Position numbers and translations under genes: made by a program. From Tenacibaculum sp. Bg11-29 (GTDB lineage Bacteria > Bacteroidota > Bacteroidia > Flavobacteriales > Flavobacteriaceae): a stretch of DNA of 64,000 bases. Location: assembly GCF_002836595.1 (NCBI RefSeq), contig NZ_PJBB01000003.1, forward strand, positions 3,564,501 to 3,628,500, written 5' to 3'. Shown piece by piece: positions 1 to 64,000 of the stretch. Each line of letters opens with the position of its first letter. Positions within the stretch are counted from its first letter, which is position 1. The notes under the pieces are model-generated. The model saw only the letters and a list, made by a program, of their open reading frames with translations. It was not told the DNA's origin and did no database searches.

Positions 1-1349
1 TTTGGCATCCAATATCTTATATAGCCTTCTGCTTTTTCACTAATTGTTTCTTTATATACTACCTGAGGATCGGTAAAACTAGCGTTAATTAAAAAACGTT
101 CTTTTAAAACATGTTCTAAAATTTCAATTTGCATTTGTCCCATTAACAACAATTGCAGCTCCTTCTCTGCCTTAAACCATTTAAAATTTAAAGAAGGATC
201 CTCTTTATCTAGTTGTTGCAAAGCATCTGCTAACAAATTATAATCGGCATTATTATCAGGAATCACCTGAACACTTAATACAGGAATATGTAATTGAGGT
301 AATTTCGGAATCCCTGTTGGGCTCCCTAAAACATCTCCCGATTTTGTTCCTAAAACTCCTGTTATTATACCAATATCACCTGATTTTAAAACAACATTAT
401 CAATGTATTTTGTATTGTGTAATTCTTTTGTTTGATTAATTTTAGTTTCTAACTGTTGCGTAGCATTGTAAATAGTACTCTTAGAAGATAATTCACCTGA
501 AAAAACTTTTACATACGCCATCGTACCAAAAACTTTATGATGCTCTAACTTAAAAACAAAAGCTGATAACTCTTTTGTAGTATTCGTTTTAGAGGTTTTA
601 CAATAGGCTATTATCCCATCTAAAAGTTCGGTTACCCCAATATTATTCTTAGCAATACCTGTGTAAACAGGTGTAATTTTATTATTTATTGTTAAATCAC
701 GAATACTCTTTACATATTCATTATCGGTAATTGGTTCAGAATTTAAAAAACGTGTTAATAAATGCTCATCACAATCTAAAATATGCTCAATTGATTTTTC
801 TTTAATTTCAGTAACAACATCCGCATTAAAAACAGGCGTTATTGTAGCATTTGTTAATCCATCATTTTCAGAAGCGTATAACACTACTGCTTTTGTTTTT
901 AAATCACGTTCTATCTGAGTTATTGTTGTTTCTGCATCGGCACCTTGACGGTCAATCTTATTAATAAAAATAATGGTTGGTATTTGTAATTCTTGTAATG
1001 AATCCCAAATATTCAAGGTGTGCGCCTGTACCCCTTCTACTGCCGAAACCACTAATATTGCTGCATCAACAACACACAATGCACGTTCAACTTCACTAGA
1101 AAAATCTACGTGACCAGGCGTATCAATTAAATTAATCTTCGTGTCTTTCCATTCAAATGAAGTAGTCGCGGCTTTTATAGAAATTCCACGCTCTTTTTCA
1201 ATAGCTAAACTATCAGTATTGGTAGATCCTTTATCTACACTCCCTAGTGTTCTTATAGCGCCTGAATTGTATAAAAAATGCTCGGTAAGTGTTGTTTTAC
1301 CAGCATCTACATGTGCCAAAATACCTATATTGATAGTTGGTTTTTTCAT
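1..1349 (-). CDS. Tet(M)/Tet(Q)-like ribosomal protection GTPase, C-terminal part cut by window edge
   Basis: A translational GTPase of the EF-G-like ribosomal protection family, which in characterised members displaces tetracycline from the ribosome. The visible 449 codons start MKKPTINIGILAHVDAGKTT, giving the P-loop AHVDAGKT near residues 12-19. The G2 region follows (ERGISIKAATTSF), then G3 (DTPGHVDF) and G4 (NKID). An EF-G domain II-like section follows (FGTMAYVKVFSG, LKSGDIGIITG). A typical family member is about 640 aa, so roughly a third of the gene lies beyond base 1. The G2 segment ISIKAATTSF resembles Tet(M)-type proteins more than housekeeping EF-G, which has RGITI. Whether it gives tetracycline resistance cannot be told from this part; many Bacteroidota carry such paralogues. 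The start is the only in-frame ATG before the P-loop. Confidence 0.85.
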   Translation of the reverse strand, partial: MKKPTINIGILAHVDAGKTTLTEHFLYNSGAIRTLGSVDKGSTNTDSLAIEKERGISIKAATTSFEWKDTKINLIDTPGHVDFSSEVERALCVVDAAILVVSAVEGVQAHTLNIWDSLQELQIPTIIFINKIDRQGADAETTITQIERDLKTKAVVLYASENDGLTNATITPVFNADVVTEIKEKSIEHILDCDEHLLTRFLNSEPITDNEYVKSIRDLTINNKITPVYTGIAKNNIGVTELLDGIIAYCKTSKTNTTKELSAFVFKLEHHKVFGTMAYVKVFSGELSSKSTIYNATQQLETKINQTKELHNTKYIDNVVLKSGDIGIITGVLGTKSGDVLGSPTGIPKLPQLHIPVLSVQVIPDNNADYNLLADALQQLDKEDPSLNFKWFKAEKELQLLLMGQMQIEILEHVLKERFLINASFTDPQVVYKETISEKAEGYIRYWMP

Positions 1350-1467
1350 TCTATGGTGTAATTTGATGTTTATTTTTGCTTCCCTCGGCAAAATACTAGG
1401 AATAAGGTAATAATAAGTCTTTTTTTATTATTTAATGGAGACAAGGTCATAAAGTTGGGATACTAAT

Positions 1468-1500
1468 AGACCTCACAGGTTTTAGAAACCTGTGAGGTCT
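1468..1500. repeat. Perfect 15-bp inverted repeat (3-base loop)
   Basis: The arms AGACCTCACAGGTTT (1468-1482) and AAACCTGTGAGGTCT (1486-1500) are exact reverse complements separated by TAG. The element sits between the 3' end of the HYR-repeat gene and the 5' end of the GTPase gene, both on the minus strand. It lacks a clean T-tract, so it looks more like a dispersed palindromic repeat than a simple terminator. Confidence 0.8.
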
Positions 1501-1541
1501 TCATGTTAGGTTGAGCGCAGTCGAAACCTATTTTTAAATAA

Positions 1542-1578
1542 AACAGATTGCTTCTTCCGTACCTCCATCGCAATGACG
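1542..1578. repeat. Interspersed repeat, AACAGATTGCTTC...CGCAATGACG type
   Basis: Same family as the copies at 19130-19164 (inside hsdM, opposite orientation) and 23742-23862 (three copies around the end of hsdS). The ends AACAGATTGCTTC and CGCAATGACG are conserved while the middle varies. Confidence 0.65.
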
Positions 1579-1732
1579 TATTGTTATTAAATACCACAAT
1601 CAAAAAGTAGCAAAACAAGTTTGAAAACCTATATTTAACAACCTAATAGTTCTCGACTGCGCTCGAACCGACATTGTAGTTTACAAGCATGCTTAGAAAA
1701 TACATATCTATATCTTTACCTCTACAAATTGT

Positions 1733-1769
1733 TGCAAAAAAAACACCTCACAATTAACAATCATGAGGT
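1733..1769 (-). terminator. Probable rho-independent terminator of the HYR-repeat gene
   Basis: Read on the minus strand, the stem ACCTCA/TGAGGT (1745-1750 with 1764-1769) is followed by a run of T (1735-1743 read in reverse). It begins about 25 bases after the stop codon of the large gene at 1794. Confidence 0.55.
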
Positions 1770-1793
1770 ATTCCTACTATTTTAAAACAAAGC

Positions 1794-4700
1794 TTATCTT
1801 CTTAACAGTGAAAAATGTCCTGAAGCATTTCTTAAAAATTGATTTCCTTCGCTATCACTTTCTTTATAATCTACTTTAAACCAATAATCATTACCGGGCA
1901 TTAAAGCGCCATTATAAGAACCATCCCAACCAATATCAGCTGGTGTTACCTTGTTTATTAGCTTACCAAATCGATCAAATATTTCAATTTTTGCATTCGG
2001 ATCTATATTTGCTAGCCCAAAAATATTCCATGTATCATTTACACCATCATTATTTGGTGTGAAAAACTCATTATACCTAAGTAAATAAACATTTATAGTT
2101 TCTTGCCAACAACCATCCTCACTTCTTAAACGGATTACTTTTAATCCATTGTCTGGTACCTCAACATTTTCAAAAACAACCGAAAAACTTCCCTTATCAT
2201 TATTCATCAACTTCCAACCACTAGTATTTTCTAGATAAGCACTGTAGTTTACATATTCCGATCCTTTTATAGTAACCGTTACAGTTGCCGTATTACCTGA
2301 TGTATTTGTGTTACCTGAAATTCTATAATTTATAGGAGTACTATCTATTATATTTATTTGTTGATATTGAGTAACTTCATTTATGCCATCACTAAAAACC
2401 CATGCAATTTGTGTAGACGAACTTATAGGGAAACTAGTTGTAGTTATTCCTGTAATACGTCCCTTACAGTCATCAGTTGCTGTTGGAGGCGTTAAACTAT
2501 TTAAAATACATGGTATGTTTAACGTTTCTAAAGACACAGCATCTGGAATAGGTGGATTGCTATCTGTAACTATTACTTTTTGATTTTGTGTTGTAACATT
2601 ACCACTACTATCTATATATTCCCAGGTTATTGTTGTTGATGTTATAATTGGAAATGATTCTGTGGTAACACCTATAATTAATCCATCACAATTATCCATT
2701 GCTGTTGGCGCAATAATATTTTCTACTTTACAAAAATTAACCACGTCAGGTAATGCTGCTGCTATTTCAATCGGCACAATAGTATCAGTAATTATTACAT
2801 CAAAAGTACAATCCGTCGTATTTCCATTTCCATCATCCGCAGTTAGCGTAATCGTCGTATCAGTCGTTACTACTGTTCCTGCGATTGGACTTTGCGTTAC
2901 TGTAACTACAGCGGTACAATTATCTGTTGCAGTTGCTAACCCTGTATAATCTAATAAGGTGTATTGACAGTTTACATCAAAATTTGCAGCTTGATTAGCT
3001 GGGCAGGCTATACTTGGTGCAATATTATCGGTAATGGTAACATCAAAAGTACAATTCGTCATGTTTCCGTTTCCATCATCCGCAGTTAGCATAATCGTCG
3101 TATCAGTTGTTACAATTGTTCCTGCAACTGGACTTTGTGTGATTGTAACTGCAGCGGTACAATTATCCGTTGCGGTTGCTAATCCTGTATAATCTAATAA
3201 GGTGTATTGGCAGTTTGTATCGAAGTTAGCTGTTTGATTTACGGGGCAGATTATCGCTGGAGGAATGTTATCAGTAATTATTACATCAAAAGTACAATCC
3301 GTTGTGTTTCCATTTCCGTCGTCTGCGGTTAGCGTAATAGTGGTATCAGCTGTTACTATAGTTCCTGCAGCGGGGCTTTGTGTTACCGTTACTACAGCGG
3401 TACAATTATCCGTTGCAGTTGCCAATGCAGTATAATCTAATAATATGTATTGGCAGTTTGTATCGAAGTTAGCTGTTTGATTTACGGGGCAGATTATTAC
3501 TGGAGGAATGTTATCAGTTATGGTTACATCAAAAGTACAATCTGTTGTGTTTCCATTTCCATCATCCGCAGTTAAAGTAATTGTGGTATCTGCAGTTACT
3601 ACAGTTCCAATAGCAGGACTTTGCGTTACTGTTACTGCAGCGGTACAATTATCTGTTGCAGTTGCTAATCCTGTATAATCTAATAAGGTGTATTGGCAGT
3701 TTACATCGAAGTTAGCTGTTTGATTTGCAGGGCAAGTTATCGATGGAGGAATGTTATCAGTAATTATTACATCAAAAGTACAATCTGTTGTATTTCCATT
3801 TCCGTCGTCTGCGGTTAAAGTAATTGTGGTATCAGCTGTTACTACTGTTCCAGCAACTGGGCTTTGCGTTACTGTAACTACCGCTGTACAATTATCGGTT
3901 GCGGTTGCTAATCCTGTATAATCTAATAAGGTGTATTGGCAATTTGTATCAAAATTTGCTGTTTGATTTGCAGGGCAAGTTATCGCTGGAGGAATGTTAT
4001 CAGTAATTATTACATCAAAAGTACAATCTGTTGTGTTTCCATTTCCGTCATCTGCGGTTAGTGTAATAGTGGTATCAGTCGTTACAATTGTTCCCATAGC
4101 AGGACTTTGCGTTACTGTAACTACCGCTGTACAATTATCCGTCGCAGTTGCTAATCCTGTGTAATCTAATAAGGTGTATTGGCAATTTACATCGAAGTTT
4201 GCTATTTGATTTGCGGGGCAGATTATCGATGGAGGAATGTTATCAGTTATGGTTACATCAAAAGTACAATCTGTTGTATTTCCATTTCCATCATCCGCAG
4301 TTAAAGTAATTGTTGTATCTGCCGTTACTACCGTTCCAATAGCAGGACTTTGTGTTACCGTTACTACCACTGTACAATTATCACTTGCCGTTGCTAATCC
4401 TGTGTAATCTAATAAGGTGTATTGGCAGTTTACATCAAAATTTGCTGTTTGATTTACGGGGCAGATTATCGTTGGAGCAATGTTATCAGTAATTATTACA
4501 TCAAAAGTACAATCTGTTGTATTTCCATTCCCATCATCCACAGTTAGTGTAATAGTGGTATCAGCTGTTACTATAGTTCCTGCAACTGGACTTTGCGTTA
4601 CCGTTACTGCAGCTGTACAATTATCACTTGCCGTTGCTAATCCTGTATAATCTAATAAGGTGTATTGACAGTTTGTATCAAAATTTGCTGTTTGATTTGC

Positions 4701-7700
4701 AGGGCAGATTATCGCTGGTGCAATGTTATCAGTTATGGTTACATCAAAAGTACAATCTGTTGTGTTTCCATTTCCATCATCCGCAGTTAGCGTAATGGTC
4801 GTATCTGTTGTTACTACTGTTCCAATAGCAGGGCTTTGTGTTACCGCTACTACCGCTGTACAATTATCCGTCGCGGTTGCTAATCCTGTATAATCTAATA
4901 TGGTGTATTGGCAGTTTACATCGAAATTTGCTGCTTGATTTGCGGGGCAAGTTATACTTGGAGGAATGTTATCAGTAATAATAACATCGAAAGTACAATC
5001 TGTTGTGTTTCCATTTCCGTCGTCAGCAGTTAGTGTAATCGTCGTATCAGTCGCTACTACTGTTCCTGGTATTGGGCTTTGTGTTACCATTACTGCAGCA
5101 GTACAATTATCTGTTGCCGTTGCTAATGCAGTATAATCTAATAAGGTGTATTGGCAGTTTACATCGAAATTTGCTGTTTGATTTGCAGGGCAAGTTATCG
5201 CTGGAGGAATGTTATCAGTTATGGTTACATCAAAAGTACAATCTGTTGTGTTTCCATTTCCATCATCCGCAGTTAAAGTAATTGTGGTATCTGCAGTTAC
5301 TACAGTTCCAATAGCAGGACTTTGTGTTACCGTTACTGCAGCTGTACAATTATCCGTCGCGGTTGCTAATCCTGTATAATCTAATAAGGTGTATTGGCAG
5401 TTTACATCAAAATTTGCTGTTTGATTTGCGGGGCAAATTATCGCTGGAGGAATGTTATCACTTATGGTTACATCAAAAGTACAATCCGTTGTGTTTCCGT
5501 TTCCATCATCCGCAGTTAGTGTAATCGTCGTATCAGTCGTTACAATTGTTCCAATAGCAGGACTTTGTGTTACCGTTACTGCAGCGGTACAATTATCAGT
5601 TGCCGTTGCTAATCCTGTATAATCTAATAAGGTGTATTGGCAGTTTACATCGAAATTTGCTGCTTGATTTGCGGGGCAAATTATCGCTGGAGGAATGTTA
5701 TCAGTAATTATTACATCAAAAGTACAATCCGTTGTGTTTCCATTTCCATCATCCGCAGTTAGCGTAATGGTCGTATCTGTTGTTACTACTGTTCCAATAG
5801 CAGGGCTTTGTGTTACCGTTACTGCAGCAGTACAATTATCTGTCCCGGTTGCTAATGCAGTATAATCTAATAAGGTGTATTGGCAGTTTACATCGAAATT
5901 TGCTGCTTGATTTGCGGGGCAAATTATCGCTGGTGCTATATTATCTGTAATAGTTACATCAAAAGTACAATCCGTTGTGTTTCCATTTCCATCATCTGCG
6001 GTTAGTGTAATTGTCGTATCTGCCGTTACTACCGTTCCAATAGCAGGACTTTGGGTGATTGTAACTACAGCGGTACAATTATCCGTCGCGGTTGCTAATG
6101 CAGTATAATCTAATAAGGTGTATTGGCAGTTTACATCGAAATTTGCTGTTTGATTTGCGGGGCAAGTTATCGTTGGGGCAATATTATCTATCACCGCTGT
6201 TAAATCACTTTCTGTTGCAACAAAATGCGTTAAGGCGTCAGGGTCACTAGTTAAAACATCTATAAAATTACTTCCCGAAATAGTACCTTGGTTTGAAACC
6301 GTGGTTGTTGTAGGAAAAACTCCTCCATTAACCGTTACATTAAATTTTATGGTTACTGTACCTCCTGTAGCTATATTACCTATATTTACCTGTGTACTTG
6401 TATTTCCTAGGGTATTACCAACAACAACGGTTCCTGTTGTTGTAGTTACTGAACCTACTTGTAATGTTGTGTTTGCATCTGGTGTATCATTAAACACAAC
6501 ATTTGTTGCTGTAAGAATCCCTACATTTTTAATCTCTACCTCATATGCTATATCTCCTGTACATTGATTCGCTGTATAAATATCGGTTTTAGTTGCACAG
6601 ATAGTAACATTTTCATTAAATGTTACATAAAATATTTCATCTTGATAATCCCTATCACCACCCCAATATAAATCTTCTACCCCAATTATAAAACTATTAG
6701 GATCTGTTGTAGGAGATACCACCATCAAATGAGGTGTCTTCCCATTTTTCACTCTTACAATTATGCTTCGTGCATCCGTAGTTAGGTCATGACTATATCG
6801 TTGATCAATCAAATTATTTACATTGGCTCCAGTAAGAGCAAACCAATCTCTCACTCCTCTATATTGAACAATTTGTGTGCTTTCCGTCCAATTCTCATAG
6901 GTATCCACCCAATCTTGAGTTGCCGGAGGAGAAGCCACTACAGGAGTTCCGTCGGTTGGAGAAGTTGCAATCATAGCCCAAGTGGTTCCTGCTCCAAAAA
7001 CATCTGCAGCCAACCTATTATGATCAGCTACATTTTGAAATTGAGGATACCAATTTAATAGTGTACTTCCTCCATAATTATCACCTGTCGTTGCTCCATT
7101 TCTAGAATATGAAGGTCTTGCATCGTCTGGATTGAATGCTGTTTTGGAATAATAGGTATTTACTTGTGAACCTGCGATACTCCAAAAAACGGAATTAAAA
7201 AAAACTAATTCTCTATTTGGGCTTACCACTATATCATCAAACCATCTATATTTATAATAATCAACCCCAACTGCATCCGTTCCTAAAATTGCTTTAGGAA
7301 TATCGATACTTTGAGGATCTGTTGTATCATAAATATTATAATCTACTTGACCATTTATACTATTATATATATCAGAATATGAATATGGAGAATTACTAGT
7401 ATAATTAGCTGTTTCAGACAATCCTGAATCATCATCACACATATAAAAAATAGTACGCCCTGTAATATGTGTATTACCGCTTGGCGATCCTGAATAATTA
7501 TAATCTCCCAAAAGTCCTAAAAAACTTCCATTGGTTATATGAGAAGTAGCAACTCCCTTATCTACCGTATATGGAGGCATTTTATTACTACCTGCAGTAT
7601 ACTCTAAAACATCAGGAATATTATTACTGTTATTATCTATATACAAATACACGCCTGGGTGTTCATAATAACCTGAATATGCCCCTGAACTACTAATACT

Positions 7701-8135
7701 ATTCGGTAAAAACTGCCAATAATCACCATTTGTATTTCCATTAGCTGCAGCGTTGGGTCCATTTACAAAATAGGAAGATGGCATCGAGGTAACTCCGGCT
7801 GGTTGCACATCTAGCGCATCAATAATCCCATCATTATCATCATCCGGATCTATACTATTAATTAATCCATCACCATCTAAATCGTCTCCCGGATTCGTTT
7901 CATAAAAATCTGGTAAACCATCATTATCAGTATCAATATCTAAAAAAAAGAAACCCAAAATGGCACTTGCGCCTGCTCCTTCTCCTAAATAATCTACGGC
8001 AATCGTTTTTTTCTGCGCAGTTTTTATCGTTGTTATAGATTCTAGGCTTTGCCCTACCGAATTAAGTGTTACCACTATAAAAGCGAATAGTAACACTAAT
8101 TTTTTATATACTATAATGGTATTGTTGTGTATCAT
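1794..8135 (-). CDS. Giant secreted HYR-repeat protein with T9SS type B (gliding motility-associated) C-terminal domain
   Basis: A 2113-aa cell-surface protein, probably an adhesin. Residues 1-29 are a signal peptide ending SVGQ. Residues 66-110 form Asp-rich calcium-binding, thrombospondin-3-like repeats (DTDNDGLPD, DLDGDGL, DDDNDGI). Around 485-510 a DUF4114-like motif is seen (VEDLYWGGDRDYQDEIF). Near 515-645 lies a DUF11-like domain (ATNVVFNDTP). From about 650 to 1783 come 14 near-identical 81-aa HYR-type repeats (CPANQTANFDVNCQYTLLDY ... DDGNGNTTDCTFDV), each with Cys in fixed places, followed by two degenerate ones. The last 90 residues match the type B sorting domain (FFTPNNDGVNDTW, IFDRFGKLI, GWDGSYNG), so export and anchoring should use the T9SS. 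The ligand is unknown. The near-identity of repeats makes the exact copy number sensitive to assembly error. Confidence 0.9.
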   Translation of the reverse strand: MIHNNTIIVYKKLVLLFAFIVVTLNSVGQSLESITTIKTAQKKTIAVDYLGEGAGASAILGFFFLDIDTDNDGLPDFYETNPGDDLDGDGLINSIDPDDDNDGIIDALDVQPAGVTSMPSSYFVNGPNAAANGNTNGDYWQFLPNSISSSGAYSGYYEHPGVYLYIDNNSNNIPDVLEYTAGSNKMPPYTVDKGVATSHITNGSFLGLLGDYNYSGSPSGNTHITGRTIFYMCDDDSGLSETANYTSNSPYSYSDIYNSINGQVDYNIYDTTDPQSIDIPKAILGTDAVGVDYYKYRWFDDIVVSPNRELVFFNSVFWSIAGSQVNTYYSKTAFNPDDARPSYSRNGATTGDNYGGSTLLNWYPQFQNVADHNRLAADVFGAGTTWAMIATSPTDGTPVVASPPATQDWVDTYENWTESTQIVQYRGVRDWFALTGANVNNLIDQRYSHDLTTDARSIIVRVKNGKTPHLMVVSPTTDPNSFIIGVEDLYWGGDRDYQDEIFYVTFNENVTICATKTDIYTANQCTGDIAYEVEIKNVGILTATNVVFNDTPDANTTLQVGSVTTTTGTVVVGNTLGNTSTQVNIGNIATGGTVTIKFNVTVNGGVFPTTTTVSNQGTISGSNFIDVLTSDPDALTHFVATESDLTAVIDNIAPTITCPANQTANFDVNCQYTLLDYTALATATDNCTAVVTITQSPAIGTVVTADTTITLTADDGNGNTTDCTFDVTITDNIAPAIICPANQAANFDVNCQYTLLDYTALATGTDNCTAAVTVTQSPAIGTVVTTDTTITLTADDGNGNTTDCTFDVIITDNIPPAIICPANQAANFDVNCQYTLLDYTGLATATDNCTAAVTVTQSPAIGTIVTTDTTITLTADDGNGNTTDCTFDVTISDNIPPAIICPANQTANFDVNCQYTLLDYTGLATATDNCTAAVTVTQSPAIGTVVTADTTITLTADDGNGNTTDCTFDVTITDNIPPAITCPANQTANFDVNCQYTLLDYTALATATDNCTAAVMVTQSPIPGTVVATDTTITLTADDGNGNTTDCTFDVIITDNIPPSITCPANQAANFDVNCQYTILDYTGLATATDNCTAVVAVTQSPAIGTVVTTDTTITLTADDGNGNTTDCTFDVTITDNIAPAIICPANQTANFDTNCQYTLLDYTGLATASDNCTAAVTVTQSPVAGTIVTADTTITLTVDDGNGNTTDCTFDVIITDNIAPTIICPVNQTANFDVNCQYTLLDYTGLATASDNCTVVVTVTQSPAIGTVVTADTTITLTADDGNGNTTDCTFDVTITDNIPPSIICPANQIANFDVNCQYTLLDYTGLATATDNCTAVVTVTQSPAMGTIVTTDTTITLTADDGNGNTTDCTFDVIITDNIPPAITCPANQTANFDTNCQYTLLDYTGLATATDNCTAVVTVTQSPVAGTVVTADTTITLTADDGNGNTTDCTFDVIITDNIPPSITCPANQTANFDVNCQYTLLDYTGLATATDNCTAAVTVTQSPAIGTVVTADTTITLTADDGNGNTTDCTFDVTITDNIPPVIICPVNQTANFDTNCQYILLDYTALATATDNCTAVVTVTQSPAAGTIVTADTTITLTADDGNGNTTDCTFDVIITDNIPPAIICPVNQTANFDTNCQYTLLDYTGLATATDNCTAAVTITQSPVAGTIVTTDTTIMLTADDGNGNMTNCTFDVTITDNIAPSIACPANQAANFDVNCQYTLLDYTGLATATDNCTAVVTVTQSPIAGTVVTTDTTITLTADDGNGNTTDCTFDVIITDTIVPIEIAAALPDVVNFCKVENIIAPTAMDNCDGLIIGVTTESFPIITSTTITWEYIDSSGNVTTQNQKVIVTDSNPPIPDAVSLETLNIPCILNSLTPPTATDDCKGRITGITTTSFPISSSTQIAWVFSDGINEVTQYQQINIIDSTPINYRISGNTNTSGNTATVTVTIKGSEYVNYSAYLENTSGWKLMNNDKGSFSVVFENVEVPDNGLKVIRLRSEDGCWQETINVYLLRYNEFFTPNNDGVNDTWNIFGLANIDPNAKIEIFDRFGKLINKVTPADIGWDGSYNGALMPGNDYWFKVDYKESDSEGNQFLRNASGHFSLLRR
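2786..6190 (-). repeat. Coding tandem array: 14 x 243 bp HYR repeats
   Basis: The repeat unit is 81 codons. Fourteen units differ at only a few residues: A/T at position 5-7, DVNC or DTNC, TALAT or TGLAT, SPAIGT or SPVAGT. Blocks of shared variants recur in non-adjacent units, as expected from unequal crossing-over or gene conversion. The array makes up over half of the gene. Confidence 0.9.
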
Positions 8136-8257
8136 AAAAGTGTTGAAAAATTATTCTTTAAAATACTTAAAAATAAATTCATTTTCATTAATTAAAAACC
8201 TAAAAAACAGCAGTATGAAACTATACTTGTTCTATTTTAGGAGCGCAATATTACAAT

Positions 8258-8301
8258 AAAAAAGAGTCAATTTTCATTAAAATAAAAATTGACTCTTTTT
8301 T
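8258..8301. terminator. Strong bidirectional-looking hairpin terminator
   Basis: A 17-bp perfect stem (8258-8274 with 8285-8301, core AGAGTCAATTTT) is flanked by A-runs on one side and T-runs on the other. It lies 7 bases past the stop of the 56-aa gene, so it most likely ends the minus-strand LRR-gene transcript. Confidence 0.8.
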
Positions 8302-8308
8302 GTTGTAC

Positions 8309-8479
8309 TTAAAAACCTCCCCCTGGGTTTTCTGGACTTTGCGCTTGTGCTTTTAATGGGTTTAAAATTAGAAAAGTTCCTAAAGCTGTTAATGCAGTAT
8401 ATTTACCATACTTCCCTAGTTTTGCTAAAGCTTCCTTTCTTGTTATCGTTTCTTCTTGAAGGTTTCTATTTTTTTTCAT
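8309..8479 (-). CDS. 56-aa signal-bearing small protein of unknown function
   Basis: This small ORF reads MKKNRNLQEETITRKEALAK, continues with a hydrophobic stretch (YTALTALGTFLIL), a signal-type boundary (KAQAQS) and a short tail ending PGGGF. It starts 13 bases after the stop of the large LRR gene and is followed 7 bases later by a strong terminator, so it should be the last gene of that transcript. The twin-charged RKEALAKLGKYGK followed by a hydrophobic run resembles small exported proteins often seen in flavobacteria. I do not know a function. It could assist or mark export of the LRR protein, but that is inference from position only. Confidence 0.65.
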   Translation of the reverse strand: MKKNRNLQEETITRKEALAKLGKYGKYTALTALGTFLILNPLKAQAQSPENPGGGF

Positions 8480-8492
8480 TTTAAATTTAATA

Positions 8493-11400
8493 TTAATTAA
8501 TAATAACCTTCTTACTACGCTCTCCTTGTTCTGATTTAACTTTTACGATGTAAACTCCGGTTTGTAAGGTTGAAATATTAATGGTGTTTTCACCTTTAGC
8601 TTCAATCGTTTTTCTTAAAACAGCAGCTCCGTTAATAGCATACAACGCTACTTCAAAATTTCCTTTCGTTATACCTTTAATTATTAATTTTTTATTGTTT
8701 ACCGTATAAATTTTCACACTATTAAAATGAGGGACTTCAATAACTGATTCGTTTTGTGTTGTATGTAAATAAAACCGTCCGATTCCATTTACTTTCTCTT
8801 TTATTTTAACATCATAAGTTGTTTTTCCTTCAGCATCTAGTTTTGTAAATGTGTTTGTTTCTTTATCTTCTATAAACACAGCTACTCCTACTGGAAGATT
8901 TAATGATTTAATAGAAAAACTAATTTCTTCTGCTGATGCTGATTTTATTCCGATTGGAATACTCATTTCTTCATAAGCCGATTTTGGTAACGATTGAATC
9001 GTAAAATCTTGTGAATTTTCTGAAGCTACTAATCTTGTAAACACATCAAATGTTGCTCTTTCATAGTTTCCTAAATCGTATCCAGGATCTAGTCCTTTTG
9101 TAGCAGTATCAAGATACTTAATAGTTGCATCTATTGTAACTCCTTTTGATTTTGCTAATAATTGAATGCTTGGTGTTTTAGTCGCTGTTGTTCCTCTACT
9201 AAAATTACCTCCTGTTAAAGGCTGAACTTTTCTTTGGGCTTCATTAAATACAATATCTGATACTCCTGTTGTTGTTTTTATAAAAAATCCTTGCCCGGGT
9301 GCTAATGAACTTTCAGCTGTTACCAATGATTTACCAACATATTTACTTTGTGTACTATCCCAAACATATACTCCTACATAAGATGGCTCTAACTTAGCTG
9401 TATTATCATTCACAAAATTTGTTCCTCCGTTTTCATTAATCGGTAAAAACGTGGTGTAAGGATTCCCTATTGCATTCCACTCTGATGCTGTTACTAATTT
9501 TGTAACATTTGCTGTTTCTAAAGTTCCTGTAAACAGTATACTTCCGTCTGTTATTCTAGATATTGCATAACTCCTTCCCTTTTCAAAGGTTAACATATTT
9601 GTTGTTAAATCATCCGTAGTATAATAAATCCATTTTGTACCCGCAACTTTACTATCATCATAGTACCCTATTGCATATCTATTTGGAGTTACCGTAGTAT
9701 TTTTACGAATATCGTTTAATGGATTCTCTACAAATTCTTTAATACTTTGTCCTGAAACAGGTGCTGATACAATACTCCATTCATTTGCAATTAAACCTCC
9801 TCGTTCATAAGTTACTTGTCCGTTTGCTGTTCCTTTTACAAATAACACGCCACTATTATTCACTGTAGATGTAATACTAACGGTTCCATTATTCATAAAA
9901 TCGGAAGTTATAACTGCTGCTCCGTCAGAGGCTATATTAAATTCTGATGCTGCATTAACCGTTAAACTACTCACCTCAACTGTAATTCCTCCGTTAATAG
10001 TTGGTGCAGTAACTACATTAGGTATAAATACATCATCTGTAGCTAAAGGCTCCGTATTATTACTCCAGTTAGTACTTACATTCCAATCTGAACTTGTATT
10101 TCCACTCCAAACAGAAAAAGAACAATCTTCATTATAACTTGCTGTAACATCTTTATTCCAACTAGCATAGTTTCCTGTTCCGGCAGTAGCTTCAGTAGCG
10201 TTATCTACTTCGATACAAGTAAGATTTGGATTGTTGGTAGCTTCAAAACTAGTTATACTAGCATTGTTTCCGTTTTTAACATTCAAATAGGTTAATTTAT
10301 TATTATTATAAGCTACTAATCTTTCCAAAGCTACATTTTTAGAAACATCCAGCGTTGTTAATTGATTATTATGAATATATAAATCCTGTAAGACTAAGTT
10401 TTTAGTAAGATCAATACTAATAAAATCATTATCATTAGCCTCTAATTCTTCCAAAACTACATTTTTTGTAACATCAAGTATTGCTAATTTATTGTCCTGA
10501 ATATATAAAAACTCTAATATCAAATTCTTAGAAACATCGATACTTGTTAGCTCATTTTCATCACAAGATAAATTTGTTAATAATATGTTTTGTGTTACAT
10601 CTAAGCTTGTTATTTGATTATCATTACACTCAAAAAGGTCCAACTTTATATTCTGAGAGATATCTAAGCTCGTTAATTGGTTATCAGCAACGACTAAATT
10701 GGTCAGCTGTATGTTTTGAGATACATCTATGTCTGTTATAGAATTTCTATACAAATCTAAATTTGTGAGCGCTACATTCTTCGTAACATCTATATTGGTT
10801 AATAAGTTACCAATACAAACCAATTCTTCTAAAACTATAAAATTTGCAATACCGGTAAGATCGGCTATGCTTTGAGAAGAAATATCTAGATTGGTGATAT
10901 ATTTTATACTTTCAGTTCCAACATAATCATCATCGGCAATACCATTACCCATACTACTAGGGTCTCCTATCGTTACAACAGTTCCGGCAGCGTTATGAGT
11001 TTCTAGATAGGCTTCAAAATTATCATCTGGTACATTGGTTTGAGTACAGAATGCATTATATATGGTTTGTGCATCTTTTTTAATCAAATTTGCAGTAGCA
11101 GATGAAGGATCATCTACTGCTACACATATAAGATTTGGATTGTTTCTGATATCAAAATCACCTGTATCAAGATTTATGTTAGTACCGTTTTTGATGTTCA
11201 GATAGGTCAATTGATTATTAGAACAAGCAAACTCTTCTAATAGTGGATTTTGAGAAATATCTAAACTTGTGAGTTCATTAGATTCTGTATAAAAATTGAC
11301 AAGCTTTGGATTATTCGATACATCTAAGCTAGTCAATTGATTCTCGTAGCTGTATAAATTCTCTAAATTAGGGTTTTGTGTAACATCTAGCGTAGTCAAT

Positions 11401-13484
11401 TGATTCTCTATACAATCTAAACTTTCTAAAACACTATTTTGAGTTACGTCTAAATTCCCCAAAGGGTTACCATAACATGATAAATCAATCAAAGCAATAT
11501 TATTCGTAACATCTAAGCTTACTATTTCATTTCGACTACAATTTAAGTTTGTTAAAAGGATGTTTTTAGAAACATCTAAGTTTGTTAATTCATTTTGATT
11601 ACAAGCTAAAGTTCTTAAAAGAACGTTTTGAGAAACATCGATATCTATTAATTCGTTAGATCTACAATCTAACACTTCTAAGGCCGTAAAATCTGCAATA
11701 CCGGTTAGGTTCAATATCCCTAGAGAGCGAACATTTAAACTGACTACTATTTCTATTTTTTCGGTAGTTACAAGCTTATCATTCGCAACGCCATTCCCCA
11801 TACTCGTAGGGTCTCCAATAGTTACTGTAGTACCGTTTGCTGTATGCGTTTCAAGATAATTTTCAAAAGCAGTATCTGGCACATTGGTTACCCTACAATC
11901 TGTACTATAATATGCCTGTGTATCTTTATCCCAAGTTTTACTATTAAGATACGTTGCTGTAGCATCATCTACCAGAATACAATAAAGGTTCGGATTATCC
12001 TGTACTTCAACATCTAAATTTACATTGTTTCCGTTTTTAAGATTTAAACTCGTTAAGACATTATCTTGCAATTCAATTTCACCCAAAAGTATATTTTGCG
12101 TTAAGTCTAAACTTGTTAGTTTATTATCACTACAGTATAATTCTAGTAGTGCTGTATTTTTAGTAACATCTAAACTGGTGAGTGTGTTTTCATAGCATTG
12201 TAAATATTGTAATGCACTATTTAGAGTAACATCTAAATTGGTGAGTTGCGTAGCTACACAATCTAAGTCTTCTAAAAGCAGGTTTTTGGTTACATCTAAA
12301 TTACCTATTGGATTACTATAGCAAGATAATTTAGTTAATGCTGTATTTTGTGTAACATTTAAACTTGTTAAGTCATTTCTACTACAAAGTAAGCGCGTTA
12401 AAAGGAGGTTTTTAGAAACATCTATACTTGTTAAGTCATTATTATCAAAAGATAAACTGGTTAATGCAGTAAGTAAGGTAACATCTAATTCGGTTAATTC
12501 ATTTTTAGGAAGGGTAAGGTTTTCTAAAAGTATATTTTGAGAAAGGTTAATACCCGTTAGTTTATTTTCTCTAAGCGATAAAATAACCAGTGCCGTGTTC
12601 TTAGAAAGATCAATACTTACAAGTTCATTTTTATTAAAACTCAATTCTTCTAATGCGATAAAATCTTCAATACCTGTAGCATCTGATACTATTGTTAATG
12701 GATCAGCCACTTGCCCTGGAGGAACAAAAGAACCGTTTATTGATAATGTTGTCACATTTTTAATAGCACTCGTATATACATAATCATCATCAGCAATACC
12801 ATTTCCCATACTAGTAGCATCACCAAGTGTAACGGTATTACCATTAGCATCATGCGTTTCTAAATAGGTTTCAAAAGCAGCATCAGGTACATTGGTTTCA
12901 TTGCAATGTTCTGCAAAAGTAGCTGTATCAACTTGCCATAACACCAAGCTAGAAAGACTTGGATTATCAACTAAAATACATTCTAAATCGTAATTCGCTC
13001 TAGCATCAAAAGTACCTATAATTCCATTTTGTCCGTTTCTTACATCCAACAAAGTAAGATCATTATCTGCTATTCCTACCTGAAATAAAGCTGTATTAAA
13101 CTTCAAATCAAGTGATGTTAATTGATTAGATGTTAAATAAAGGTTTTTTAAAGCTGTATTCTTTGTAAGATTAATTTGAGTTAATGAATTACTACTACAA
13201 TTTAATTCTTCTAACGCTGTAAAATCTTCAATACCTGTAAGATTTGATATTCCTAAATTAGCAATATTTAAAACCACTACATTTATAATATTAGCTGTTG
13301 TAACTTTATTGTCATCTATTACACCATTCCCCATACTTGTTGGGTCATTTAAAGGCACTATAGTACCACTAGCATCATGTGTTTCTAAATAATTTTCGAA
13401 AGTAGCATCTGGTATACTAGTTTCTTGACTATATAAGATATAGTTGAAAAGGACGAAAAAAAGTAAGCATAGTTTTTTAATCAT
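8493..13484 (-). CDS. Large secreted leucine-rich-repeat protein with T9SS type A sorting domain
   Basis: A 1663-aa surface protein. The N-terminus is a signal peptide (KKLCLLFFVLFNYILYS). Four modules follow, each opening with a T(S/N)(I/V)PDxxFExYLETH block and a DPTSMGNG motif, then a ladder of 21-22-residue LRRs of the form LTSLDVTKNTALxxLxCxxN. The modules begin near residues 23, 195, 530 and 815, and each closes with a CI-V-D-like segment. After the last module (about residue 1130) comes a beta-rich region (SVWSGNTSSDWNVSTNWSN), common in flavobacterial surface proteins. The final 75 residues are a type A sorting domain (KIYTVNNKKLIIKG, LYAINGAAVLRKTI, TGVYIVKVKSEQGERSKKVI). This fits a BspA/internalin-like adhesin. 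It is transcribed divergently from the regulator at 13887 and co-transcribed with the 56-aa gene. Confidence 0.9.
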   Translation of the reverse strand: MIKKLCLLFFVLFNYILYSQETSIPDATFENYLETHDASGTIVPLNDPTSMGNGVIDDNKVTTANIINVVVLNIANLGISNLTGIEDFTALEELNCSSNSLTQINLTKNTALKNLYLTSNQLTSLDLKFNTALFQVGIADNDLTLLDVRNGQNGIIGTFDARANYDLECILVDNPSLSSLVLWQVDTATFAEHCNETNVPDAAFETYLETHDANGNTVTLGDATSMGNGIADDDYVYTSAIKNVTTLSINGSFVPPGQVADPLTIVSDATGIEDFIALEELSFNKNELVSIDLSKNTALVILSLRENKLTGINLSQNILLENLTLPKNELTELDVTLLTALTSLSFDNNDLTSIDVSKNLLLTRLLCSRNDLTSLNVTQNTALTKLSCYSNPIGNLDVTKNLLLEDLDCVATQLTNLDVTLNSALQYLQCYENTLTSLDVTKNTALLELYCSDNKLTSLDLTQNILLGEIELQDNVLTSLNLKNGNNVNLDVEVQDNPNLYCILVDDATATYLNSKTWDKDTQAYYSTDCRVTNVPDTAFENYLETHTANGTTVTIGDPTSMGNGVANDKLVTTEKIEIVVSLNVRSLGILNLTGIADFTALEVLDCRSNELIDIDVSQNVLLRTLACNQNELTNLDVSKNILLTNLNCSRNEIVSLDVTNNIALIDLSCYGNPLGNLDVTQNSVLESLDCIENQLTTLDVTQNPNLENLYSYENQLTSLDVSNNPKLVNFYTESNELTSLDISQNPLLEEFACSNNQLTYLNIKNGTNINLDTGDFDIRNNPNLICVAVDDPSSATANLIKKDAQTIYNAFCTQTNVPDDNFEAYLETHNAAGTVVTIGDPSSMGNGIADDDYVGTESIKYITNLDISSQSIADLTGIANFIVLEELVCIGNLLTNIDVTKNVALTNLDLYRNSITDIDVSQNIQLTNLVVADNQLTSLDISQNIKLDLFECNDNQITSLDVTQNILLTNLSCDENELTSIDVSKNLILEFLYIQDNKLAILDVTKNVVLEELEANDNDFISIDLTKNLVLQDLYIHNNQLTTLDVSKNVALERLVAYNNNKLTYLNVKNGNNASITSFEATNNPNLTCIEVDNATEATAGTGNYASWNKDVTASYNEDCSFSVWSGNTSSDWNVSTNWSNNTEPLATDDVFIPNVVTAPTINGGITVEVSSLTVNAASEFNIASDGAAVITSDFMNNGTVSITSTVNNSGVLFVKGTANGQVTYERGGLIANEWSIVSAPVSGQSIKEFVENPLNDIRKNTTVTPNRYAIGYYDDSKVAGTKWIYYTTDDLTTNMLTFEKGRSYAISRITDGSILFTGTLETANVTKLVTASEWNAIGNPYTTFLPINENGGTNFVNDNTAKLEPSYVGVYVWDSTQSKYVGKSLVTAESSLAPGQGFFIKTTTGVSDIVFNEAQRKVQPLTGGNFSRGTTATKTPSIQLLAKSKGVTIDATIKYLDTATKGLDPGYDLGNYERATFDVFTRLVASENSQDFTIQSLPKSAYEEMSIPIGIKSASAEEISFSIKSLNLPVGVAVFIEDKETNTFTKLDAEGKTTYDVKIKEKVNGIGRFYLHTTQNESVIEVPHFNSVKIYTVNNKKLIIKGITKGNFEVALYAINGAAVLRKTIEAKGENTINISTLQTGVYIVKVKSEQGERSKKVIIN

Positions 13485-13718
13485 AATATAGCACTAAAAT
13501 TGTTTTAACAATATCTTATAAGGTTTAGAGAATCATTATTAGATTAACCATTGTGTTTAGTTTCTTTTCAAAAACCAATGTTCTGTTAACTCACAAAAAA
13601 CACAATACGTAAAATCTATTGCAATACTCACTTGAGTACCTTAACTACGATGCTCTTTTAAATCTTATGATATTTTCGCCAAAAATACATTATCACTATG
13701 TTTTAGCTATTTTTTAAA

Positions 13719-13758
13719 GGGGGACAAATAAGGGGCGAACATGGGGACAAATAGGGGG
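13719..13758 (+). repeat. Four phased G-runs / GGGGACAAATA direct repeats (possible G-quadruplex or operator)
   Basis: Runs of 5, 4, 4 and 5 G occur at 13719-13723, 13732-13735, 13743-13746 and 13754-13758. They are separated by 8, 7 and 7 bases of similar sequence (ACAAATAA, CGAACAT, ACAAATA). Such G-tracts are exceptional in DNA this AT-rich. The near-helical spacing fits tandem protein sites as well as a G4. Confidence 0.6.
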
Positions 13759-13851
13759 ACATATACGAATCAAAAAACTACAAAACATACACTTACACAT
13801 TAAATATGTGTAATAATTAATGTTTAGGCACTTCTTTTTTAGGATACTTTT

Positions 13852-13859
13852 TATATTTG
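13852..13859 (+). promoter_or_regulatory. Candidate -7 promoter element (TATATTTG)
   Basis: TATATTTG matches the Bacteroidota -7 consensus TAnnTTTG and is 27 bases upstream of the ATG at 13887. No good -33 TTTG is visible at the usual 19-base spacing, so the call is tentative. Confidence 0.35.
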
Positions 13860-13886
13860 CACTTTTAACTTAAGAGCTACTTAAAA

Positions 13887-15560
13887 ATGACCAATACAAA
13901 TGCCACATACATTGTTTGTTTACAGTACAAAATATTTATTTGTCTGTTCTTTTTTAATCTTTTGTTGTGTGCTCAAACAACGAGTATTAATGCTGATTCT
14001 TTAGACAACACTATTTACGTAGGTAAAAACATCTCTTACTTTCTTGAAGATGGTCGTTCTTTAACCATTAATAATGTTCGTTCTAAAAGTTTTAAAAAGT
14101 CAGAAAACGACGTTTTAAGTTTTGGTTACAGTACCAAAGCCGTTTGGTTAAAATTAAGAATACAAAATACTACGGATACTCCCATAAATAAGGTTTTAAG
14201 TATTCAAAAAGCATTACAAGATTCTATTCAGTTTTTTTATAAAGAAAAAGGGAATTGGAAAATGAGCCAGTCTGGGCAAATGATTAATGAAGCCAACAAA
14301 GACTTACCTGGTTTTTCCATCTCTTTTCCTGTGGCACTTAAAAAAGATAGTGCACACACCTTTTATATAAGAACCGTAAGTAAATACGGAAAAGTATTTG
14401 CGATAAAGTTACTAGACAAAGCTGCTTATACTAAAAGTGAACAGCGCGAACTTATAATAGGCTGGTTGTTAATTGGTATTCTAATAACGATTATAATTTA
14501 CAATTTTTCTTTAGCCAGAAGTTTAAAAGATCATGTATACGACTTTTATTGCCTTTCCGTTATTGGTGCCTTGCTATTACAGTTGGTTTTTAGAGGGTTT
14601 TTTAAACATTTTGTTTTAGATGACTCTCCGTTTTTACAAGAATGGTCTCCCATATTTACTTTTAGTATGGCTACCGTTTTCTCTAGTTATTTTTGCATTC
14701 GATTTTTAAACACTAAAAAATATAGTAAACAAGCACATTGGGCATTAATAGGAATTATGATACTAATTATAATCGCCTTTTTATATCCTTTTATATGTTA
14801 CGAAGTATTTGGTATTTATACCGATAGTCGTTTGTTAGGCTATTTTGGTATCCTTTTTTCTTTTATTGCCATTTATGCTGGTGTAAAAGTATATTTAAAA
14901 GGAAATAAATCTGCCCGTTTTCTTATTTATGCTTGGGCTGTTTTTTGTGTAACCATACTTTTGTATTCTTTAGCATCATTAAACATAGTGCCCCCCAATA
15001 TTGTAACCATGAACTCTTATTTGGTAGGTTCTGTACTTGAGGTATTTTTACTTTCTTTAGCCTTAGGCGATCGCTACGTACAAATAAGAAAGCAGAAAAA
15101 CATTTTGCGTAAAAATGCCGCTTTACAAGAACAAATAATTGCCGATAGAAATGCAGAAATTTCGTCTTTAAACCTAGAAACCTTACAATACATAAAGTCA
15201 AAGCAACATCTTACTGAAGAACTAAAAAGAATAGACAAACAACAAGATGGTATCACCATTAAAGAGGTATTAAATCGTTTGCAAGTAGATAAGATTAAAG
15301 ATACTCGGTTAGAAATTTTAAAGCGCGATATTGATGCGCTTACCATAGCACAAACCAATAAATTAAAATTAAAGTTTCCGATACTTACTAAGGGTGATAT
15401 GGAGCTTGTTTCTTTTATTTTATTAGGATTAAAACGAAAGGAAATAGCCATTATTAGAAATATTTCTTTCGAAGCCGTAAAAAAGAATATTTATAGACTT
15501 CGAAAAAAACTAGCTTTAAAGCCAAATGAATCACTAGAGGAATTTATTACTTCTTTATAG
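13887..15560 (+). CDS. 7TMR-DISM membrane sensor with C-terminal LuxR-type HTH
   Basis: A 557-aa signalling protein. A signal peptide (residues 1-30, ending LLCAQTT) leads into an extracellular beta-rich 7TMR-DISMED2-like domain (about 40-175; SYFLEDGRSLTI, TKAVWLKLRIQNT). Seven hydrophobic helices follow from about 188 to 400 (LIIGWLLIGILITIIIYNF onwards). Next is a coiled-coil/linker (about 400-480) and a C-terminal helix-turn-helix (about 500-557; LTKGDMELVSFILLGLKRKE, then FEAVKKNIYRLRKKL). In Bacteroidota this architecture is a one-component receptor that should bind DNA from the membrane, or act as an anchored partner of a regulator. It is divergent from the LRR surface-protein gene, so it may control it. 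The ligand is not predictable from sequence. Confidence 0.85.
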   Translation: MTNTNATYIVCLQYKIFICLFFFNLLLCAQTTSINADSLDNTIYVGKNISYFLEDGRSLTINNVRSKSFKKSENDVLSFGYSTKAVWLKLRIQNTTDTPINKVLSIQKALQDSIQFFYKEKGNWKMSQSGQMINEANKDLPGFSISFPVALKKDSAHTFYIRTVSKYGKVFAIKLLDKAAYTKSEQRELIIGWLLIGILITIIIYNFSLARSLKDHVYDFYCLSVIGALLLQLVFRGFFKHFVLDDSPFLQEWSPIFTFSMATVFSSYFCIRFLNTKKYSKQAHWALIGIMILIIIAFLYPFICYEVFGIYTDSRLLGYFGILFSFIAIYAGVKVYLKGNKSARFLIYAWAVFCVTILLYSLASLNIVPPNIVTMNSYLVGSVLEVFLLSLALGDRYVQIRKQKNILRKNAALQEQIIADRNAEISSLNLETLQYIKSKQHLTEELKRIDKQQDGITIKEVLNRLQVDKIKDTRLEILKRDIDALTIAQTNKLKLKFPILTKGDMELVSFILLGLKRKEIAIIRNISFEAVKKNIYRLRKKLALKPNESLEEFITSL

Positions 15561-15880
15561 GCTAGTACAGACGCGATTAATCGCGTCTCAACGATATATA
15601 AACGCAATACTGGTAAAGACGCGATTAATCGCGTCTCAACAGATTGCTTTGGCGTAAACTTCGTTTAGGTATTTTCGATTAAAATATATTTTAATCTCAA
15701 TAATCCTCGTAATGACCAACCCGAACCGTCATTACATATTTTCAGATTAGCTATAAGGTACAGACGTTGCAATGCAACGCCTCCACGCACACTGCAATAT
15801 TTCCCCTTCTAATATAAACAGAGAGCAAAACAAGTACAGACGCGATTAATCGCGTCTCCACAAGCACCACTCCCCTTTAA
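15561..15880. repeat. Intergenic stretch packed with dispersed palindromes
   Basis: These 320 bases contain no gene. They hold three copies of the GTA(C/A)AGACGCGATTAATCGCGTCTC element, with 18-bp palindromic cores GACGCGATTAATCGCGTC at 15570-15587, 15618-15635 and 15839-15856. One CGTTGCAATGCAACG palindrome lies at 15765-15779. The segment 15656-15716 is related to the ~140-bp inverted repeats at 43.2 and 47.5 kb. Confidence 0.8.
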
Positions 15881-16399
15881 CTATTTAATAGAAGCCTGTA
15901 AACTATCAACTTTTGCTTTTAAGCCAACGATTTCTCCTTGTAATTGTACTATTTTAAAAAGTGAATTATCAGCCAATTGTATTTTTAAATGACTCTTACG
16001 TAAATGAACCCATTTTGTATCACTAGTCATTAAATCTTCTTTCGCTAATAATTCTGAACAAGCATGTAAACCACGCAACCACCCTATTCTATTTTTTTCT
16101 AACAATTTTAAGTTCGTTTGTTTTACTCCTAATATCTTTTTTGTTTTATTTAATAGCTGTGTTATTTTTTGCGCTGTATTTTGTAGTTCTTTTTCTTTAA
16201 ACGATACTACAGTTGGTAATTCCGTTATCGATTTCTTAAAATTAAGCGCCTTATATAAAGGCTCTAATCTATTTAATATTTTAGCATTATATGTTCTTCT
16301 TTCTGCCGATATCGACTTTAACATATCATACGAAACCTTACAATAATTTGCTACTGATATATTGGTAATACAAAAACATGCTTTGATTCTTTTTAACAT
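15881..16399 (-). CDS. 172-aa unrecognised protein with possible N-terminal HTH
   Basis: I do not recognise this protein. Residues 12-50 (ITNISVANYCKVSYDMLKSI, then SAERRTYNAKILNRL) have the spacing of an XRE-like helix-turn-helix: a turn with CKVS, a recognition-like helix and a following R-R-T-Y. The rest is helical and Lys/Glu/Gln-rich (EKELQNTAQKITQLLNKTKK; LQGEIVGLKAKVDSLQ), suggesting coiled-coil oligomerisation. There is no signal peptide or membrane segment. Its upstream region holds three 41-bp-phased GTACA-N4-TGTAC palindromes, which would fit an autoregulated DNA-binding protein. It follows the 138-aa gene on the same strand but a terminator separates them. Both genes are embedded in palindrome-rich DNA. 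Confidence 0.6.
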   Translation of the reverse strand: MLKRIKACFCITNISVANYCKVSYDMLKSISAERRTYNAKILNRLEPLYKALNFKKSITELPTVVSFKEKELQNTAQKITQLLNKTKKILGVKQTNLKLLEKNRIGWLRGLHACSELLAKEDLMTSDTKWVHLRKSHLKIQLADNSLFKIVQLQGEIVGLKAKVDSLQASIK

Positions 16400-16441
16400 A
16401 ATTCAATTTTTTATTGATTCCTATTTTTTAGTTACACTACC

Positions 16442-16600
16442 GTACATTTCTATATTTTTTTATTTTACAAACGTACAGCCGTGTACATTTTTGAAAACTT
16501 TTATTTTAGGAACGTACAGCCATGTACACTCCTGTTTTTTTTATTTTTAAAACTGTACACGTGTGTACAATCCTGTTTTTAAAATATTTATTTATGTACA
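16442..16600. promoter_or_regulatory. Phased operator array: three GTACA-N4-TGTAC palindromes plus half-sites
   Basis: Full sites are at 16473-16486 (GTACA GCCG TGTAC), 16514-16527 (GTACA GCCA TGTAC) and 16555-16568 (GTACA CGTG TGTAC). Site starts are exactly 41 bases apart, and a further GTACA half-site follows at 16596, again 41 bases on. Another half-site lies at 16442. Sequence between sites is mostly T/A and only partly conserved. The array fills the region upstream of the 172-aa gene, just beyond the preceding gene's terminator. Its position argues for transcriptional control. Confidence 0.65.
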
Positions 16601-16614
16601 AAGAAGCCATAAAA

Positions 16615-16641
16615 AAAGCCTATTCATAAAAAATAGGCTTT
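16615..16641 (-). terminator. Terminator of the 138-aa gene
   Basis: The stem AAAGCCTATT (16615-16624) pairs with AATAGGCTTT (16632-16641). Read on the minus strand it continues into GGCTTTTTTTATGG, a good T-tract. It starts 11 bases after the gene's stop codon. Confidence 0.75.
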
Positions 16642-16651
16642 CTCTTTTTAG

Positions 16652-17068
16652 TTAATCCACCAATGTTGTTTTGTGCGTCTCAATATTTGTAAGTACCGTT
16701 GTAAGTACTACAATTTGTGCTTCAAATTGTTGATGATCTATTTGATCTTCCAAAACATTAATGGTACTATAATTAGCATCTCTGTTTTCTAAAGCTTTTA
16801 ATTTCGTTTCTTCACGCTCAATTTTTAATTCCAAATCTCGTTTTTGTTTTCCTTCGCCAATTACAGCCAACGCTGCCTGAAAACCACCAATTATTGCTTT
16901 TACACTAATAATACCTTCTTTAACCGTAGTAGTTCTTACCGTTTTGTCATCTAACGATTCGCCTAAGTTTCTTAAACGTCTTTCTAACATTGTTTTTTCA
17001 ATTTGCGTAATTTTAATAGCCGCATCGCATTCTTTTTTTGTTGTTAACAATCCTAAATTCAATTCCAT
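16652..17068 (-). CDS. 138-aa coiled-coil protein of unknown function
   Basis: Not recognised. The sequence is almost wholly helical and charged (KKECDAAIKITQIEKTMLER; KQKRDLELKIEREETKLKAL), with one small hydrophobic patch (IISVKAIIGGFQAALAVIG, about residues 52-70) that might be amphipathic rather than membrane-spanning. It has no signal peptide. It ends at a clear terminator and lies between the 113-bp tandem repeats and the phased palindromes. Its orientation and the presence of a terminator support a real gene. Confidence 0.55.
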   Translation of the reverse strand: MELNLGLLTTKKECDAAIKITQIEKTMLERRLRNLGESLDDKTVRTTTVKEGIISVKAIIGGFQAALAVIGEGKQKRDLELKIEREETKLKALENRDANYSTINVLEDQIDHQQFEAQIVVLTTVLTNIETHKTTLVD

Positions 17069-17224
17069 AATATATTAATTTTAAATGATTACAATTTTTT
17101 AAAGGAGCAATTTCCCTTTCTTTTATAAATCTATTTTTTTTCGATTTATTGCCTCCTTAACTTTTTGTTAAGTGTATTTTAAGAGAAAACAGCTGAATTT
17201 TAACTTTTTGGGCGTAGTATAAGT

Positions 17225-17540
17225 GTTGCAGTGCAACGTATCAACACTCACAACAGAGTAAGACGAGTAAAGACGCGATTAATCACGTCTCAACAGGCAG
17301 GGTCTCCATAAATAATAGCTCAATTCATCATACAGACGTTGCAATGCAACGTCTCAACACCCACAACAGAGTAAGACAAGTAAAGACGCGATTAATCGCG
17401 TCTCAACAAGTAGGGTCTCCACAAATAATCGCTCAATTCATCATACAGACGTTGCAGCGCAACGTCTCAACACCCACAACAGAGTAAGACAAGTAAAGAC
17501 GCGATTAATCGCGTCTCCACAAGCAGGGTCTCCATAATTA
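17225..17540. repeat. 113-bp tandem repeat, about 2.7 copies, each with two palindromes
   Basis: Units begin at 17225, 17338 and 17451, exactly 113 bases apart. Each starts with a GTTGCA(A/G)(T/C)GCAAC palindrome and carries a GACGCGATTAATCGCGTC palindrome about 50 bases later (one base changed in unit 1). Shared spacers include CACAACAGAGTAAGAC and AATAATNGCTCAATTCATCA. The individual palindromes are the same as those at 15.6-15.9 kb. Confidence 0.9.
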
Positions 17541-17603
17541 ATCGGTAAAAACTCGTTTCAATACTTTTAAACCCTTTACTACTACACCTAAAACTTTTTT
17601 ACG

Positions 17604-17623
17604 GCTTCTTATGGCTTTCCGTA
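17604..17623 (+). repeat. 20-bp direct repeat, copy 1 (upstream of hsdM)
   Basis: GCTTCTTATGGCTTTCCGTA is identical to 29038-29057. In both places it is preceded by ACTTTTTT plus three bases, and followed about 30 bases later by a looser shared T-rich/GGC/AAAAAA block. It begins 171 bases before the hsdM start. Confidence 0.75.
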
Positions 17624-17774
17624 TGATTTATTGTTTGGGTTTTATTATTTTTATGGCTGCTTGAAAAAATGAACCCCGAAAAAAGAAAAAAGTGAAACAC
17701 AATACTACAATTGCAGCTTTATATAAAGCTCCATTTATACTAAATATCTCTCTTACTAATCACTATATTTATTA

Positions 17775-19391
17775 ATGGCTAAGAAACAACCAAAAGCTGA
17801 TATTAACTTTGAAAAAGAGTTATGGAAAGCTGCAAACGAACTTCGCGGTGCAGTAGCCGAGAATCAATATAAAGATTACATATTACCTTTAATATTTTTA
17901 AAGCACATATCCGAACGATATGAGTTACGTAGAGATGCGTTAAGTAATTTATTACAAGACAAAACTTCAGATTATTACACTTTAGATAAAGAAGAACAAA
18001 ATTACGTTTTAGAAGACCCAGACGAATACCTCTCTAAAAACACCTACATTATTTCAGAGAAAGCTACTTGGCAATTTCTACAAGATAATGCGGAGCAAGA
18101 TAATATTAAGGTATTGGTAGATGATGCTTTTGATTTGTTAGATCAAACTTTAGGTGATTACAGACCTGATTTAAAAGGTATTTTACCAAGAATATTTGTT
18201 AAAAGCCAATTAACCGCTAAACAAGTAGCAGGTTTAATAAACCTATTAGCAAACCCTAAACTTTCTGAAAAAGAAAATCCAGATAGTGATATTCTGGGGC
18301 GTGTGTACGAGTATTACATTGGTAAGTTTGCCATTGCTGAAGGTTCTGGTGCAGGACAATTTTTTACTCCTGGTAGTATTGTGCGTTTATTGGTAGAAAT
18401 GATAGAACCGTACGAAGGTAAAATATTTGATGCTGCTTGTGGTTCTGGAGGAATGTTTGTGCAATCTTTAAAGTTTTTACAAGCGCATGGAGGAGACAAG
18501 AAAAACATCTCTATTTACGGACAAGAAAGGTACGATGGTACCCTACGTTTATGTAAAATGAACTTGGCTTTACGCGATTTATCTTTCGATGTACGTTTAG
18601 GAGATTCATTATTACAAGACAAGTTTCCAGACTTAAAAGCTGACTTTATCATCGTAAATCCGCCTTTTAATGTGAGCCAATGGCATCCTGAAGATTTACC
18701 AGAAAACGACCCGCGTTTATTTGGACCTAAAGATGATTTTACAACCGATGGTAGCGCCAATTATATGTGGATGCAAACCTTTTGGAGTCATTTAAGCAAT
18801 ACTGGTACGGCAAGTGTAGTAATGGCAAATGGTGCAATGACCTCTAATAATAAAGGAGAGAAAAATGTACGCCAACACATGGTAGACAATAGCATGGTAG
18901 ATTGTATTGTGCGTTTACCTGACAAATTGTTTTTAACCACAGGAATACCTGCCTGTATTTTTATACTAAGTAAAAATAGAGATGGTAAAGACGGAAAACA
19001 TAGAGAACGCACCAACGAAATTCTGTTTATAGACACCTCTAAAATGGGAACTATGGAAAGCAGAAAGCTACGTGTGTTTACCGATGATGATATTAATAAA
19101 GTAACGGAAACCTATCACAATTGGCGAAACGTCATTGCGAGCGAGGAACGAGCGAAGCAATCTGCCCAATATGAAAACGAAGCAGGCTACTGCTACAGTG
19201 CAACCCTCCAAGAAGTTCAAAAACAAGACTACAAACTAACCCCTGGTATTTATGTAGGTACTGAAGCGGTTGAAGATGATGGTATTCCTTTTGAAGATAA
19301 AATGACTTCTTTAAAAGCGCAATTGCAAACCCAATTTACAAAAGGGGATGAATTACAGCAACAGATTTTAGATAATTTCAAAAAATTTTAA
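17775..19391 (+). CDS. hsdM: Type I restriction-modification DNA methyltransferase subunit HsdM
   Basis: Modification subunit that makes N6-adenine methylation in the HsdM2S complex. It is 538 aa, normal for the family. It has the N-terminal HsdM helical domain (FEKELWKAANELRG), then FFTPGSIVRLLVEMI (about 195-210). The SAM-binding motif DAACGSGGMF lies near 220 and the catalytic NPPF near 295-298 in IIVNPPFNVS. At 19130-19164 the coding sequence contains an interspersed DNA repeat, which inserts the peptide NVIASEERAKQSA between NWR and YENEAGYCYSATLQEVQ. The flanking residues are the usual HsdM C-terminal sequence, so the insertion probably sits in a tolerant loop. It leads an operon with the STAND, hsdS and hsdR genes. 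Confidence 0.95.
   Translation: MAKKQPKADINFEKELWKAANELRGAVAENQYKDYILPLIFLKHISERYELRRDALSNLLQDKTSDYYTLDKEEQNYVLEDPDEYLSKNTYIISEKATWQFLQDNAEQDNIKVLVDDAFDLLDQTLGDYRPDLKGILPRIFVKSQLTAKQVAGLINLLANPKLSEKENPDSDILGRVYEYYIGKFAIAEGSGAGQFFTPGSIVRLLVEMIEPYEGKIFDAACGSGGMFVQSLKFLQAHGGDKKNISIYGQERYDGTLRLCKMNLALRDLSFDVRLGDSLLQDKFPDLKADFIIVNPPFNVSQWHPEDLPENDPRLFGPKDDFTTDGSANYMWMQTFWSHLSNTGTASVVMANGAMTSNNKGEKNVRQHMVDNSMVDCIVRLPDKLFLTTGIPACIFILSKNRDGKDGKHRERTNEILFIDTSKMGTMESRKLRVFTDDDINKVTETYHNWRNVIASEERAKQSAQYENEAGYCYSATLQEVQKQDYKLTPGIYVGTEAVEDDGIPFEDKMTSLKAQLQTQFTKGDELQQQILDNFKKF
19130..19164 (+). repeat. Interspersed repeat inside hsdM coding sequence
   Basis: CGTCATTGCGAGCGAGGAAC with the following AGCGAAGCAATCTG is the reverse-orientation form of the element at 1542-1578 and 23834-23862. 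Here it is read in frame without a stop and adds about 12-14 residues to HsdM. Confidence 0.8.
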
Positions 19392-19392
19392 C

Positions 19393-22300
19393 ATGAAAAT
19401 TCTACATTTAACAGATTTCCATTATGATGGGAGTAATAAATATAAAGAGGATGAAATCAGATTGGTAAAATCTTTAACAGATAGCTTAAATAGATACAAA
19501 GAAAAAATAGATTTAGTTTTATTTTCAGGAGATTTAGTTTACAAAGGTGATGATTTAAAAGTTTTTAAGGCATTTGAAAAATTATTTTTCGATAGTATTT
19601 CCGAAATATTAAATATAAAAAAAACATCAATATTTATCTGCCCTGGTAATCATGATGTCTTTAGAAATCAAGAATTAGATGAAATAAAAGACTCTATATT
19701 TAAGATTGATGATAATGATAATTTAGATCAATTTGTCTTAAAAAACAATGGAAAATCATTAAAATTTAGCTTAGAAAATTTAAATAACTATTATGAATTT
19801 CAAAAAGACTTTTACAAAGACCATGTAACACTATTTGAAGATGATTTAGTAGATAATTTATATACTAATCACATTCGAACTTTTGACGGAAAAAAAATAG
19901 GAATAACTACCTTAAATTCAGCATGGAGAGCTAATGATTCTGATAAAGATTCTGGTAATTTAATGTACCCAATTCATTATTTAAAAAAAGCATCTAGAGA
20001 ACTAGGAGAATGTGATTTGAAAATAATAATACTTCATCATCCATTAAGTGATTTTAGATATTGGAATCAGTATAGTTTAGAAGATATTATTTATAAGGAT
20101 TACGATATGATGTATTCAGGTCATGTCCATAACAACAGAGATACAGTACATATAACTTCAGGCATTGGAATTTATCATTCAACTTCTTCTGCTACATTAA
20201 GTGGAGAAAGAGATACGATTGGATACACAATTATAGATGTTGATGTAGAATCGTTTGAATTGGGTCTTACAAATGTAATTTTTAATAAAAATGAAGAGAA
20301 GTTTTATTTCGGTGATCAAAGAAATGCTCAAATCCCTGTTGATAAAGAAAAACAGCAACAAAATAAATTTAGAGTAACTATACGTAAAAGATTTAAACAA
20401 CAATCAAAAACAGCCAATAAACTGTTCTTGTCATATAAGGAAATTAAAGAAGAAAATGACTTCATAAAATTATTTACAAAGCCAGTTATTAAAGCTGAAT
20501 CGCAAAGCAACCCTAATCCAAAAAATAAAAAAAGATTTAGTTTAGAAGAATTAATATTAAACAAAGAAGAAAATCAAATTTTATTTGGTAAAGATAAGAG
20601 TGGAAAATCAGCAACACTTTATAAAATAACACTAGATATATTACATCATTTCCACACACTAAAAACACTACCTATATACATTGATTGCCAAGTACTAATC
20701 AACACCAAAAACACACTTGATATTATTGATACTTTAAGTGATTTTTATGAAACTAATAAAAAAAGTGCTTCAAATTTATTAGAAGACTACCATTTAAAAA
20801 TCGTATTAGATAATTTTGATGATAATGAAAGCTTAATTTTAAATCCTCTTTTTAAGTTTTTAGATTCTCACAAAAATTGTTCTATCATAGCTGCAAGTAA
20901 CGAAACTATATTTTCTTCATTTGCAGGTGGTTTGATAGGAAATATAAATTTTGTAAATAGATATTTACATGATTTAACTAGAACAGAAATTAGAGCCTTA
21001 ACAGATAAATGGCCAGATATATCTGATGAAAAAAGAACTCAAGTTGTAGAGAAAATACATACGGTATTTAATCAATTAAATATTCCTTCAAATTATTGGA
21101 CAGTTTCTCTTTTTATCTGGATTTTTCAAAAAAATATAGATGCTAATCTTGGTAATAATTTTCAACTCATTGAACTATATATTGACAGTTTGTTGGATAA
21201 AGATAATTTTATTCTTTCAAAACAATATAAAATTGATTTTGGTGATTTAAAAGATTTTTTAAGTGCTCTAGCTCACAAGTTAGCTACTACATATCAACAA
21301 AATAATTATTTAGTGAAGTACGGACAATTGATAGACTTTATTGATGAATACAAAACACAAAACAAAAGATTTGTAATTGAAACTAAAACATTATCAGATT
21401 TACTAATAGAAAAAGGGATTCTAAAATCTACTGATCAAGAAAACTTTACTTTCAGGCTGAATGGTGTTTTTGAATATTTCTTGGGTTACTACATGGCTTA
21501 CGATGAGGGTTTTAGAAATAAAGTAATTGATCATGATGATTTCTATTTATCATTTAAAAATGAATTTGAAGTTTGTGCTGGTATAATTCCGCAAGATTAT
21601 GAGTTTGTAAAAAGAATTTTTGACCGAACAAAACACATTTATACCGACATTAACAAAGAAGTTAATATGTCTAATTTAGATGCTTTACTTTTGGGTAAAG
21701 TAAAGGATTCTTTTAATATTTCAGATGTAAATGCAAAGGATTCTTTTAATATTTCAGATGTAAATACAATACTTAAAGAAACCATTCAAGATTCTCTTGA
21801 ACCAAAAGAACAAGATGATATACTAGAGTCTTTAGCTCCTTCAGGTGAAAGGATATCAGATGTAAAACCAAAAAAATACTATAGCGAAATAAATAACAAC
21901 TCAGATAATTTAGAAAATGCTCTTCACATATTAGGTCGTGTATATAGAAACTCTAAGATTAAAAGAAGAGATGAATTTAATAAAGATGTCTTTAATTTTA
22001 TTTTAAATAGTACATGTACCTTTTCACTTTCTTTAATAGAAGACATTAGTTCTCAAGGAATAAGTGAAGTAGACGATGAAATTACTGAAAAAAATTTAAT
22101 CAAACTTCTTACTCAATTTTTACCAATTGTAGCACAAACATTTTTCTACGATATGGCAATTCAAGCTAACATGGAAATTGTTCTCAAAGAAAAGATAGAG
22201 GAACTAAAGAAAAAGAAAAAAGGTAATGAATTAAAACTTATAATTTTATATTTTTCTTTGATTGATTTAGATTTAAAAAACCACACAAACTTAATTGAAG

Positions 22301-22518
22301 AACTAATTGAAATAATAAGCATTCCAATTCTTAAACAAACAACAGTGTTTAAACTTTATCTATACCTAAGTTTTAAATGTAATGGAAACAAGACATTGAA
22401 AAAAACAATTAGCCAATTAATTAAAAAACAAGAACTTAAAATTGATAAAAGTCAAAATGTAGGTTTAATCGAACAACGTATTAAGTCTATTGAAAAATCA
22501 ATTAAAAAGAAGTTATAG
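19393..22518 (+). CDS. Metallophosphoesterase-STAND/NACHT-like NTPase, probable antiphage protein
   Basis: A 1041-aa fusion. The N-terminal ~310 residues are a calcineurin-like phosphoesterase with all motif blocks visible: DFHYDG (8-13), SGDLVYKGDD (about 44-54), CPGNHD (about 82-88), LHHPLSDF (about 213) and SGHVHNN (about 242). A STAND-type P-loop ATPase follows: Walker A GKDKSGKS near 398-405, Walker B LKIVLDNFDD near 469, then SIIAASNE and HDLTRTEIRALTDKW as in NACHT proteins. The C-terminal ~450 residues are helical and probably act as the sensor. A 33-bp tandem duplication lies near residue 770. It sits 1 base after hsdM and directly abuts hsdS. STAND proteins with N-terminal effectors are established phage defences; here the phosphoesterase would be the effector. 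Its target is unknown. Confidence 0.8.
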   Translation: MKILHLTDFHYDGSNKYKEDEIRLVKSLTDSLNRYKEKIDLVLFSGDLVYKGDDLKVFKAFEKLFFDSISEILNIKKTSIFICPGNHDVFRNQELDEIKDSIFKIDDNDNLDQFVLKNNGKSLKFSLENLNNYYEFQKDFYKDHVTLFEDDLVDNLYTNHIRTFDGKKIGITTLNSAWRANDSDKDSGNLMYPIHYLKKASRELGECDLKIIILHHPLSDFRYWNQYSLEDIIYKDYDMMYSGHVHNNRDTVHITSGIGIYHSTSSATLSGERDTIGYTIIDVDVESFELGLTNVIFNKNEEKFYFGDQRNAQIPVDKEKQQQNKFRVTIRKRFKQQSKTANKLFLSYKEIKEENDFIKLFTKPVIKAESQSNPNPKNKKRFSLEELILNKEENQILFGKDKSGKSATLYKITLDILHHFHTLKTLPIYIDCQVLINTKNTLDIIDTLSDFYETNKKSASNLLEDYHLKIVLDNFDDNESLILNPLFKFLDSHKNCSIIAASNETIFSSFAGGLIGNINFVNRYLHDLTRTEIRALTDKWPDISDEKRTQVVEKIHTVFNQLNIPSNYWTVSLFIWIFQKNIDANLGNNFQLIELYIDSLLDKDNFILSKQYKIDFGDLKDFLSALAHKLATTYQQNNYLVKYGQLIDFIDEYKTQNKRFVIETKTLSDLLIEKGILKSTDQENFTFRLNGVFEYFLGYYMAYDEGFRNKVIDHDDFYLSFKNEFEVCAGIIPQDYEFVKRIFDRTKHIYTDINKEVNMSNLDALLLGKVKDSFNISDVNAKDSFNISDVNTILKETIQDSLEPKEQDDILESLAPSGERISDVKPKKYYSEINNNSDNLENALHILGRVYRNSKIKRRDEFNKDVFNFILNSTCTFSLSLIEDISSQGISEVDDEITEKNLIKLLTQFLPIVAQTFFYDMAIQANMEIVLKEKIEELKKKKKGNELKLIILYFSLIDLDLKNHTNLIEELIEIISIPILKQTTVFKLYLYLSFKCNGNKTLKKTISQLIKKQELKIDKSQNVGLIEQRIKSIEKSIKKKL
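21702..21767 (+). repeat. 33-bp in-frame tandem duplication
   Basis: The unit AAAGGATTCTTTTAATATTT plus CAGATGTAAATGC occurs at 21702 and again at 21735, giving the peptide KDSFNISDVN twice in a row in the C-terminal part of the STAND protein. A looser ISDVK follows about 30 residues later. Confidence 0.85.
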
Positions 22519-23766
22519 ATGCCAAACAACTGGAAAAAATGTAAACTCTCTGAAATAACAACCAAGATTGGCAGTGGAGCAACACCTAGAGGAGGAAAAG
22601 GCGCATACAAAGAATCTGGTATTTCACTTATTCGAAGTCAAAATGTTTTGAATTTTAAATTTTCAGTTAGAGGTTTAGCTTTTATAGACGAGGATCAAGC
22701 AGACAAACTTAAAAATGTTATAATTGAAGAAAATGATGTATTATTAAACATAACAGGGGATTCTGTTGCTAGAGTTTGTAGTGTTCCAAATGAATACTTA
22801 CCAGCAAGAGTAAATCAACATGTTGCTATTATAAGAGCAAACAATAATCAATTAGATTCTGATTTTTTAAAATTTGCCTTATTAGAAAAATCAAATAAGG
22901 ATTTATTATTGGCTTTAGCTAGTGCTGGAGCAACAAGGAATGCTATTACAAAATCTATGATTGAAGATTTTGAATTAAAACTCCCCCCACTCCCAGAACA
23001 AAAAGCAATAGCAAACATCCTATCAGCAATAGACGATAAAATAGAAAACAACCTAGCCACAAACAAAACCTTAGAAGAAATGGCTATGGCATTCTACAAA
23101 CATTGGTTTGTAGATTTTGGTCCTTTTCAAGATGGTGAGTTTATAGAGAGTGAATTGGGGCGAATTCCTAAAGGTTGGGAAGTGAAAAGATTAAATGATT
23201 TAGCACACATATTAAATTCTAAAAGAGTTCCTTTAAGTACAGGGCAAAGAAGTACAAGAAAAGGGGAATACCCATACTATGGAGCATCAGGCATAATTGA
23301 TAATATTGATGATTTTATTTTTGATGGAGAATATGTGATTATATCTGAAGACGGAGAAAACTTACGCTCACGAAAAACACCAATTGGCTTTAGTGCAGTT
23401 GGAAAATTCTGGGTTAATAATCATGCACATATTTTAGAAGGAATACAGAATGGAATTAATAAATTGATTATTTGCCATATTGCTCAAATGGACATGAACC
23501 CTTATTTAACAGGAGCTGTACAACCAAAATTGAATAAAAACAACTTACTTTCAATTGGTATTGCAATGCCAAAAGAAGATTCAATTATTCAGGAGGTTTT
23601 AAGCGAATTTTATTCAATATCTAGATTGATTTTTTCAAATGAAGATAAAAATCAAACTCTAACAAAACTACGCGACACCCTATTACCAAAACTAATAAGT
23701 GGAGAAGTACGTTTGAAAGAATTTAGAGAACAAGTAGAAAACGTCATTACGAACACAGTGAAGTAA
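22519..23766 (+). CDS. hsdS: Type I restriction-modification specificity subunit HsdS
   Basis: Recognises the bipartite DNA target for the type I complex. It is 415 aa, with two target-recognition domains (about 1-155 and 215-365). Each is followed by a conserved helix: LPPLPEQKAIANILSAID with KIENNLATNKTLEEMA near 155-190, and LTKLRDTLLPKLISGEVR near 380-400. The ATG directly follows the stop of the STAND gene. The extreme C-terminus (VENVITNTVK and the stop codon) is encoded by an interspersed repeat at 23742-23769, so the natural tail has been replaced by repeat-derived residues. The target sequence cannot be predicted here. Confidence 0.93.
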   Translation: MPNNWKKCKLSEITTKIGSGATPRGGKGAYKESGISLIRSQNVLNFKFSVRGLAFIDEDQADKLKNVIIEENDVLLNITGDSVARVCSVPNEYLPARVNQHVAIIRANNNQLDSDFLKFALLEKSNKDLLLALASAGATRNAITKSMIEDFELKLPPLPEQKAIANILSAIDDKIENNLATNKTLEEMAMAFYKHWFVDFGPFQDGEFIESELGRIPKGWEVKRLNDLAHILNSKRVPLSTGQRSTRKGEYPYYGASGIIDNIDDFIFDGEYVIISEDGENLRSRKTPIGFSAVGKFWVNNHAHILEGIQNGINKLIICHIAQMDMNPYLTGAVQPKLNKNNLLSIGIAMPKEDSIIQEVLSEFYSISRLIFSNEDKNQTLTKLRDTLLPKLISGEVRLKEFREQVENVITNTVK

Positions 23767-23862
23767 TCTCATAATGGTAACTAAATAAGAAACAGATTGC
23801 TTTGTTCCTTGCGATGATAGTAATTAAATAAAAAACAGATTGCTTCGTACCTCGCAATGACG
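23742..23862. repeat. Cluster of three interspersed repeats between hsdS and hsdR
   Basis: One copy is in CGTCATT...AATCT orientation (23742-23769, overlapping the hsdS 3' end). Two copies are in the opposite AACAGATTGC...GCAATGACG orientation (23791-23817 and 23834-23862). Opposed copies can pair into a long imperfect hairpin, which could weaken or tune read-through into hsdR. Confidence 0.75.
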
Positions 23863-23893
23863 GTATAAAAGCAATAACAGAAAGAAAAAGAAA

Positions 23894-26800
23894 ATGACAA
23901 CAGAAGCAACCATAGAACAAGCCACTATAGATTGGTTATCAGATTTAGGATACACGCACCAATTAGGTACTACCCTAGCCCAAAACCATACTAAAGAAGT
24001 AGTATTAAAAGATCGGTTGCTTCAGTTTATACAACAACAATACCCAAACATTCCAAAAGAGATTCAAACCTTGGCTGTGTCTGAGTTTACCAATAATGCA
24101 GGCGCAGATCTAGAGCACCGTAATCGTAGTTTTCATTTAAAACTCACCAAAGGTTTGGAGTTTGCTTATGAAGATGCTTCAGGTAAAGAAAAAGCAGTTC
24201 ATATATATCCTATCGATTTTACAACCCCAGAAAACAACACCTTTTGGGCTGTGAATCAGTTTAGTATTACAGGGAAAAATAAACGTCGTCCAGACATTAT
24301 TATTTACATTAATGGTTTGCCCTTAATTGTATTTGAGTTAAAAAACTGGTACGACCAAAACACCAATGTAAAAGAAGCACACAACCAAATACAACATTAC
24401 AAAAAAGACATTCCGTTGTTGTTTGAGTATAATGCCATTACTATTATTAGCGATGGTAACGAGGCACAACATGGTATGTTTAGTTCGGGTATGGAGTGGT
24501 TTGCCGCTTGGAAAAGTATTGATGGTACAGATACCGTACAGGAAGACGATTTTCAGATGCATAGCTTGTTATTTGGTCTGTTTCCTAAAGACAGAATTCT
24601 TAATTATATAAAAAACTTCATATTTCATGAAGACCATAATGGTACGCTTATAAAAAAAGGTGCAAAGTATCACCAGTTTTTCGGAGTAAACTTTGCGGTA
24701 GCCGCAGCAAAAAAATCGGTACGTCCGTTTGGTGATGGTCGTATTGGAGTTATTTGGCATACCCAAGGCTCAGGTAAAAGTATTTCTATGGCAATGTACA
24801 CTGGTATTTTGCGCAGTTTACCCGCATTGAAAAATCCAACCATTGTAGTACAAGTAGATCGTAGTGATTTAGATAGACAATTGTATGAAAACTTTGTGCT
24901 AGCAAAAGATTTGGTGGGCGATGTGCAACATGCCGATACCACCAATGATTTAAGAAAATTGTTAAGTGCAGGTGCTGGTGGTGTTATTTTTACCACCATA
25001 GAAAAATTCAGACTAAAACAAACCACGGACGATGCACTAGGCGAATTGGAACATCCTATTTTGTCGGAACGAGAAAACATTATCGTTATGGCAGACGAAG
25101 CACACAGAACGCAATATGGTTTATTAGACGGTTTTGCTTCTAACTTACGTAAAGCATTACCACAAGCCTCTTTTATTGGTTTTACAGGAACACCCATAGA
25201 TAGTAAAGATGCCGATACACAAGAAGTTTTTGGAAACGTAATTCATACCTACGATATAAAACAAGCCGTAGCAGACAACGCCACCGTAAATATTTATTAC
25301 GAACCTCGTTTGGCAAAGTTGCATTTATGGAATGAAAATATTGATGCCGAAGTAGATGCGATAACCGAAGACATTGAGGATAATAGTAACCTAAAATGGG
25401 CAGCTATTGAAGATGCCGCTGGTAGTAAAGACCGTGTGCATAAAATAGCAACAGATATACTAAATCATTATACCAACAGAACCAACACCTTAGCAGGAAA
25501 AGCCATGGTGGTTTGCATGAGCAGACGTAATTGCGTAAAAATGTACAATGCTTTAACAGCTTTAGAAGGTTGCCCAGAAATAGCTGTTGTTATGACAGGT
25601 AATATTTCTAAAGATCCCGTAGGTTGGAATCCGCATATTAGAACTAAAGATGCTACCGAAGGTATAAAAGCGCGGTTTAAAAAAGAAGACGATCCTTTAA
25701 AAATTGTAATTGTTAGAGATATGTGGCTAACTGGTTTTGATGCACCTTGTGTGCATACCATGTATATAGATAAAATTATGAAAGGTCATAATTTAATGCA
25801 AGCCATTACCAGAACCAACAGAGTTTTAAAAGATAAGAAAAACGGTGTTATTGTAGATTATATTGGTATTGGCGATAATTTAAAAACAGCAACTGGTAAA
25901 TATACTGGCGGTGGCGGAAAAGGCAAGCCAACGATAGATATGCATCAAGCTTTAGAGTTGTTTTTTAATCAGGTTGAAATATGCAAAGCATTTATTCCTG
26001 CAACCATTGATTATACTGATTGGAAACGCTTACGAGATGGAGACAAAGTATTATTAGTAAAGGCAGCTTTAAATCATGTTATTAAATATGAACAAGACGC
26101 TAATAATTATATGAAGGCAGAAAAAACGGTGTCTAGTTTATTATCTATCGTAAAAAGTCAGCCTGAAATACAAGAGTATGCAGTAGCTGTAATATTTGCA
26201 CAACATGTGTCTAAAGCAATTCGTAACGCAAAATCTGTAACCAATAGCAGAGGCGAGCAAAAAGAAAAAATTAAAGAACTTATTAGCCAAAGTATCGATT
26301 CAGAAGATATTGTAGATGTCTTTGCAATGGCAGGTATAGAGAAGCCGGACATTTCCATTTTAGACGAAACCTTTTTATTGGGTGCAAAGCAAGAAAAAGA
26401 TGGTCATGCTTTAAAGATAGAATTGATAAAAAATATTCTGAAAAATGAAATTAAACTTCGACTTCATAAAAACATTAAAAAATACACTTCACTAAGGGAA
26501 GAGTTAGAAAAAGTTATAGACAGGTACCACACCAATGCATTAGATAGTTACGCCACTATTGCCGAAATGGTAACACGTGCAAAAGATTTACAAAATGATG
26601 ATAAACGAACCAAAGAGTTAGGTTTAAGCGAAGAGGAATTAGCATTCTATGATATCCTAGCAACGAAACAAGACCTTATTAAAGAAAAAGGATTAGTTCA
26701 GGATATTGTACATGCAGTTGTAAAAGCCGTAAAGGATAATCTTGAATTAGATTGGACAAAAAAAGGAGAAGCTAAAGCTGCAATACGGTTAGCCGTAAAA

Positions 26801-26899
26801 AAAGAATTAAAAAAGAAAGTAAGTTTACTGAAACTTAATGAAATTTTAGAAGAAATCATGCAACAAGCTGAAGGTCAGTTTAGCGAGTGGACTGCTTAA
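23894..26899 (+). CDS. hsdR: Type I restriction endonuclease/translocase subunit HsdR
   Basis: Motor and nuclease subunit of the type I system, 1001 aa. The N-terminal PD-(D/E)XK nuclease is visible as RPDIIIYINGLPLIVFELKN near residues 132-151, giving D and E-x-K. The SF2 translocase has Walker A TQGSGKS near 290-296, the DEAH box in MADEAHRTQYG near 399, motif III FIGFTGTP near 430, and later VIVRDMWLTGFDAP and QAITRTNR. The C-terminal helical part binds HsdM. It is separated from hsdS by 127 bases of repeats but is on the same strand. All motifs look intact. Confidence 0.95.
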   Translation: MTTEATIEQATIDWLSDLGYTHQLGTTLAQNHTKEVVLKDRLLQFIQQQYPNIPKEIQTLAVSEFTNNAGADLEHRNRSFHLKLTKGLEFAYEDASGKEKAVHIYPIDFTTPENNTFWAVNQFSITGKNKRRPDIIIYINGLPLIVFELKNWYDQNTNVKEAHNQIQHYKKDIPLLFEYNAITIISDGNEAQHGMFSSGMEWFAAWKSIDGTDTVQEDDFQMHSLLFGLFPKDRILNYIKNFIFHEDHNGTLIKKGAKYHQFFGVNFAVAAAKKSVRPFGDGRIGVIWHTQGSGKSISMAMYTGILRSLPALKNPTIVVQVDRSDLDRQLYENFVLAKDLVGDVQHADTTNDLRKLLSAGAGGVIFTTIEKFRLKQTTDDALGELEHPILSERENIIVMADEAHRTQYGLLDGFASNLRKALPQASFIGFTGTPIDSKDADTQEVFGNVIHTYDIKQAVADNATVNIYYEPRLAKLHLWNENIDAEVDAITEDIEDNSNLKWAAIEDAAGSKDRVHKIATDILNHYTNRTNTLAGKAMVVCMSRRNCVKMYNALTALEGCPEIAVVMTGNISKDPVGWNPHIRTKDATEGIKARFKKEDDPLKIVIVRDMWLTGFDAPCVHTMYIDKIMKGHNLMQAITRTNRVLKDKKNGVIVDYIGIGDNLKTATGKYTGGGGKGKPTIDMHQALELFFNQVEICKAFIPATIDYTDWKRLRDGDKVLLVKAALNHVIKYEQDANNYMKAEKTVSSLLSIVKSQPEIQEYAVAVIFAQHVSKAIRNAKSVTNSRGEQKEKIKELISQSIDSEDIVDVFAMAGIEKPDISILDETFLLGAKQEKDGHALKIELIKNILKNEIKLRLHKNIKKYTSLREELEKVIDRYHTNALDSYATIAEMVTRAKDLQNDDKRTKELGLSEEELAFYDILATKQDLIKEKGLVQDIVHAVVKAVKDNLELDWTKKGEAKAAIRLAVKKELKKKVSLLKLNEILEEIMQQAEGQFSEWTA

Positions 26900-26911
26900 A
26901 AAGAACTTTTT

Positions 26912-28102
26912 ATGGAATACACCAAATTAGAAACATTACTTCATGAGTCTGGAGACATTGTAAGTGCCCATCTTAAAGATAGTAGAGAAAAAGGAGAAGA
27001 CTTTAATGTTTTTTCCATCTTAGGTATGGAAACGAATGAAACCAAAACACATGCTGCAATGTTGGTGGCACTATTAGATCCTAAAGGAACTCATTATCAA
27101 AATGAAAAATTTTTAACTCTATTCCTTAAAGAAATTGGTTACAAAAATTATGAAGAGGAAGATTTAATGTTAGTCAAAGTAAAAACAGAACATTATTTGG
27201 GTAAAATACCTGAAGATTATACAAGCGGTGGTTTTATAGATATTTTAATAACATTTCCTTCAGGAAAAGCAATAGCTATAGAAAATAAAATTGATGCAGG
27301 CGATCAACCAAAACAACTATATAGATATAGTCTGTTTAAAGGTGGTGCTTGTGATTTATTCTATTTAAGTAAAACAGGAAGGCAACCAACAAAAGAAAGT
27401 CTTGATAATTTAACAGATAGAGATTATAAAGTGATTTCTTATAACAACCATATATTAAATTGGCTAACGCAATGTTTAGCTATTGTTAAAACAAATTCAA
27501 TAGTAGAAAGTGTCATAAAACAATATCAGATTTTAATTAAAAACATTACGAATAGCATGGATAATAATTTAGAAAATGATTTAAATACACTCATTGTAAA
27601 TAATCTTGAGGAGGCTAAATATATACATTCTCATTATCAAAAAGCAATCGATAACATTAGAGATAAATTTAGAAACGCAATTTGCGATAAATTAAATAAC
27701 TTAGAACTAAATGTAAACGCAGTACTTGGTAACGATATTACAAATGTTTATTCACAAATATGGTTAAAATCTGATGCTCTTGATAAAAAAGGAGCCCTAC
27801 TAGGGTTAGAATCGTTTTCTGGTCAAGGAAATACTAAAGGATGTATGTTTGTTGGTATTTTAGATAGAAAAAATGAGTATGATACTATAAGAGATGGTGA
27901 TTATAGATTAAGCAGTTATTGGCCTTTAATAAGCGATCTTAAAACTACAGAGGACAATCCTTTAAATTTAACAAGTACTAATACACTTGAAAAGCTAATA
28001 AATAATCCTACTTATTTTGAAGAAATGGTAACTACTGTTGTAAACCAAACAAAAGATTTTGTAGATGCTTATCATGATCTTTATTTTCCTAGTAATGATT
28101 AA
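26912..28102 (+). CDS. PD-(D/E)XK nuclease superfamily protein (PDDEXK_4-like)
   Basis: A 396-aa protein 12 bases after hsdR, so probably in the same operon. The N-terminal half has the PDDEXK_4-like arrangement: FSILGMETNETKTHAAMLVA with LLDPKGTHYQ (about 32-65), then GGFIDILITFPSGKAIAIEN followed by KIDAGDQPKQLYRY (about 110-145). That supplies the Asp of the first strand and E-N-K of the second. The C-terminal part has no motif I know. Family members are often found in restriction and defence loci. It may be an accessory nuclease or a defence gene carried with the type I system. The presence of both strands' catalytic residues suggests activity. Confidence 0.75.
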   Translation: MEYTKLETLLHESGDIVSAHLKDSREKGEDFNVFSILGMETNETKTHAAMLVALLDPKGTHYQNEKFLTLFLKEIGYKNYEEEDLMLVKVKTEHYLGKIPEDYTSGGFIDILITFPSGKAIAIENKIDAGDQPKQLYRYSLFKGGACDLFYLSKTGRQPTKESLDNLTDRDYKVISYNNHILNWLTQCLAIVKTNSIVESVIKQYQILIKNITNSMDNNLENDLNTLIVNNLEEAKYIHSHYQKAIDNIRDKFRNAICDKLNNLELNVNAVLGNDITNVYSQIWLKSDALDKKGALLGLESFSGQGNTKGCMFVGILDRKNEYDTIRDGDYRLSSYWPLISDLKTTEDNPLNLTSTNTLEKLINNPTYFEEMVTTVVNQTKDFVDAYHDLYFPSND

Positions 28103-28205
28103 TTAGGTACGAAACGGATAATATAATTTGATAATAAGAAGTATCATTTAGAAACAGTGCTATGTTACTTTAAGTAAATGATATATACTAAAAGAAAAAG
28201 TAAAA

Positions 28206-28985
28206 TTGTTTTTTATGGATACTAATTACGATAGATATGGTTCAGCAGCTATAGAAGCTGCTTTGTGTGGAGTAAATCCCATTGTGGCATGGAAAAAAGC
28301 AACTAAAGAACTTTCTTTTAGTGATTCTTCTCAAGAAAAACCTTGTCCTAAAAATGCTTTTTTAGGCTTATGTGAAGATGGTTTAGTCAAAGGAATTAAA
28401 GCTGATTTTTATTTAAAAAAATCAACCTCAAAGAAGAATAAAAAATACGCTATTGCAGCTGTAAAATTATTAAGAACCAACTCTACTCTTTCAAGAAATG
28501 AGTTATGGAATCATATTGCAGAAGAATTCTCTTTAGGTGACATGCCCCATAATTCTCAAATGGATGTTGTCTTGGGATTGTGGAGTGAGAAATTAATTGT
28601 TAAAAAAAGTATGACTGCCCATAACAAATATGCCAAAACAGCTATAGAATGCGTTGAAAATTTCAAAGAATCTAACTGTATTAAGGAAATGTGGGTTAAA
28701 TATGTAAAAGAAAATTTTGATACCAAAAGTTCACAAGAAAAAGGTTGCCCAAAAAATGCATTTTTAGGTTTATGTGAAGAAGGTTTAGTAAAAGGAATTC
28801 CAAAAGGAAATTATACCAAGTCAGTTAAGAATAAAGAATATGCTTTACAAGCTATTGATATATTAAAGCAAAATACATTTTTACCGAAAGAATTATGGGA
28901 ACAATTAGAACTTGGAGATAAAAAGCATAACTCTCAAATGAATGTTGTATTGGCTCTTTGGGAGAATGATTTGATTTTGAAATAA
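28206..28985 (+). CDS. Internally duplicated protein of unknown function in the R-M operon
   Basis: A 259-aa protein built from two ~125-residue copies of one domain. Copy 1 has SSQEKPCPKNAFLGLCEDGL, VKGI, and later HNSQMDVVLGLW with SEKLI. Copy 2 has SSQEKGCPKNAFLGLCEEGL, VKGI, and HNSQMNVVLALW with ENDLI. The N-terminal pieces (YGSAAIEAALCGVNPIVAWK / YAKTAIECVENFKE) also align. No catalytic motif, signal peptide or membrane segment is evident; the repeated Cys residues could bind metal. It resembles an uncharacterised family I have seen beside restriction genes, but I do not assign a function. It is 103 bases after the PD-(D/E)XK gene and may have its own promoter. Confidence 0.65.
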   Translation: MFFMDTNYDRYGSAAIEAALCGVNPIVAWKKATKELSFSDSSQEKPCPKNAFLGLCEDGLVKGIKADFYLKKSTSKKNKKYAIAAVKLLRTNSTLSRNELWNHIAEEFSLGDMPHNSQMDVVLGLWSEKLIVKKSMTAHNKYAKTAIECVENFKESNCIKEMWVKYVKENFDTKSSQEKGCPKNAFLGLCEEGLVKGIPKGNYTKSVKNKEYALQAIDILKQNTFLPKELWEQLELGDKKHNSQMNVVLALWENDLILK

Positions 28986-29037
28986 AGAATAAGAAAGCTC
29001 ATAAGATCTTTTTTAATACGTCCATTACTTTTTTCTA

Positions 29038-29057
29038 GCTTCTTATGGCTTTCCGTA
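29038..29057 (+). repeat. 20-bp direct repeat, copy 2 (upstream of mcrB)
   Basis: Identical to 17604-17623. It begins 187 bases before the mcrB start codon, much as copy 1 lies 171 bases before hsdM. The two copies enclose the whole type I operon (about 11.4 kb). Confidence 0.75.
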
Positions 29058-29224
29058 ACCTTAATTATTTGAAGTTCTTTATTTTTAGGCGACTAAAAAA
29101 AGTAATCAAGAAAATCTCCCATAAAATCAAGGAAGTAATTAAATTTAATAAAAATCATAATTGTAAAAATCGATATTTTTTTCGCTTTATTACATAATAA
29201 TTTAATTGATAAATAAAAAAAGTT

Positions 29225-31990
29225 ATGAATAAAGAATTAGAAAGCTCAAAACAGCTATTTTTAGAAAAGTGGCCTATAGAAAAGCTACAAGAAATGGAGC
29301 TTCAAGAATATACGAACACAAATAGAGAAGATTCTTTTTGCTACTGGGTAGAGCATATTACCCGAGATTTAGGAAGTGTTGTTGGAGGAAGTTCTTATAA
29401 GTTTGGAGTTTATAAAAAAGGCTCAGATAGTAAAACAAAAAAAGCTAATAATCGTGATTCTGATGGAGAATATGCTTGGCATACCAAATATGGAGTAACA
29501 GCAGAAGAAGCATTTGAGAAAATCAAACAAATAATTATTGCAATAGCTACAAATGCTCAAGGAGATACTATAGAAACTATTGATGAGATTGATTTAGGAA
29601 CAGCCTATAAATGGAAAATTGCTTTTTTATATGGTAATTATAATGTTATAAATATATTTAAACTAGAAGCGTTACGCTATGTCGCTAAAAACTTACAAAT
29701 ACCTTTTATAAATAAAACTCCTGTTTCAATATTTCATAGAGAAATTTTAAAACAAAAAAAACAAGATAACTTTTTTGAGTTTAGCCATAATTTATGGCAA
29801 CAATATGCTAATGGGTTAACAGATGTAAAAGAAGCGTTTGCAAATTGGTTAAATATAAATACTCATGATTCTTATCGCAATTACTTAGGTGATACACCTA
29901 GTAGTATAGTTAGAAAATTAGAGGAAATAAACAGTTACTTTGATGAGATAGATTTCTTTTTAGTCAACCCTTTAAACGTAAAAGAACATATAAATACTAT
30001 CTTATTTTTATTGAATAAAGCAGAAAGAGAAAAGAACTCTGATTTTGAAGAGTATGATCTTAAAAATAGTAATGGTATTCCAAAAGCTTTATTAGGTAAA
30101 AACAATTACATCCTATTTTTAAGTGAAAAATTTGTTGAAGAAAATAAAGAAAAAAATATGTTAGAAAATTTAATTAAAGAATTTAGGGGGTATTTAAATG
30201 GGTATGCCGATTTAACAATTGAAATCTATTCAGATAACTTTGAAAAATATTTAAGTTTTTATTTTAAAGAAAAAACAACTACTTTTTTAACGAAAGAAGA
30301 TATTAAAGAATTATCAGAGATAAAAAGGTATCAATTTGATCGTAAAACACATTATGAGCATAAAGGTAAAGGGCATTCTAATTTCGTTTCTTTTTTTAAA
30401 GAGAAAATATATCTTTTTGAAGATACTATTTCAGTAAGCAATCAAATACTGTATGGTCCTCCTGGAACAGGAAAAACCTATGTCACTAAAAAATTAGCGG
30501 TTGAACTTATAGATAAAACTACCTATGAGGATACAGAAGAAGATAGAAAAGCCATCGTAGAGCGATATAATGAACTCCATAAAAAGGAACAAATTGTATT
30601 TACCACCTTTCATCAGTCTATCAGTTATGAGGATTTTGTAGAAGGTATAAAACCAAAAACTTCAGAAGATAAAAAAGTTACATACGAAATAGAAGATGGA
30701 ATATTTAAACAGATTGTAACTAAAGCAAAAGGTTTAAAAGGAGAAATAAAATCAGAAACCAATACTATCGATTTTAAAAATAAAAATTATTTTAAAATGA
30801 GTATTGGAGGTAAAAACAGAAAAGACGTACATAATTGGTGTATTAATAACAATTATATATCATTAGGCTGGGGAGACGAAGAAGATTATTCTGAATATAA
30901 CAGCATTAAAAATTGGGATACCTATAGAAATAAGTTTAAGAATGAATTTTCCTATTTAATTGAAGAATCAAAATATCACATACAAGCAATGTTCATCTTT
31001 CAAAAAATGAATATTGGAGATATTGTTTTAGTTTCACTAGGAAATCATATTATTGATGCGATTGGTATAATAACGGGTGAATATGAATACAAAGAGCATA
31101 GCAATATCCCGTATCATCATTTTAGAAAAGTAAAATGGTTAGCAACTAGCTTAGATGCAGATCCGAGTTTATTTGTAGATAAAAACATTTCACAACAATC
31201 CATTTATCAGTTTAATAGCGATGATATTAAAGTTGATTATTTCGAACAAACTTTTACTAAAAAACATGAAATTTCTACTCCCAAAGATCATGTTTTAATT
31301 ATTGACGAAATTAACAGAGGAAATGTATCTGCCATATTTGGTGAACTAATCACCTTATTAGAACCAGACAAACGTTTGGGGCAAGACGAAGCAATTACTG
31401 TAAAACTTCCCTATTCTAAAAAAGAATTTGGTATCCCTTCGAATCTTCACATCATAGGAACTATGAATACAGCAGATAGATCTGTAGAAGCCTTAGATAC
31501 TGCCTTACGAAGACGTTTTGAGTTTAAAGAAATAATGCCAAAACCAGAATTATTAGAAAATATTTTATTTGACGGTTTTAATTTAAAAAAGGTTTTAGAA
31601 ACTATTAACAACCGTATTGAATTGTTATTAGATAGAGATCATACGATAGGTCACTCCTACTTCATTGCTATTGAAAGCGGAGATACTGAAGAACTAGCTT
31701 CCGTTTTTAAAAATAAAGTAATTCCTTTATTACAGGAATATTTTTATGGTGATTATGGTAAAATAGGATTGGTCTTAGGAAAAGGTTTTATTCAACAGAA
31801 AGAAAACAAAGAAGTAAAATTTGCAGATTTCACATATGAAAATTCAAATGATTTTAAAACTGCTTCTTTTCAAATACAAAAAATTGATACTAATAATATT
31901 ATAAAAGCAATACATGAAACATTAGGTATAAAAAAAGAAGCTACACCTAGTAAAGAAAAACAAGTTGCTCCTGAGTTAGCAAATGTATAA
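29225..31990 (+). CDS. mcrB: McrB-like GTPase (AAA+) with internal EVE-like domain
   Basis: Motor of a modification-dependent restriction system, 921 aa. The N-terminal region begins with a domain containing FCYWVEHITRDLGSVVGGSS and is likely for DNA binding. The AAA core has Walker A YGPPGTGKT near 408-417, Walker B LIIDEINRGN near 690, sensor-1 GTMNTADRS near 744 and ALDTALRRRFEF near 757. Between Walker A and Walker B, at about 522-678, lies an inserted EVE/PUA-like segment (FKMSIGGKNR, ISLGWGD, MNIGDIVLVSLGN, IDAIGIITGEYEY). EVE domains read modified bases, so this could supply target recognition. The gene overlaps mcrC by 8 bases. The start is the first ATG after a short AT-rich leader. 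Confidence 0.88.
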   Translation: MNKELESSKQLFLEKWPIEKLQEMELQEYTNTNREDSFCYWVEHITRDLGSVVGGSSYKFGVYKKGSDSKTKKANNRDSDGEYAWHTKYGVTAEEAFEKIKQIIIAIATNAQGDTIETIDEIDLGTAYKWKIAFLYGNYNVINIFKLEALRYVAKNLQIPFINKTPVSIFHREILKQKKQDNFFEFSHNLWQQYANGLTDVKEAFANWLNINTHDSYRNYLGDTPSSIVRKLEEINSYFDEIDFFLVNPLNVKEHINTILFLLNKAEREKNSDFEEYDLKNSNGIPKALLGKNNYILFLSEKFVEENKEKNMLENLIKEFRGYLNGYADLTIEIYSDNFEKYLSFYFKEKTTTFLTKEDIKELSEIKRYQFDRKTHYEHKGKGHSNFVSFFKEKIYLFEDTISVSNQILYGPPGTGKTYVTKKLAVELIDKTTYEDTEEDRKAIVERYNELHKKEQIVFTTFHQSISYEDFVEGIKPKTSEDKKVTYEIEDGIFKQIVTKAKGLKGEIKSETNTIDFKNKNYFKMSIGGKNRKDVHNWCINNNYISLGWGDEEDYSEYNSIKNWDTYRNKFKNEFSYLIEESKYHIQAMFIFQKMNIGDIVLVSLGNHIIDAIGIITGEYEYKEHSNIPYHHFRKVKWLATSLDADPSLFVDKNISQQSIYQFNSDDIKVDYFEQTFTKKHEISTPKDHVLIIDEINRGNVSAIFGELITLLEPDKRLGQDEAITVKLPYSKKEFGIPSNLHIIGTMNTADRSVEALDTALRRRFEFKEIMPKPELLENILFDGFNLKKVLETINNRIELLLDRDHTIGHSYFIAIESGDTEELASVFKNKVIPLLQEYFYGDYGKIGLVLGKGFIQQKENKEVKFADFTYENSNDFKTASFQIQKIDTNNIIKAIHETLGIKKEATPSKEKQVAPELANV

Positions 31991-33215
31991 ACATATTAAA
32001 ATATACGAACATCAAAGACTGTATGTTGGTGAGCAGGGTTTTAATCAAAAGCATTTAGACGCACTATTAAAATTAAACGAATACCATGATTGGAAATATT
32101 TTCGACCTATTTCCAAAGGTATTCAGTTTAACCAATATGTAGGCATCATTCAAATAGATGGCTTATCGATTGAGATTCACCCGAAAGCTGATAAGAATGA
32201 TGACGATAGTAAATGGCAAGGAGTTTTGTTACATATGTTACAAGCATCCGGTAAACTTAACCCAGAATCAGCAGGTGCAGCAAATGTAAAACGTACAAAC
32301 CTAAATTTACTAGAAGTTTATTTTGAGCTATATTTATCGGAGATAGACAACCTTTTACATAAAGGTTGTATTAAACAATACCGTAAACAAACTAGCAACA
32401 CCAAAGCTTTAAAAGGAAAGCTTGAGTTTGCTGGTCATATTCAAAAAAACTTAGTGCATAAAGAACGCTTTTACACGACGCATCAAGTATATGACACAAA
32501 TCATTTGCTACATCAAACTTTATACAATGCATTAGAGATTGTAGGTCAATTTACCAAAGGAACTCGATTGCACGATCGTTTTAAACGTTTAGATCTTAAT
32601 TTTCCAGAAGTTAGTCGAAAAAATATAACGAAGCAGCAGGTAAATTCTATTAAATTAAATAGAAAATCAGCTAGTTATAGTTATGGTTTAGAACTCGCTC
32701 GATTAATTATATTAAACTACTCCCCTAATATTTCTGGTGGTAAAGAGAAAATGGTTTCTTTATTATTTGACATGAATGTGCTATGGGAAGAATATATATT
32801 AAAACAATTACAAAAACATTGTGAAGGTACAAATATTGAAGTTTTTGGGCAAGAATCTAAATCCTTTTGGGGTAACAATAGTTTACGCCCTGATATTGTT
32901 TTAAAAAAAGAAGGAAAAACATATATCATTGATACCAAATGGAAATGCCCAAATAATAGTTCTGCTTCGGTTGCAGATTTACGACAAATGTATACTTATT
33001 GTCGCTTTTGGAATGCCGAAAAAGCATTGTTATTATATCCAGGAACAGATAAGAACAATGAGTTTAAACCTTTTAAAACAGATGACTATATAGTCCCAGA
33101 AAGAATAATAAAACATCAATGTAAAATGAGATTTGTTTCTGTGGTGGATAATGAAGGGAATCTATCTGAAACTATTGGTGAAGAAATATTGAAAGAGTTA
33201 ATCGAAAACAATTAA
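31983..33215 (+). CDS. mcrC: McrC-like nuclease subunit
   Basis: 410-aa partner of McrB. The N-terminal half (IKIYEHQRLYVGE, ISKGIQFNQYVGIIQIDG, IEIHPKAD) is the McrC stimulatory/OB-like part. The nuclease core is PD-(D/E)XK: LRPDIVLKKEGKTYIIDTKW near residues 300-320, supplying D and D-T-K. The middle contains the usual TSNTKALKGKLEF segment. It starts within the last codons of mcrB and ends one base before the next gene, so translation is probably coupled. All expected residues are present. Confidence 0.92.
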   Translation: MYKHIKIYEHQRLYVGEQGFNQKHLDALLKLNEYHDWKYFRPISKGIQFNQYVGIIQIDGLSIEIHPKADKNDDDSKWQGVLLHMLQASGKLNPESAGAANVKRTNLNLLEVYFELYLSEIDNLLHKGCIKQYRKQTSNTKALKGKLEFAGHIQKNLVHKERFYTTHQVYDTNHLLHQTLYNALEIVGQFTKGTRLHDRFKRLDLNFPEVSRKNITKQQVNSIKLNRKSASYSYGLELARLIILNYSPNISGGKEKMVSLLFDMNVLWEEYILKQLQKHCEGTNIEVFGQESKSFWGNNSLRPDIVLKKEGKTYIIDTKWKCPNNSSASVADLRQMYTYCRFWNAEKALLLYPGTDKNNEFKPFKTDDYIVPERIIKHQCKMRFVSVVDNEGNLSETIGEEILKELIENN

Positions 33216-33531
33216 ATGAAAAACACTCTATTCGTATGTTCTGTAAATAAAAAACGTTGCAAAACAGCAAAGGATTATTTTGCTACAATATATACCAACT
33301 ATAATTTTGATTCAATAAGAACGAATCAAAAAAAATGTAACAAAGAAGGCACGCATTTTATTACGGAAGACCATTTAAACTGGGCGAATATTGTGTATGT
33401 AATGGAACAACGCCGTAAAAAACTAGTTAATGAACATACGGCACATAGTTATTAGCCATAAAATAATAGTCCTTAATATTTTTGATCGTTTTAAATACTA
33501 TCAAAAGGAATTGATTGCTATTCTAGAATAA
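33216..33531 (+). pseudogene. Low-molecular-weight phosphatase-like gene, frameshifted near its 3' end
   Basis: The first frame gives 79 aa: NTLFVCSVNKKRCKTA is the P-loop of the small protein-tyrosine-phosphatase family (C-x4-5-R with a following TA), and WANIVYVMEQRRKKL is the conserved mid-section. It stops at 33455. The expected C-terminus continues in the +1 frame: KIIVLNIFDRFKYYQKELIA and ILE, then stop at 33531. Together the pieces make about 104 aa, the family's usual length. So an indel lies between about 33428 and 33456. It begins right after the mcrC stop and looks co-transcribed. It may be a recent mutation, a sequencing error, or a recoded gene. The Arg-Ser of the classic motif is Arg-Cys here. 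Confidence 0.7.
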
Positions 33532-33590
33532 AAATAGAATTCTAAAACCTATTTTTGTAAAAAAAAAGAACTAATAAAAGAATAATTTCT

Positions 33591-35699
33591 ATGAACACTA
33601 ATTATTATCCTAAGAGCCCAAAATCATTACCTAAAAATTTAACCAATTTACCCGCTACGTATTTATTCAGAGCTACTCTAGCTGTATTAGCTATTGTACT
33701 ATTTTTTGCATTATATATTGGGCTAGTTATTGGCTTAGGCTATTTGGTATATTATGCTTTTATATATGACATGGGTCATGTTAATAAAATAACCATTTTA
33801 TTAAAAGTTGGGGCAATAGCTGGTGCTGCAATGTTGTTTGTGTTTACCCTAAAATTTATATTAAAATTAAAAAACGATAAGCAGGTAAATCGTATTAAAC
33901 TTAAAAAAGAAGAACATGCTGAATTATGGGGGTTTATTCATACTATTTGTAAAGAAACCGGTGCACCTAAACCTAAAAATATTTATGTAGACCCTGATGT
34001 GAATGCGTATGTTTCATATACAAACATGTGGTTGAGCCTGTTTTTACCAGTAAAAAAAGAACTTACTATTGGTATGGGGCTAGTATCCTGTTTGAATTTA
34101 TCAGAATTTAAAGCAGTAATGAGTCATGAATTTGGTCATTTTTCACAACGAAGTATGAAAATTGGTAGTTATATTATTTCTGCAAACACCATAATTCATG
34201 GTATGATTTACGATAGAGATAAATGGGACGACTTATTAGATCAATGGCGTGCTTCTGATATTAGATTATCTGCCGCTGCATGGGTAATTACTCCTGTAAT
34301 TTGGGTAATTAGACAAGTGTTAGGATTGTTTTATATGTTCTTAAATTTAATGTATTCTTCTTTATCAAGAGAGATGGAGTTTAATGCTGATAAGGTTGCT
34401 ATAAGTACATCTGGTAGTGATGCTATTTTATCTGGGCTTTGGCGTTTAGATAGTGGTTTTGAGAAGTGGAATGCTACAATAAATAATGCTTATCTAGCAA
34501 GCAAGAAAAAACTGTTTGTAAAAAATTTATATACACATAACACTCAGTCTTTAGCAGAGATAGCCGAAGAACAACATCGTTTATTAAGTAATTTATCTAA
34601 AGATTCAAGAGGAGGACAAACGTATTTTACAAGTTCATTAGTATCTAAAGCAGATATGTATGCAAGTCACCCAACTAACGATAAAAGGCAGGATAATGCT
34701 AAAGTACCATATATAGTTTGTGAACAAGATAATCGGTCTCCATGGCTACTTTTTAGTAACCCAACTATTCTTCAGGAGGAAATGACAAGCTTAATATATA
34801 AGCAATACATAAATAGTGAGCCAAAAGAATTTGCTCGTGATGTAGCTTTTAGAGAATTTATGGTTCAAGAATCACAAGGAAAAGAACTGCTAGCTGAATA
34901 CTATAATACTTTTGAAAACAGATTTTTACATATTGATACTCCTGAAAACTTAAGGTATGAAGCCATAAAAAATAAAAATATTTTGGCAACGGTAGCAAAA
35001 TCACATAAAAAAGAATTATTAGAGTTAATGAAACCGATACAGGAATTAGAAGCTTTAATGTTAAAAGCAAGTCAAATAGCAGAAGGATCAGTGCTAGAAA
35101 ATTCTTTTACATTTAAAAATAAAGAATATAAAAAGAAAGATCTAAATGAAGGGTATCAGTTAATAATAACCGAAAGAGAGGAGCTGTTTAATAATAGCTT
35201 TAAAGATTGGGATACTTCTTTTTGTGGGTTTCATTTAGCTTTAGCTAAACAAAAAGCTAAAGCAGAAGCCTTGTTACAAGTTTATGCTCAACACAATACT
35301 ATAATCAAAGTTTATAAGGATTTTGTTACTTGCAAAAATATTATTTTTAATGAAGTAAATGAGCTACAAACCAAAGAAGATGTAACTGACGGACAAGTGA
35401 CTATTTTAAAAAGTACAATCAATAGAAAAGTTGAAGAATTAAATGATTCATTAAGTTTATTTGATAGTATGGTATTTATTCCAATGCCAAATATTGAAAC
35501 TATTGAAGAGTTAAAAGAGGCTATCGTAACAGAAGGAAAATTTAAGGGAGAAGCTGGAGATATATTTAATAACGGAGGCTTTGATAAAATTATAGAAAAC
35601 ATTGATAATGCAATCGTACATTGCCAACGTATAGACCAAAAAAGTATAGGAGTAATTTTAGCTTTTCATAAAGAACTTCAAAATGGATTATTGAATTAA
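33591..35699 (+). CDS. M48-family membrane zinc metallopeptidase
   Basis: A 702-aa HtpX/Ste24-like peptidase. Two hydrophobic helices lie near the N-terminus (about 23-58 and 68-90). The zinc site is HEFGH near residue 180 (VMSHEFGHFSQRSM), with the third ligand Glu in SREMEFNADKVA near 259. Further hydrophobic segments follow around 230-250 (AAWVITPVIWVIRQVLGLFY). The C-terminal ~350 residues are a helical, charged extension not found in HtpX. Such long M48 proteins are common in Bacteroidota and may take part in envelope protein quality control. It is 135 bases beyond the mcrC/phosphatase transcript, so a link with defence is not shown. Confidence 0.85.
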   Translation: MNTNYYPKSPKSLPKNLTNLPATYLFRATLAVLAIVLFFALYIGLVIGLGYLVYYAFIYDMGHVNKITILLKVGAIAGAAMLFVFTLKFILKLKNDKQVNRIKLKKEEHAELWGFIHTICKETGAPKPKNIYVDPDVNAYVSYTNMWLSLFLPVKKELTIGMGLVSCLNLSEFKAVMSHEFGHFSQRSMKIGSYIISANTIIHGMIYDRDKWDDLLDQWRASDIRLSAAAWVITPVIWVIRQVLGLFYMFLNLMYSSLSREMEFNADKVAISTSGSDAILSGLWRLDSGFEKWNATINNAYLASKKKLFVKNLYTHNTQSLAEIAEEQHRLLSNLSKDSRGGQTYFTSSLVSKADMYASHPTNDKRQDNAKVPYIVCEQDNRSPWLLFSNPTILQEEMTSLIYKQYINSEPKEFARDVAFREFMVQESQGKELLAEYYNTFENRFLHIDTPENLRYEAIKNKNILATVAKSHKKELLELMKPIQELEALMLKASQIAEGSVLENSFTFKNKEYKKKDLNEGYQLIITEREELFNNSFKDWDTSFCGFHLALAKQKAKAEALLQVYAQHNTIIKVYKDFVTCKNIIFNEVNELQTKEDVTDGQVTILKSTINRKVEELNDSLSLFDSMVFIPMPNIETIEELKEAIVTEGKFKGEAGDIFNNGGFDKIIENIDNAIVHCQRIDQKSIGVILAFHKELQNGLLN

Positions 35700-35799
35700 C
35701 CATTTGGGTTTTATCAATCTTATTTTGATAGAATCATGTTAGACTTTAAGGTAAAAACTAATGGTCGTTATAAACTCAATTAAAGATATCTAATACATT

Positions 35800-36288
35800 A
35801 TGAAAACATCTTTTACAGCAATAGATTTTGAAACAGCTACAAGTCATCATATTTGTTCGGTGGGTATCGTAACCTTTGAAAATGGAGAAATTATTGACGA
35901 ATACCACGCTTTAATTAAACCGCCGAATAATGAATATAATTGGCACAATATTAAAGTGCACGGAATTACAGAAAGGCATACCCAAAACATGCCTAGTTTT
36001 AATGAAATATATCCTGAAATAAAGAAACGTATTCACGGTAAAACACTGGTTGCGCATAATGAGAGTTTTGACAGAAATGTATTGACGAAAACAATGCGAG
36101 ATTATAGCATTGACTATTCGGAGTTGAATATTGCAGAAAAATGGGTGTGCACAATGAAAATATATAAAGCCAAAGGCTATAAGCCTGCAAATTTAAATGC
36201 GTGTTGTCAACAAAACAATATCCAATTAGAACACCATCAAGCACTATCAGATGCTCGTGCCTGTGGTAAACTTTTTTTAATCGCTTAA
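35800..36288 (+). CDS. DEDDh 3'-5' exonuclease (DnaQ/epsilon-like)
   Basis: A 162-aa exonuclease. Catalytic blocks are visible: Exo I FTAIDFETA (D8, E10), Exo II LVAHNESFDRNVL, and Exo III HHQALSDARACG. The segment NIKVHGITERHTQNMPSF is typical of DnaQ-like proteins. It is shorter than polymerase III epsilon and lacks a polymerase-binding tail, so it is more likely a repair or nucleic-acid trimming enzyme. It stands alone with about 100 bases upstream. Confidence 0.85.
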   Translation: MKTSFTAIDFETATSHHICSVGIVTFENGEIIDEYHALIKPPNNEYNWHNIKVHGITERHTQNMPSFNEIYPEIKKRIHGKTLVAHNESFDRNVLTKTMRDYSIDYSELNIAEKWVCTMKIYKAKGYKPANLNACCQQNNIQLEHHQALSDARACGKLFLIA

Positions 36289-36595
36289 TAAAATATACTT
36301 TATAAGTAAGAAAGAGTCCACTGTTATAGGGGGCTTTTAAAGAAGATGTATTAACCTATATGTTAATAAAAAATTAGGTTTGAAGAAATAGAATTATCAA
36401 TAGAGAACAGGTAATAAATAGCTAATTTTAGAACCAACATCCATAATATGGACTAATTCAAGAATAAATACTGCATCTCCTCTACTTAATTACAAAATTG
36501 GGATTATGGAAGCAATGGTGCTTATTTTATAACCATTTGCACCAAAAATAGAAAATAAGGAGATGTATTTTACTGAAATAGGCTACAAAAATACA
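36289..36595. other. Intergenic region between convergent genes
   Basis: 307 bases between the exonuclease (+) and the response regulator (-). I see no gene and only a weak inverted repeat (about 36465-36481 with 36557-36570). It may be a decayed remnant, but nothing in it can be identified. Confidence 0.4.
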
Positions 36596-37339
36596 TTAGA
36601 CTCCAAATAATAATTTTAACCTCGTTTTAAAATTAGGTTTTTCATTATCTGTCATTTCAAATATTTGTTTAGAATGATGAAATTTAATTTCTTTGCCTAT
36701 TGTAGATTTAACATGGTTTAAGTTTACAAGGGTACTTTTACTTATTTTTTGAAAATTGTAACCCCTTAATTTTTCAGATAGTTCAGTAATTGTAAAACGA
36801 ATATTTGCTATAAGAACAGTATCATTTTTTCCGTAGATAGAAACATAGTTTTTTTTAGACTGCTCATTTCCTATTTTTGCAGTCGTAATATAAAAAGCAT
36901 CCTCAGGGTTAAATACATAATTACTGCTTCCTTTTTCAAGGCTAATATTTTTTCTTGTATTTATTTTTGGTTTTATTTTACCAATAATTTTATTTTTCAA
37001 TATGCATTTAAACTCATCAATTTCAAATGGCTTACTTAAGTAACCAGAAATATCTAGATTATTGATTATTAATTTCTCATTATTAGTAGTTGAAGTTAAA
37101 AATATTATTTTTTTGTTAGTAGCTATTTTTTGCGCTAACTCAATACCATTATAAACAGGCATATCAAAATCAACAATTAGCAAGTCATAACCAGCTTCGT
37201 TAACTTCCTCAAAAGCCTTTTTAGAACTACTAAAACTAGCTATATGGTCTAATTCATAATCGTTAGCAATAGTGCTTATCTTAGCCTTTACTTTTTCTAA
37301 AATTTTAGGGTTATCATCAACAAGTATATAACGTATCAT
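36596..37339 (-). CDS. LytTR-family response regulator
   Basis: 247 aa. The receiver domain spans about 1-120: DD at 8-9, phosphoacceptor Asp57 in LLIVDFDMP, a Thr/Ser in FLTSTT and Lys in SKPF. The LytTR DNA-binding domain spans about 130-247 (FYITTAKIG, VLIANIRFTITELSEKL, FQKISKSTLVNLNHVK). It overlaps the kinase gene by one base (TAATG), so the two are translationally coupled and form a pair. Targets are not predictable, and no other LytTR site was found in the window. Confidence 0.9.
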   Translation of the reverse strand: MIRYILVDDNPKILEKVKAKISTIANDYELDHIASFSSSKKAFEEVNEAGYDLLIVDFDMPVYNGIELAQKIATNKKIIFLTSTTNNEKLIINNLDISGYLSKPFEIDEFKCILKNKIIGKIKPKINTRKNISLEKGSSNYVFNPEDAFYITTAKIGNEQSKKNYVSIYGKNDTVLIANIRFTITELSEKLRGYNFQKISKSTLVNLNHVKSTIGKEIKFHHSKQIFEMTDNEKPNFKTRLKLLFGV

Positions 37340-38379
37340 TATTTTATATTTAAAGTTAATTCAGCCAAATATTGATTATTAGATATTGGGGCGCTCTCTA
37401 TTTTACTACCAGGGTAGTAAGTATCTATAAGTTGTTTTAATGCATTCAAACCAAATTTACTAGAAATATTCTCATTTAGTTTATTCATTAAAAAATGTTC
37501 TGTACTATTTACTAAACAATAACTAAGTTGTTTTTGTTTATTTTCTTTAATATCTATACTTATAAATGAACTTTCATTATTTAAATCACCATGTTTCAAT
37601 GCATTCTCTAAAAACGGAAAAAATAAAGTAGGTTTAATCTTTATTCCCATATTTTGATCTTTACTTAATGAATTATGAACTAGTATTTTTGCGTTAGGCT
37701 TTAAGTATTGTATTAATTCTAAAAATATATTAATATGTTTTAACTCTTCTTTTATAGTTGTCCGTTCTGTATTTAATGCCGAAACATTATAATCTAAAAG
37801 CTTAAAAATGTTTTTTAACGCTTTTACTGATGGTATCTTTTTTTTCTCTTTGGTTTTTTTATATTGTATCCCTAAAAAAGTTTTATAACCTAACTCGATA
37901 TCTTCTATATCATCATAAATTTGACTAATTACATTTTTCATAAAATGTGCCCCTAGCCTTGTATTATTAGCTTCTACATTTTTAAAATCGACATAACGAT
38001 CGTAGGCTCTTTTTTGATGATTTATTTCCTTTTTTTGTTGCGCTATTTCCTTCTCTTTACTGTTTAACGTTACATGAATTTTTTGTTTATACCCTGTAAT
38101 CTCTTCTTCTAATTCAAAAACTAGATGCTGTTTTTCTTTTAGTTTTTCTTTTAGTTTTATTATTTTTTTAAATTCTTTTTCATGGTTTGCAATAACCATT
38201 TTACTTGCTTTTAGTTGTTCTTTTATTCCTGTATTCTCTTTTCTAAAAGAACGCTTCTTATAAAGGTTATACCAATTTCTAATAACTACTACTATTAATA
38301 AACCTAATAGCACAAGAATCACATATACTAACACTTCTAATTCTCTATTTAGCACTGAGTAATCTGAGTAACGATTCAT
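37339..38379 (-). CDS. LytS-type sensor histidine kinase
   Basis: 346 aa. One N-terminal membrane helix (about 15-33, VLVYVILVLLGLLIVVVI) is followed by a long coiled coil (about 50-130). The His_kinase block carries H145 in RLGAHFMKNVISQIYDD, and an ATP-binding domain has N-box FFPFLENALKHG near 255 and FGLNALKQLI near 320. The periplasmic loop is practically absent, so the signal is probably membrane-borne or cytoplasmic. It is co-transcribed with the LytTR regulator. Confidence 0.88.
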   Translation of the reverse strand: MNRYSDYSVLNRELEVLVYVILVLLGLLIVVVIRNWYNLYKKRSFRKENTGIKEQLKASKMVIANHEKEFKKIIKLKEKLKEKQHLVFELEEEITGYKQKIHVTLNSKEKEIAQQKKEINHQKRAYDRYVDFKNVEANNTRLGAHFMKNVISQIYDDIEDIELGYKTFLGIQYKKTKEKKKIPSVKALKNIFKLLDYNVSALNTERTTIKEELKHINIFLELIQYLKPNAKILVHNSLSKDQNMGIKIKPTLFFPFLENALKHGDLNNESSFISIDIKENKQKQLSYCLVNSTEHFLMNKLNENISSKFGLNALKQLIDTYYPGSKIESAPISNNQYLAELTLNIK

Positions 38380-38566
38380 AAAACGGTTTAGGTGTAATTA
38401 TATATCAAAAATAAGTTTTCTTCTTTTTAATATCACAAATAAGCAACTTAATATCCCAAATATAAGCGGTCTATCACTATTAGAGAAATTTAATTATAAT
38501 CATCTGCATCTTTGAATAAAGAACAACAGTTCTGTAAAAATAAAATATTATTTAAAATCAAAAATT

Positions 38567-38896
38567 ATGAGTAATCAAAAAAAGATGACAACAGCGGCAG
38601 CGGCCAGAGTACAAAGTACAACGGCTAGAAAACCAAAAATAGAGAATGTAACAGGAGATAGTTTTACAAAAAGAGCACAAAGTGCTGCTGAAAAAAATAA
38701 AGCTATAAAACCTAAAAAAAAAATGACTAAAGAAGCTGCTGATAGAATAAAAGCAGCAGCTGATAAAAAGCTAAAACCAGTAAAAAAAAAAGTAACTAAT
38801 AACGGTAAAAAGCCAAGAGACAAAAAGAAAGGATTTCCTGAAAGAGCAAAGATAGCTGCTAAAAAAAATAAAACACTAGAACAAAAAAAAAGATGA
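38567..38896 (+). CDS. Basic Lys/Ala-rich SMP-like small protein
   Basis: 109 aa, very basic and low in complexity. The N-terminal part (AAAARVQSTTARKPKIENVT then SFTKRAQSAAEKN) has the pattern of the seed-maturation-protein (SMP) motif that also occurs in bacteria. The second part (MTKEAADRIKAAADKKLKPV) and third (FPERAKIAAKKNK) are related. It ends at a nine-A run; just after it, in another frame, a near copy of the second part occurs. One extra A would fuse the two. It may bind nucleic acid or act as a stress-related disordered protein; this is inference from composition. Confidence 0.6.
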   Translation: MSNQKKMTTAAAARVQSTTARKPKIENVTGDSFTKRAQSAAEKNKAIKPKKKMTKEAADRIKAAADKKLKPVKKKVTNNGKKPRDKKKGFPERAKIAAKKNKTLEQKKR

Positions 38897-38988
38897 CTAA
38901 AGAAGCTACTGATAGAATAAAAGCAGCAGCTGATAAAAAATTAAAACCAGTAAAAAAAAAGAAAATCAATAATTATGAAAGAAAATGA
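38893..38988 (+). other. Out-of-frame continuation of the SMP-like gene
   Basis: In the frame one base back, the sequence reads MTKEATDRIKAAADKKLKPV and KKKKINNYERK, then stop at 38988. It is a near-repeat of residues in the upstream ORF. The join lies in the A9 tract at 38883-38891. With ten A the protein would be about 140 aa. It could also be an independent 31-aa ORF. Confidence 0.5.
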
Positions 38989-39076
38989 AACAAATCACCC
39001 AGACGATGTTAATCATGGAAATCAATTGAATCCAGATCATGAAGAGTATCATCACTCTAGAGAAGAAGCTAATTAA
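38975..39076 (+). CDS. 33-aa acidic His/Asn-rich small ORF
   Basis: MKENETNHPDDVNHGNQLNP then DHEEYHHSREEAN. It overlaps the tail of the preceding out-of-frame segment and is followed 14 bases later by a clear terminator, which supports its being the last ORF of the transcript. Its strongly acidic character contrasts with the basic neighbour, so they might interact. No family recognised. Confidence 0.4.
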   Translation: MKENETNHPDDVNHGNQLNPDHEEYHHSREEAN

Positions 39077-39090
39077 TCAGTAATTTTTAT

Positions 39091-39117
39091 ATCTCGCCTT
39101 TTAATAAGAGGCGAGAT
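39091..39117 (+). terminator. Terminator after the small-ORF transcript
   Basis: Stem ATCTCGCCT (39091-39099) with AGGCGAGAT (39109-39117), followed by TTATGT. The T-tract is weak but the 9-bp G/C-rich stem is clear in this AT-rich DNA. Confidence 0.6.
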
Positions 39118-39240
39118 TTATGTAATACACTTATTTGATATTCATTTATCTTAAAAAACGATTTCTAAGAAACTTTATCAGTAAGCCCACACAAAGTATA
39201 TATAATTCAATATTTTTGTTTTTCTAAAAAATAAACTTAC

Positions 39241-40704
39241 ATGCAAAAACTACAACCTATAATGTTGGTTGGCACCGGATCGGATGTTGGAAAGAGCTGG
39301 ATAACCACAGGAATTTGTAGATGGCTAAAACAAAAAGGATATACACCTGCACCGTTTAAAGCCCAAAACATGTCGTTAAATAGTTTTTCTACGCCTGATA
39401 ATTTGGAAATAGGAAGAGCCCAAGCGGTACAAGCAGAAGCATGTGGCATTCCGCCAACGGTAGAAATGAACCCTATTTTATTAAAACCATCGTCGGTAAA
39501 TAAATCGCAGATAGTATTACACGGTAAACCAATTGGCGACCAAACGGCGAAAGAGTATTTTCTAGGAGACAATAAAAAACAGCTTTTTGAGGAAGCTAAA
39601 AAATCGTTTCATCAATTAGCGGCAAAACACAACCCTATTGTAATGGAAGGCGCTGGAAGCATTAGCGAACTGAACTTAAAACATAGAGACATTGTAAATA
39701 TGCGAATGGCAGCAGCTGCCAATGCCTGCGTATATTTAGTAGCTGATATTGATAAAGGCGGCGTTTTTGGTAGTGTGTATGGTACTATTGAATTGTTAGA
39801 AGATTGGGAACGTAAATTAGTAAAAGGAATTATTATTAATAAGTTTAGAGGCGATGCCGCTTTATTTATTGATGGAAAAAAGAAACTAGAAGAGCTCACC
39901 AAGATTCCTGTTTTGGGTATTTTACCCTATGCAAAAGATATTGTAATTGAAGAAGAAGATTCCGTTGCTTTAAACCAAAGAGCAACAACGGCGGTTGAAA
40001 ATAAATTAAATATAGCGGTAGTAAAACTCCATTATATGTCTAATTACACCGATTTTCAGGCATTAGAACAAGAACCACTTATCAATTTATATTTCACCAG
40101 AAACGCTGAAGAACTAAACAAAGCAGATGTACTCATTATTCCGGGTACAAAAAATACGATTGAAGATTTAATCGCTTTAAAAAATGACGGATTAGATAGT
40201 GTTATTAAAAAGCAATATGCGAACATTCCTATTATCGGAATTTGTGGAGGCTATCAAATGTTAGGTAACACAATTAAAGATCCGTTTTCGGTAGAAAGTA
40301 CGAATAAAGAAGAACCTGGTTTGGGGGTATTTACTATTGAAACCACCCTAACAAAAACAAAACAAACGGTACAGCGTAATTTTAAGTTTAAAGACTTTGA
40401 ACAAACTTGTGAAGGCTACGAAATTCATATGGGAGAAACGATTGTGCCTAAAAACAAACATTTGAATCTTATTAATAATACGAAAGAGGGTTATTTTGAT
40501 GGAAATAAAAGTTGGGGAACCTACCTACATGGTATTTTTGATAATGAAGAAATAGTAACCGAATTACTGCAATTAAAATTCCCGAATGCAAAAGCGCTGA
40601 ATTATAAAGCTTTTAAAGCGGCACAATTTGATAAATTAGCCGATTGGATTGCTGAGAATTTAGACATGAAAACCATCATAAAAAATAGCGCACAAGAATG
40701 TTAA
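39241..40704 (+). CDS. cobQ: Cobyric acid synthase
   Basis: 487 aa. It amidates four carboxyl side chains of adenosylcobyrinic acid a,c-diamide, using ATP and glutamine. The N-terminal P-loop-type domain begins LVGTGSDVGKSWITTGICRW (about 6-26), with PFKAQNMSLNS and EGAGSISELNL. The C-terminal class-I glutamine amidotransferase has the catalytic Cys in IIGICGGYQMLG near 335 and His in YLHGIFDN near 423. It is first in a four-gene set and overlaps the next gene by 7 bases. No cobalamin riboswitch precedes it, unlike the two units downstream. Confidence 0.93.
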   Translation: MQKLQPIMLVGTGSDVGKSWITTGICRWLKQKGYTPAPFKAQNMSLNSFSTPDNLEIGRAQAVQAEACGIPPTVEMNPILLKPSSVNKSQIVLHGKPIGDQTAKEYFLGDNKKQLFEEAKKSFHQLAAKHNPIVMEGAGSISELNLKHRDIVNMRMAAAANACVYLVADIDKGGVFGSVYGTIELLEDWERKLVKGIIINKFRGDAALFIDGKKKLEELTKIPVLGILPYAKDIVIEEEDSVALNQRATTAVENKLNIAVVKLHYMSNYTDFQALEQEPLINLYFTRNAEELNKADVLIIPGTKNTIEDLIALKNDGLDSVIKKQYANIPIIGICGGYQMLGNTIKDPFSVESTNKEEPGLGVFTIETTLTKTKQTVQRNFKFKDFEQTCEGYEIHMGETIVPKNKHLNLINNTKEGYFDGNKSWGTYLHGIFDNEEIVTELLQLKFPNAKALNYKAFKAAQFDKLADWIAENLDMKTIIKNSAQEC

Positions 40705-41705
40705 ACGGACATGGTGATGATCTTCATTTAGTGGAGGGAAAAATTAAACACAACTTTAGCTCTAACGTATATTATAAAGGATGCCCAAAACCGTTACTTG
40801 ATGAAATTTCGAGAAACGTTACAAAAATTGAAAGCTACCCCTCGCCTACTGCCAATGAACTGAATGAATTGGCGGCTAAAAAGTTTCAGCTTCATAGCAA
40901 TCAATTTTTGTTTACCAACGGAGCAACAGAAGCCTTTTATTTAATAGCACAATTATTTTCAGCTAAAAAAGCAGCTATTGTAGCACCTACTTTTTCTGAA
41001 TATGAAGATGCTTGTAAAATTTTTAAGTTAGAATATGATTTGATTTCTAGCGATGAAATAAAAAACACCAACGCTGATCTACTGTTTATATGCAACCCTA
41101 ACAACCCAACTGGTCGTATTTTTTCTAAAAAGGAACTAGAACTTCTTTTTAAACAAAAACCAACAACCACTTTTGTTATTGATGAAGCTTATATAGAGTT
41201 TACCAACAACTTAACATCCATTACCGCATTAACGAGCACCTACAATAATTTAATTGTTGTTCGCTCATTAACTAAAACATTCACAATTCCTGGGTTGCGC
41301 TTAGGCTATATTGTTACAAATTCAAAAAACATAACAGCGCTTTTACAGCTAAAAATGCCTTGGAGTGTTAATTTATTAGCCATAAAAGCAGGAGAGTTTA
41401 TTTTTAACAATTACGAAGCGCTTCAATTTAACGCTTCTTTATTATTAGAAGAAACTACAACCTTTAGGAAAGAACTTGCCCAGTTAAAAGGGATAAAAGT
41501 TTGTGAAAGCAATACGTCTTATTTTTTAGTTGAATTACTACATACATCAGCAAAAGAATTAAAAGAATATTTAATAGAAAAGCATCAAATTTTAATTAGA
41601 GACGCTACAAACTTTAATAATTTAGAAGGGGAATTTATTCGGCTTTCTACACAAAGTAAAGAAGCGAATGACACACTTATTACAGCCTTAAAAGTATGGA
41701 TTTAG
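40698..41705 (+). CDS. cobD: Threonine-phosphate decarboxylase / histidinol-phosphate aminotransferase-like PLP enzyme
   Basis: 335 aa, fold-type I PLP enzyme. In cobalamin loci this family makes (R)-1-amino-2-propanol phosphate from threonine phosphate. Motifs: SPTANELNELAAKKF, ATEAFYLIAQLF, FICNPNNPTG, VIDEAYIEF, and the Schiff-base Lys in VVRSLTKTFTIPGLRLGY. Histidinol-phosphate aminotransferase has the same motifs, but tight overlap with cobQ before and cbiB after (10 bases) argues for the cobalamin role. In the other naming tradition this gene is cobC. Confidence 0.82.
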   Translation: MLNGHGDDLHLVEGKIKHNFSSNVYYKGCPKPLLDEISRNVTKIESYPSPTANELNELAAKKFQLHSNQFLFTNGATEAFYLIAQLFSAKKAAIVAPTFSEYEDACKIFKLEYDLISSDEIKNTNADLLFICNPNNPTGRIFSKKELELLFKQKPTTTFVIDEAYIEFTNNLTSITALTSTYNNLIVVRSLTKTFTIPGLRLGYIVTNSKNITALLQLKMPWSVNLLAIKAGEFIFNNYEALQFNASLLLEETTTFRKELAQLKGIKVCESNTSYFLVELLHTSAKELKEYLIEKHQILIRDATNFNNLEGEFIRLSTQSKEANDTLITALKVWI

Positions 41706-42637
41706 CCTCAGTTTACATACTTGTGATTGCTTTTGGGTTGGATTTACTTTTAGGAGATCCTAAAAAACTACCGCACCTTATTATACTATTTGGTAATAGT
41801 ATTTCTTTGGGTGAAAAATGGCTTAATAAAAATAAGTACCAGCTTTTAAAAGGGGCGCTTTTAACCATCACTTTAGTTAGCATTTCTTTTACGGTACCTT
41901 ATTTAATTATAGAATGGTTACATGCAAATGATTTTAAAATTAGTGCCATTGTATTTTCAGTAATCATGTTGTTTTACTGCCTAGCCAACAAAACATTGGT
42001 AAAAGAAGGCTATGCTGTTTTTAATACGCTAAAAAATGAAGGTTTAGCAGCAGGACGTAAACGCTTATCGTGGATTGTTGGTCGAGAAACCAATCAATTA
42101 AATGAGCAGCAGATTAGAGTGGCAACTTTTGAAACCATGTCTGAAAATTTAAGCGATGGGGTTATTGCGCCGTTATTTTACTTTTTAATTTTAGGAGTTC
42201 CCGGAGCCATGGCCTATAAAATGATTAACACCTTCGACTCTATGATTGGGTATAAAAATGACCGATACTTGTTATTTGGTCGGTTTGCTGCAAAGCTCGA
42301 CGATGTTGTTAATTATATACCATCAAGAATTACGGCTTTGTTAATGTTAGTTGTTCAATTTAAAATAAACGGTATTTCTTTTGTTATTAAAGAGGGCAAA
42401 AAACACAGTAGTCCTAATGCAGGGTATCCTGAAGCTGCTTTAGCTTATATTTTAAACTGTAAATTTGGAGGGCCTAATTATTATCATGGTAAATTAGTAG
42501 ACAAACCTTTTATAGGCGACAATACTCGAAAGATTGAACACGCAGAAATTAAAAGAGTGGCTACCATTAATTATACCGCTAGTATATTGTTTACTTTTAT
42601 CATCATTTGTTTACTATTAGTAGTTAACTATGCATAA
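41696..42637 (+). CDS. cbiB: Adenosylcobinamide-phosphate synthase CbiB
   Basis: 313-aa membrane protein attaching aminopropanol (phosphate) to adenosylcobyric acid. The N-terminal DLLLGDPKKLPHLIILFGNS is the CbiB signature, followed by GRKRLSWIVGRET, TFETMSENLSDGVIAPLFYF and SPNAGYPEAALAYIL. Several hydrophobic helices lie at about 5-25, 48-70, 75-95, 155-175 and 292-312. It overlaps both neighbours, so the block is translationally coupled. Confidence 0.92.
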   Translation: MDLASVYILVIAFGLDLLLGDPKKLPHLIILFGNSISLGEKWLNKNKYQLLKGALLTITLVSISFTVPYLIIEWLHANDFKISAIVFSVIMLFYCLANKTLVKEGYAVFNTLKNEGLAAGRKRLSWIVGRETNQLNEQQIRVATFETMSENLSDGVIAPLFYFLILGVPGAMAYKMINTFDSMIGYKNDRYLLFGRFAAKLDDVVNYIPSRITALLMLVVQFKINGISFVIKEGKKHSSPNAGYPEAALAYILNCKFGGPNYYHGKLVDKPFIGDNTRKIEHAEIKRVATINYTASILFTFIIICLLLVVNYA

Positions 42638-43157
42638 CCAACCTAAAAAATATATAATTACCGGTGCTCCTGGTACTGGTAAAACTACTTTAATAAATCT
42701 TTTAAAAGATACAATTCCTTGTATGGATGAAGTTTCTAGAAGAGTTATTATTAATGAGCAAGAAAATAATAGCAACGGAATGCCTTGGGAGGATATTAAT
42801 CGTTTTACAGAACTGGTTTTTAAACTAACGAGTAAAGAGTTATTAAATGTAAGTACTCAAGTTTGTGATAGATCGTTACTAGATTTAGAAGCGTATTTAA
42901 CGGTAGCAAACAAACCGATACCTAAATATTTACAAGAGTTTCCTTATAAAGAAGTGTATCATAAAAAAGTGTTTTTTGCGCCTACTTGGTTTGATATTTA
43001 CTGTAAAGATGCACAGAGATTACAAGAGTTTGAGTATTGTTTAACCCTAGAAAAAGCGCTACTGGAACAGTATACCAAAAAAGGATTCGAAATTATTATG
43101 CTGCCCAAAACTTCTGCTGTTATTAGAACAAAACTTATTTTAGAAGCTATGATATAA
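42630..43157 (+). CDS. Small P-loop ATPase (AAA_28/NadR-kinase-like) in the cobalamin operon
   Basis: 175 aa. Walker A is GAPGTGKTT (residues 13-21). MDEVSRRVI and CDRSLLDLEAYL are features of the AAA_28/Ttd14/NadR-kinase-like family, which phosphorylates small ribosylated or nucleoside-like substrates. It overlaps cbiB by 8 bases. Cobinamide kinase (CobU/CobP) is missing from the window, and this gene sits exactly where one would expect it, so it could replace it. That is inference; it could equally be a general nucleoside kinase. Confidence 0.65.
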   Translation: MHNQPKKYIITGAPGTGKTTLINLLKDTIPCMDEVSRRVIINEQENNSNGMPWEDINRFTELVFKLTSKELLNVSTQVCDRSLLDLEAYLTVANKPIPKYLQEFPYKEVYHKKVFFAPTWFDIYCKDAQRLQEFEYCLTLEKALLEQYTKKGFEIIMLPKTSAVIRTKLILEAMI

Positions 43158-43195
43158 TTAATACGATAGAAATAAATTTTAGGTTATAATGAATA

Positions 43196-43336
43196 GATCT
43201 CGAAACTTCGTTTAGTACTTTCAATCAAACTGTCTTTTGATTTCAGCAATGCTCGACCTGACAACAAGAGCTGCTCCACTCTGTTTAAAGTCAAGTGCTT
43301 AATAATATGCATTTAACTACTGACCTCTATAATACT
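43196..43336 (+). repeat. ~140-bp inverted repeat, copy A
   Basis: It aligns over its full length with the reverse complement of 47441-47580, at roughly 80-85% by eye. Shared blocks include TCTCGAAACTTCGTTT, TCAAACTGTCTTTT and CTGACAACAAGAG. The two copies bracket riboswitch 1, the TonB receptor and the PepSY gene. A weaker relative lies at 15656-15716. Confidence 0.8.
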
Positions 43337-43408
43337 ATTTATTTGAAAAAAAATTATTCATAAATAGTATAAATACTATATATTCGCCCCGATTTTTGGT
43401 TTTTTATG

Positions 43409-43613
43409 CTCTTGTAAAATTTAGCATAAGAATTAAAAGGGAATTTGGTGTAAATCCAAAACTGTTCCCGCAACTGTAAAGCTTATTAAAGGCTTCATTA
43501 ATAAAAACCACTGTAGTTAAAGTTAAAACTATGGGAAGGTAAATGAACGCTAAGCTAAGTCAGGAGACCTGCCTAAATCAAAAACATAATTTAAACTTTC
43601 GGGAATAAAAGTT
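43409..43613 (+). promoter_or_regulatory. Cobalamin riboswitch 1
   Basis: Conserved aptamer elements appear in order: GGGAATTTGGTG, AAATCC, ACTGTTCCCGCAACTGTAA, CCACTG, TATGGGAAGG and the B12 box AAGTCAGGAGACCTGCC (43557-43573). Downstream, AACTTT/AAAGTT (43594-43613) forms a hairpin with loop CGGGAATA, matched by a compensated version in riboswitch 2. It should switch off the TonB receptor and PepSY genes when B12 is plentiful. Confidence 0.92.
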
Positions 43614-43684
43614 AACGTGTTCGATGGCCTATTTTTTATAGGCTTCTTACTCTTATATTTTAATTTCGGAACAAATGAAACACA

Positions 43685-45976
43685 ATGAAATTAAAATTAG
43701 TATTCTTTTTTTTACTTACTACCAGTTTATTAATTGCGCAGAAAACAAAATCTGTTCAACTTTTAAATAAACTAAACAACCATCCTATTCAGTTTTCATC
43801 TATCCTAAATAAAAATTCTAAAAAAGGAACAACCTCAAATACGAACGGTTTTTTTAAAATTACAGGAAAACCGAACGATAAAATTAATATTTCATACATA
43901 GGCTATAAATCAGTAAACGTATTATTTAAAAACTTACCGTCAGTCGTTTATTTACAACCTACATCTTTTGAACTAAAAAGCGTAGCCATTTCTGCTAAAA
44001 GAAAAAAAAGTACTGCACTAAATAAGCTTCAAATAAAAAACTTAGACGCCCCCTTAACAACAAATAGTGTAAGTTCTAAATTAATTAAACTTAGAAATTC
44101 TAATGATTTAGGGAGTGCAGTTAAAAGTGCTACTGGGGTTAGACCTATAAACAGGTATGGTGGTTTTCAAACATTTAGAATTAGAGGTTTTAATAATTTT
44201 GTATTATTAAACGACGGTGTAAGAGACGAGCGTCATAACCTTTCAACAAGTGCACCTAGTACTAACTTAGCAAATGTTAGCCATATTGAAGTACTTAAAG
44301 GCCCTGCTGGTGTTATGTTCGGACACTCTGCTTTAGGTGGTATTATAAATATAGTGCGAAAAAAACCAACCGATACTTTTTCTGGAGAGTTTAGTGCTAC
44401 TTATGGTTCTTTTGATACCTATGAAATGTCTGCTGGTATGGGCGGGCCAATTAATGAAAAACTAAAATATAGAGTAGATTTTGGGCTTACTAAATCTAGT
44501 GGTTGGAGAGATTATGGTATAAATACCAACAATGCTTCTTTTACGCTTAATTATACGCCTACTGAAAAGGATTTCTTAGAACTATCTTTTCAAACAAATA
44601 ACGATATATACGATACCGATACAGGTATTCCGGTTGATGAAAATGGAGCTATTGTAGCAGGAATGGATCCGAAAACAAGGTATAACGATCCGCAAGATTA
44701 TTTAAAACACAAACGTTTTGACTTACAGATTAAATACAAGCATAAGTTTAATGATAAGGTAAAATTAAGTAATAATTTATCGTGGTCTGATGATGATATA
44801 AACTATTTATCTACAGAATGGTTGGTTTTTAATACCGCTAAAGATTCTATAACTAGAGGGTTTCCTTTTTACTTTAACCACACAACGAATACGATTCAGA
44901 ATCAATTAGATGTAAGTTATCAATTTAAGACAGGAAAAATAAAGCACAAATCTATTTTTGGTAATTCTATAAGCTTTTTAGAAAGAAAATCATTTAGAGG
45001 AAGTATAATTGGTCCAGGTACAAAAACTACTATTTCAGTAATAAATCCGACTCTAAATCAAGGGGATATAGAAACTGTTGATGAAAAAGTGCAAATAAGA
45101 GATGAGTTTAATAGTGGTTTTTATTGGCAAAACTGGTCAGACATTTCTAATCAACTTAAAGTTTTAATTGGTATTCGTTATGATATTTTTGAAGGTAACT
45201 ATGCTACTGATAAAATTAATGCAGATAGAGTTTTAATTGAAGAAGGTAAAAAAATAGAAATTCCTTCAACCGCTTTTAGCTATAGAGCTGGTTTGGTATA
45301 TAAACCTTTTAAAAACTTTAGTGTTTTCTCATCATACTCAAACTATTTTAAACCTTCTAGAACGATATCACCAAGTAGTCAAATTTTTGATCCTGAAAAA
45401 GGATATCAAATAGAAGGAGGTCTTAAATATGAAAAACTGAATAAACTAAATATTACTTTATCGAGCTTTTATATTTTAAAACATAATATCGTAGAAAGAA
45501 ATAAGGTTAATGAATACCACCAAATTGGAAAGGCTGACTCTAAAGGAATAGAGTTTGATTTAGCATACACCCCACTAAAAAACATATATATAAAAGCTGG
45601 ATACGCTTTTACAGAAGCTAAAATACGTGCTTATGATGCAAGCGATTCACAAACAAAAAAAGAAGGCAATGCATTACCTTTTGCGCCAAAACATTTGGCA
45701 AATATGTGGGTTAACTATGAGCTAAAAGATGGTTTAGGTTTTGGTATTGGTGGTAATTATACCAGTAATAATTATACGAATTCTAGTAACTCATATACAT
45801 TACCTTCATACTTATTACTTGATGGTGCTGTTTATTATCAAAAAAATAATGTGCGAATAGGTTTAAATATAAATAACATTACCAATAAATTATATTTTAC
45901 TGATGCTATTTATGATTATCAGTTCTTCCCTGGTGCTGAAAGAAATTTTAAAGTAAACGTAAGCTATAAATTTTAA
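43685..45976 (+). CDS. TonB-dependent receptor (siderophore-receptor type) under B12 control
   Basis: 763 aa outer-membrane receptor. The signal peptide is at 1-19 (VFFFLLTTSLLIAQ). A CarboxypepD-reg-like beta domain spans about 22-95. The plug is at about 130-235 (SATGVRPINRYGGFQTFRIR, GFNNFVLLNDGVRDERH, VEVLKGPAGVMFG-like HIEVLKGPAGVMFGHSALGG). The 22-strand barrel follows, ending in the aromatic C-terminus VNVSYKF. The sequence is of the FhuA/FecA siderophore-receptor type rather than BtuB. Because a cobalamin riboswitch controls it, the cargo may be a corrinoid or chelated cobalt. It is followed 6 bases later by a PepSY membrane protein. Confidence 0.88.
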   Translation: MKLKLVFFFLLTTSLLIAQKTKSVQLLNKLNNHPIQFSSILNKNSKKGTTSNTNGFFKITGKPNDKINISYIGYKSVNVLFKNLPSVVYLQPTSFELKSVAISAKRKKSTALNKLQIKNLDAPLTTNSVSSKLIKLRNSNDLGSAVKSATGVRPINRYGGFQTFRIRGFNNFVLLNDGVRDERHNLSTSAPSTNLANVSHIEVLKGPAGVMFGHSALGGIINIVRKKPTDTFSGEFSATYGSFDTYEMSAGMGGPINEKLKYRVDFGLTKSSGWRDYGINTNNASFTLNYTPTEKDFLELSFQTNNDIYDTDTGIPVDENGAIVAGMDPKTRYNDPQDYLKHKRFDLQIKYKHKFNDKVKLSNNLSWSDDDINYLSTEWLVFNTAKDSITRGFPFYFNHTTNTIQNQLDVSYQFKTGKIKHKSIFGNSISFLERKSFRGSIIGPGTKTTISVINPTLNQGDIETVDEKVQIRDEFNSGFYWQNWSDISNQLKVLIGIRYDIFEGNYATDKINADRVLIEEGKKIEIPSTAFSYRAGLVYKPFKNFSVFSSYSNYFKPSRTISPSSQIFDPEKGYQIEGGLKYEKLNKLNITLSSFYILKHNIVERNKVNEYHQIGKADSKGIEFDLAYTPLKNIYIKAGYAFTEAKIRAYDASDSQTKKEGNALPFAPKHLANMWVNYELKDGLGFGIGGNYTSNNYTNSSNSYTLPSYLLLDGAVYYQKNNVRIGLNINNITNKLYFTDAIYDYQFFPGAERNFKVNVSYKF

Positions 45977-45982
45977 GTCCCT

Positions 45983-47434
45983 TTGAAAAAACTTATAACT
46001 ATACATCATTACTTAGGCACATTTTTTTTTATGCTATTCCTTGTTTGGTTTCTTTCAGGGTTTGTAATGATGTATAAAAGTTTTCCTTTTTTGGGTAAAG
46101 AAGAAAAAATACAATGTAAAAAAGAAACAAGCTTAAGTACTAAACAAATACTACCTCCTGCTACTGTATTCGAGAAAGACACTATAGAAACGATACACAA
46201 ATTAAGAATTAACGCAATTCTTAACAATATTGTTTATCATGTAGAAACTGCTTCGGGTAAAGTTATTTCGAGGTATGCGAAGAATGGAGAACCTATAAAT
46301 CTTACTAAAAATAAAGCCTTAGGCATTGCGAAAAACGCTACCAATTTAAAGTACATAGCCGAGGTTACTATTATTAATGAAGTAGATCAATGGATTCCAA
46401 AATCTAGATTTAGGAAACATTTACCTGTTTATAAAGTAAAGTTTACAAACCGAGAAAACACATGGGTACATGTATCTTCTCTTACTGGTGAGGTTTTAAA
46501 TATTACAACTTCTGATGATCGGTTTTGGGCTTGGGTTGGTGCCATACCGCATTGGATTTATTTAAAAGACATACGTATACATCGTTATTTTTGGAAACAA
46601 CTTATTTTATGGTTGGCTGCATTAGGTTTACTAATGACGCTTACCGGAATTGTTACAGGGTTAATACGCTATAAGAAGAAACCCAAAGCGAATTTTAAAA
46701 GGTTTAAAAATAAATGGTATAACCTGCATTATTATTTTGGTTTAGGTTTTGGCTTGTTTATTTGCACCTGGGTATTTAGTGGTTTTATGAGTATGACTCC
46801 TTTTAATTGGGTGCCTAGCTCCTCTTTAAACCAACAGGATAAAAGTATTTGGCAAGGGCAAAATTTTACACTAAAAAGTATTACGAATAAAGATTGGACT
46901 AATTTTAAAGAGATAGCCTCTAAATCAAAATTTAAAGAGATCCATTTTTCTTTATTTAATGATAATATCTTTTTTGAAAAATTCAACCAAAATACGATTG
47001 AAAATCATTGCATAACAAATAGTGATTATAATACCTCAAACGAGCAATACATTGCTAAAATAAACGAATTTAATACCAAAGAAAAAGTAACGGAATTAGT
47101 GGTACTTAACGACTATGATGCCTATTATTATGATCGAAAAAATATAAAAACATTACCTGTTATTAAAATTATTACCAATAAGAGCAACTACTATTATATT
47201 AATCCGAAAACCAATACGGTACTCCTTAAATCTGCTCCGAAAAACAGAACAGAAAGATGGTTATATCATGGTTTACATAGTTTAGATTTTTCGTTTCTTT
47301 CAAAAAACCGTCCGTTATGGGATATTATCATGATTTTCTTACTTACAGGCGGAACAATTACTTGTATTACTGCCACAGGTTTGGGAATTAAATTTATAAA
47401 ACGAAAAACTAGAAAACATCTAAAAAACAAATAA
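45983..47434 (+). CDS. PepSY-domain inner-membrane protein (TTG start)
   Basis: 483 aa PepSY_TM-type protein, commonly found beside siderophore receptors, where it is thought to help reduce or release the metal. The N-terminus is MKKLITIHHYLGTFFFMLFL with the HHYLGTFF signature (helix about 9-32). More helices lie at about 208-230 and 252-270 (LHYYFGLGFGLFICTWVFSG), and near 450-472 (WDIIMIFLLTGG). PepSY-like segments occur in the periplasmic loops (VYHVETASGKVISRY; HVSSLTGEVLNI). The start must be TTG at 45983; the next ATG would cut into the first helix. It probably shares a transcript with the receptor. Confidence 0.82.
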   Translation: MKKLITIHHYLGTFFFMLFLVWFLSGFVMMYKSFPFLGKEEKIQCKKETSLSTKQILPPATVFEKDTIETIHKLRINAILNNIVYHVETASGKVISRYAKNGEPINLTKNKALGIAKNATNLKYIAEVTIINEVDQWIPKSRFRKHLPVYKVKFTNRENTWVHVSSLTGEVLNITTSDDRFWAWVGAIPHWIYLKDIRIHRYFWKQLILWLAALGLLMTLTGIVTGLIRYKKKPKANFKRFKNKWYNLHYYFGLGFGLFICTWVFSGFMSMTPFNWVPSSSLNQQDKSIWQGQNFTLKSITNKDWTNFKEIASKSKFKEIHFSLFNDNIFFEKFNQNTIENHCITNSDYNTSNEQYIAKINEFNTKEKVTELVVLNDYDAYYYDRKNIKTLPVIKIITNKSNYYYINPKTNTVLLKSAPKNRTERWLYHGLHSLDFSFLSKNRPLWDIIMIFLLTGGTITCITATGLGIKFIKRKTRKHLKNK

Positions 47435-47440
47435 ATTAAA

Positions 47441-47580
47441 GTAGTTAGAGATCAGTAATTAAATGTATATCATTAAGCAACTGTTTTTAAACAGGGTAAT
47501 ACAACTCTTGTTGTCAGTTCGAGCATTCCTGAAATAAAAAGACAGTTTGCTTGAAAGTAGCAAACGAAGTTTCGAGAACT
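47441..47580 (-). repeat. ~140-bp inverted repeat, copy B
   Basis: Reverse-complement partner of 43196-43336. This copy contains a perfect small hairpin, GTTTGCT/AGCAAAC. The distance between copies is about 4.1 kb. Confidence 0.8.
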
Positions 47581-47596
47581 ATTAACCCCTAAAAAA

Positions 47597-47619
47597 TAGG
47601 TTTCGACTGCGCTCAACCA
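47597..47619. repeat. Dispersed TAGGTTTCGACTGCGCTCAA element
   Basis: Identical over 22 bases to the reverse complement of 1509-1530, and related to 1649-1670. A short imperfect palindrome. Confidence 0.75.
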
Positions 47620-47712
47620 GACATTACTCATGGTATTCCAATTAAAATATTTATAATAACACGACCTAAACATGCTCTAAATACAAGAGAAAAACTCATT
47701 TTAGAAACCATC

Positions 47713-47742
47713 TTTTAATTCCAATAATTATATCTACATTTG
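47713..47742 (+). promoter_or_regulatory. Promoter candidate for riboswitch unit 2
   Basis: TTTTA at 47713 and TACATTTG at 47735-47742 are separated by 18-19 bases, matching the Bacteroidota TTTG-N19-TAnnTTTG pattern except for the last base of the upstream box. The aptamer begins about 30 bases later. Confidence 0.5.
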
Positions 47743-47769
47743 TGTCGTTATATGGTTTCTTATTTCTTT

Positions 47770-47970
47770 AGTAAAATTTAGAATTATAGAATTAAAAGGG
47801 AATTTGGTGTAAATCCAAAACTGTTCCCGCAACTGTAAAGCTTGTAAAAGGCTTCATTAAAAAAAACCACTGTAGTAATTACTATGGGAAGGTAAATGAA
47901 AGCTAAGCTAAGTCAGGAGACCTGCCAATATTACAATAATTTATAATAGTAACTCTCGGGTAAAGAGTTA
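47770..47970 (+). promoter_or_regulatory. Cobalamin riboswitch 2
   Basis: Nearly identical to riboswitch 1 through the aptamer: GGGAATTTGGTG, CTGTTCCCGCAACTGTAA, CCACTG, TATGGGAAGG and the B12 box AAGTCAGGAGACCTGCC at 47910-47926. The following hairpin is AACTCT/AGAGTT with loop CGGGTAA (47951-47969). Its stem differs from riboswitch 1 by a paired substitution. It should control the receptor at 48026 and probably the whole biosynthetic operon behind it. Confidence 0.93.
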
Positions 47971-48025
47971 GAAAATTATGGTTTTTCATACTTTTCTTTC
48001 CTTGCCTGCTTAATTTCATTTTTAA

Positions 48026-50257
48026 ATGCAAAAATTGATTTTATGCAGTCTATGGATCATGTGTTTTTCACTATCCATATTCGCACAAAACACCACAATT
48101 AAAGGTAAAGTAACTGATAACGAAACTCAGTTAACAATTTCAAATGTACGCGTAACAGCGAACAAAATTATTAAAGGAACAACCAATGAAAATGGTGATT
48201 TTTCTATAGCACCAGATAAATTACCTGTAAGATTAACTTTTTCTTTACAAGGCTACCGACCTAAAACAATTGTTGTTAAAAAAAACACTTCTAATTTAAA
48301 TATTGCTTTAGAAAAACAATTTACAGCGCTTTCTGAAATTGTAATAAACTCTAAAAATGATAAAAAATTAGGCGTTCAAAAAGTTTCTAAAATATCTTTA
48401 CAATTAAGACCTATAAACAGTGCACACGATTTTTTAAAAACAGTGCCTGGTTTATTTATTGCACAACATGCTGGTGGTGGAAAAGCAGAACAAATATTTC
48501 TTAGAGGTTTTGATAATGACCACGGAACTGATTTTGCTGTTTTGGTAGATGATATTGGTATTAATTTAAGTTCTCATGCACACGGACAAGGATATGCCGA
48601 TTTGCATTTTTTAATTCCTGAAACTGTTCAAACGGCTGATTATTATAAAGGTCCGCATGAAACTTCATTAGGTAACTTTGCGGTTTCTGGTGCTGCCAAA
48701 TTCACATCAAAAGAAACATTGCATCGCAATACTGTTAAATTAGAATACGGTCAGTACGACTTTGTAAGAGCTTTAGCAATGGTTTCACTTATAGATAAGA
48801 ATAAAGAAAGTGCCTACATCGCTATTGAAGGAACTTATAACAATAGTTTTTTTGAAAGTAATCAAAACCTTAGAAGGCTAAATACTTTTGCAAAATATAC
48901 GGTTGCGCTTTCTAATAAACATAAATTAAAAACGTCAATTTCTACTTTTCATAGCGACTGGAATGCTTCTGGACAAATACCACTTCGCGCTGTTAAAAGC
49001 GGACTTATAAATAGGTTTGGTGCTATTGATGATAAGGAAGGTGGTGATACTAAAAGAATTCATTTTAATGTACAATTAAGTTCTCGCCTTTCAGAGAGCA
49101 CCCAACTTACCAATCAATTGTATTATGTTTCTAACAAATACAACTTATTTTCAAATTTTTCTTTTTATCAAAACAATCCTGTTAATGGTGACATGATTCA
49201 CCAACAGGAAGATCGTAAAACATATACCTATAAAGGTAATATTTCAATAAAAAACATACTACAAATACCTAATAGCACCACCACTTTTGGTTGGTCGGTT
49301 GAACACAACAATAACAATATTGGTTTAAATAATGCTGTTGGACGCACATTAGCAACTCCTATAAATGAGTTTGATATTAAGGAAACAAATGTTGCATTAT
49401 TTTTAAAAGAACGAATTCAAATAACAAATAAGCTAACAGCTTTAGCGGGTATTAGAGCCGATTATTTTAATTTTAATGTAACCGAATTAGTACCAATACC
49501 TAGTGAAGGAAATACGACTGCTTTAAGAATAAGTCCGAAATTTAGTTTGTTTTACGATGCTACTAAAAACATTCAATTTTATGCAAAAGCGAGTACTGGT
49601 TTTCACTCAAACTACGCAAATGCAGCTGTAAAAAATAAAGATATTAATCCTTTACCAAAAGCTGTTGGATATGATATTGGTACCGAATTTAAAATTGGGA
49701 AAAACTTTGTTGGTAATCTTGCTGGTTTTTATTTACAGAGTGATGCTGAATTTGTTTTTAGTGCTGATGGTTTTGAATTTGAAAATAAAGGAAGATCAAG
49801 ACGAATTGGTAGCGAGGCTTCTTTTAGATACCAACCACTACCCTATTTATGGTTAGATACCGATTTAAATTATAGTTTCGGAACGTTATTAGATGCTCCT
49901 AAAAGTGATAATAAAATTCCGAGTGCACCTCGTTTTACCTCAACTGGTGGGGCTACTTTACGCTTACAAAACGGAATTAATACTTCATTACGCTATCGTT
50001 ATTTAGGAGAACGACCATTAATTGAAGATGAATCTGTAACTGCTCAAAATTATTTTATTACCGATTTAGTTATCAACTATACAAAACCAAAATATCAAAT
50101 AGGTTTATCAATAGAAAATCTTTTTGATACCGCATGGAGAGAAGCGGTGTTTTATGATTCATCGCAACTACAAGGAGAAACACAACCTGTTGACGATATT
50201 CATTTTACACCAGGTACTCCTTTTTTAACAAAATTAAGTCTAACATATTTCTTTTAA
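48026..50257 (+). CDS. TonB-dependent receptor, first gene of the cobalamin biosynthesis operon
   Basis: 743 aa. Signal peptide at 1-20 (SLSIFAQ), CarboxypepD-reg-like domain about 22-100 (IKGKVTDNETQLTISNVRVT). The plug is about 115-225, with a His-rich region around the loop NLSSHAHGQGYADLHFLIPE (about 177-196). The barrel ends LSLTYFF. HAHGQGYAD-type plugs occur in receptors proposed to take up metals. With a B12 riboswitch before it and cobalt-dependent biosynthesis genes behind it, cobalt (or a cobalt chelate) is a reasonable cargo, with corrinoid as the alternative. The next gene starts 3 bases after its stop. Confidence 0.87.
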   Translation: MQKLILCSLWIMCFSLSIFAQNTTIKGKVTDNETQLTISNVRVTANKIIKGTTNENGDFSIAPDKLPVRLTFSLQGYRPKTIVVKKNTSNLNIALEKQFTALSEIVINSKNDKKLGVQKVSKISLQLRPINSAHDFLKTVPGLFIAQHAGGGKAEQIFLRGFDNDHGTDFAVLVDDIGINLSSHAHGQGYADLHFLIPETVQTADYYKGPHETSLGNFAVSGAAKFTSKETLHRNTVKLEYGQYDFVRALAMVSLIDKNKESAYIAIEGTYNNSFFESNQNLRRLNTFAKYTVALSNKHKLKTSISTFHSDWNASGQIPLRAVKSGLINRFGAIDDKEGGDTKRIHFNVQLSSRLSESTQLTNQLYYVSNKYNLFSNFSFYQNNPVNGDMIHQQEDRKTYTYKGNISIKNILQIPNSTTTFGWSVEHNNNNIGLNNAVGRTLATPINEFDIKETNVALFLKERIQITNKLTALAGIRADYFNFNVTELVPIPSEGNTTALRISPKFSLFYDATKNIQFYAKASTGFHSNYANAAVKNKDINPLPKAVGYDIGTEFKIGKNFVGNLAGFYLQSDAEFVFSADGFEFENKGRSRRIGSEASFRYQPLPYLWLDTDLNYSFGTLLDAPKSDNKIPSAPRFTSTGGATLRLQNGINTSLRYRYLGERPLIEDESVTAQNYFITDLVINYTKPKYQIGLSIENLFDTAWREAVFYDSSQLQGETQPVDDIHFTPGTPFLTKLSLTYFF

Positions 50258-50260
50258 ATT

Positions 50261-51061
50261 ATGGGTAAAAACATCGCCAATACAACACATACTTTTTTCT
50301 TCTGCGACGGAGGTTCTTGTCAAAAAGCAGGAGGCGAAAAAGTTGTTAGAGAAGCTAGAGCTTATTTAAGAAATAATGATCTTTGGGATACTACCCATAC
50401 CATTAAAACGAGATGTAACGGACGATGTGAAGATGCCCCTACCTGTATTGTAAGCCCAGGAGAGTTTTGGTATAAAGAATTAACCCCCGAAAAAATAACG
50501 CATATTGTAAAAGGGCATTTAAATAATGAATGCCCTATAGAAACTGAATTATTATATAAAAAAGGATGGGATAAGCAAATTTCTAACAACGAAAGAGCGC
50601 CTATAACACCAAAGCCTTTTGAACTAAAAAATGATACAGAATTAGGTGCGTGTTTTATTACCAAAGGGTTTAGTTCAGATCAGTATTTATATCCGTTGTT
50701 CTTATACCTTAAAGAAAATCCAGATGGGGTAACTCTTACTATGACAAATCAAAATTCTATTGAGTTTAAAGACATTGAGACGTTAGAATATTCTAAAACA
50801 CATACACTTGAATTATTTACTAAAACAACTTGTATTCCTTTAACTATTGCAGCTGTACCTAAAGATAATAAGGAGTTACAACAAGCTAAAATTTCGAGTA
50901 CCGAGTATTTTTATAAAAAGGAATCGCAGCAAGTTGGTATTCGTTTTAAAAATAAATTTGGTGAAGTTTTAGGAAAAATAGCATTCGATTCTATAGCTAA
51001 TAAAGGCTGGGAATATTGCAGAAAAATACAGTTAAAAAACGCAATTTTAAATTTAACATAA
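50261..51061 (+). CDS. Thioredoxin-like [2Fe-2S] ferredoxin with novel C-terminal domain
   Basis: 266 aa. Residues 10-95 form a thioredoxin-fold ferredoxin with Cys15, Cys20, Cys52, Cys56 and Cys62 (FFCDGGSCQKAGG, TRCNGRCEDAPTC), enough for a [2Fe-2S] cluster. The C-terminal ~150 residues (LGACFITKGFSSDQYLYPLF to the end) are not recognised. The gene lies in the riboswitch-controlled operon just before the CobA fusion. A role in electron delivery to a corrin ring-contraction or cobalt-reduction step is possible but not shown. Confidence 0.72.
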   Translation: MGKNIANTTHTFFFCDGGSCQKAGGEKVVREARAYLRNNDLWDTTHTIKTRCNGRCEDAPTCIVSPGEFWYKELTPEKITHIVKGHLNNECPIETELLYKKGWDKQISNNERAPITPKPFELKNDTELGACFITKGFSSDQYLYPLFLYLKENPDGVTLTMTNQNSIEFKDIETLEYSKTHTLELFTKTTCIPLTIAAVPKDNKELQQAKISSTEYFYKKESQQVGIRFKNKFGEVLGKIAFDSIANKGWEYCRKIQLKNAILNLT

Positions 51062-51063
51062 CA

Positions 51064-52608
51064 ATGAAAAAAAGTATTTCAATACTAGGTTTAGGTTGGT
51101 TAGGTTTACCATTAGCTTTAGAACTTCAAAAAAGTGGCTATACAGTTAATGGAAGTACTTCTAGTTTAGATAGGTTAACATCATTAGCTAAATATTCTTT
51201 TCATAATTGTAGAATAAGAATTGAAGCAGATACTATCATAGGAGATTGGGAATCTTTTATTCATGAAACAGCAACACTAATTATCAATTTTCCGCCAAAA
51301 CGAATTGATACTATTGAAACAATACACCCGCTACAGATTAAACAAATTATAAAGCATACGCCAAAAACTACAAAAGTAATTTTTGTTAGCTCAACGTCTG
51401 TTTATCAAAATACCAATAGCCTTGTAAACGAAGCTATAAACTGTATTCCTGAAAAAGCTTCTGGCACTGCACTAATAGAAGCAGAACAATTATTGCAACA
51501 ACATTTTGGCAGCAACTTAACTGTTTTACGTTTGGCTGGTTTAATTGGCCCTAAACGTCACCCCGGCAGGTTTTTGGCAAACAAAAAACAATTAAAAAAC
51601 CCTAACGTTCCTGTTAACCTTATTCATCAAAAAGATGTTATTCGGTTAATAGCAACTATTATAAATAAAGATTGTTTTGGTGAAATTATTAACGGTTGTG
51701 CTGATGTGCATCCTAAAAGAAAAGATTTTTATGAGAATGCAGCCATTAAATTAAATATGCCTGCTCCTATTTTTGAAACTAGCGCTAAGGAAAGTTATAA
51801 AATAGTTGATAATTCTAAATCTAAATTAGTACTAAATTTCACCTATCAATTCTCAAATCCTGAATGGATATTTACAAAAGACTATTTACCTGAAATAGCA
51901 ATTGTAGGTTGTGGACCAGGTAATAAAAATCTATTAACCTTAAAAGCTTTTCACGCTATTGAAAATGCTGATATTATTTTACATGATAATTTAATTTCAG
52001 ATGAAATATTAGCGATTAATACACAGGCTGAACATATTTATGTAGGTAGAAAATACGGAGACAAAGAAGATCAAGAAACACGTCAGAATAACATCAACTC
52101 ACTAATGAAAAAACATTGTGAGCTAGGGAATAAAGTTGTTCGCGTAAAATCTGGAGATCCATATATCTATGGAAGAGCCGCTGAAGAAGTTCGCTTTTTA
52201 AAACAGCATGATTTACCCTTTACTGTTGTTCCAGGAATTTCTGCCGCCTTAGCCGCTGCTAGTTCTGTAAACATTCCTATTACTGAGAGAAGACAATCGA
52301 ACGCTATTTTAATTTGTACAGCACATACTGCCGATTATTCAACCGCACAGCTTAAAGGAATCGCAGAAATGCTAAACGCTGGTAACACACTAGCACTTTA
52401 CATGGGGCTAAAAAGTTTAGATAAAATTATTCCTAAGCTAATAGAAGTATGTAAAAACACAAACATTCCTATCAATGCAATTTCTAATGTTTCTAGAGAA
52501 AACGAAGTGTTACTCTCATCAACATTAGGCGAGATAGAAAACGATATAAAAAAACAAGAGCTACAAATGCCTGTAGTATTTTTAATAGGAGTAAAACCAA
52601 TTAATTAA
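51064..52608 (+). CDS. cobA: YeeZ-like NAD(P)-binding protein fused to uroporphyrinogen-III C-methyltransferase
   Basis: 514 aa from the ATG at 51064, which directly follows the upstream stop and begins MKKSISILGLGWLGLPLALE. An in-frame ATG at 51016 would overlap the preceding gene and add an unlikely 16 residues. Residues 1-272 are a Rossmann-fold SDR/YeeZ-like domain (GLGWLGLPLA, VIFVSSTSVYQNT, LRLAGLIGPKRHPGRFLANK). Residues 276-514 are SUMT (IAIVGCGPGNKNLLTLKAFH, VVRVKSGDPYIYGRAAEEV, VVPGISAALAAASSVNIPIT), which makes precorrin-2 from uroporphyrinogen III. The usual siroheme-synthase partner is the CysG N-terminal dehydrogenase; here a different NAD(P)-binding domain takes that place. Confidence 0.85.
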   Translation: MKKSISILGLGWLGLPLALELQKSGYTVNGSTSSLDRLTSLAKYSFHNCRIRIEADTIIGDWESFIHETATLIINFPPKRIDTIETIHPLQIKQIIKHTPKTTKVIFVSSTSVYQNTNSLVNEAINCIPEKASGTALIEAEQLLQQHFGSNLTVLRLAGLIGPKRHPGRFLANKKQLKNPNVPVNLIHQKDVIRLIATIINKDCFGEIINGCADVHPKRKDFYENAAIKLNMPAPIFETSAKESYKIVDNSKSKLVLNFTYQFSNPEWIFTKDYLPEIAIVGCGPGNKNLLTLKAFHAIENADIILHDNLISDEILAINTQAEHIYVGRKYGDKEDQETRQNNINSLMKKHCELGNKVVRVKSGDPYIYGRAAEEVRFLKQHDLPFTVVPGISAALAAASSVNIPITERRQSNAILICTAHTADYSTAQLKGIAEMLNAGNTLALYMGLKSLDKIIPKLIEVCKNTNIPINAISNVSRENEVLLSSTLGEIENDIKKQELQMPVVFLIGVKPIN

Positions 52609-52612
52609 AAGA

Positions 52613-53545
52613 ATGAAAAAAGGAATTTTACTTTGCGGACATGGTAGTAGAACCAAAACAGGAACTGATTCTTTTAAAGAATTAGTTGCCATACTACAAG
52701 CTCGTTATACAGATTATGAAGTAGATTATGGATTTTTAGAATTTAACCATCCTGTTTATGAAGCTTCTATTGAGCGTATGTATCAAAAAGGAATTCGTGA
52801 AATTTATGCGTTACCTATCATTCTTTTTGCAGGTTCACATGCTAAGAATGATATTCCGTATGAAATGAATACCATACAAAGCTATTATAGTGATTTAACT
52901 ATAAAAATGGGAAAACACCTTGGTGTGAATTCATTTTTATTAGAATTAGCACAAAAAAGAGTTTTGGAAGAAGAAAGTAAACATACACCGATGGATAGAA
53001 AAGAGGTGTGCTTAATGGTTGTAGGTAGAGGAACAACCGATACTGACGCCAACTCTGATGTTCATAAATTAGCTTGTATGTTAGGTGAAGGTATGGGCTT
53101 TGGCTTTACAACAGTATCCTACAGTGGTACCGCCTACCCTACTGTTACTAAAAGTTTAGAACTTACAAGTAAAATGGAATTTAAACGTACGATTGCAATT
53201 CCTTTTTTCTTTTTTACAGGTATTCTGTTAGAACGTATTTATAATGAGATTAGAACATTTAGTGCTACTTCTCCTCATGAATATGTGTATACCAAAGCCT
53301 TTGGTAGCGATGAGTTAATCTTAAAAGCTTTTGATGAGCGCTTAGATGAAACTATTAACGGTACGGCAAATATGAATTGTCAATTGTGTAAATACAGAAA
53401 ACAAATTGTTGGTTTAGAATCGGAAGTAGGAAAAGAACAAATCGGTCACCATTTAGGTGTAAAAGGTGTTTTGTTTGAAGAAGATGAAAAAGTTGGTCAA
53501 AAAAACAGCGTATTTACTAAAATTAAAAAAGGTTTAGGAATATGA
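52613..53545 (+). CDS. cbiX: Sirohydrochlorin cobaltochelatase CbiX (long form)
   Basis: 310 aa. Inserts cobalt into sirohydrochlorin, marking the early-cobalt route. Residues 1-120 carry the active-site histidines: H10 in LLCGHGSR and H76 in ILFAGSHAKNDIP. The second half repeats the fold (MVVGRGTTDTDANSD) without the second His pair. A C-terminal motif NMNCQLCKYRK (C256, C259) is the M-x-C-x-x-C type linked to an Fe-S cluster in some CbiX proteins. It is followed by HH (residues about 276-277). It overlaps the next gene by 4 bases. Confidence 0.9.
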   Translation: MKKGILLCGHGSRTKTGTDSFKELVAILQARYTDYEVDYGFLEFNHPVYEASIERMYQKGIREIYALPIILFAGSHAKNDIPYEMNTIQSYYSDLTIKMGKHLGVNSFLLELAQKRVLEEESKHTPMDRKEVCLMVVGRGTTDTDANSDVHKLACMLGEGMGFGFTTVSYSGTAYPTVTKSLELTSKMEFKRTIAIPFFFFTGILLERIYNEIRTFSATSPHEYVYTKAFGSDELILKAFDERLDETINGTANMNCQLCKYRKQIVGLESEVGKEQIGHHLGVKGVLFEEDEKVGQKNSVFTKIKKGLGI

Positions 53546-54252
53546 TAAAAGGTACAATATACGGTGTTTCTTTAGGTCCTGGTGATCCTGATTTAATTAC
53601 TTTAAAAGGGGTAAAAGCTTTACAGAACGCAGATAAAATATATTATCCTGGGTCTTTATTTAAAGATGGCAGAAAAGCTAGTTATTCACGCTCAATTTTA
53701 GATAACTATAATTTAGATTCACAAAAACTCGAAGGGTTTTATTTAAAAATGGATTTAGAGAGAGCGCAAGCAAAGGTTATTTATGAAACAACCTTTCAAC
53801 AAATACTTTCTGATTATAACAAAGGATTATCTATAGCAATTGTTAGCGAAGGAGACATTAGTACGTTTAGCTCTTTTTCTTATCTGTTAGAAAAAATACA
53901 AACGCATAATTTAAGTATCAATTTAATTCCAGGTATTAGCTCTTACTTGCATTTAGCATCTGAAAGTAAAATACCATTGTGTTTACAAAACGAAAAAGTA
54001 GTCGTAATTCCTCGCATACAAACCAAAGAAGAACTAGAAGAGGCTATTGCTAATTTCGACACTGTAGTATTAATGAAAATTATATCGGTTGTTGACATAA
54101 TTACCGCTGTAATCGATACTCAAAAACATAACGTTACTTATGCCGAACGCTTAGGAACGAATCAACAATTTATAACGAATAACTGGAGTACTGCCAGTAT
54201 AAGAGAAACACCTTATTTTTCTCTTATGATTATTAAAAAAATAAACAAATGA
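53542..54252 (+). CDS. cbiL: (Cobalt-)precorrin-2 C20-methyltransferase
   Basis: 236 aa SAM-dependent tetrapyrrole methylase. N-terminal GVSLGPGDPDLITLKGVKAL, then IYYPGSLFKDGRKASYSRSI, LSIAIVSEGDISTFSSFSYL and INLIPGISSYLHLASESKIP. It converts (cobalt-)precorrin-2 to -3. The name cobI is used in the aerobic pathway; the surrounding CbiX, CbiG and CbiD favour cbiL. It overlaps both neighbours by 4 bases. Confidence 0.92.
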   Translation: MIKGTIYGVSLGPGDPDLITLKGVKALQNADKIYYPGSLFKDGRKASYSRSILDNYNLDSQKLEGFYLKMDLERAQAKVIYETTFQQILSDYNKGLSIAIVSEGDISTFSSFSYLLEKIQTHNLSINLIPGISSYLHLASESKIPLCLQNEKVVVIPRIQTKEELEEAIANFDTVVLMKIISVVDIITAVIDTQKHNVTYAERLGTNQQFITNNWSTASIRETPYFSLMIIKKINK

Positions 54253-55625
54253 AAATAACCGTAGCAGGCTTAGGTCCTGGAGATATCAATTATATGTTGC
54301 CCGTAGTTAAAAATGCTTTAGAAAAAGCAGATGTAGTTATTGGTTACGATTATTATTTTCAATTTGGAGCATCACTTTTTAAAGAAGATGCTGAACTTAT
54401 TTCAATGCCTTTAGGTAAAGAAGAAGCAAGAGCACATAAAGCTGTTGAAAAAGCGAAAGAAGATAAATATGTAGTAGTTATTGGCTCTGGAGATGCCAGT
54501 ATTTATGCCATGGCAGCGATTGTTTATGAAGTGGTATCTAAAGGAAATGATGATGCTATTGAATTAGAAACACTTCCTGGTGTTTCTGCTTTTTTAGCTG
54601 CTGGTAGTAAGTTAGGTGCACCGTTAGGTCATGATTTTTGCTGTATTTCATTGTCTGATTTAATGACGCCTTGGAACAAAATTGAGCAAAGAATTAAAGC
54701 TGCTGCAATGGGAGATTTTGTAACCAGTTTATACAACCCAAAAAGTAAAAAAAGACATTGGCAGTTAGGTAGATTGCAGAAAATATTTTTAACAGAACGC
54801 TCACCTGCTACCCCAGTTGCGATTATAAGACATGTAACACGACCAGAAGAAGAACTTAAAATTACCACTTTAGGAGAATTTAACCCTGAAGATGTAGATA
54901 TGTTTTGTTTGGTTATGATTGGAAACTCGCAAACCTATCGTTTTAAAGATTATTTGGTTACTCCTAGAGGTTATTTAAATAGAAAACCACATACAGGTAA
55001 AGAAATTCAACAAGAAAGCTTTAGAATTGTTACCGATCATATTAAAGAAATTCCTTTTTCTATTGCTGATAAATGGGCAGTAACGAGAGTTATACATACT
55101 ACAGGAATTTTAGAAGATTTTAATCATTATTCAGCAACACCGAGTGCTATTGAAAACTGGCATACACATCTTAAAAATGGTGGAGAAATTGTTACTGATG
55201 TTACCATGGTAAAAGCAGGAATCACAAAAGCTTTTATAAAAGAATATGGAAATCAAATTCACTGTTTATTAAATGATGATGAAGCACAAGCGCTAGCTAA
55301 ATCAGCAGATATTACCCGATCACAAGCTGGTATTAGAAAAGCTATTGAAAAATACCCGAATGCTTTATATGTAGTAGGAAATGCCCCTACTGCTTTATTC
55401 GAAATTGTTGACCAATTAAGAGACAATACTGCTTTTAAACCTGTTGGTATAATTGGAGTACCTGTTGGTTTTGTAAATGTTTTAGAATCAAAAGAACAAT
55501 TATCACAAATTGCAACTACCGATTGGGTAATTATTGAAGGAAACAGAGGTGGTAGCAATGTTGCAGCAGCTATTACAAATGCAGCTTTTACATTACCTGA
55601 AGCTTCAACTTATTTTAAATCTTAA
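54249..55625 (+). CDS. cbiHC: Fused precorrin-3B C17-methyltransferase and precorrin-8X methylmutase
   Basis: 458 aa with two domains. Residues 1-240: CbiH/CobJ methylase (VAGLGPGDINYMLPVVKNAL, VVVIGSGDASIYAMAAIVYE, LPGVSAFLAAGSKLGAPLGHDFCCIS-type active region), which performs ring contraction with C17 methylation. Residues 255-458: CbiC/CobH methylmutase, with the catalytic His near 283 in VTRVIHTTGI and VTDVTMVKAGI, VVGNAPTALFEI, GVPVGFVNVLESKE. Fusion of these two non-consecutive steps may channel intermediates or only reflect operon compaction. Translation is coupled to cbiL. Confidence 0.9.
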   Translation: MKITVAGLGPGDINYMLPVVKNALEKADVVIGYDYYFQFGASLFKEDAELISMPLGKEEARAHKAVEKAKEDKYVVVIGSGDASIYAMAAIVYEVVSKGNDDAIELETLPGVSAFLAAGSKLGAPLGHDFCCISLSDLMTPWNKIEQRIKAAAMGDFVTSLYNPKSKKRHWQLGRLQKIFLTERSPATPVAIIRHVTRPEEELKITTLGEFNPEDVDMFCLVMIGNSQTYRFKDYLVTPRGYLNRKPHTGKEIQQESFRIVTDHIKEIPFSIADKWAVTRVIHTTGILEDFNHYSATPSAIENWHTHLKNGGEIVTDVTMVKAGITKAFIKEYGNQIHCLLNDDEAQALAKSADITRSQAGIRKAIEKYPNALYVVGNAPTALFEIVDQLRDNTAFKPVGIIGVPVGFVNVLESKEQLSQIATTDWVIIEGNRGGSNVAAAITNAAFTLPEASTYFKS

Positions 55626-55627
55626 AA

Positions 55628-56266
55628 ATGAACAAATTCACTCCAGAAAATATAGAAACCTTAGAGCAAATAATACTTGCGCGTAGAGATGTTAGAGGTA
55701 ATCGTTTTATAAACACCCCTATTCTTCAAAAGGATTTAGATAAAATTCTATTTGCTGGAGTAAACGCACCTTCTGTTGGGTTTTCTCAACCTTGGGAATT
55801 TGTAGTTATTAAAGATTTAGACATTAGAAATAAAATAAAAGACAGTTTTTTTGAAGAGAATGAAAAAGCGAAAACTCTTTTTGAAGGAAAAAAAGCAGAT
55901 GCCTACACGCAGTTAAAATTAGAAGGAATTGTGGAGTCTGCTTTAAACATCGCTGTTTTTTATAAACCAAGTGAACATCCTGTTTTAGGGCAAACTACGA
56001 TGAAAGAAGCTGGTGTTTACTCAGTAGTATGCGCCATTCAAAATATGTGGTTAATGGCAAGAGCTTTAAACGTTGGTTTAGGTTGGGTAAGTATTTTAAA
56101 TACGAACAAAGTTAAAACCATTTTAAATGCTCCTGAAAACAGACAGCTGATAGGTTATTTATGCTTAGGTCATGTAGATAAGTTTTATGAAAATCCAGAA
56201 TTAGAACGTTTGCAATGGGAAAAGCGTAAAAATATAAACGATGTTGTAATTAAAGATTCTTATTAA
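55628..56266 (+). CDS. bluB: 5,6-dimethylbenzimidazole synthase BluB
   Basis: 212 aa nitroreductase-fold enzyme that breaks down reduced FMN with O2 to make the lower ligand of B12. Motifs: ILARRDVRGNRF, ILFAGVNAPSVGFSQPWEF, MKEAGVYSVVCAIQNMWLMA, RALNVGLGWVSIL, YLCLGHVDKFYENPELE. It lies 2 bases after cbiHC. Its oxygen need shows that the organism meets air although the corrin ring route is of the early-cobalt type. Confidence 0.93.
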   Translation: MNKFTPENIETLEQIILARRDVRGNRFINTPILQKDLDKILFAGVNAPSVGFSQPWEFVVIKDLDIRNKIKDSFFEENEKAKTLFEGKKADAYTQLKLEGIVESALNIAVFYKPSEHPVLGQTTMKEAGVYSVVCAIQNMWLMARALNVGLGWVSILNTNKVKTILNAPENRQLIGYLCLGHVDKFYENPELERLQWEKRKNINDVVIKDSY

Positions 56267-56269
56267 TAA

Positions 56270-57469
56270 ATGAGATTAATAAAAAAACATATCGATTTTT
56301 ATTTAATTGGAATTAGCAATCATCCTAGTCCGAAATTGAATGATGATGTCTTGAAATTAATTAAAGAAGCAACTGTTTTTTCTGGTGGAAAACGACATTA
56401 TCAATTGGTAAAATCGTTCTTACCCGAAAACCATACTTGGATTGAAATTTCAGGTAAAATGGATGCGCTGATGAATCAGTATAAAAAAATTACTACTACC
56501 ATTGTGGTTTTTGCCTCTGGTGATCCTTTTTTCTATGGTTTCGGAAATACGTTACAACGCTTATTACCCAATGCAAAATTAAGCGCTACTCCTTATTTTA
56601 ATAGTATTCAACTGTTATGTCATAAAACACAAACAAACTACAATACATTAAAATCGGTATCTATACACGGCAGAGATTGGTCTGCCCTAGATGAAGCACT
56701 AATTAAAAGAAACGAATTAATTGGTGTATTAACCGATAACAAAAAAACACCTGCCGAAATTGCGAAACGTATGCTGCAATATGGTTTTGATAATTACTCA
56801 ATAACCATTGGAGAAGCTTTAGACGGAGATAATGAACATATTGAGCAACTAGATTTAGTTTCTTGTTCTAACAAAACACACAATAATTTAAACTGTGTTT
56901 TATTAAAACAAACGTCACCTAAACATAAACCTTTTGGTATTCCTGATGCATCCTTTATTCCATTAACGAATAGAGCAAACATGATTACCAAAATGCCAAT
57001 TCGATTAAGTACTATTAGTGCTTTAGAATTACAAAATAAAACAGTGCTTTGGGACGTAGGTGCTTGTACAGGATCTGTTGCTATTGAAGCAAAACAACAT
57101 TTTCCGCATTTAAAAATCGTTGCCTTTGAAAAACGAACAGAATGCACTGATATTATTCAACAGAATACAGCACGTTTTTCTACTCCTGGTATTGACATTA
57201 TTATTGATGATTTTTTTAATCTCAATTTAAATGATTTTGAAATTCCTGATGTTGTTTTTATTGGTGGTCATGGTGGTCGCTTAAAAGAACTACTCCATTT
57301 AATACATCAACTAAACCCAGCAGTACGATTCGTTACCAACGCTGTAAGAGAAAACAGCTCTAAAATATTTACAGAAGAACTTACAAAATTGAATTACATC
57401 ATTAATACTAGTGTTATTCAAGTAAACCAACATAATAAAATTAGCATTCACACAGCTGAACAAAAATAA
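56270..57469 (+). CDS. cbiET: Fused precorrin-6Y C5,15-methyltransferase (decarboxylating), CbiE-CbiT
   Basis: 399 aa. CbiE part about 1-200: FYLIGISNHPSPKLNDDVLK, VVFASGDPFFYGFGNTLQ, VSIHGRDW. CbiT part about 230-399: TKMPIRLSTISALEL, then SAM motif LWDVGACTGSVAIEAKQHF, and PDVVFIGGHGGRLKELL. It methylates C5 and C15 and decarboxylates the C12 acetate. In the aerobic naming it equals CobL. The next gene begins immediately after its stop. Confidence 0.93.
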   Translation: MRLIKKHIDFYLIGISNHPSPKLNDDVLKLIKEATVFSGGKRHYQLVKSFLPENHTWIEISGKMDALMNQYKKITTTIVVFASGDPFFYGFGNTLQRLLPNAKLSATPYFNSIQLLCHKTQTNYNTLKSVSIHGRDWSALDEALIKRNELIGVLTDNKKTPAEIAKRMLQYGFDNYSITIGEALDGDNEHIEQLDLVSCSNKTHNNLNCVLLKQTSPKHKPFGIPDASFIPLTNRANMITKMPIRLSTISALELQNKTVLWDVGACTGSVAIEAKQHFPHLKIVAFEKRTECTDIIQQNTARFSTPGIDIIIDDFFNLNLNDFEIPDVVFIGGHGGRLKELLHLIHQLNPAVRFVTNAVRENSSKIFTEELTKLNYIINTSVIQVNQHNKISIHTAEQK

Positions 57470-59311
57470 ATGAGAAAAATAGCCATCATAGCAGTAACTG
57501 AAAAAGGAATAGAAAAAGCCCTTATTATTCAGAAAGAATTTCCAAAATCATTAGTCATAACTACTTTACAATCTAGTAATGAAAATGTATCAACTATTAC
57601 GTCTATTTCAGACTATTTAGCTGATAATTTCATGAAACTTGATGGTATTTGTTTTGTGACAGCCTTGGGTATTTGCGTACGCTTAATTGCACCATATATT
57701 CAAGATAAAAATACCGATCCTGCAGTAATTTCTGTTGATGATTTAGGTTTAAATGTACAATCTGTATTAAGCGGACATAAAGGTGGAGCGAATGATTTCG
57801 CATCAAAAACGGCGAGTGTATTAGGAGCAAAAGCTATAATATCTACGGCAAGTGATGTGCAAAATATTTGGGCTTTAGATACCCTTGGAAATCAATTTGA
57901 TTGGCAAACAGAAAGTTCAGTGCCTACAAATAAAATAATGGCGTTGTTTGTTAATAACAAACCAACAGCATTACTTTTAGATATTAAAGATAAAGGGACA
58001 CAGCATTTAGAAAAAACGGTTCCTAGTTTTGTAACTGTTTTTTATAATGAAAAAGATATTGATTATACGCAATTCCAATTATTTATTGCGGTAAGTTATA
58101 AAGTTTACGAAGCAAAAATTCCTAGTTTATTTTTAATTCCCAAAGTACTATCTGTTGGTTCTGGATGTTCTAAGCAATTAGATTTCGAGCTATTTCAAGA
58201 AACATTCAAATTAAAATTAGCTGCTGAGGGGTTACACTTTTCTGCCATTAAAAACTTTGGTTCTATTGATATTAAAGCAGCACAGCAAGCCTATTTAGAT
58301 TTTAGTGAGACTAACAATATTCCTTTCAGCACATTTACTTCTGATACCATAAATACTATTTCAATACCAAACCCGAGTGCAATGGTGCAATCTAAAATTG
58401 GTGTTAATGGTGTTTCAGAATCTTGTGCAATACTACTTTCTGGAAACAATGATTTACTTGTTGAAAAACAGAAAATTCATTTAGATAACAGTGAAAAATT
58501 TACTTTTTCTGTTGCTTTAAACGCAGAAGCGGTACGTAAAACAGCCATTGCAATTATTGGTGCAGGGCCTGGTGATGAGGAATTAATAACCGTAAAAGGA
58601 AAACAATATTTAGAAGAAGCTGATTGCGTGTTATATGCAGGAAGCTTAATTCCTGAAGAAATGACTAATTGGTGTAAGCCAGGAGCGGTAGTTAGAAACT
58701 CGGCAATGATGACTTTAGAGGAGCAAGTTTCTTTAATGCAAGAACATTATAAAAAAGGAAATGCTATTGTTCGTTTACAATGTGGAGATCCTTCTTTATA
58801 TGGTGCTATTCAAGAACAAATGACCATTTTTGATGAATTAGAAATGGATTATTTTATTATTCCTGGAATTTCTTCATTTAGTGCAGCAGCAGCAGTATTA
58901 AAATCGGAATTTACCATACCAGAAGTAGTACAATCTATTGTGTTAACTCGTGGTGAAGGAAAAACACCAATGCCTTCAAAAGAAAGTATTTCTGCTTTTG
59001 CTGCAACAAATTCAACCATGTGTATTTTTTTAAGTGTTGCTATTGCTAAAAAAGTAGAAGCGCAACTATTAGAACATTTTGATGCAGATACTCCCGTAGC
59101 TGTTATGTATCGAATTTCTTGGAAAGATGAAGAAATATTTCAAGGAAAATTAGAAAACCTAGCACAAATTGTAAAAGAGAGTAAAAAAACAAGAACGGTA
59201 TTAATTGTAGTAGGTCATGCTATTGGAGCTCGTAAAAACAGATCGCAATTATACAATCCTGAATGGAAACACATTTTTAGAACCAATAAGAAATTTGTAG
59301 TTACAGAGTAG
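57470..59311 (+). CDS. cbiGF: Fused CbiG (cobalt-precorrin-5A hydrolase) and CbiF (precorrin-4 C11-methyltransferase)
   Basis: 613 aa. CbiG part about 1-340: CFVTALGICVRLIAPYIQDK, DDLGLNVQSVLSGHKGGAND, LSVGSGCSKQLDFELFQETF, which opens the delta-lactone ring. CbiF part about 355-613: IAIIGAGPGDEELITVKGKQ, VLYAGSLIPEEMTNWCKPGA, LQCGDPSLYGAIQEQM, IIPGISSFSAAAAVL. CbiF acts before CbiG, so the fusion places consecutive steps together. CbiG is specific to the early-cobalt route. Confidence 0.93.
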   Translation: MRKIAIIAVTEKGIEKALIIQKEFPKSLVITTLQSSNENVSTITSISDYLADNFMKLDGICFVTALGICVRLIAPYIQDKNTDPAVISVDDLGLNVQSVLSGHKGGANDFASKTASVLGAKAIISTASDVQNIWALDTLGNQFDWQTESSVPTNKIMALFVNNKPTALLLDIKDKGTQHLEKTVPSFVTVFYNEKDIDYTQFQLFIAVSYKVYEAKIPSLFLIPKVLSVGSGCSKQLDFELFQETFKLKLAAEGLHFSAIKNFGSIDIKAAQQAYLDFSETNNIPFSTFTSDTINTISIPNPSAMVQSKIGVNGVSESCAILLSGNNDLLVEKQKIHLDNSEKFTFSVALNAEAVRKTAIAIIGAGPGDEELITVKGKQYLEEADCVLYAGSLIPEEMTNWCKPGAVVRNSAMMTLEEQVSLMQEHYKKGNAIVRLQCGDPSLYGAIQEQMTIFDELEMDYFIIPGISSFSAAAAVLKSEFTIPEVVQSIVLTRGEGKTPMPSKESISAFAATNSTMCIFLSVAIAKKVEAQLLEHFDADTPVAVMYRISWKDEEIFQGKLENLAQIVKESKKTRTVLIVVGHAIGARKNRSQLYNPEWKHIFRTNKKFVVTE

Positions 59312-59320
59312 TTTTGCGCG

Positions 59321-59800
59321 TTGAAAATGAATAAAACCTTAAAAAATATATTAATAGGATTTACGGTTATAACAGGAATTGGAATTATTGGCTATTTAGC
59401 ACTTGTTGCGCTAGTTTGGTATCAATTCAATATTGGCTGTGGAATTGACGATGGACCATTTAAAGCAGTGATTGTTGCCCAAATTGAAATAACAAAAAGT
59501 GCTAAAGAATTTGATTTATCTGATAATGGAATATTAATGTTAGAAAATAGAAATGATACTCTTTCTCCTATATTGACTTTGATTGAAAAAGGAAAAGTTA
59601 AATGGACTTTGGATATGAATACCAAAAATACAAAAGGGTACGAATCAACCAACATATGGAGAATTAGTAATATATCAGTCGAAAAGAAAACTGACCCAAT
59701 AAAACTGTTCTTTACTGGTCATTGGACTTATGGAGCTGAGCATGGTTCAATAGAAATTGATAGAGAAGATGGAGATAATAAATTCTGTTTAAGTTGGTAA
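59321..59800 (+). CDS. Unrecognised small membrane-anchored protein inside the cobalamin operon
   Basis: About 157-159 aa. Translation may start at TTG 59321 or ATG 59327; the latter gives MNKTLKNILIGFTVITGIGI. One N-terminal membrane helix (about 9-33) is followed by an exported beta-rich domain (GILMLENRNDTLSPILTLIE, LFFTGHWTYGAEHGSIEIDR). It has no known motif. The spacing from cbiGF is 9-15 bases and to cbiJ 47 bases, the loosest in the operon, so it may be a later insertion. A role in B12 synthesis is not evident. Confidence 0.6.
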   Translation: MKMNKTLKNILIGFTVITGIGIIGYLALVALVWYQFNIGCGIDDGPFKAVIVAQIEITKSAKEFDLSDNGILMLENRNDTLSPILTLIEKGKVKWTLDMNTKNTKGYESTNIWRISNISVEKKTDPIKLFFTGHWTYGAEHGSIEIDREDGDNKFCLSW

Positions 59801-59847
59801 CTTAAAAAAGAATAGGCCTAATTAATTAAACATAATAAAAAAGAAAA

Positions 59848-60636
59848 ATGATACTTGTATTTGGAGGAACAACAGAAGGTAGAAAAGTAGCAAAATTGCT
59901 ACAAGAAAAATCGATGCCTTTTGTGTATTCAACAAAAACAAATATTCCTTTTGAAGAAAACAAGATTGCCAGCTACAGGTATGGCGCTTTAAATGAGAAA
60001 CAGTTAGAAAATTATCTGATAAAAAACGAGGTAAAACTGATTATTAATGCCTCGCACCCTTTTGCCGAAATATTGCATAATACTATCGCAAGGGTGGCTG
60101 AAAGTTTGCAAATACCTGTAATACGATTTGGTAGAAAATTATTATCAAAAACAATTCATCCGTTAGTATCTTATGTAAATACTTATGATGATGCTTCTAA
60201 ATTATTTAAGGAAACCCATATACTTTTAGCATTAACAGGTGTGCAATCTATTAAGGGACTAAAACAATGGTGGCAAAAAAACACTACCTATTTTAGAATA
60301 CTTAACAGACCTGAATCTTTAGCTATTGCAAGAGAGAGTAATTTCCCTGAAGAACAATTAATTTTAGGATTGCCTTCTGCTGATTTAAAAAAAGAGATTG
60401 AGTTAATTAAAGCAAAATCAATCAATATTATTTTAACTAAAGAAACAGGAAACAGTGGTTTTTTAAGTACAAAAATAGAAGCGGCATTAAAAACGGATAC
60501 ACAAATCATCATCATCACACAACCAGAAATTCCATCTTACTTTCAACCAGTATTTAATGTAGTTGAGTTAGAAAATTTACTTACTAGCATATATAGTTCA
60601 TTATCAATAACTAATAACGCTACAAAATGGGATTAA
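59848..60636 (+). CDS. cbiJ: Cobalt-precorrin-6A reductase
   Basis: 262 aa. N-terminal ILVFGGTTEGRKVAKLLQE, then YRYGALNEKQLENYLI, LIINASHPFAEILHNT and LALTGVQSIKGLKQWW, ILTKETGNSGFLSTKIEAAL. It reduces (cobalt-)precorrin-6A with NAD(P)H. It overlaps cbiD by 10 bases. In the aerobic naming, cobK. Confidence 0.92.
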   Translation: MILVFGGTTEGRKVAKLLQEKSMPFVYSTKTNIPFEENKIASYRYGALNEKQLENYLIKNEVKLIINASHPFAEILHNTIARVAESLQIPVIRFGRKLLSKTIHPLVSYVNTYDDASKLFKETHILLALTGVQSIKGLKQWWQKNTTYFRILNRPESLAIARESNFPEEQLILGLPSADLKKEIELIKAKSINIILTKETGNSGFLSTKIEAALKTDTQIIIITQPEIPSYFQPVFNVVELENLLTSIYSSLSITNNATKWD

Positions 60637-61712
60637 GAAAAGTACCTAAAGGCCCTTTAAGAGACGGATTTACAACCGGTACGTCTGCCACAGCTGCTGC
60701 AAAATCAGGATTGATGGCGATAATCCATCAAAAAGAAATAGCTTCAGTAAGTGTGCACCTCCCTATTGATAAAGTATTAGAAATTCCTGTGCATCATTGT
60801 GAATTTACAGAAAATACCGCTAAATCTTCAGTAATTAAAGATGCAGGTGATGATCCTGATGTAACAAACGGAGCCGAAATTGGATGTATTTTAAAACTAA
60901 CACAAGAAAAAGAAATTCAATTTATTGCAGGCGAAGGTGTTGGCACTGTTACGCTTAAAGGATTGGAACTAGCTATTGGAGAACCTGCTATTAATCCTGT
61001 TCCTAGAAAAATGATAACCAGTGCCATTCAAAAATTATTGCATGATTATGATTTAGAATGTGGTGTATCTGTAACAGTATATGTTACGAATGGTAAAAAG
61101 TTAGCAAAACGTACACTTAATGAACGCGTAGGTATCATGAATGGTTTATCTATTTTAGGTACAAGCGGTATTGTAAAACCTTATTCATCTTCGTCATATA
61201 TAGCAAGTATAGAGCAAGGTATTGACGTTGCTGTTGCAAATAACATTAATGAATTAGTAATTAATTCGGGTGCTAGAAGTGAAAAATATTTATCCGATAA
61301 ATTTAGTCATTTACCTGAATATGCTTTTATTCATTATGGAAATTGGATTGGTGAAACACTTATTAAAATAAATAAATCTCCCATTAAAAAAGTAAGCATT
61401 GGTATTATGCTTGGTAAAGCGGTAAAGTTAGCTGGCGGAATTACAGATACGCATAGTTGTGTATCTAGCTGGAACAAAGATTTTGTAGTTGAATTAGCAA
61501 ATCAAGTTGGATTTTACGATGCCGATAAAATAAAAGAATTAAACATGGCTGGACGATTGATTGAATTGTTTGAGTTTGAACAAAACTCACCCTTTTTTCA
61601 ATTGTTATTAGAACACTGTTATCAACATACACATTCAAAAATTAAACAGGTAATACTAGATATTTACCTTATTCATAAAAACGGAACACTTATTAAATTT
61701 ATTAAAAAATGA
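60627..61712 (+). CDS. cbiD: Cobalt-precorrin-5B C1-methyltransferase
   Basis: 361 aa, normal length. RDGFTTGTSATAAAKSGLMA, IKDAGDDPDVTNGAEIGCIL, AGEGVGTVTLKGLELAIGEP, AINPVPRKMI, GLSILGTSGIVKPYSSSSYI and LAGGITDTHSC are CbiD signatures. The enzyme is characteristic of the early-cobalt route. It overlaps the transporter by 4 bases. Confidence 0.94.
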   Translation: MGLRKVPKGPLRDGFTTGTSATAAAKSGLMAIIHQKEIASVSVHLPIDKVLEIPVHHCEFTENTAKSSVIKDAGDDPDVTNGAEIGCILKLTQEKEIQFIAGEGVGTVTLKGLELAIGEPAINPVPRKMITSAIQKLLHDYDLECGVSVTVYVTNGKKLAKRTLNERVGIMNGLSILGTSGIVKPYSSSSYIASIEQGIDVAVANNINELVINSGARSEKYLSDKFSHLPEYAFIHYGNWIGETLIKINKSPIKKVSIGIMLGKAVKLAGGITDTHSCVSSWNKDFVVELANQVGFYDADKIKELNMAGRLIELFEFEQNSPFFQLLLEHCYQHTHSKIKQVILDIYLIHKNGTLIKFIKK

Positions 61713-62425
61713 CTTTAACTTCTTTAATTAGGCCCTTAATGGCTGGTATTTTACATTCTTTTGAACCTGATCATGTTACAGCTGTTTCAGTATTAGCTAC
61801 AGAAAATGCGATCAATAAAAAAAAGGTCAACTTTAAATCTGTTTTTAAAGCATCTCAATGGGCTTTTGGTCATTCAGTAACGCTATTGCTTTTTGGTGGT
61901 GTAGCATTGTTATTTAAAAGCATGGCAACATTATTTATAAATGATATTTCCTTTTACGCAGAACTAGCTGTAGGACCTATTATGATTTGGTTAGGAGTTG
62001 TAGCTATTAAAAGAAATCATGCTATTAATGAAATGGTAAATGATCATAAAAAAATTGAAGCTCATGAACATGACCTTTCAAACCCAATACATTTACATGG
62101 AACCAAGGGAGAAGAAATAGCAGTAAACCCAATGAATAAATCTTTTTGGATTGGTATGTTACACGGTTTAGCAGGAACAGGTGGTGCATTAACATCTGCT
62201 TTAGTTTTAAGTAGTACCACGGTAGCTGATGCTATTCTAATTTTAGCAGTAGAATCATTAGGTATTATTGTAGCAATGGGTGTTTATAGCTATGTTTTAA
62301 TTTATGTAATGAGTCGATTTTTAGAACGAAACTTAGCTATTTTTAAATGGATGAATGGTATTGCAGGAATAGCTTCTGTTATTATTGGAATTGTTTGGTT
62401 ATATAATAGTGTTCCTCAATTATGA
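61709..62425 (+). CDS. NiCoT/UreH-like cobalt or nickel permease
   Basis: 238 aa, about six hydrophobic helices. Helix 1 contains HSFEPDHVTAVS (residues about 16-27), the H-x4-DH metal signature of this superfamily. Helix 2 has WAFGHSVTLLLFGG. A His-rich cytoplasmic loop follows (NHAINEMVNDHKKIEAHEHD, then NPIHLHG), then GMLHGLAGTGGALTSALVLS. Placed between cbiD and the chelatase subunit in a cobalamin operon, cobalt import is the most likely task; efflux of excess metal is the alternative. Confidence 0.8.
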   Translation: MTLTSLIRPLMAGILHSFEPDHVTAVSVLATENAINKKKVNFKSVFKASQWAFGHSVTLLLFGGVALLFKSMATLFINDISFYAELAVGPIMIWLGVVAIKRNHAINEMVNDHKKIEAHEHDLSNPIHLHGTKGEEIAVNPMNKSFWIGMLHGLAGTGGALTSALVLSSTTVADAILILAVESLGIIVAMGVYSYVLIYVMSRFLERNLAIFKWMNGIAGIASVIIGIVWLYNSVPQL

Positions 62426-64000
62426 TACAAGATAAAAAACATCTCAATTTTCCTTTTTCAGCTATTGTTGGTCAAGATAATTTTAAGCTAGCGCTTATTT
62501 TAAATTTGGTTGATCCACTTATTGGTGGCGTACTTGCTATTGGAGATAAAGGTACAGGAAAAACTACTTTAATTCGGTCGGTAGCCAACTTAATGAGCAA
62601 GCAGCAAAATTCGTCTTTCGTAAATTTACCTATTGGTGTTTCTGAAGACAGAATTTTAGGTAGTATTGATTTAGAACAATTGATAAATACTAAAAAAGAA
62701 GTCGTTAATCTTGGTTTAATGGCACAGGCTCACGAAGGTATTTTATATGTAGATGAAATTAACTTATTACAAGATTATCTTACAGATATACTATTAGATG
62801 CTGCTGCCTCTGGTAACTATTATTTAGAAAGAGAAGGTGTTTCACATTATTTTAAAAGTCGTTTTTGTTTAGTTGGTTCTATGAACCCAGAAGAAGGAAA
62901 TTTACGTCCTCAGTTAAAAGATCGTTTTGGTTTAAGTGTTACTATAAAAACACCTACTGAGGTTAAAATTCGCCAGCAAATAATTAAGCAACGTTTTAAA
63001 TTTGACGATAATCCTGTTTCCTTTATAGCGAATTATAAAAGTGAAGAAGATAGTATTTCAAAGCAAATTGAATTTGCTAAAAAGAACTTAAAATCTATAA
63101 AAATAGAAGATGCAATTATTGAATATTGTAGCGAATTAGCCGTAAAACATCAAGTGGAAGGTTTACGTGCAGATATTTTATTATTAAAAACTGCAAGAGC
63201 GTATGTAGCGTATCAGAATACCGTTATAATTACTAAAAAAGATGTAGACGTAATTGCCGATTTTGTATTAAATCATAGAAGTTTACACACGCCTCCTAAT
63301 CAACAAGATTCTTCTGAAAATCAAAATAACCAATCACCAGAAAACAATTCTGAGACAAGTTCATCTAAAGAAGAAAACGCAGCTATTCTTATCCCTAAAA
63401 ACGAGTTTCAAAAACAAAAAGAAAGCACCTCTAATACCATACAGCAAGCAACAAACACTATTGATAGTGTAGAAGGTAATATTTCAGTTAATGACACAAA
63501 AAAAACGGTAAGTCAATATTTAGCAACTGATAAATTTGAATTAAAAACAAAACGAAAAAACAACCTATTAAAGCAACATCATATTTTTTTAATTGACTCT
63601 AGCGGTTCAATGTTAAAAGACAAAATTATTGCTTATGCTAAAGGAACTGTAAATAAAATAGCCGAAAACTCTAAAAACCAAAACACAGAATTTTCAATGA
63701 TTTCGTTGTTTGATGGTGAAGCACAACTTCTTTTAAACCAAACAAAAATTTTAAAAGATATTGAAACAGTTTTAATGGATTTAAAAACTGGTGGAAAAAC
63801 CAATTTAAAAGCAGCTTTTAAACCAATAAAACGAATTTCAGCTGCTGTTAATTTTGAACATCACCTACATATAATAACAGATGGAAAATTAAATGCTGGT
63901 GATAATTTAGAAGATATCGTGTTGGCTTTTCAAACCTATTGTAAGGGAATACATAGTACTCAAATTATTGATGCAGAAAAAGGAATGGTAAAAATTGGTG
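62422..64000 (+). CDS. Magnesium-chelatase-like (BchI-BchD) AAA+/VWA subunit, cut by window end
   Basis: The visible 526 codons start at ATG 62422, overlapping the upstream stop (ATGA). BchI-like AAA+ domain about 10-300: FSAIVGQDNFKLALILN, Walker A GDKGTGKTT near 41-49, Walker B ILYVDEINLLQD near 109, VGSMNPEEGNLRPQLKDRFG. A polar Gln/Asn/Ser linker spans about 290-380. A BchD-like VWA domain starts near 388 with MIDAS HHIFLIDSSGSML and TDGKLNAGDNL. Such proteins drive metal insertion with a CobN/BchH large subunit, which would be expected nearby downstream. Having it next to CbiX is notable. Confidence 0.87.
   Translation, partial: MIQDKKHLNFPFSAIVGQDNFKLALILNLVDPLIGGVLAIGDKGTGKTTLIRSVANLMSKQQNSSFVNLPIGVSEDRILGSIDLEQLINTKKEVVNLGLMAQAHEGILYVDEINLLQDYLTDILLDAAASGNYYLEREGVSHYFKSRFCLVGSMNPEEGNLRPQLKDRFGLSVTIKTPTEVKIRQQIIKQRFKFDDNPVSFIANYKSEEDSISKQIEFAKKNLKSIKIEDAIIEYCSELAVKHQVEGLRADILLLKTARAYVAYQNTVIITKKDVDVIADFVLNHRSLHTPPNQQDSSENQNNQSPENNSETSSSKEENAAILIPKNEFQKQKESTSNTIQQATNTIDSVEGNISVNDTKKTVSQYLATDKFELKTKRKNNLLKQHHIFLIDSSGSMLKDKIIAYAKGTVNKIAENSKNQNTEFSMISLFDGEAQLLLNQTKILKDIETVLMDLKTGGKTNLKAAFKPIKRISAAVNFEHHLHIITDGKLNAGDNLEDIVLAFQTYCKGIHSTQIIDAEKGMVKIG

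Follow-up and report, generated by a model that had tools for sequence, protein, structure and literature searches.

DS-8 is a single anti-phage protein, identified with DefensePredictor (Science 2026), that combines a metallophosphatase with a NACHT domain. According to the accessible part of that report, DS-8 stops phage in E. coli and its defence is abolished by mutating either of two catalytic residues, and likewise by mutating a NACHT residue. Its substrate is unknown and its head was interpreted as SMPDL3A-like (PMC13092281). Defence genes have also been reported within type I restriction-modification (R-M) operons. In the portions of the sources available, PrrC orthologues are described as always occurring together with a type I R-M system, and PrrC is silenced by the linked EcoprrI and activated by T4 Stp (PMC2610378, PMC12707154). 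DarTG2 in EPEC is embedded in a type I R-M operon between hsdS and hsdR (PMC12255303). TgvAB (V. cholerae VPI-2) and the rlo genes (C. jejuni) are described as embedded in such operons too, with TgvAB and RloF located between hsdS and hsdR. The locus analysed here lies in a 64,000-nt stretch of Tenacibaculum sp. Bg11-29 DNA (the window) and, like PrrC, DarTG2, TgvAB and the rlo genes, has a defence gene inside an hsd operon. In contrast to DarTG2, TgvAB and RloF, which use the hsdS-hsdR position, its slot is hsdM-hsdS and its cargo is a metallophosphoesterase-STAND (MPE-STAND) protein.

The MPE-STAND gene (19393..22518, + strand) is a complete ORF encoding 1041 aa, with its ATG at 19393 and a TAG stop at 22516-22518. 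Upstream, as the 5' shell of the operon, is hsdM (17775..19391, + strand), which encodes the 538-aa N6-adenine methylase subunit (PF02384, 315.5 bits; PF12161, 72.9 bits). Downstream are hsdS (22519..23766, + strand; 415 aa), with two target-recognition domains (TRDs) matched by PF01420 in two stretches (123.8 bits), and hsdR (23894..26899, + strand; 1001 aa; PF11867, PF18766 and PF04313). A single base (C) separates the hsdM TAA stop from the MPE-STAND ATG, and hsdS starts at 22519 with a spacing of 0 nt. The MPE-STAND gene may be co-transcribed with the hsd genes, although three terminator-like sites on the + strand, within hsdM and hsdS, weigh against this. The nested order recurs in a second locus, L025, where the protein is 72% identical to that of the window and the gaps are 3 nt and -1 nt; in both loci the gene lies between hsd genes, on the same strand and at operon spacing. 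Comparison of 1029 codons between the two loci gave a pN of 0.163 and a pS of 0.709, which indicates purifying selection on the MPE-STAND gene; synonymous sites are almost saturated. The L025 locus lies on a MAG contig of 4.5 kb and low coverage that is labelled Algicola and, since this is a gammaproteobacterial genus, may be misbinned.

The window protein matched the PDC-S60 profile of PADLOC-DB 2.0.0 (PDLC05051) with 1383.6 bits over positions 1-1024 of 1027, and no difference from this family was found. The PDC-S60 entry carries no description; PDC presumably stands for phage defence candidate. The protein resembles Avs/AVAST in the fold of its STAND NTPase, but among the PADLOC profiles, which we take to include Avs models, no family other than PDC-S60 was found at E ≤ 0.1. 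The NCBIfam model for DS-8 (DS8_antiphage, NF053861) aligned to residues 5-702 with 163.1 bits and did not reach its equivalog cut-off of 790. Six further MPE-STAND proteins that were scanned matched both PDC-S60 and NF053861, the latter at 157.7-190.2 bits, all below 790. Two of the six, encoded on a Klebsiella plasmid (L164) and a Sphingomonas plasmid (L165), matched PDC-S60 with 402 and 364 bits. The window protein is thus like DS-8 in carrying a metallophosphatase head and a NACHT/STAND NTPase in one polypeptide. It differs in its score (163 vs 790 bits), in a tail that lies outside the match and in being nested in hsd, whereas DS-8 is presented as a single-protein system in the accessible text of its report. 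By these comparisons the window protein is a distant DS-8 relative that may work like DS-8, and is not DS-8 itself. As the NF053861 score is far under the cut-off, trigger and chemistry may differ between the two.

A homologous phosphoesterase domain is present in DS-9A (NF053862, 54.2 bits) and in a two-gene version found at loci L020-L024 (the L021 MPE scored 125 bits to PDC-S60). DS-9 differs in that head and partner are separate proteins and the partner, in the part of the report available, is a HAD phosphatase (PMC13092281). In L020-L024 an MPE of ~370 aa precedes a partner of ~1190 aa (803 aa in L024); the L021 partner, the one scanned, is a NACHT protein. MPE and partner are again encoded separately, whereas they are fused in the window protein. 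The earlier note had proposed an undescribed system. This does not hold, because the protein already falls within PDC-S60 over its full length and the DS-8 architecture has defence and mutant data in the published text. A literature search found no phage assay for the window protein or any PDC-S60 member. The kind of protein is already known and tested, as DS-8, and the window protein is a new, well-placed member; the comparison connects PDC-S60 with an MPE-NACHT protein whose defence has been demonstrated by experiment, and assigns domains and residues within the family.

The metallophosphoesterase domain occupies residues 1-313 (19393..20331, + strand) and matched PF00149 (Metallophos) over residues 1-247 with 48.2 bits (cut-off 21.5). 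Calcineurin-like metallophosphoesterases carry the metal-ligand set DxH...GD...GNH...H...GHxH. The corresponding ligands D8, H10, D47, N86, H215, H244 and H246 (7/7) are invariant in 14/14 aligned sequences, window included, in an alignment that excludes relative L016/L028, whose frame is interrupted near the start and whose open ORF lacks the first motifs. By its ligands and its PF00149 score, the head is a calcineurin-like metallophosphoesterase. The STAND/NACHT NTPase core (residues about 384-610; 20542..21222, + strand) has a P-loop at 399-406 and a Walker-B-like stretch at 470-475. Of the 14 aligned sequences, 13 carry the P-loop lysine K405 and all 14 carry D473 of the Walker-B-like stretch. 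The predicted structure of this part matched NOD2, NLRC4 and Avs4 (Avs4 2.3e-5; AVAST5 2.5e-3), so that P-loop, Walker B and an NLR-like fold identify it as a STAND/NACHT NTPase. PF24406 (nSTAND_NTPase4) matched residues 639-697 with 44.8 bits (cut-off 27), in the region that comprises a winged-helix-like part and an irregular helical tail (residues 605-1041; 21205..22515, + strand). We propose that this region is the sensor; a search of the helical tail for a sensor fold recognised none. The Pfam domains, fold matches and conserved residues agree with the earlier note, which had read the 1041-aa protein as a fusion of phosphoesterase, NTPase and helical tail with intact metal and P-loop residues, and as a defence-type protein in a type I operon; its spacings of 1 and 0 nt were confirmed from the coordinates. 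The architecture, conservation and nested recurrence far exceed chance.

We favour, with a probability of roughly 0.78, the reading that the gene encodes a bacterial NLR-like protein of the PDC-S60/DS-8 kind, which acts against phage on its own and is carried as exchangeable cargo in a type I operon. By analogy with DS-8 and with NLR/Avs proteins, the C-terminal helical tail would recognise a phage product, upon which the STAND/NACHT NTPase would exchange nucleotide and then oligomerise. The N-terminal metallophosphoesterase heads would thereby assemble and hydrolyse a phosphodiester (a cyclic or other nucleotide, or a nucleic acid), and this hydrolysis would stop infection. As a family, these proteins do not need the restriction enzyme. 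In the hsdM-hsdS slot, defence genes of different families would replace one another, with one edge of the exchange no later than the hsdM stop codon and the other in most cases within hsdS; the operon location would most likely give the cargo expression and mobility. The tail is 78% identical between the window and L025 compared with 68% for the head, and is not the faster-evolving part. A sensor in an arms race might evolve faster than the head, and the rate of the tail counts against the explanation that we favour.

An alternative that concerns the chemistry only, and fits the rest of this explanation, is that the head is not a (cyclic-)nucleotide phosphodiesterase but an Mre11/SbcD-like nuclease that degrades DNA or RNA, either of the phage or of the host. 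The predicted head structure has a phosphodiesterase fold that also matches Mre11, with a score of 17.2, similar to that of GpdQ (17.9). SMPDL3A (20.6) and Rv0805 (19.3) outscored Mre11 in these model comparisons, the profile PDLC00736 gave no match to the window protein at E ≤ 0.1, and the DS-8 head was interpreted as SMPDL3A-like in the report cited above. A nuclease head is a real possibility but not the chemistry that we prefer. The fold alone does not settle the substrate of the MPE head.

To place the slot among related operons, 20 of 55 HsdM matches in the family sample (window included) and 7/7 further matches in the class sample were mapped. HsdM was at least 63% identical in 15 loci, and the 14 of these with a whole HsdM formed one clade (100/100) in a tree built without L025, which has a fragment only. 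With L167, which runs into a contig end, and L166, which has no recognised hsdS, set aside, 13 loci were informative; a slot counted as filled if a same-strand ORF (≥60 aa) was present. The hsdM-hsdS gap was filled in 12/13 informative loci, the remaining gap (L168) being 342 nt with no ORF. Between hsdS and hsdR, no such ORF was found in any of the 12 close-clade loci that reach hsdR. The next HsdM group (13 loci, 41-45% identity) showed the reverse, with hsdS-hsdR filled in 12/13 loci and hsdM-hsdS in 4/13 (Fisher tests of close clade vs next group, which ignore relatedness: 2.7e-6 for hsdS-hsdR and 0.0036 for hsdM-hsdS).

The close-clade slots hold proteins of many kinds. Besides the MPE-STAND genes of the window and L025, we found an AAA_15 ATPase with an OLD-like TOPRIM in L138 (the TOPRIM match being below its cut-off), KAP NTPases in L139, L141 and L143, a SIR2-TIR protein with putAbiC and IrrE-like proteins in L140, RhuM-Fic plus GIY-YIG in L142, a YhcG nuclease in L172 and, in L170, Mrr-nSTAND3, a second STAND fusion at hsdM-hsdS. 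L169 has an IS200-like transposase alone and L171 a 111-aa ORF alone, without a Pfam match; 10/13 slots contain Pfam-recognised cargo other than the L169 transposase. Searches with the MPE-STAND protein (tblastn, E ≤ 1e-3) gave no slot match in the 11 close-clade loci besides the window and L025. This clade-specific cargo slot, in which effectors of different families interchange while a related HsdM group uses hsdS-hsdR, is more interesting than the MPE-STAND protein itself, and it offers a simple place to seek further effectors.

At the DNA level, 76 of the 78 pairs among the 13 loci had no match longer than 30 nt inside the slot. The exceptions were window-L025, in which the whole cargo matches, and L139-L143, which have a 165-nt match, so that not every cargo is wholly unrelated to the others. 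In the 76 pairs, the hsdM match ended 0-20 nt beyond the stop codon in 14, within the final 50 nt of the gene in 32, and 51-100 or 195-418 nt upstream of the stop codon in 20 and 10, respectively. Downstream of the slot, homology resumed within hsdS in 65 of the 78 pairs and within hsdR in 6, the usual point being the central conserved region of HsdS at about residues 150-222. Between the window and L138, for example, hsdM right up to the stop codon, hsdS residues 147-414 and hsdR are 78% identical, but cargo and TRD1 differ. The pair L169-L170 has 92% identity in both hsdM and hsdR and different slot contents. Between the window and L025, identity is 74% over hsdM, the cargo and HsdS as far as residue 222; with the L025 contig breaking off at HsdS residue 274, this comparison stops short of TRD2. 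The L025 HsdM fragment is 72% identical to that of L138 vs 64% to that of the window. In 13/13 loci, the L168 non-coding gap included, the slot has a lower G+C content than hsdM (25.5% vs 36.0% in the window). This pattern fits repeated replacement, probably through homologous recombination in the conserved flanks.

The edges of these matches allow a more far-reaching reading: a single Bacteroidota lineage of type I R-M systems might use the space between hsdM and hsdS as a dedicated bay. The effector could travel together with the HsdS half that holds the first TRD, as a single cassette whose limits are the hsdM end on one side and the conserved centre of hsdS on the other. The bay would be kept because expression or state of HsdM/HsdS controls the cargo. 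If this were true, a single exchange would alter restriction specificity and the second-line effector together. The pairs L170-L171, L170-L172 and L171-L172, which have a common TRD1 and different cargo, speak against a strict coupling of cargo and TRD1, and we regard this reading as a whole, control of the cargo included, as rather doubtful.

The distribution of the family bears on whether the MPE-STAND protein depends on R-M. PDC-S60 matches were found in 2/395 phylum-wide genomes (E ≤ 1e-60) and 12/397 family genomes (E ≤ 1e-30, two-gene loci and distant members counted), and the window protein as query matched 2/97 genus genomes (E ≤ 1e-10), the window's own genome being counted each time; 397 genomes had been drawn for the family sample and 395 for the class sample. 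The contig scan listed at least 590 stretches and at least 84 relatives, of which 80 were retained. Counting each record once, at least 13 members are full-length and reach 28% identity or more: the window, L025, L026, L027, L030, L031, L032, L034, L014, L137, L028 (with L016), L029 (with L017) and L039 (with L015). L137, whose match has stop codons right at its end, and L016/L028, with one stop codon inside the match, are counted as full-length by DNA span. Among the matches listed, 2/13 full-length members are nested in hsd (window and L025). For the other 11/13, no neighbour in the mapped stretches of 14-23 kb matched the window Hsd proteins (blastp of neighbours against window genes, E ≤ 1e-5 or 1e-4), and these are called stand-alone. 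In the tree, the window and L025 are sisters in one clade (100/100) that lies within the stand-alone members, with L137 adjoining. Methylase_S (E ≤ 1e-5) was absent from 3/6 genomes checked that have a stand-alone homologue: G103, which is in one contig, and G662 and G753, both 99% complete. In the other three, G827, G725 and G395 (the G395 homologue being distant), HsdS matches are present elsewhere. Since 11/13 listed members are stand-alone and 3/6 genomes gave no HsdS match, the family is independent of type I R-M. The place between hsdM and hsdS that the earlier note had emphasised does recur, in L025, but it is held by only two of the 13 listed full-length members, and the suggestion that the gene is tied to this operon as a reserve for when restriction is inhibited finds no support in the family as a whole.

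These results make it improbable that the nested protein is an R-M guardian comparable to PrrC/EcoprrI, kept silent by HsdM/HsdS and released by a phage anti-restriction protein, in a slot kept for guardians. The tight coupling in both nested loci, the recurrence of effector-type genes in the slot and the PrrC precedent would fit such a role, and the two nested copies, being one clade, could have specialised. Where HsdS is encoded elsewhere in the genome there is also room for action in trans. Against this, most listed relatives are stand-alone, unlike the invariable linkage described for PrrC, three genomes gave no HsdS match, and the window and L138 combine closely related HsdM and HsdR (84%) with different cargo. 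RloC, a PrrC relative, is likewise reported as mostly unlinked, with 8/72 in R-M loci in the accessible parts of the sources (PMC2610378, PMC12707154). A guardian role is possible for the two nested copies, by analogy with PrrC, and is not a property of the family. The slot offers a clean test of embedded genes as restriction-enzyme guardians vs passengers. That the protein has no part in defence and serves the R-M system as a phosphoesterase with a housekeeping or regulatory role, for which the place inside the operon is the sole support, is highly improbable given its STAND architecture, its PADLOC model, its sporadic distribution and its absence from the slot in 11/13 related operons.

In the second HsdM group, in which HsdM is 41-45% identical to that of the window, the gap between hsdS and hsdR is the filled one in 12 of the 13 loci. 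Type I lineages therefore seem to differ in the position of their cargo. In L170, a related operon from the same HsdM clade as the window, the slot between hsdM and hsdS holds another STAND effector, an Mrr nuclease-nSTAND3 fusion (L170:7842-10217, reverse strand), in the same position as the phosphoesterase-STAND protein of the window. A two-gene version of the latter was observed in five loci (L020-L024), where a phosphoesterase of about 370 aa is directly followed by a second gene, encoding a partner of about 1190 aa in L020-L023 and of 803 aa in L024. The L021 partner, the only one scanned, is a NACHT protein.

Directly upstream of the hsd operon are three tandem 113-nt repeats (window 17225-17563; 100, 92 and 81% identity), which contain palindromes such as AGACGCGATTAATCGCGTCT. 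The unit is confined to one place in the whole genome, with five matches (E<=1e-5), all inside 2 kb. Terminator-like sites were commoner in window 17000-24000 than in shuffled sequence (7 compared to 2.6, sd 1.7); the tandem repeats ahead of hsdM account for two of them, and three forward-strand sites are located within hsdM and hsdS.

The defence-rich stretch carries on past hsdR (window 26912-33215) with a PDDEXK_4 protein (PDC-S26 match, 499.5 bits), a tandem DUF6979 protein, a McrB-like AAA protein (PD-T4-1 and PDC-S02 matches) and a McrC-like protein. Near this cluster is an M48-family peptidase (window 33591-35699), a feature shared with the DarTG2 island of EPEC, where an M48 peptidase is also present (PMC12255303). 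On the reverse strand, window 1794-13484 contains a pair of very large ORFs, of 2113 and 1663 aa; the second has leucine-rich-like repeats as judged by eye.
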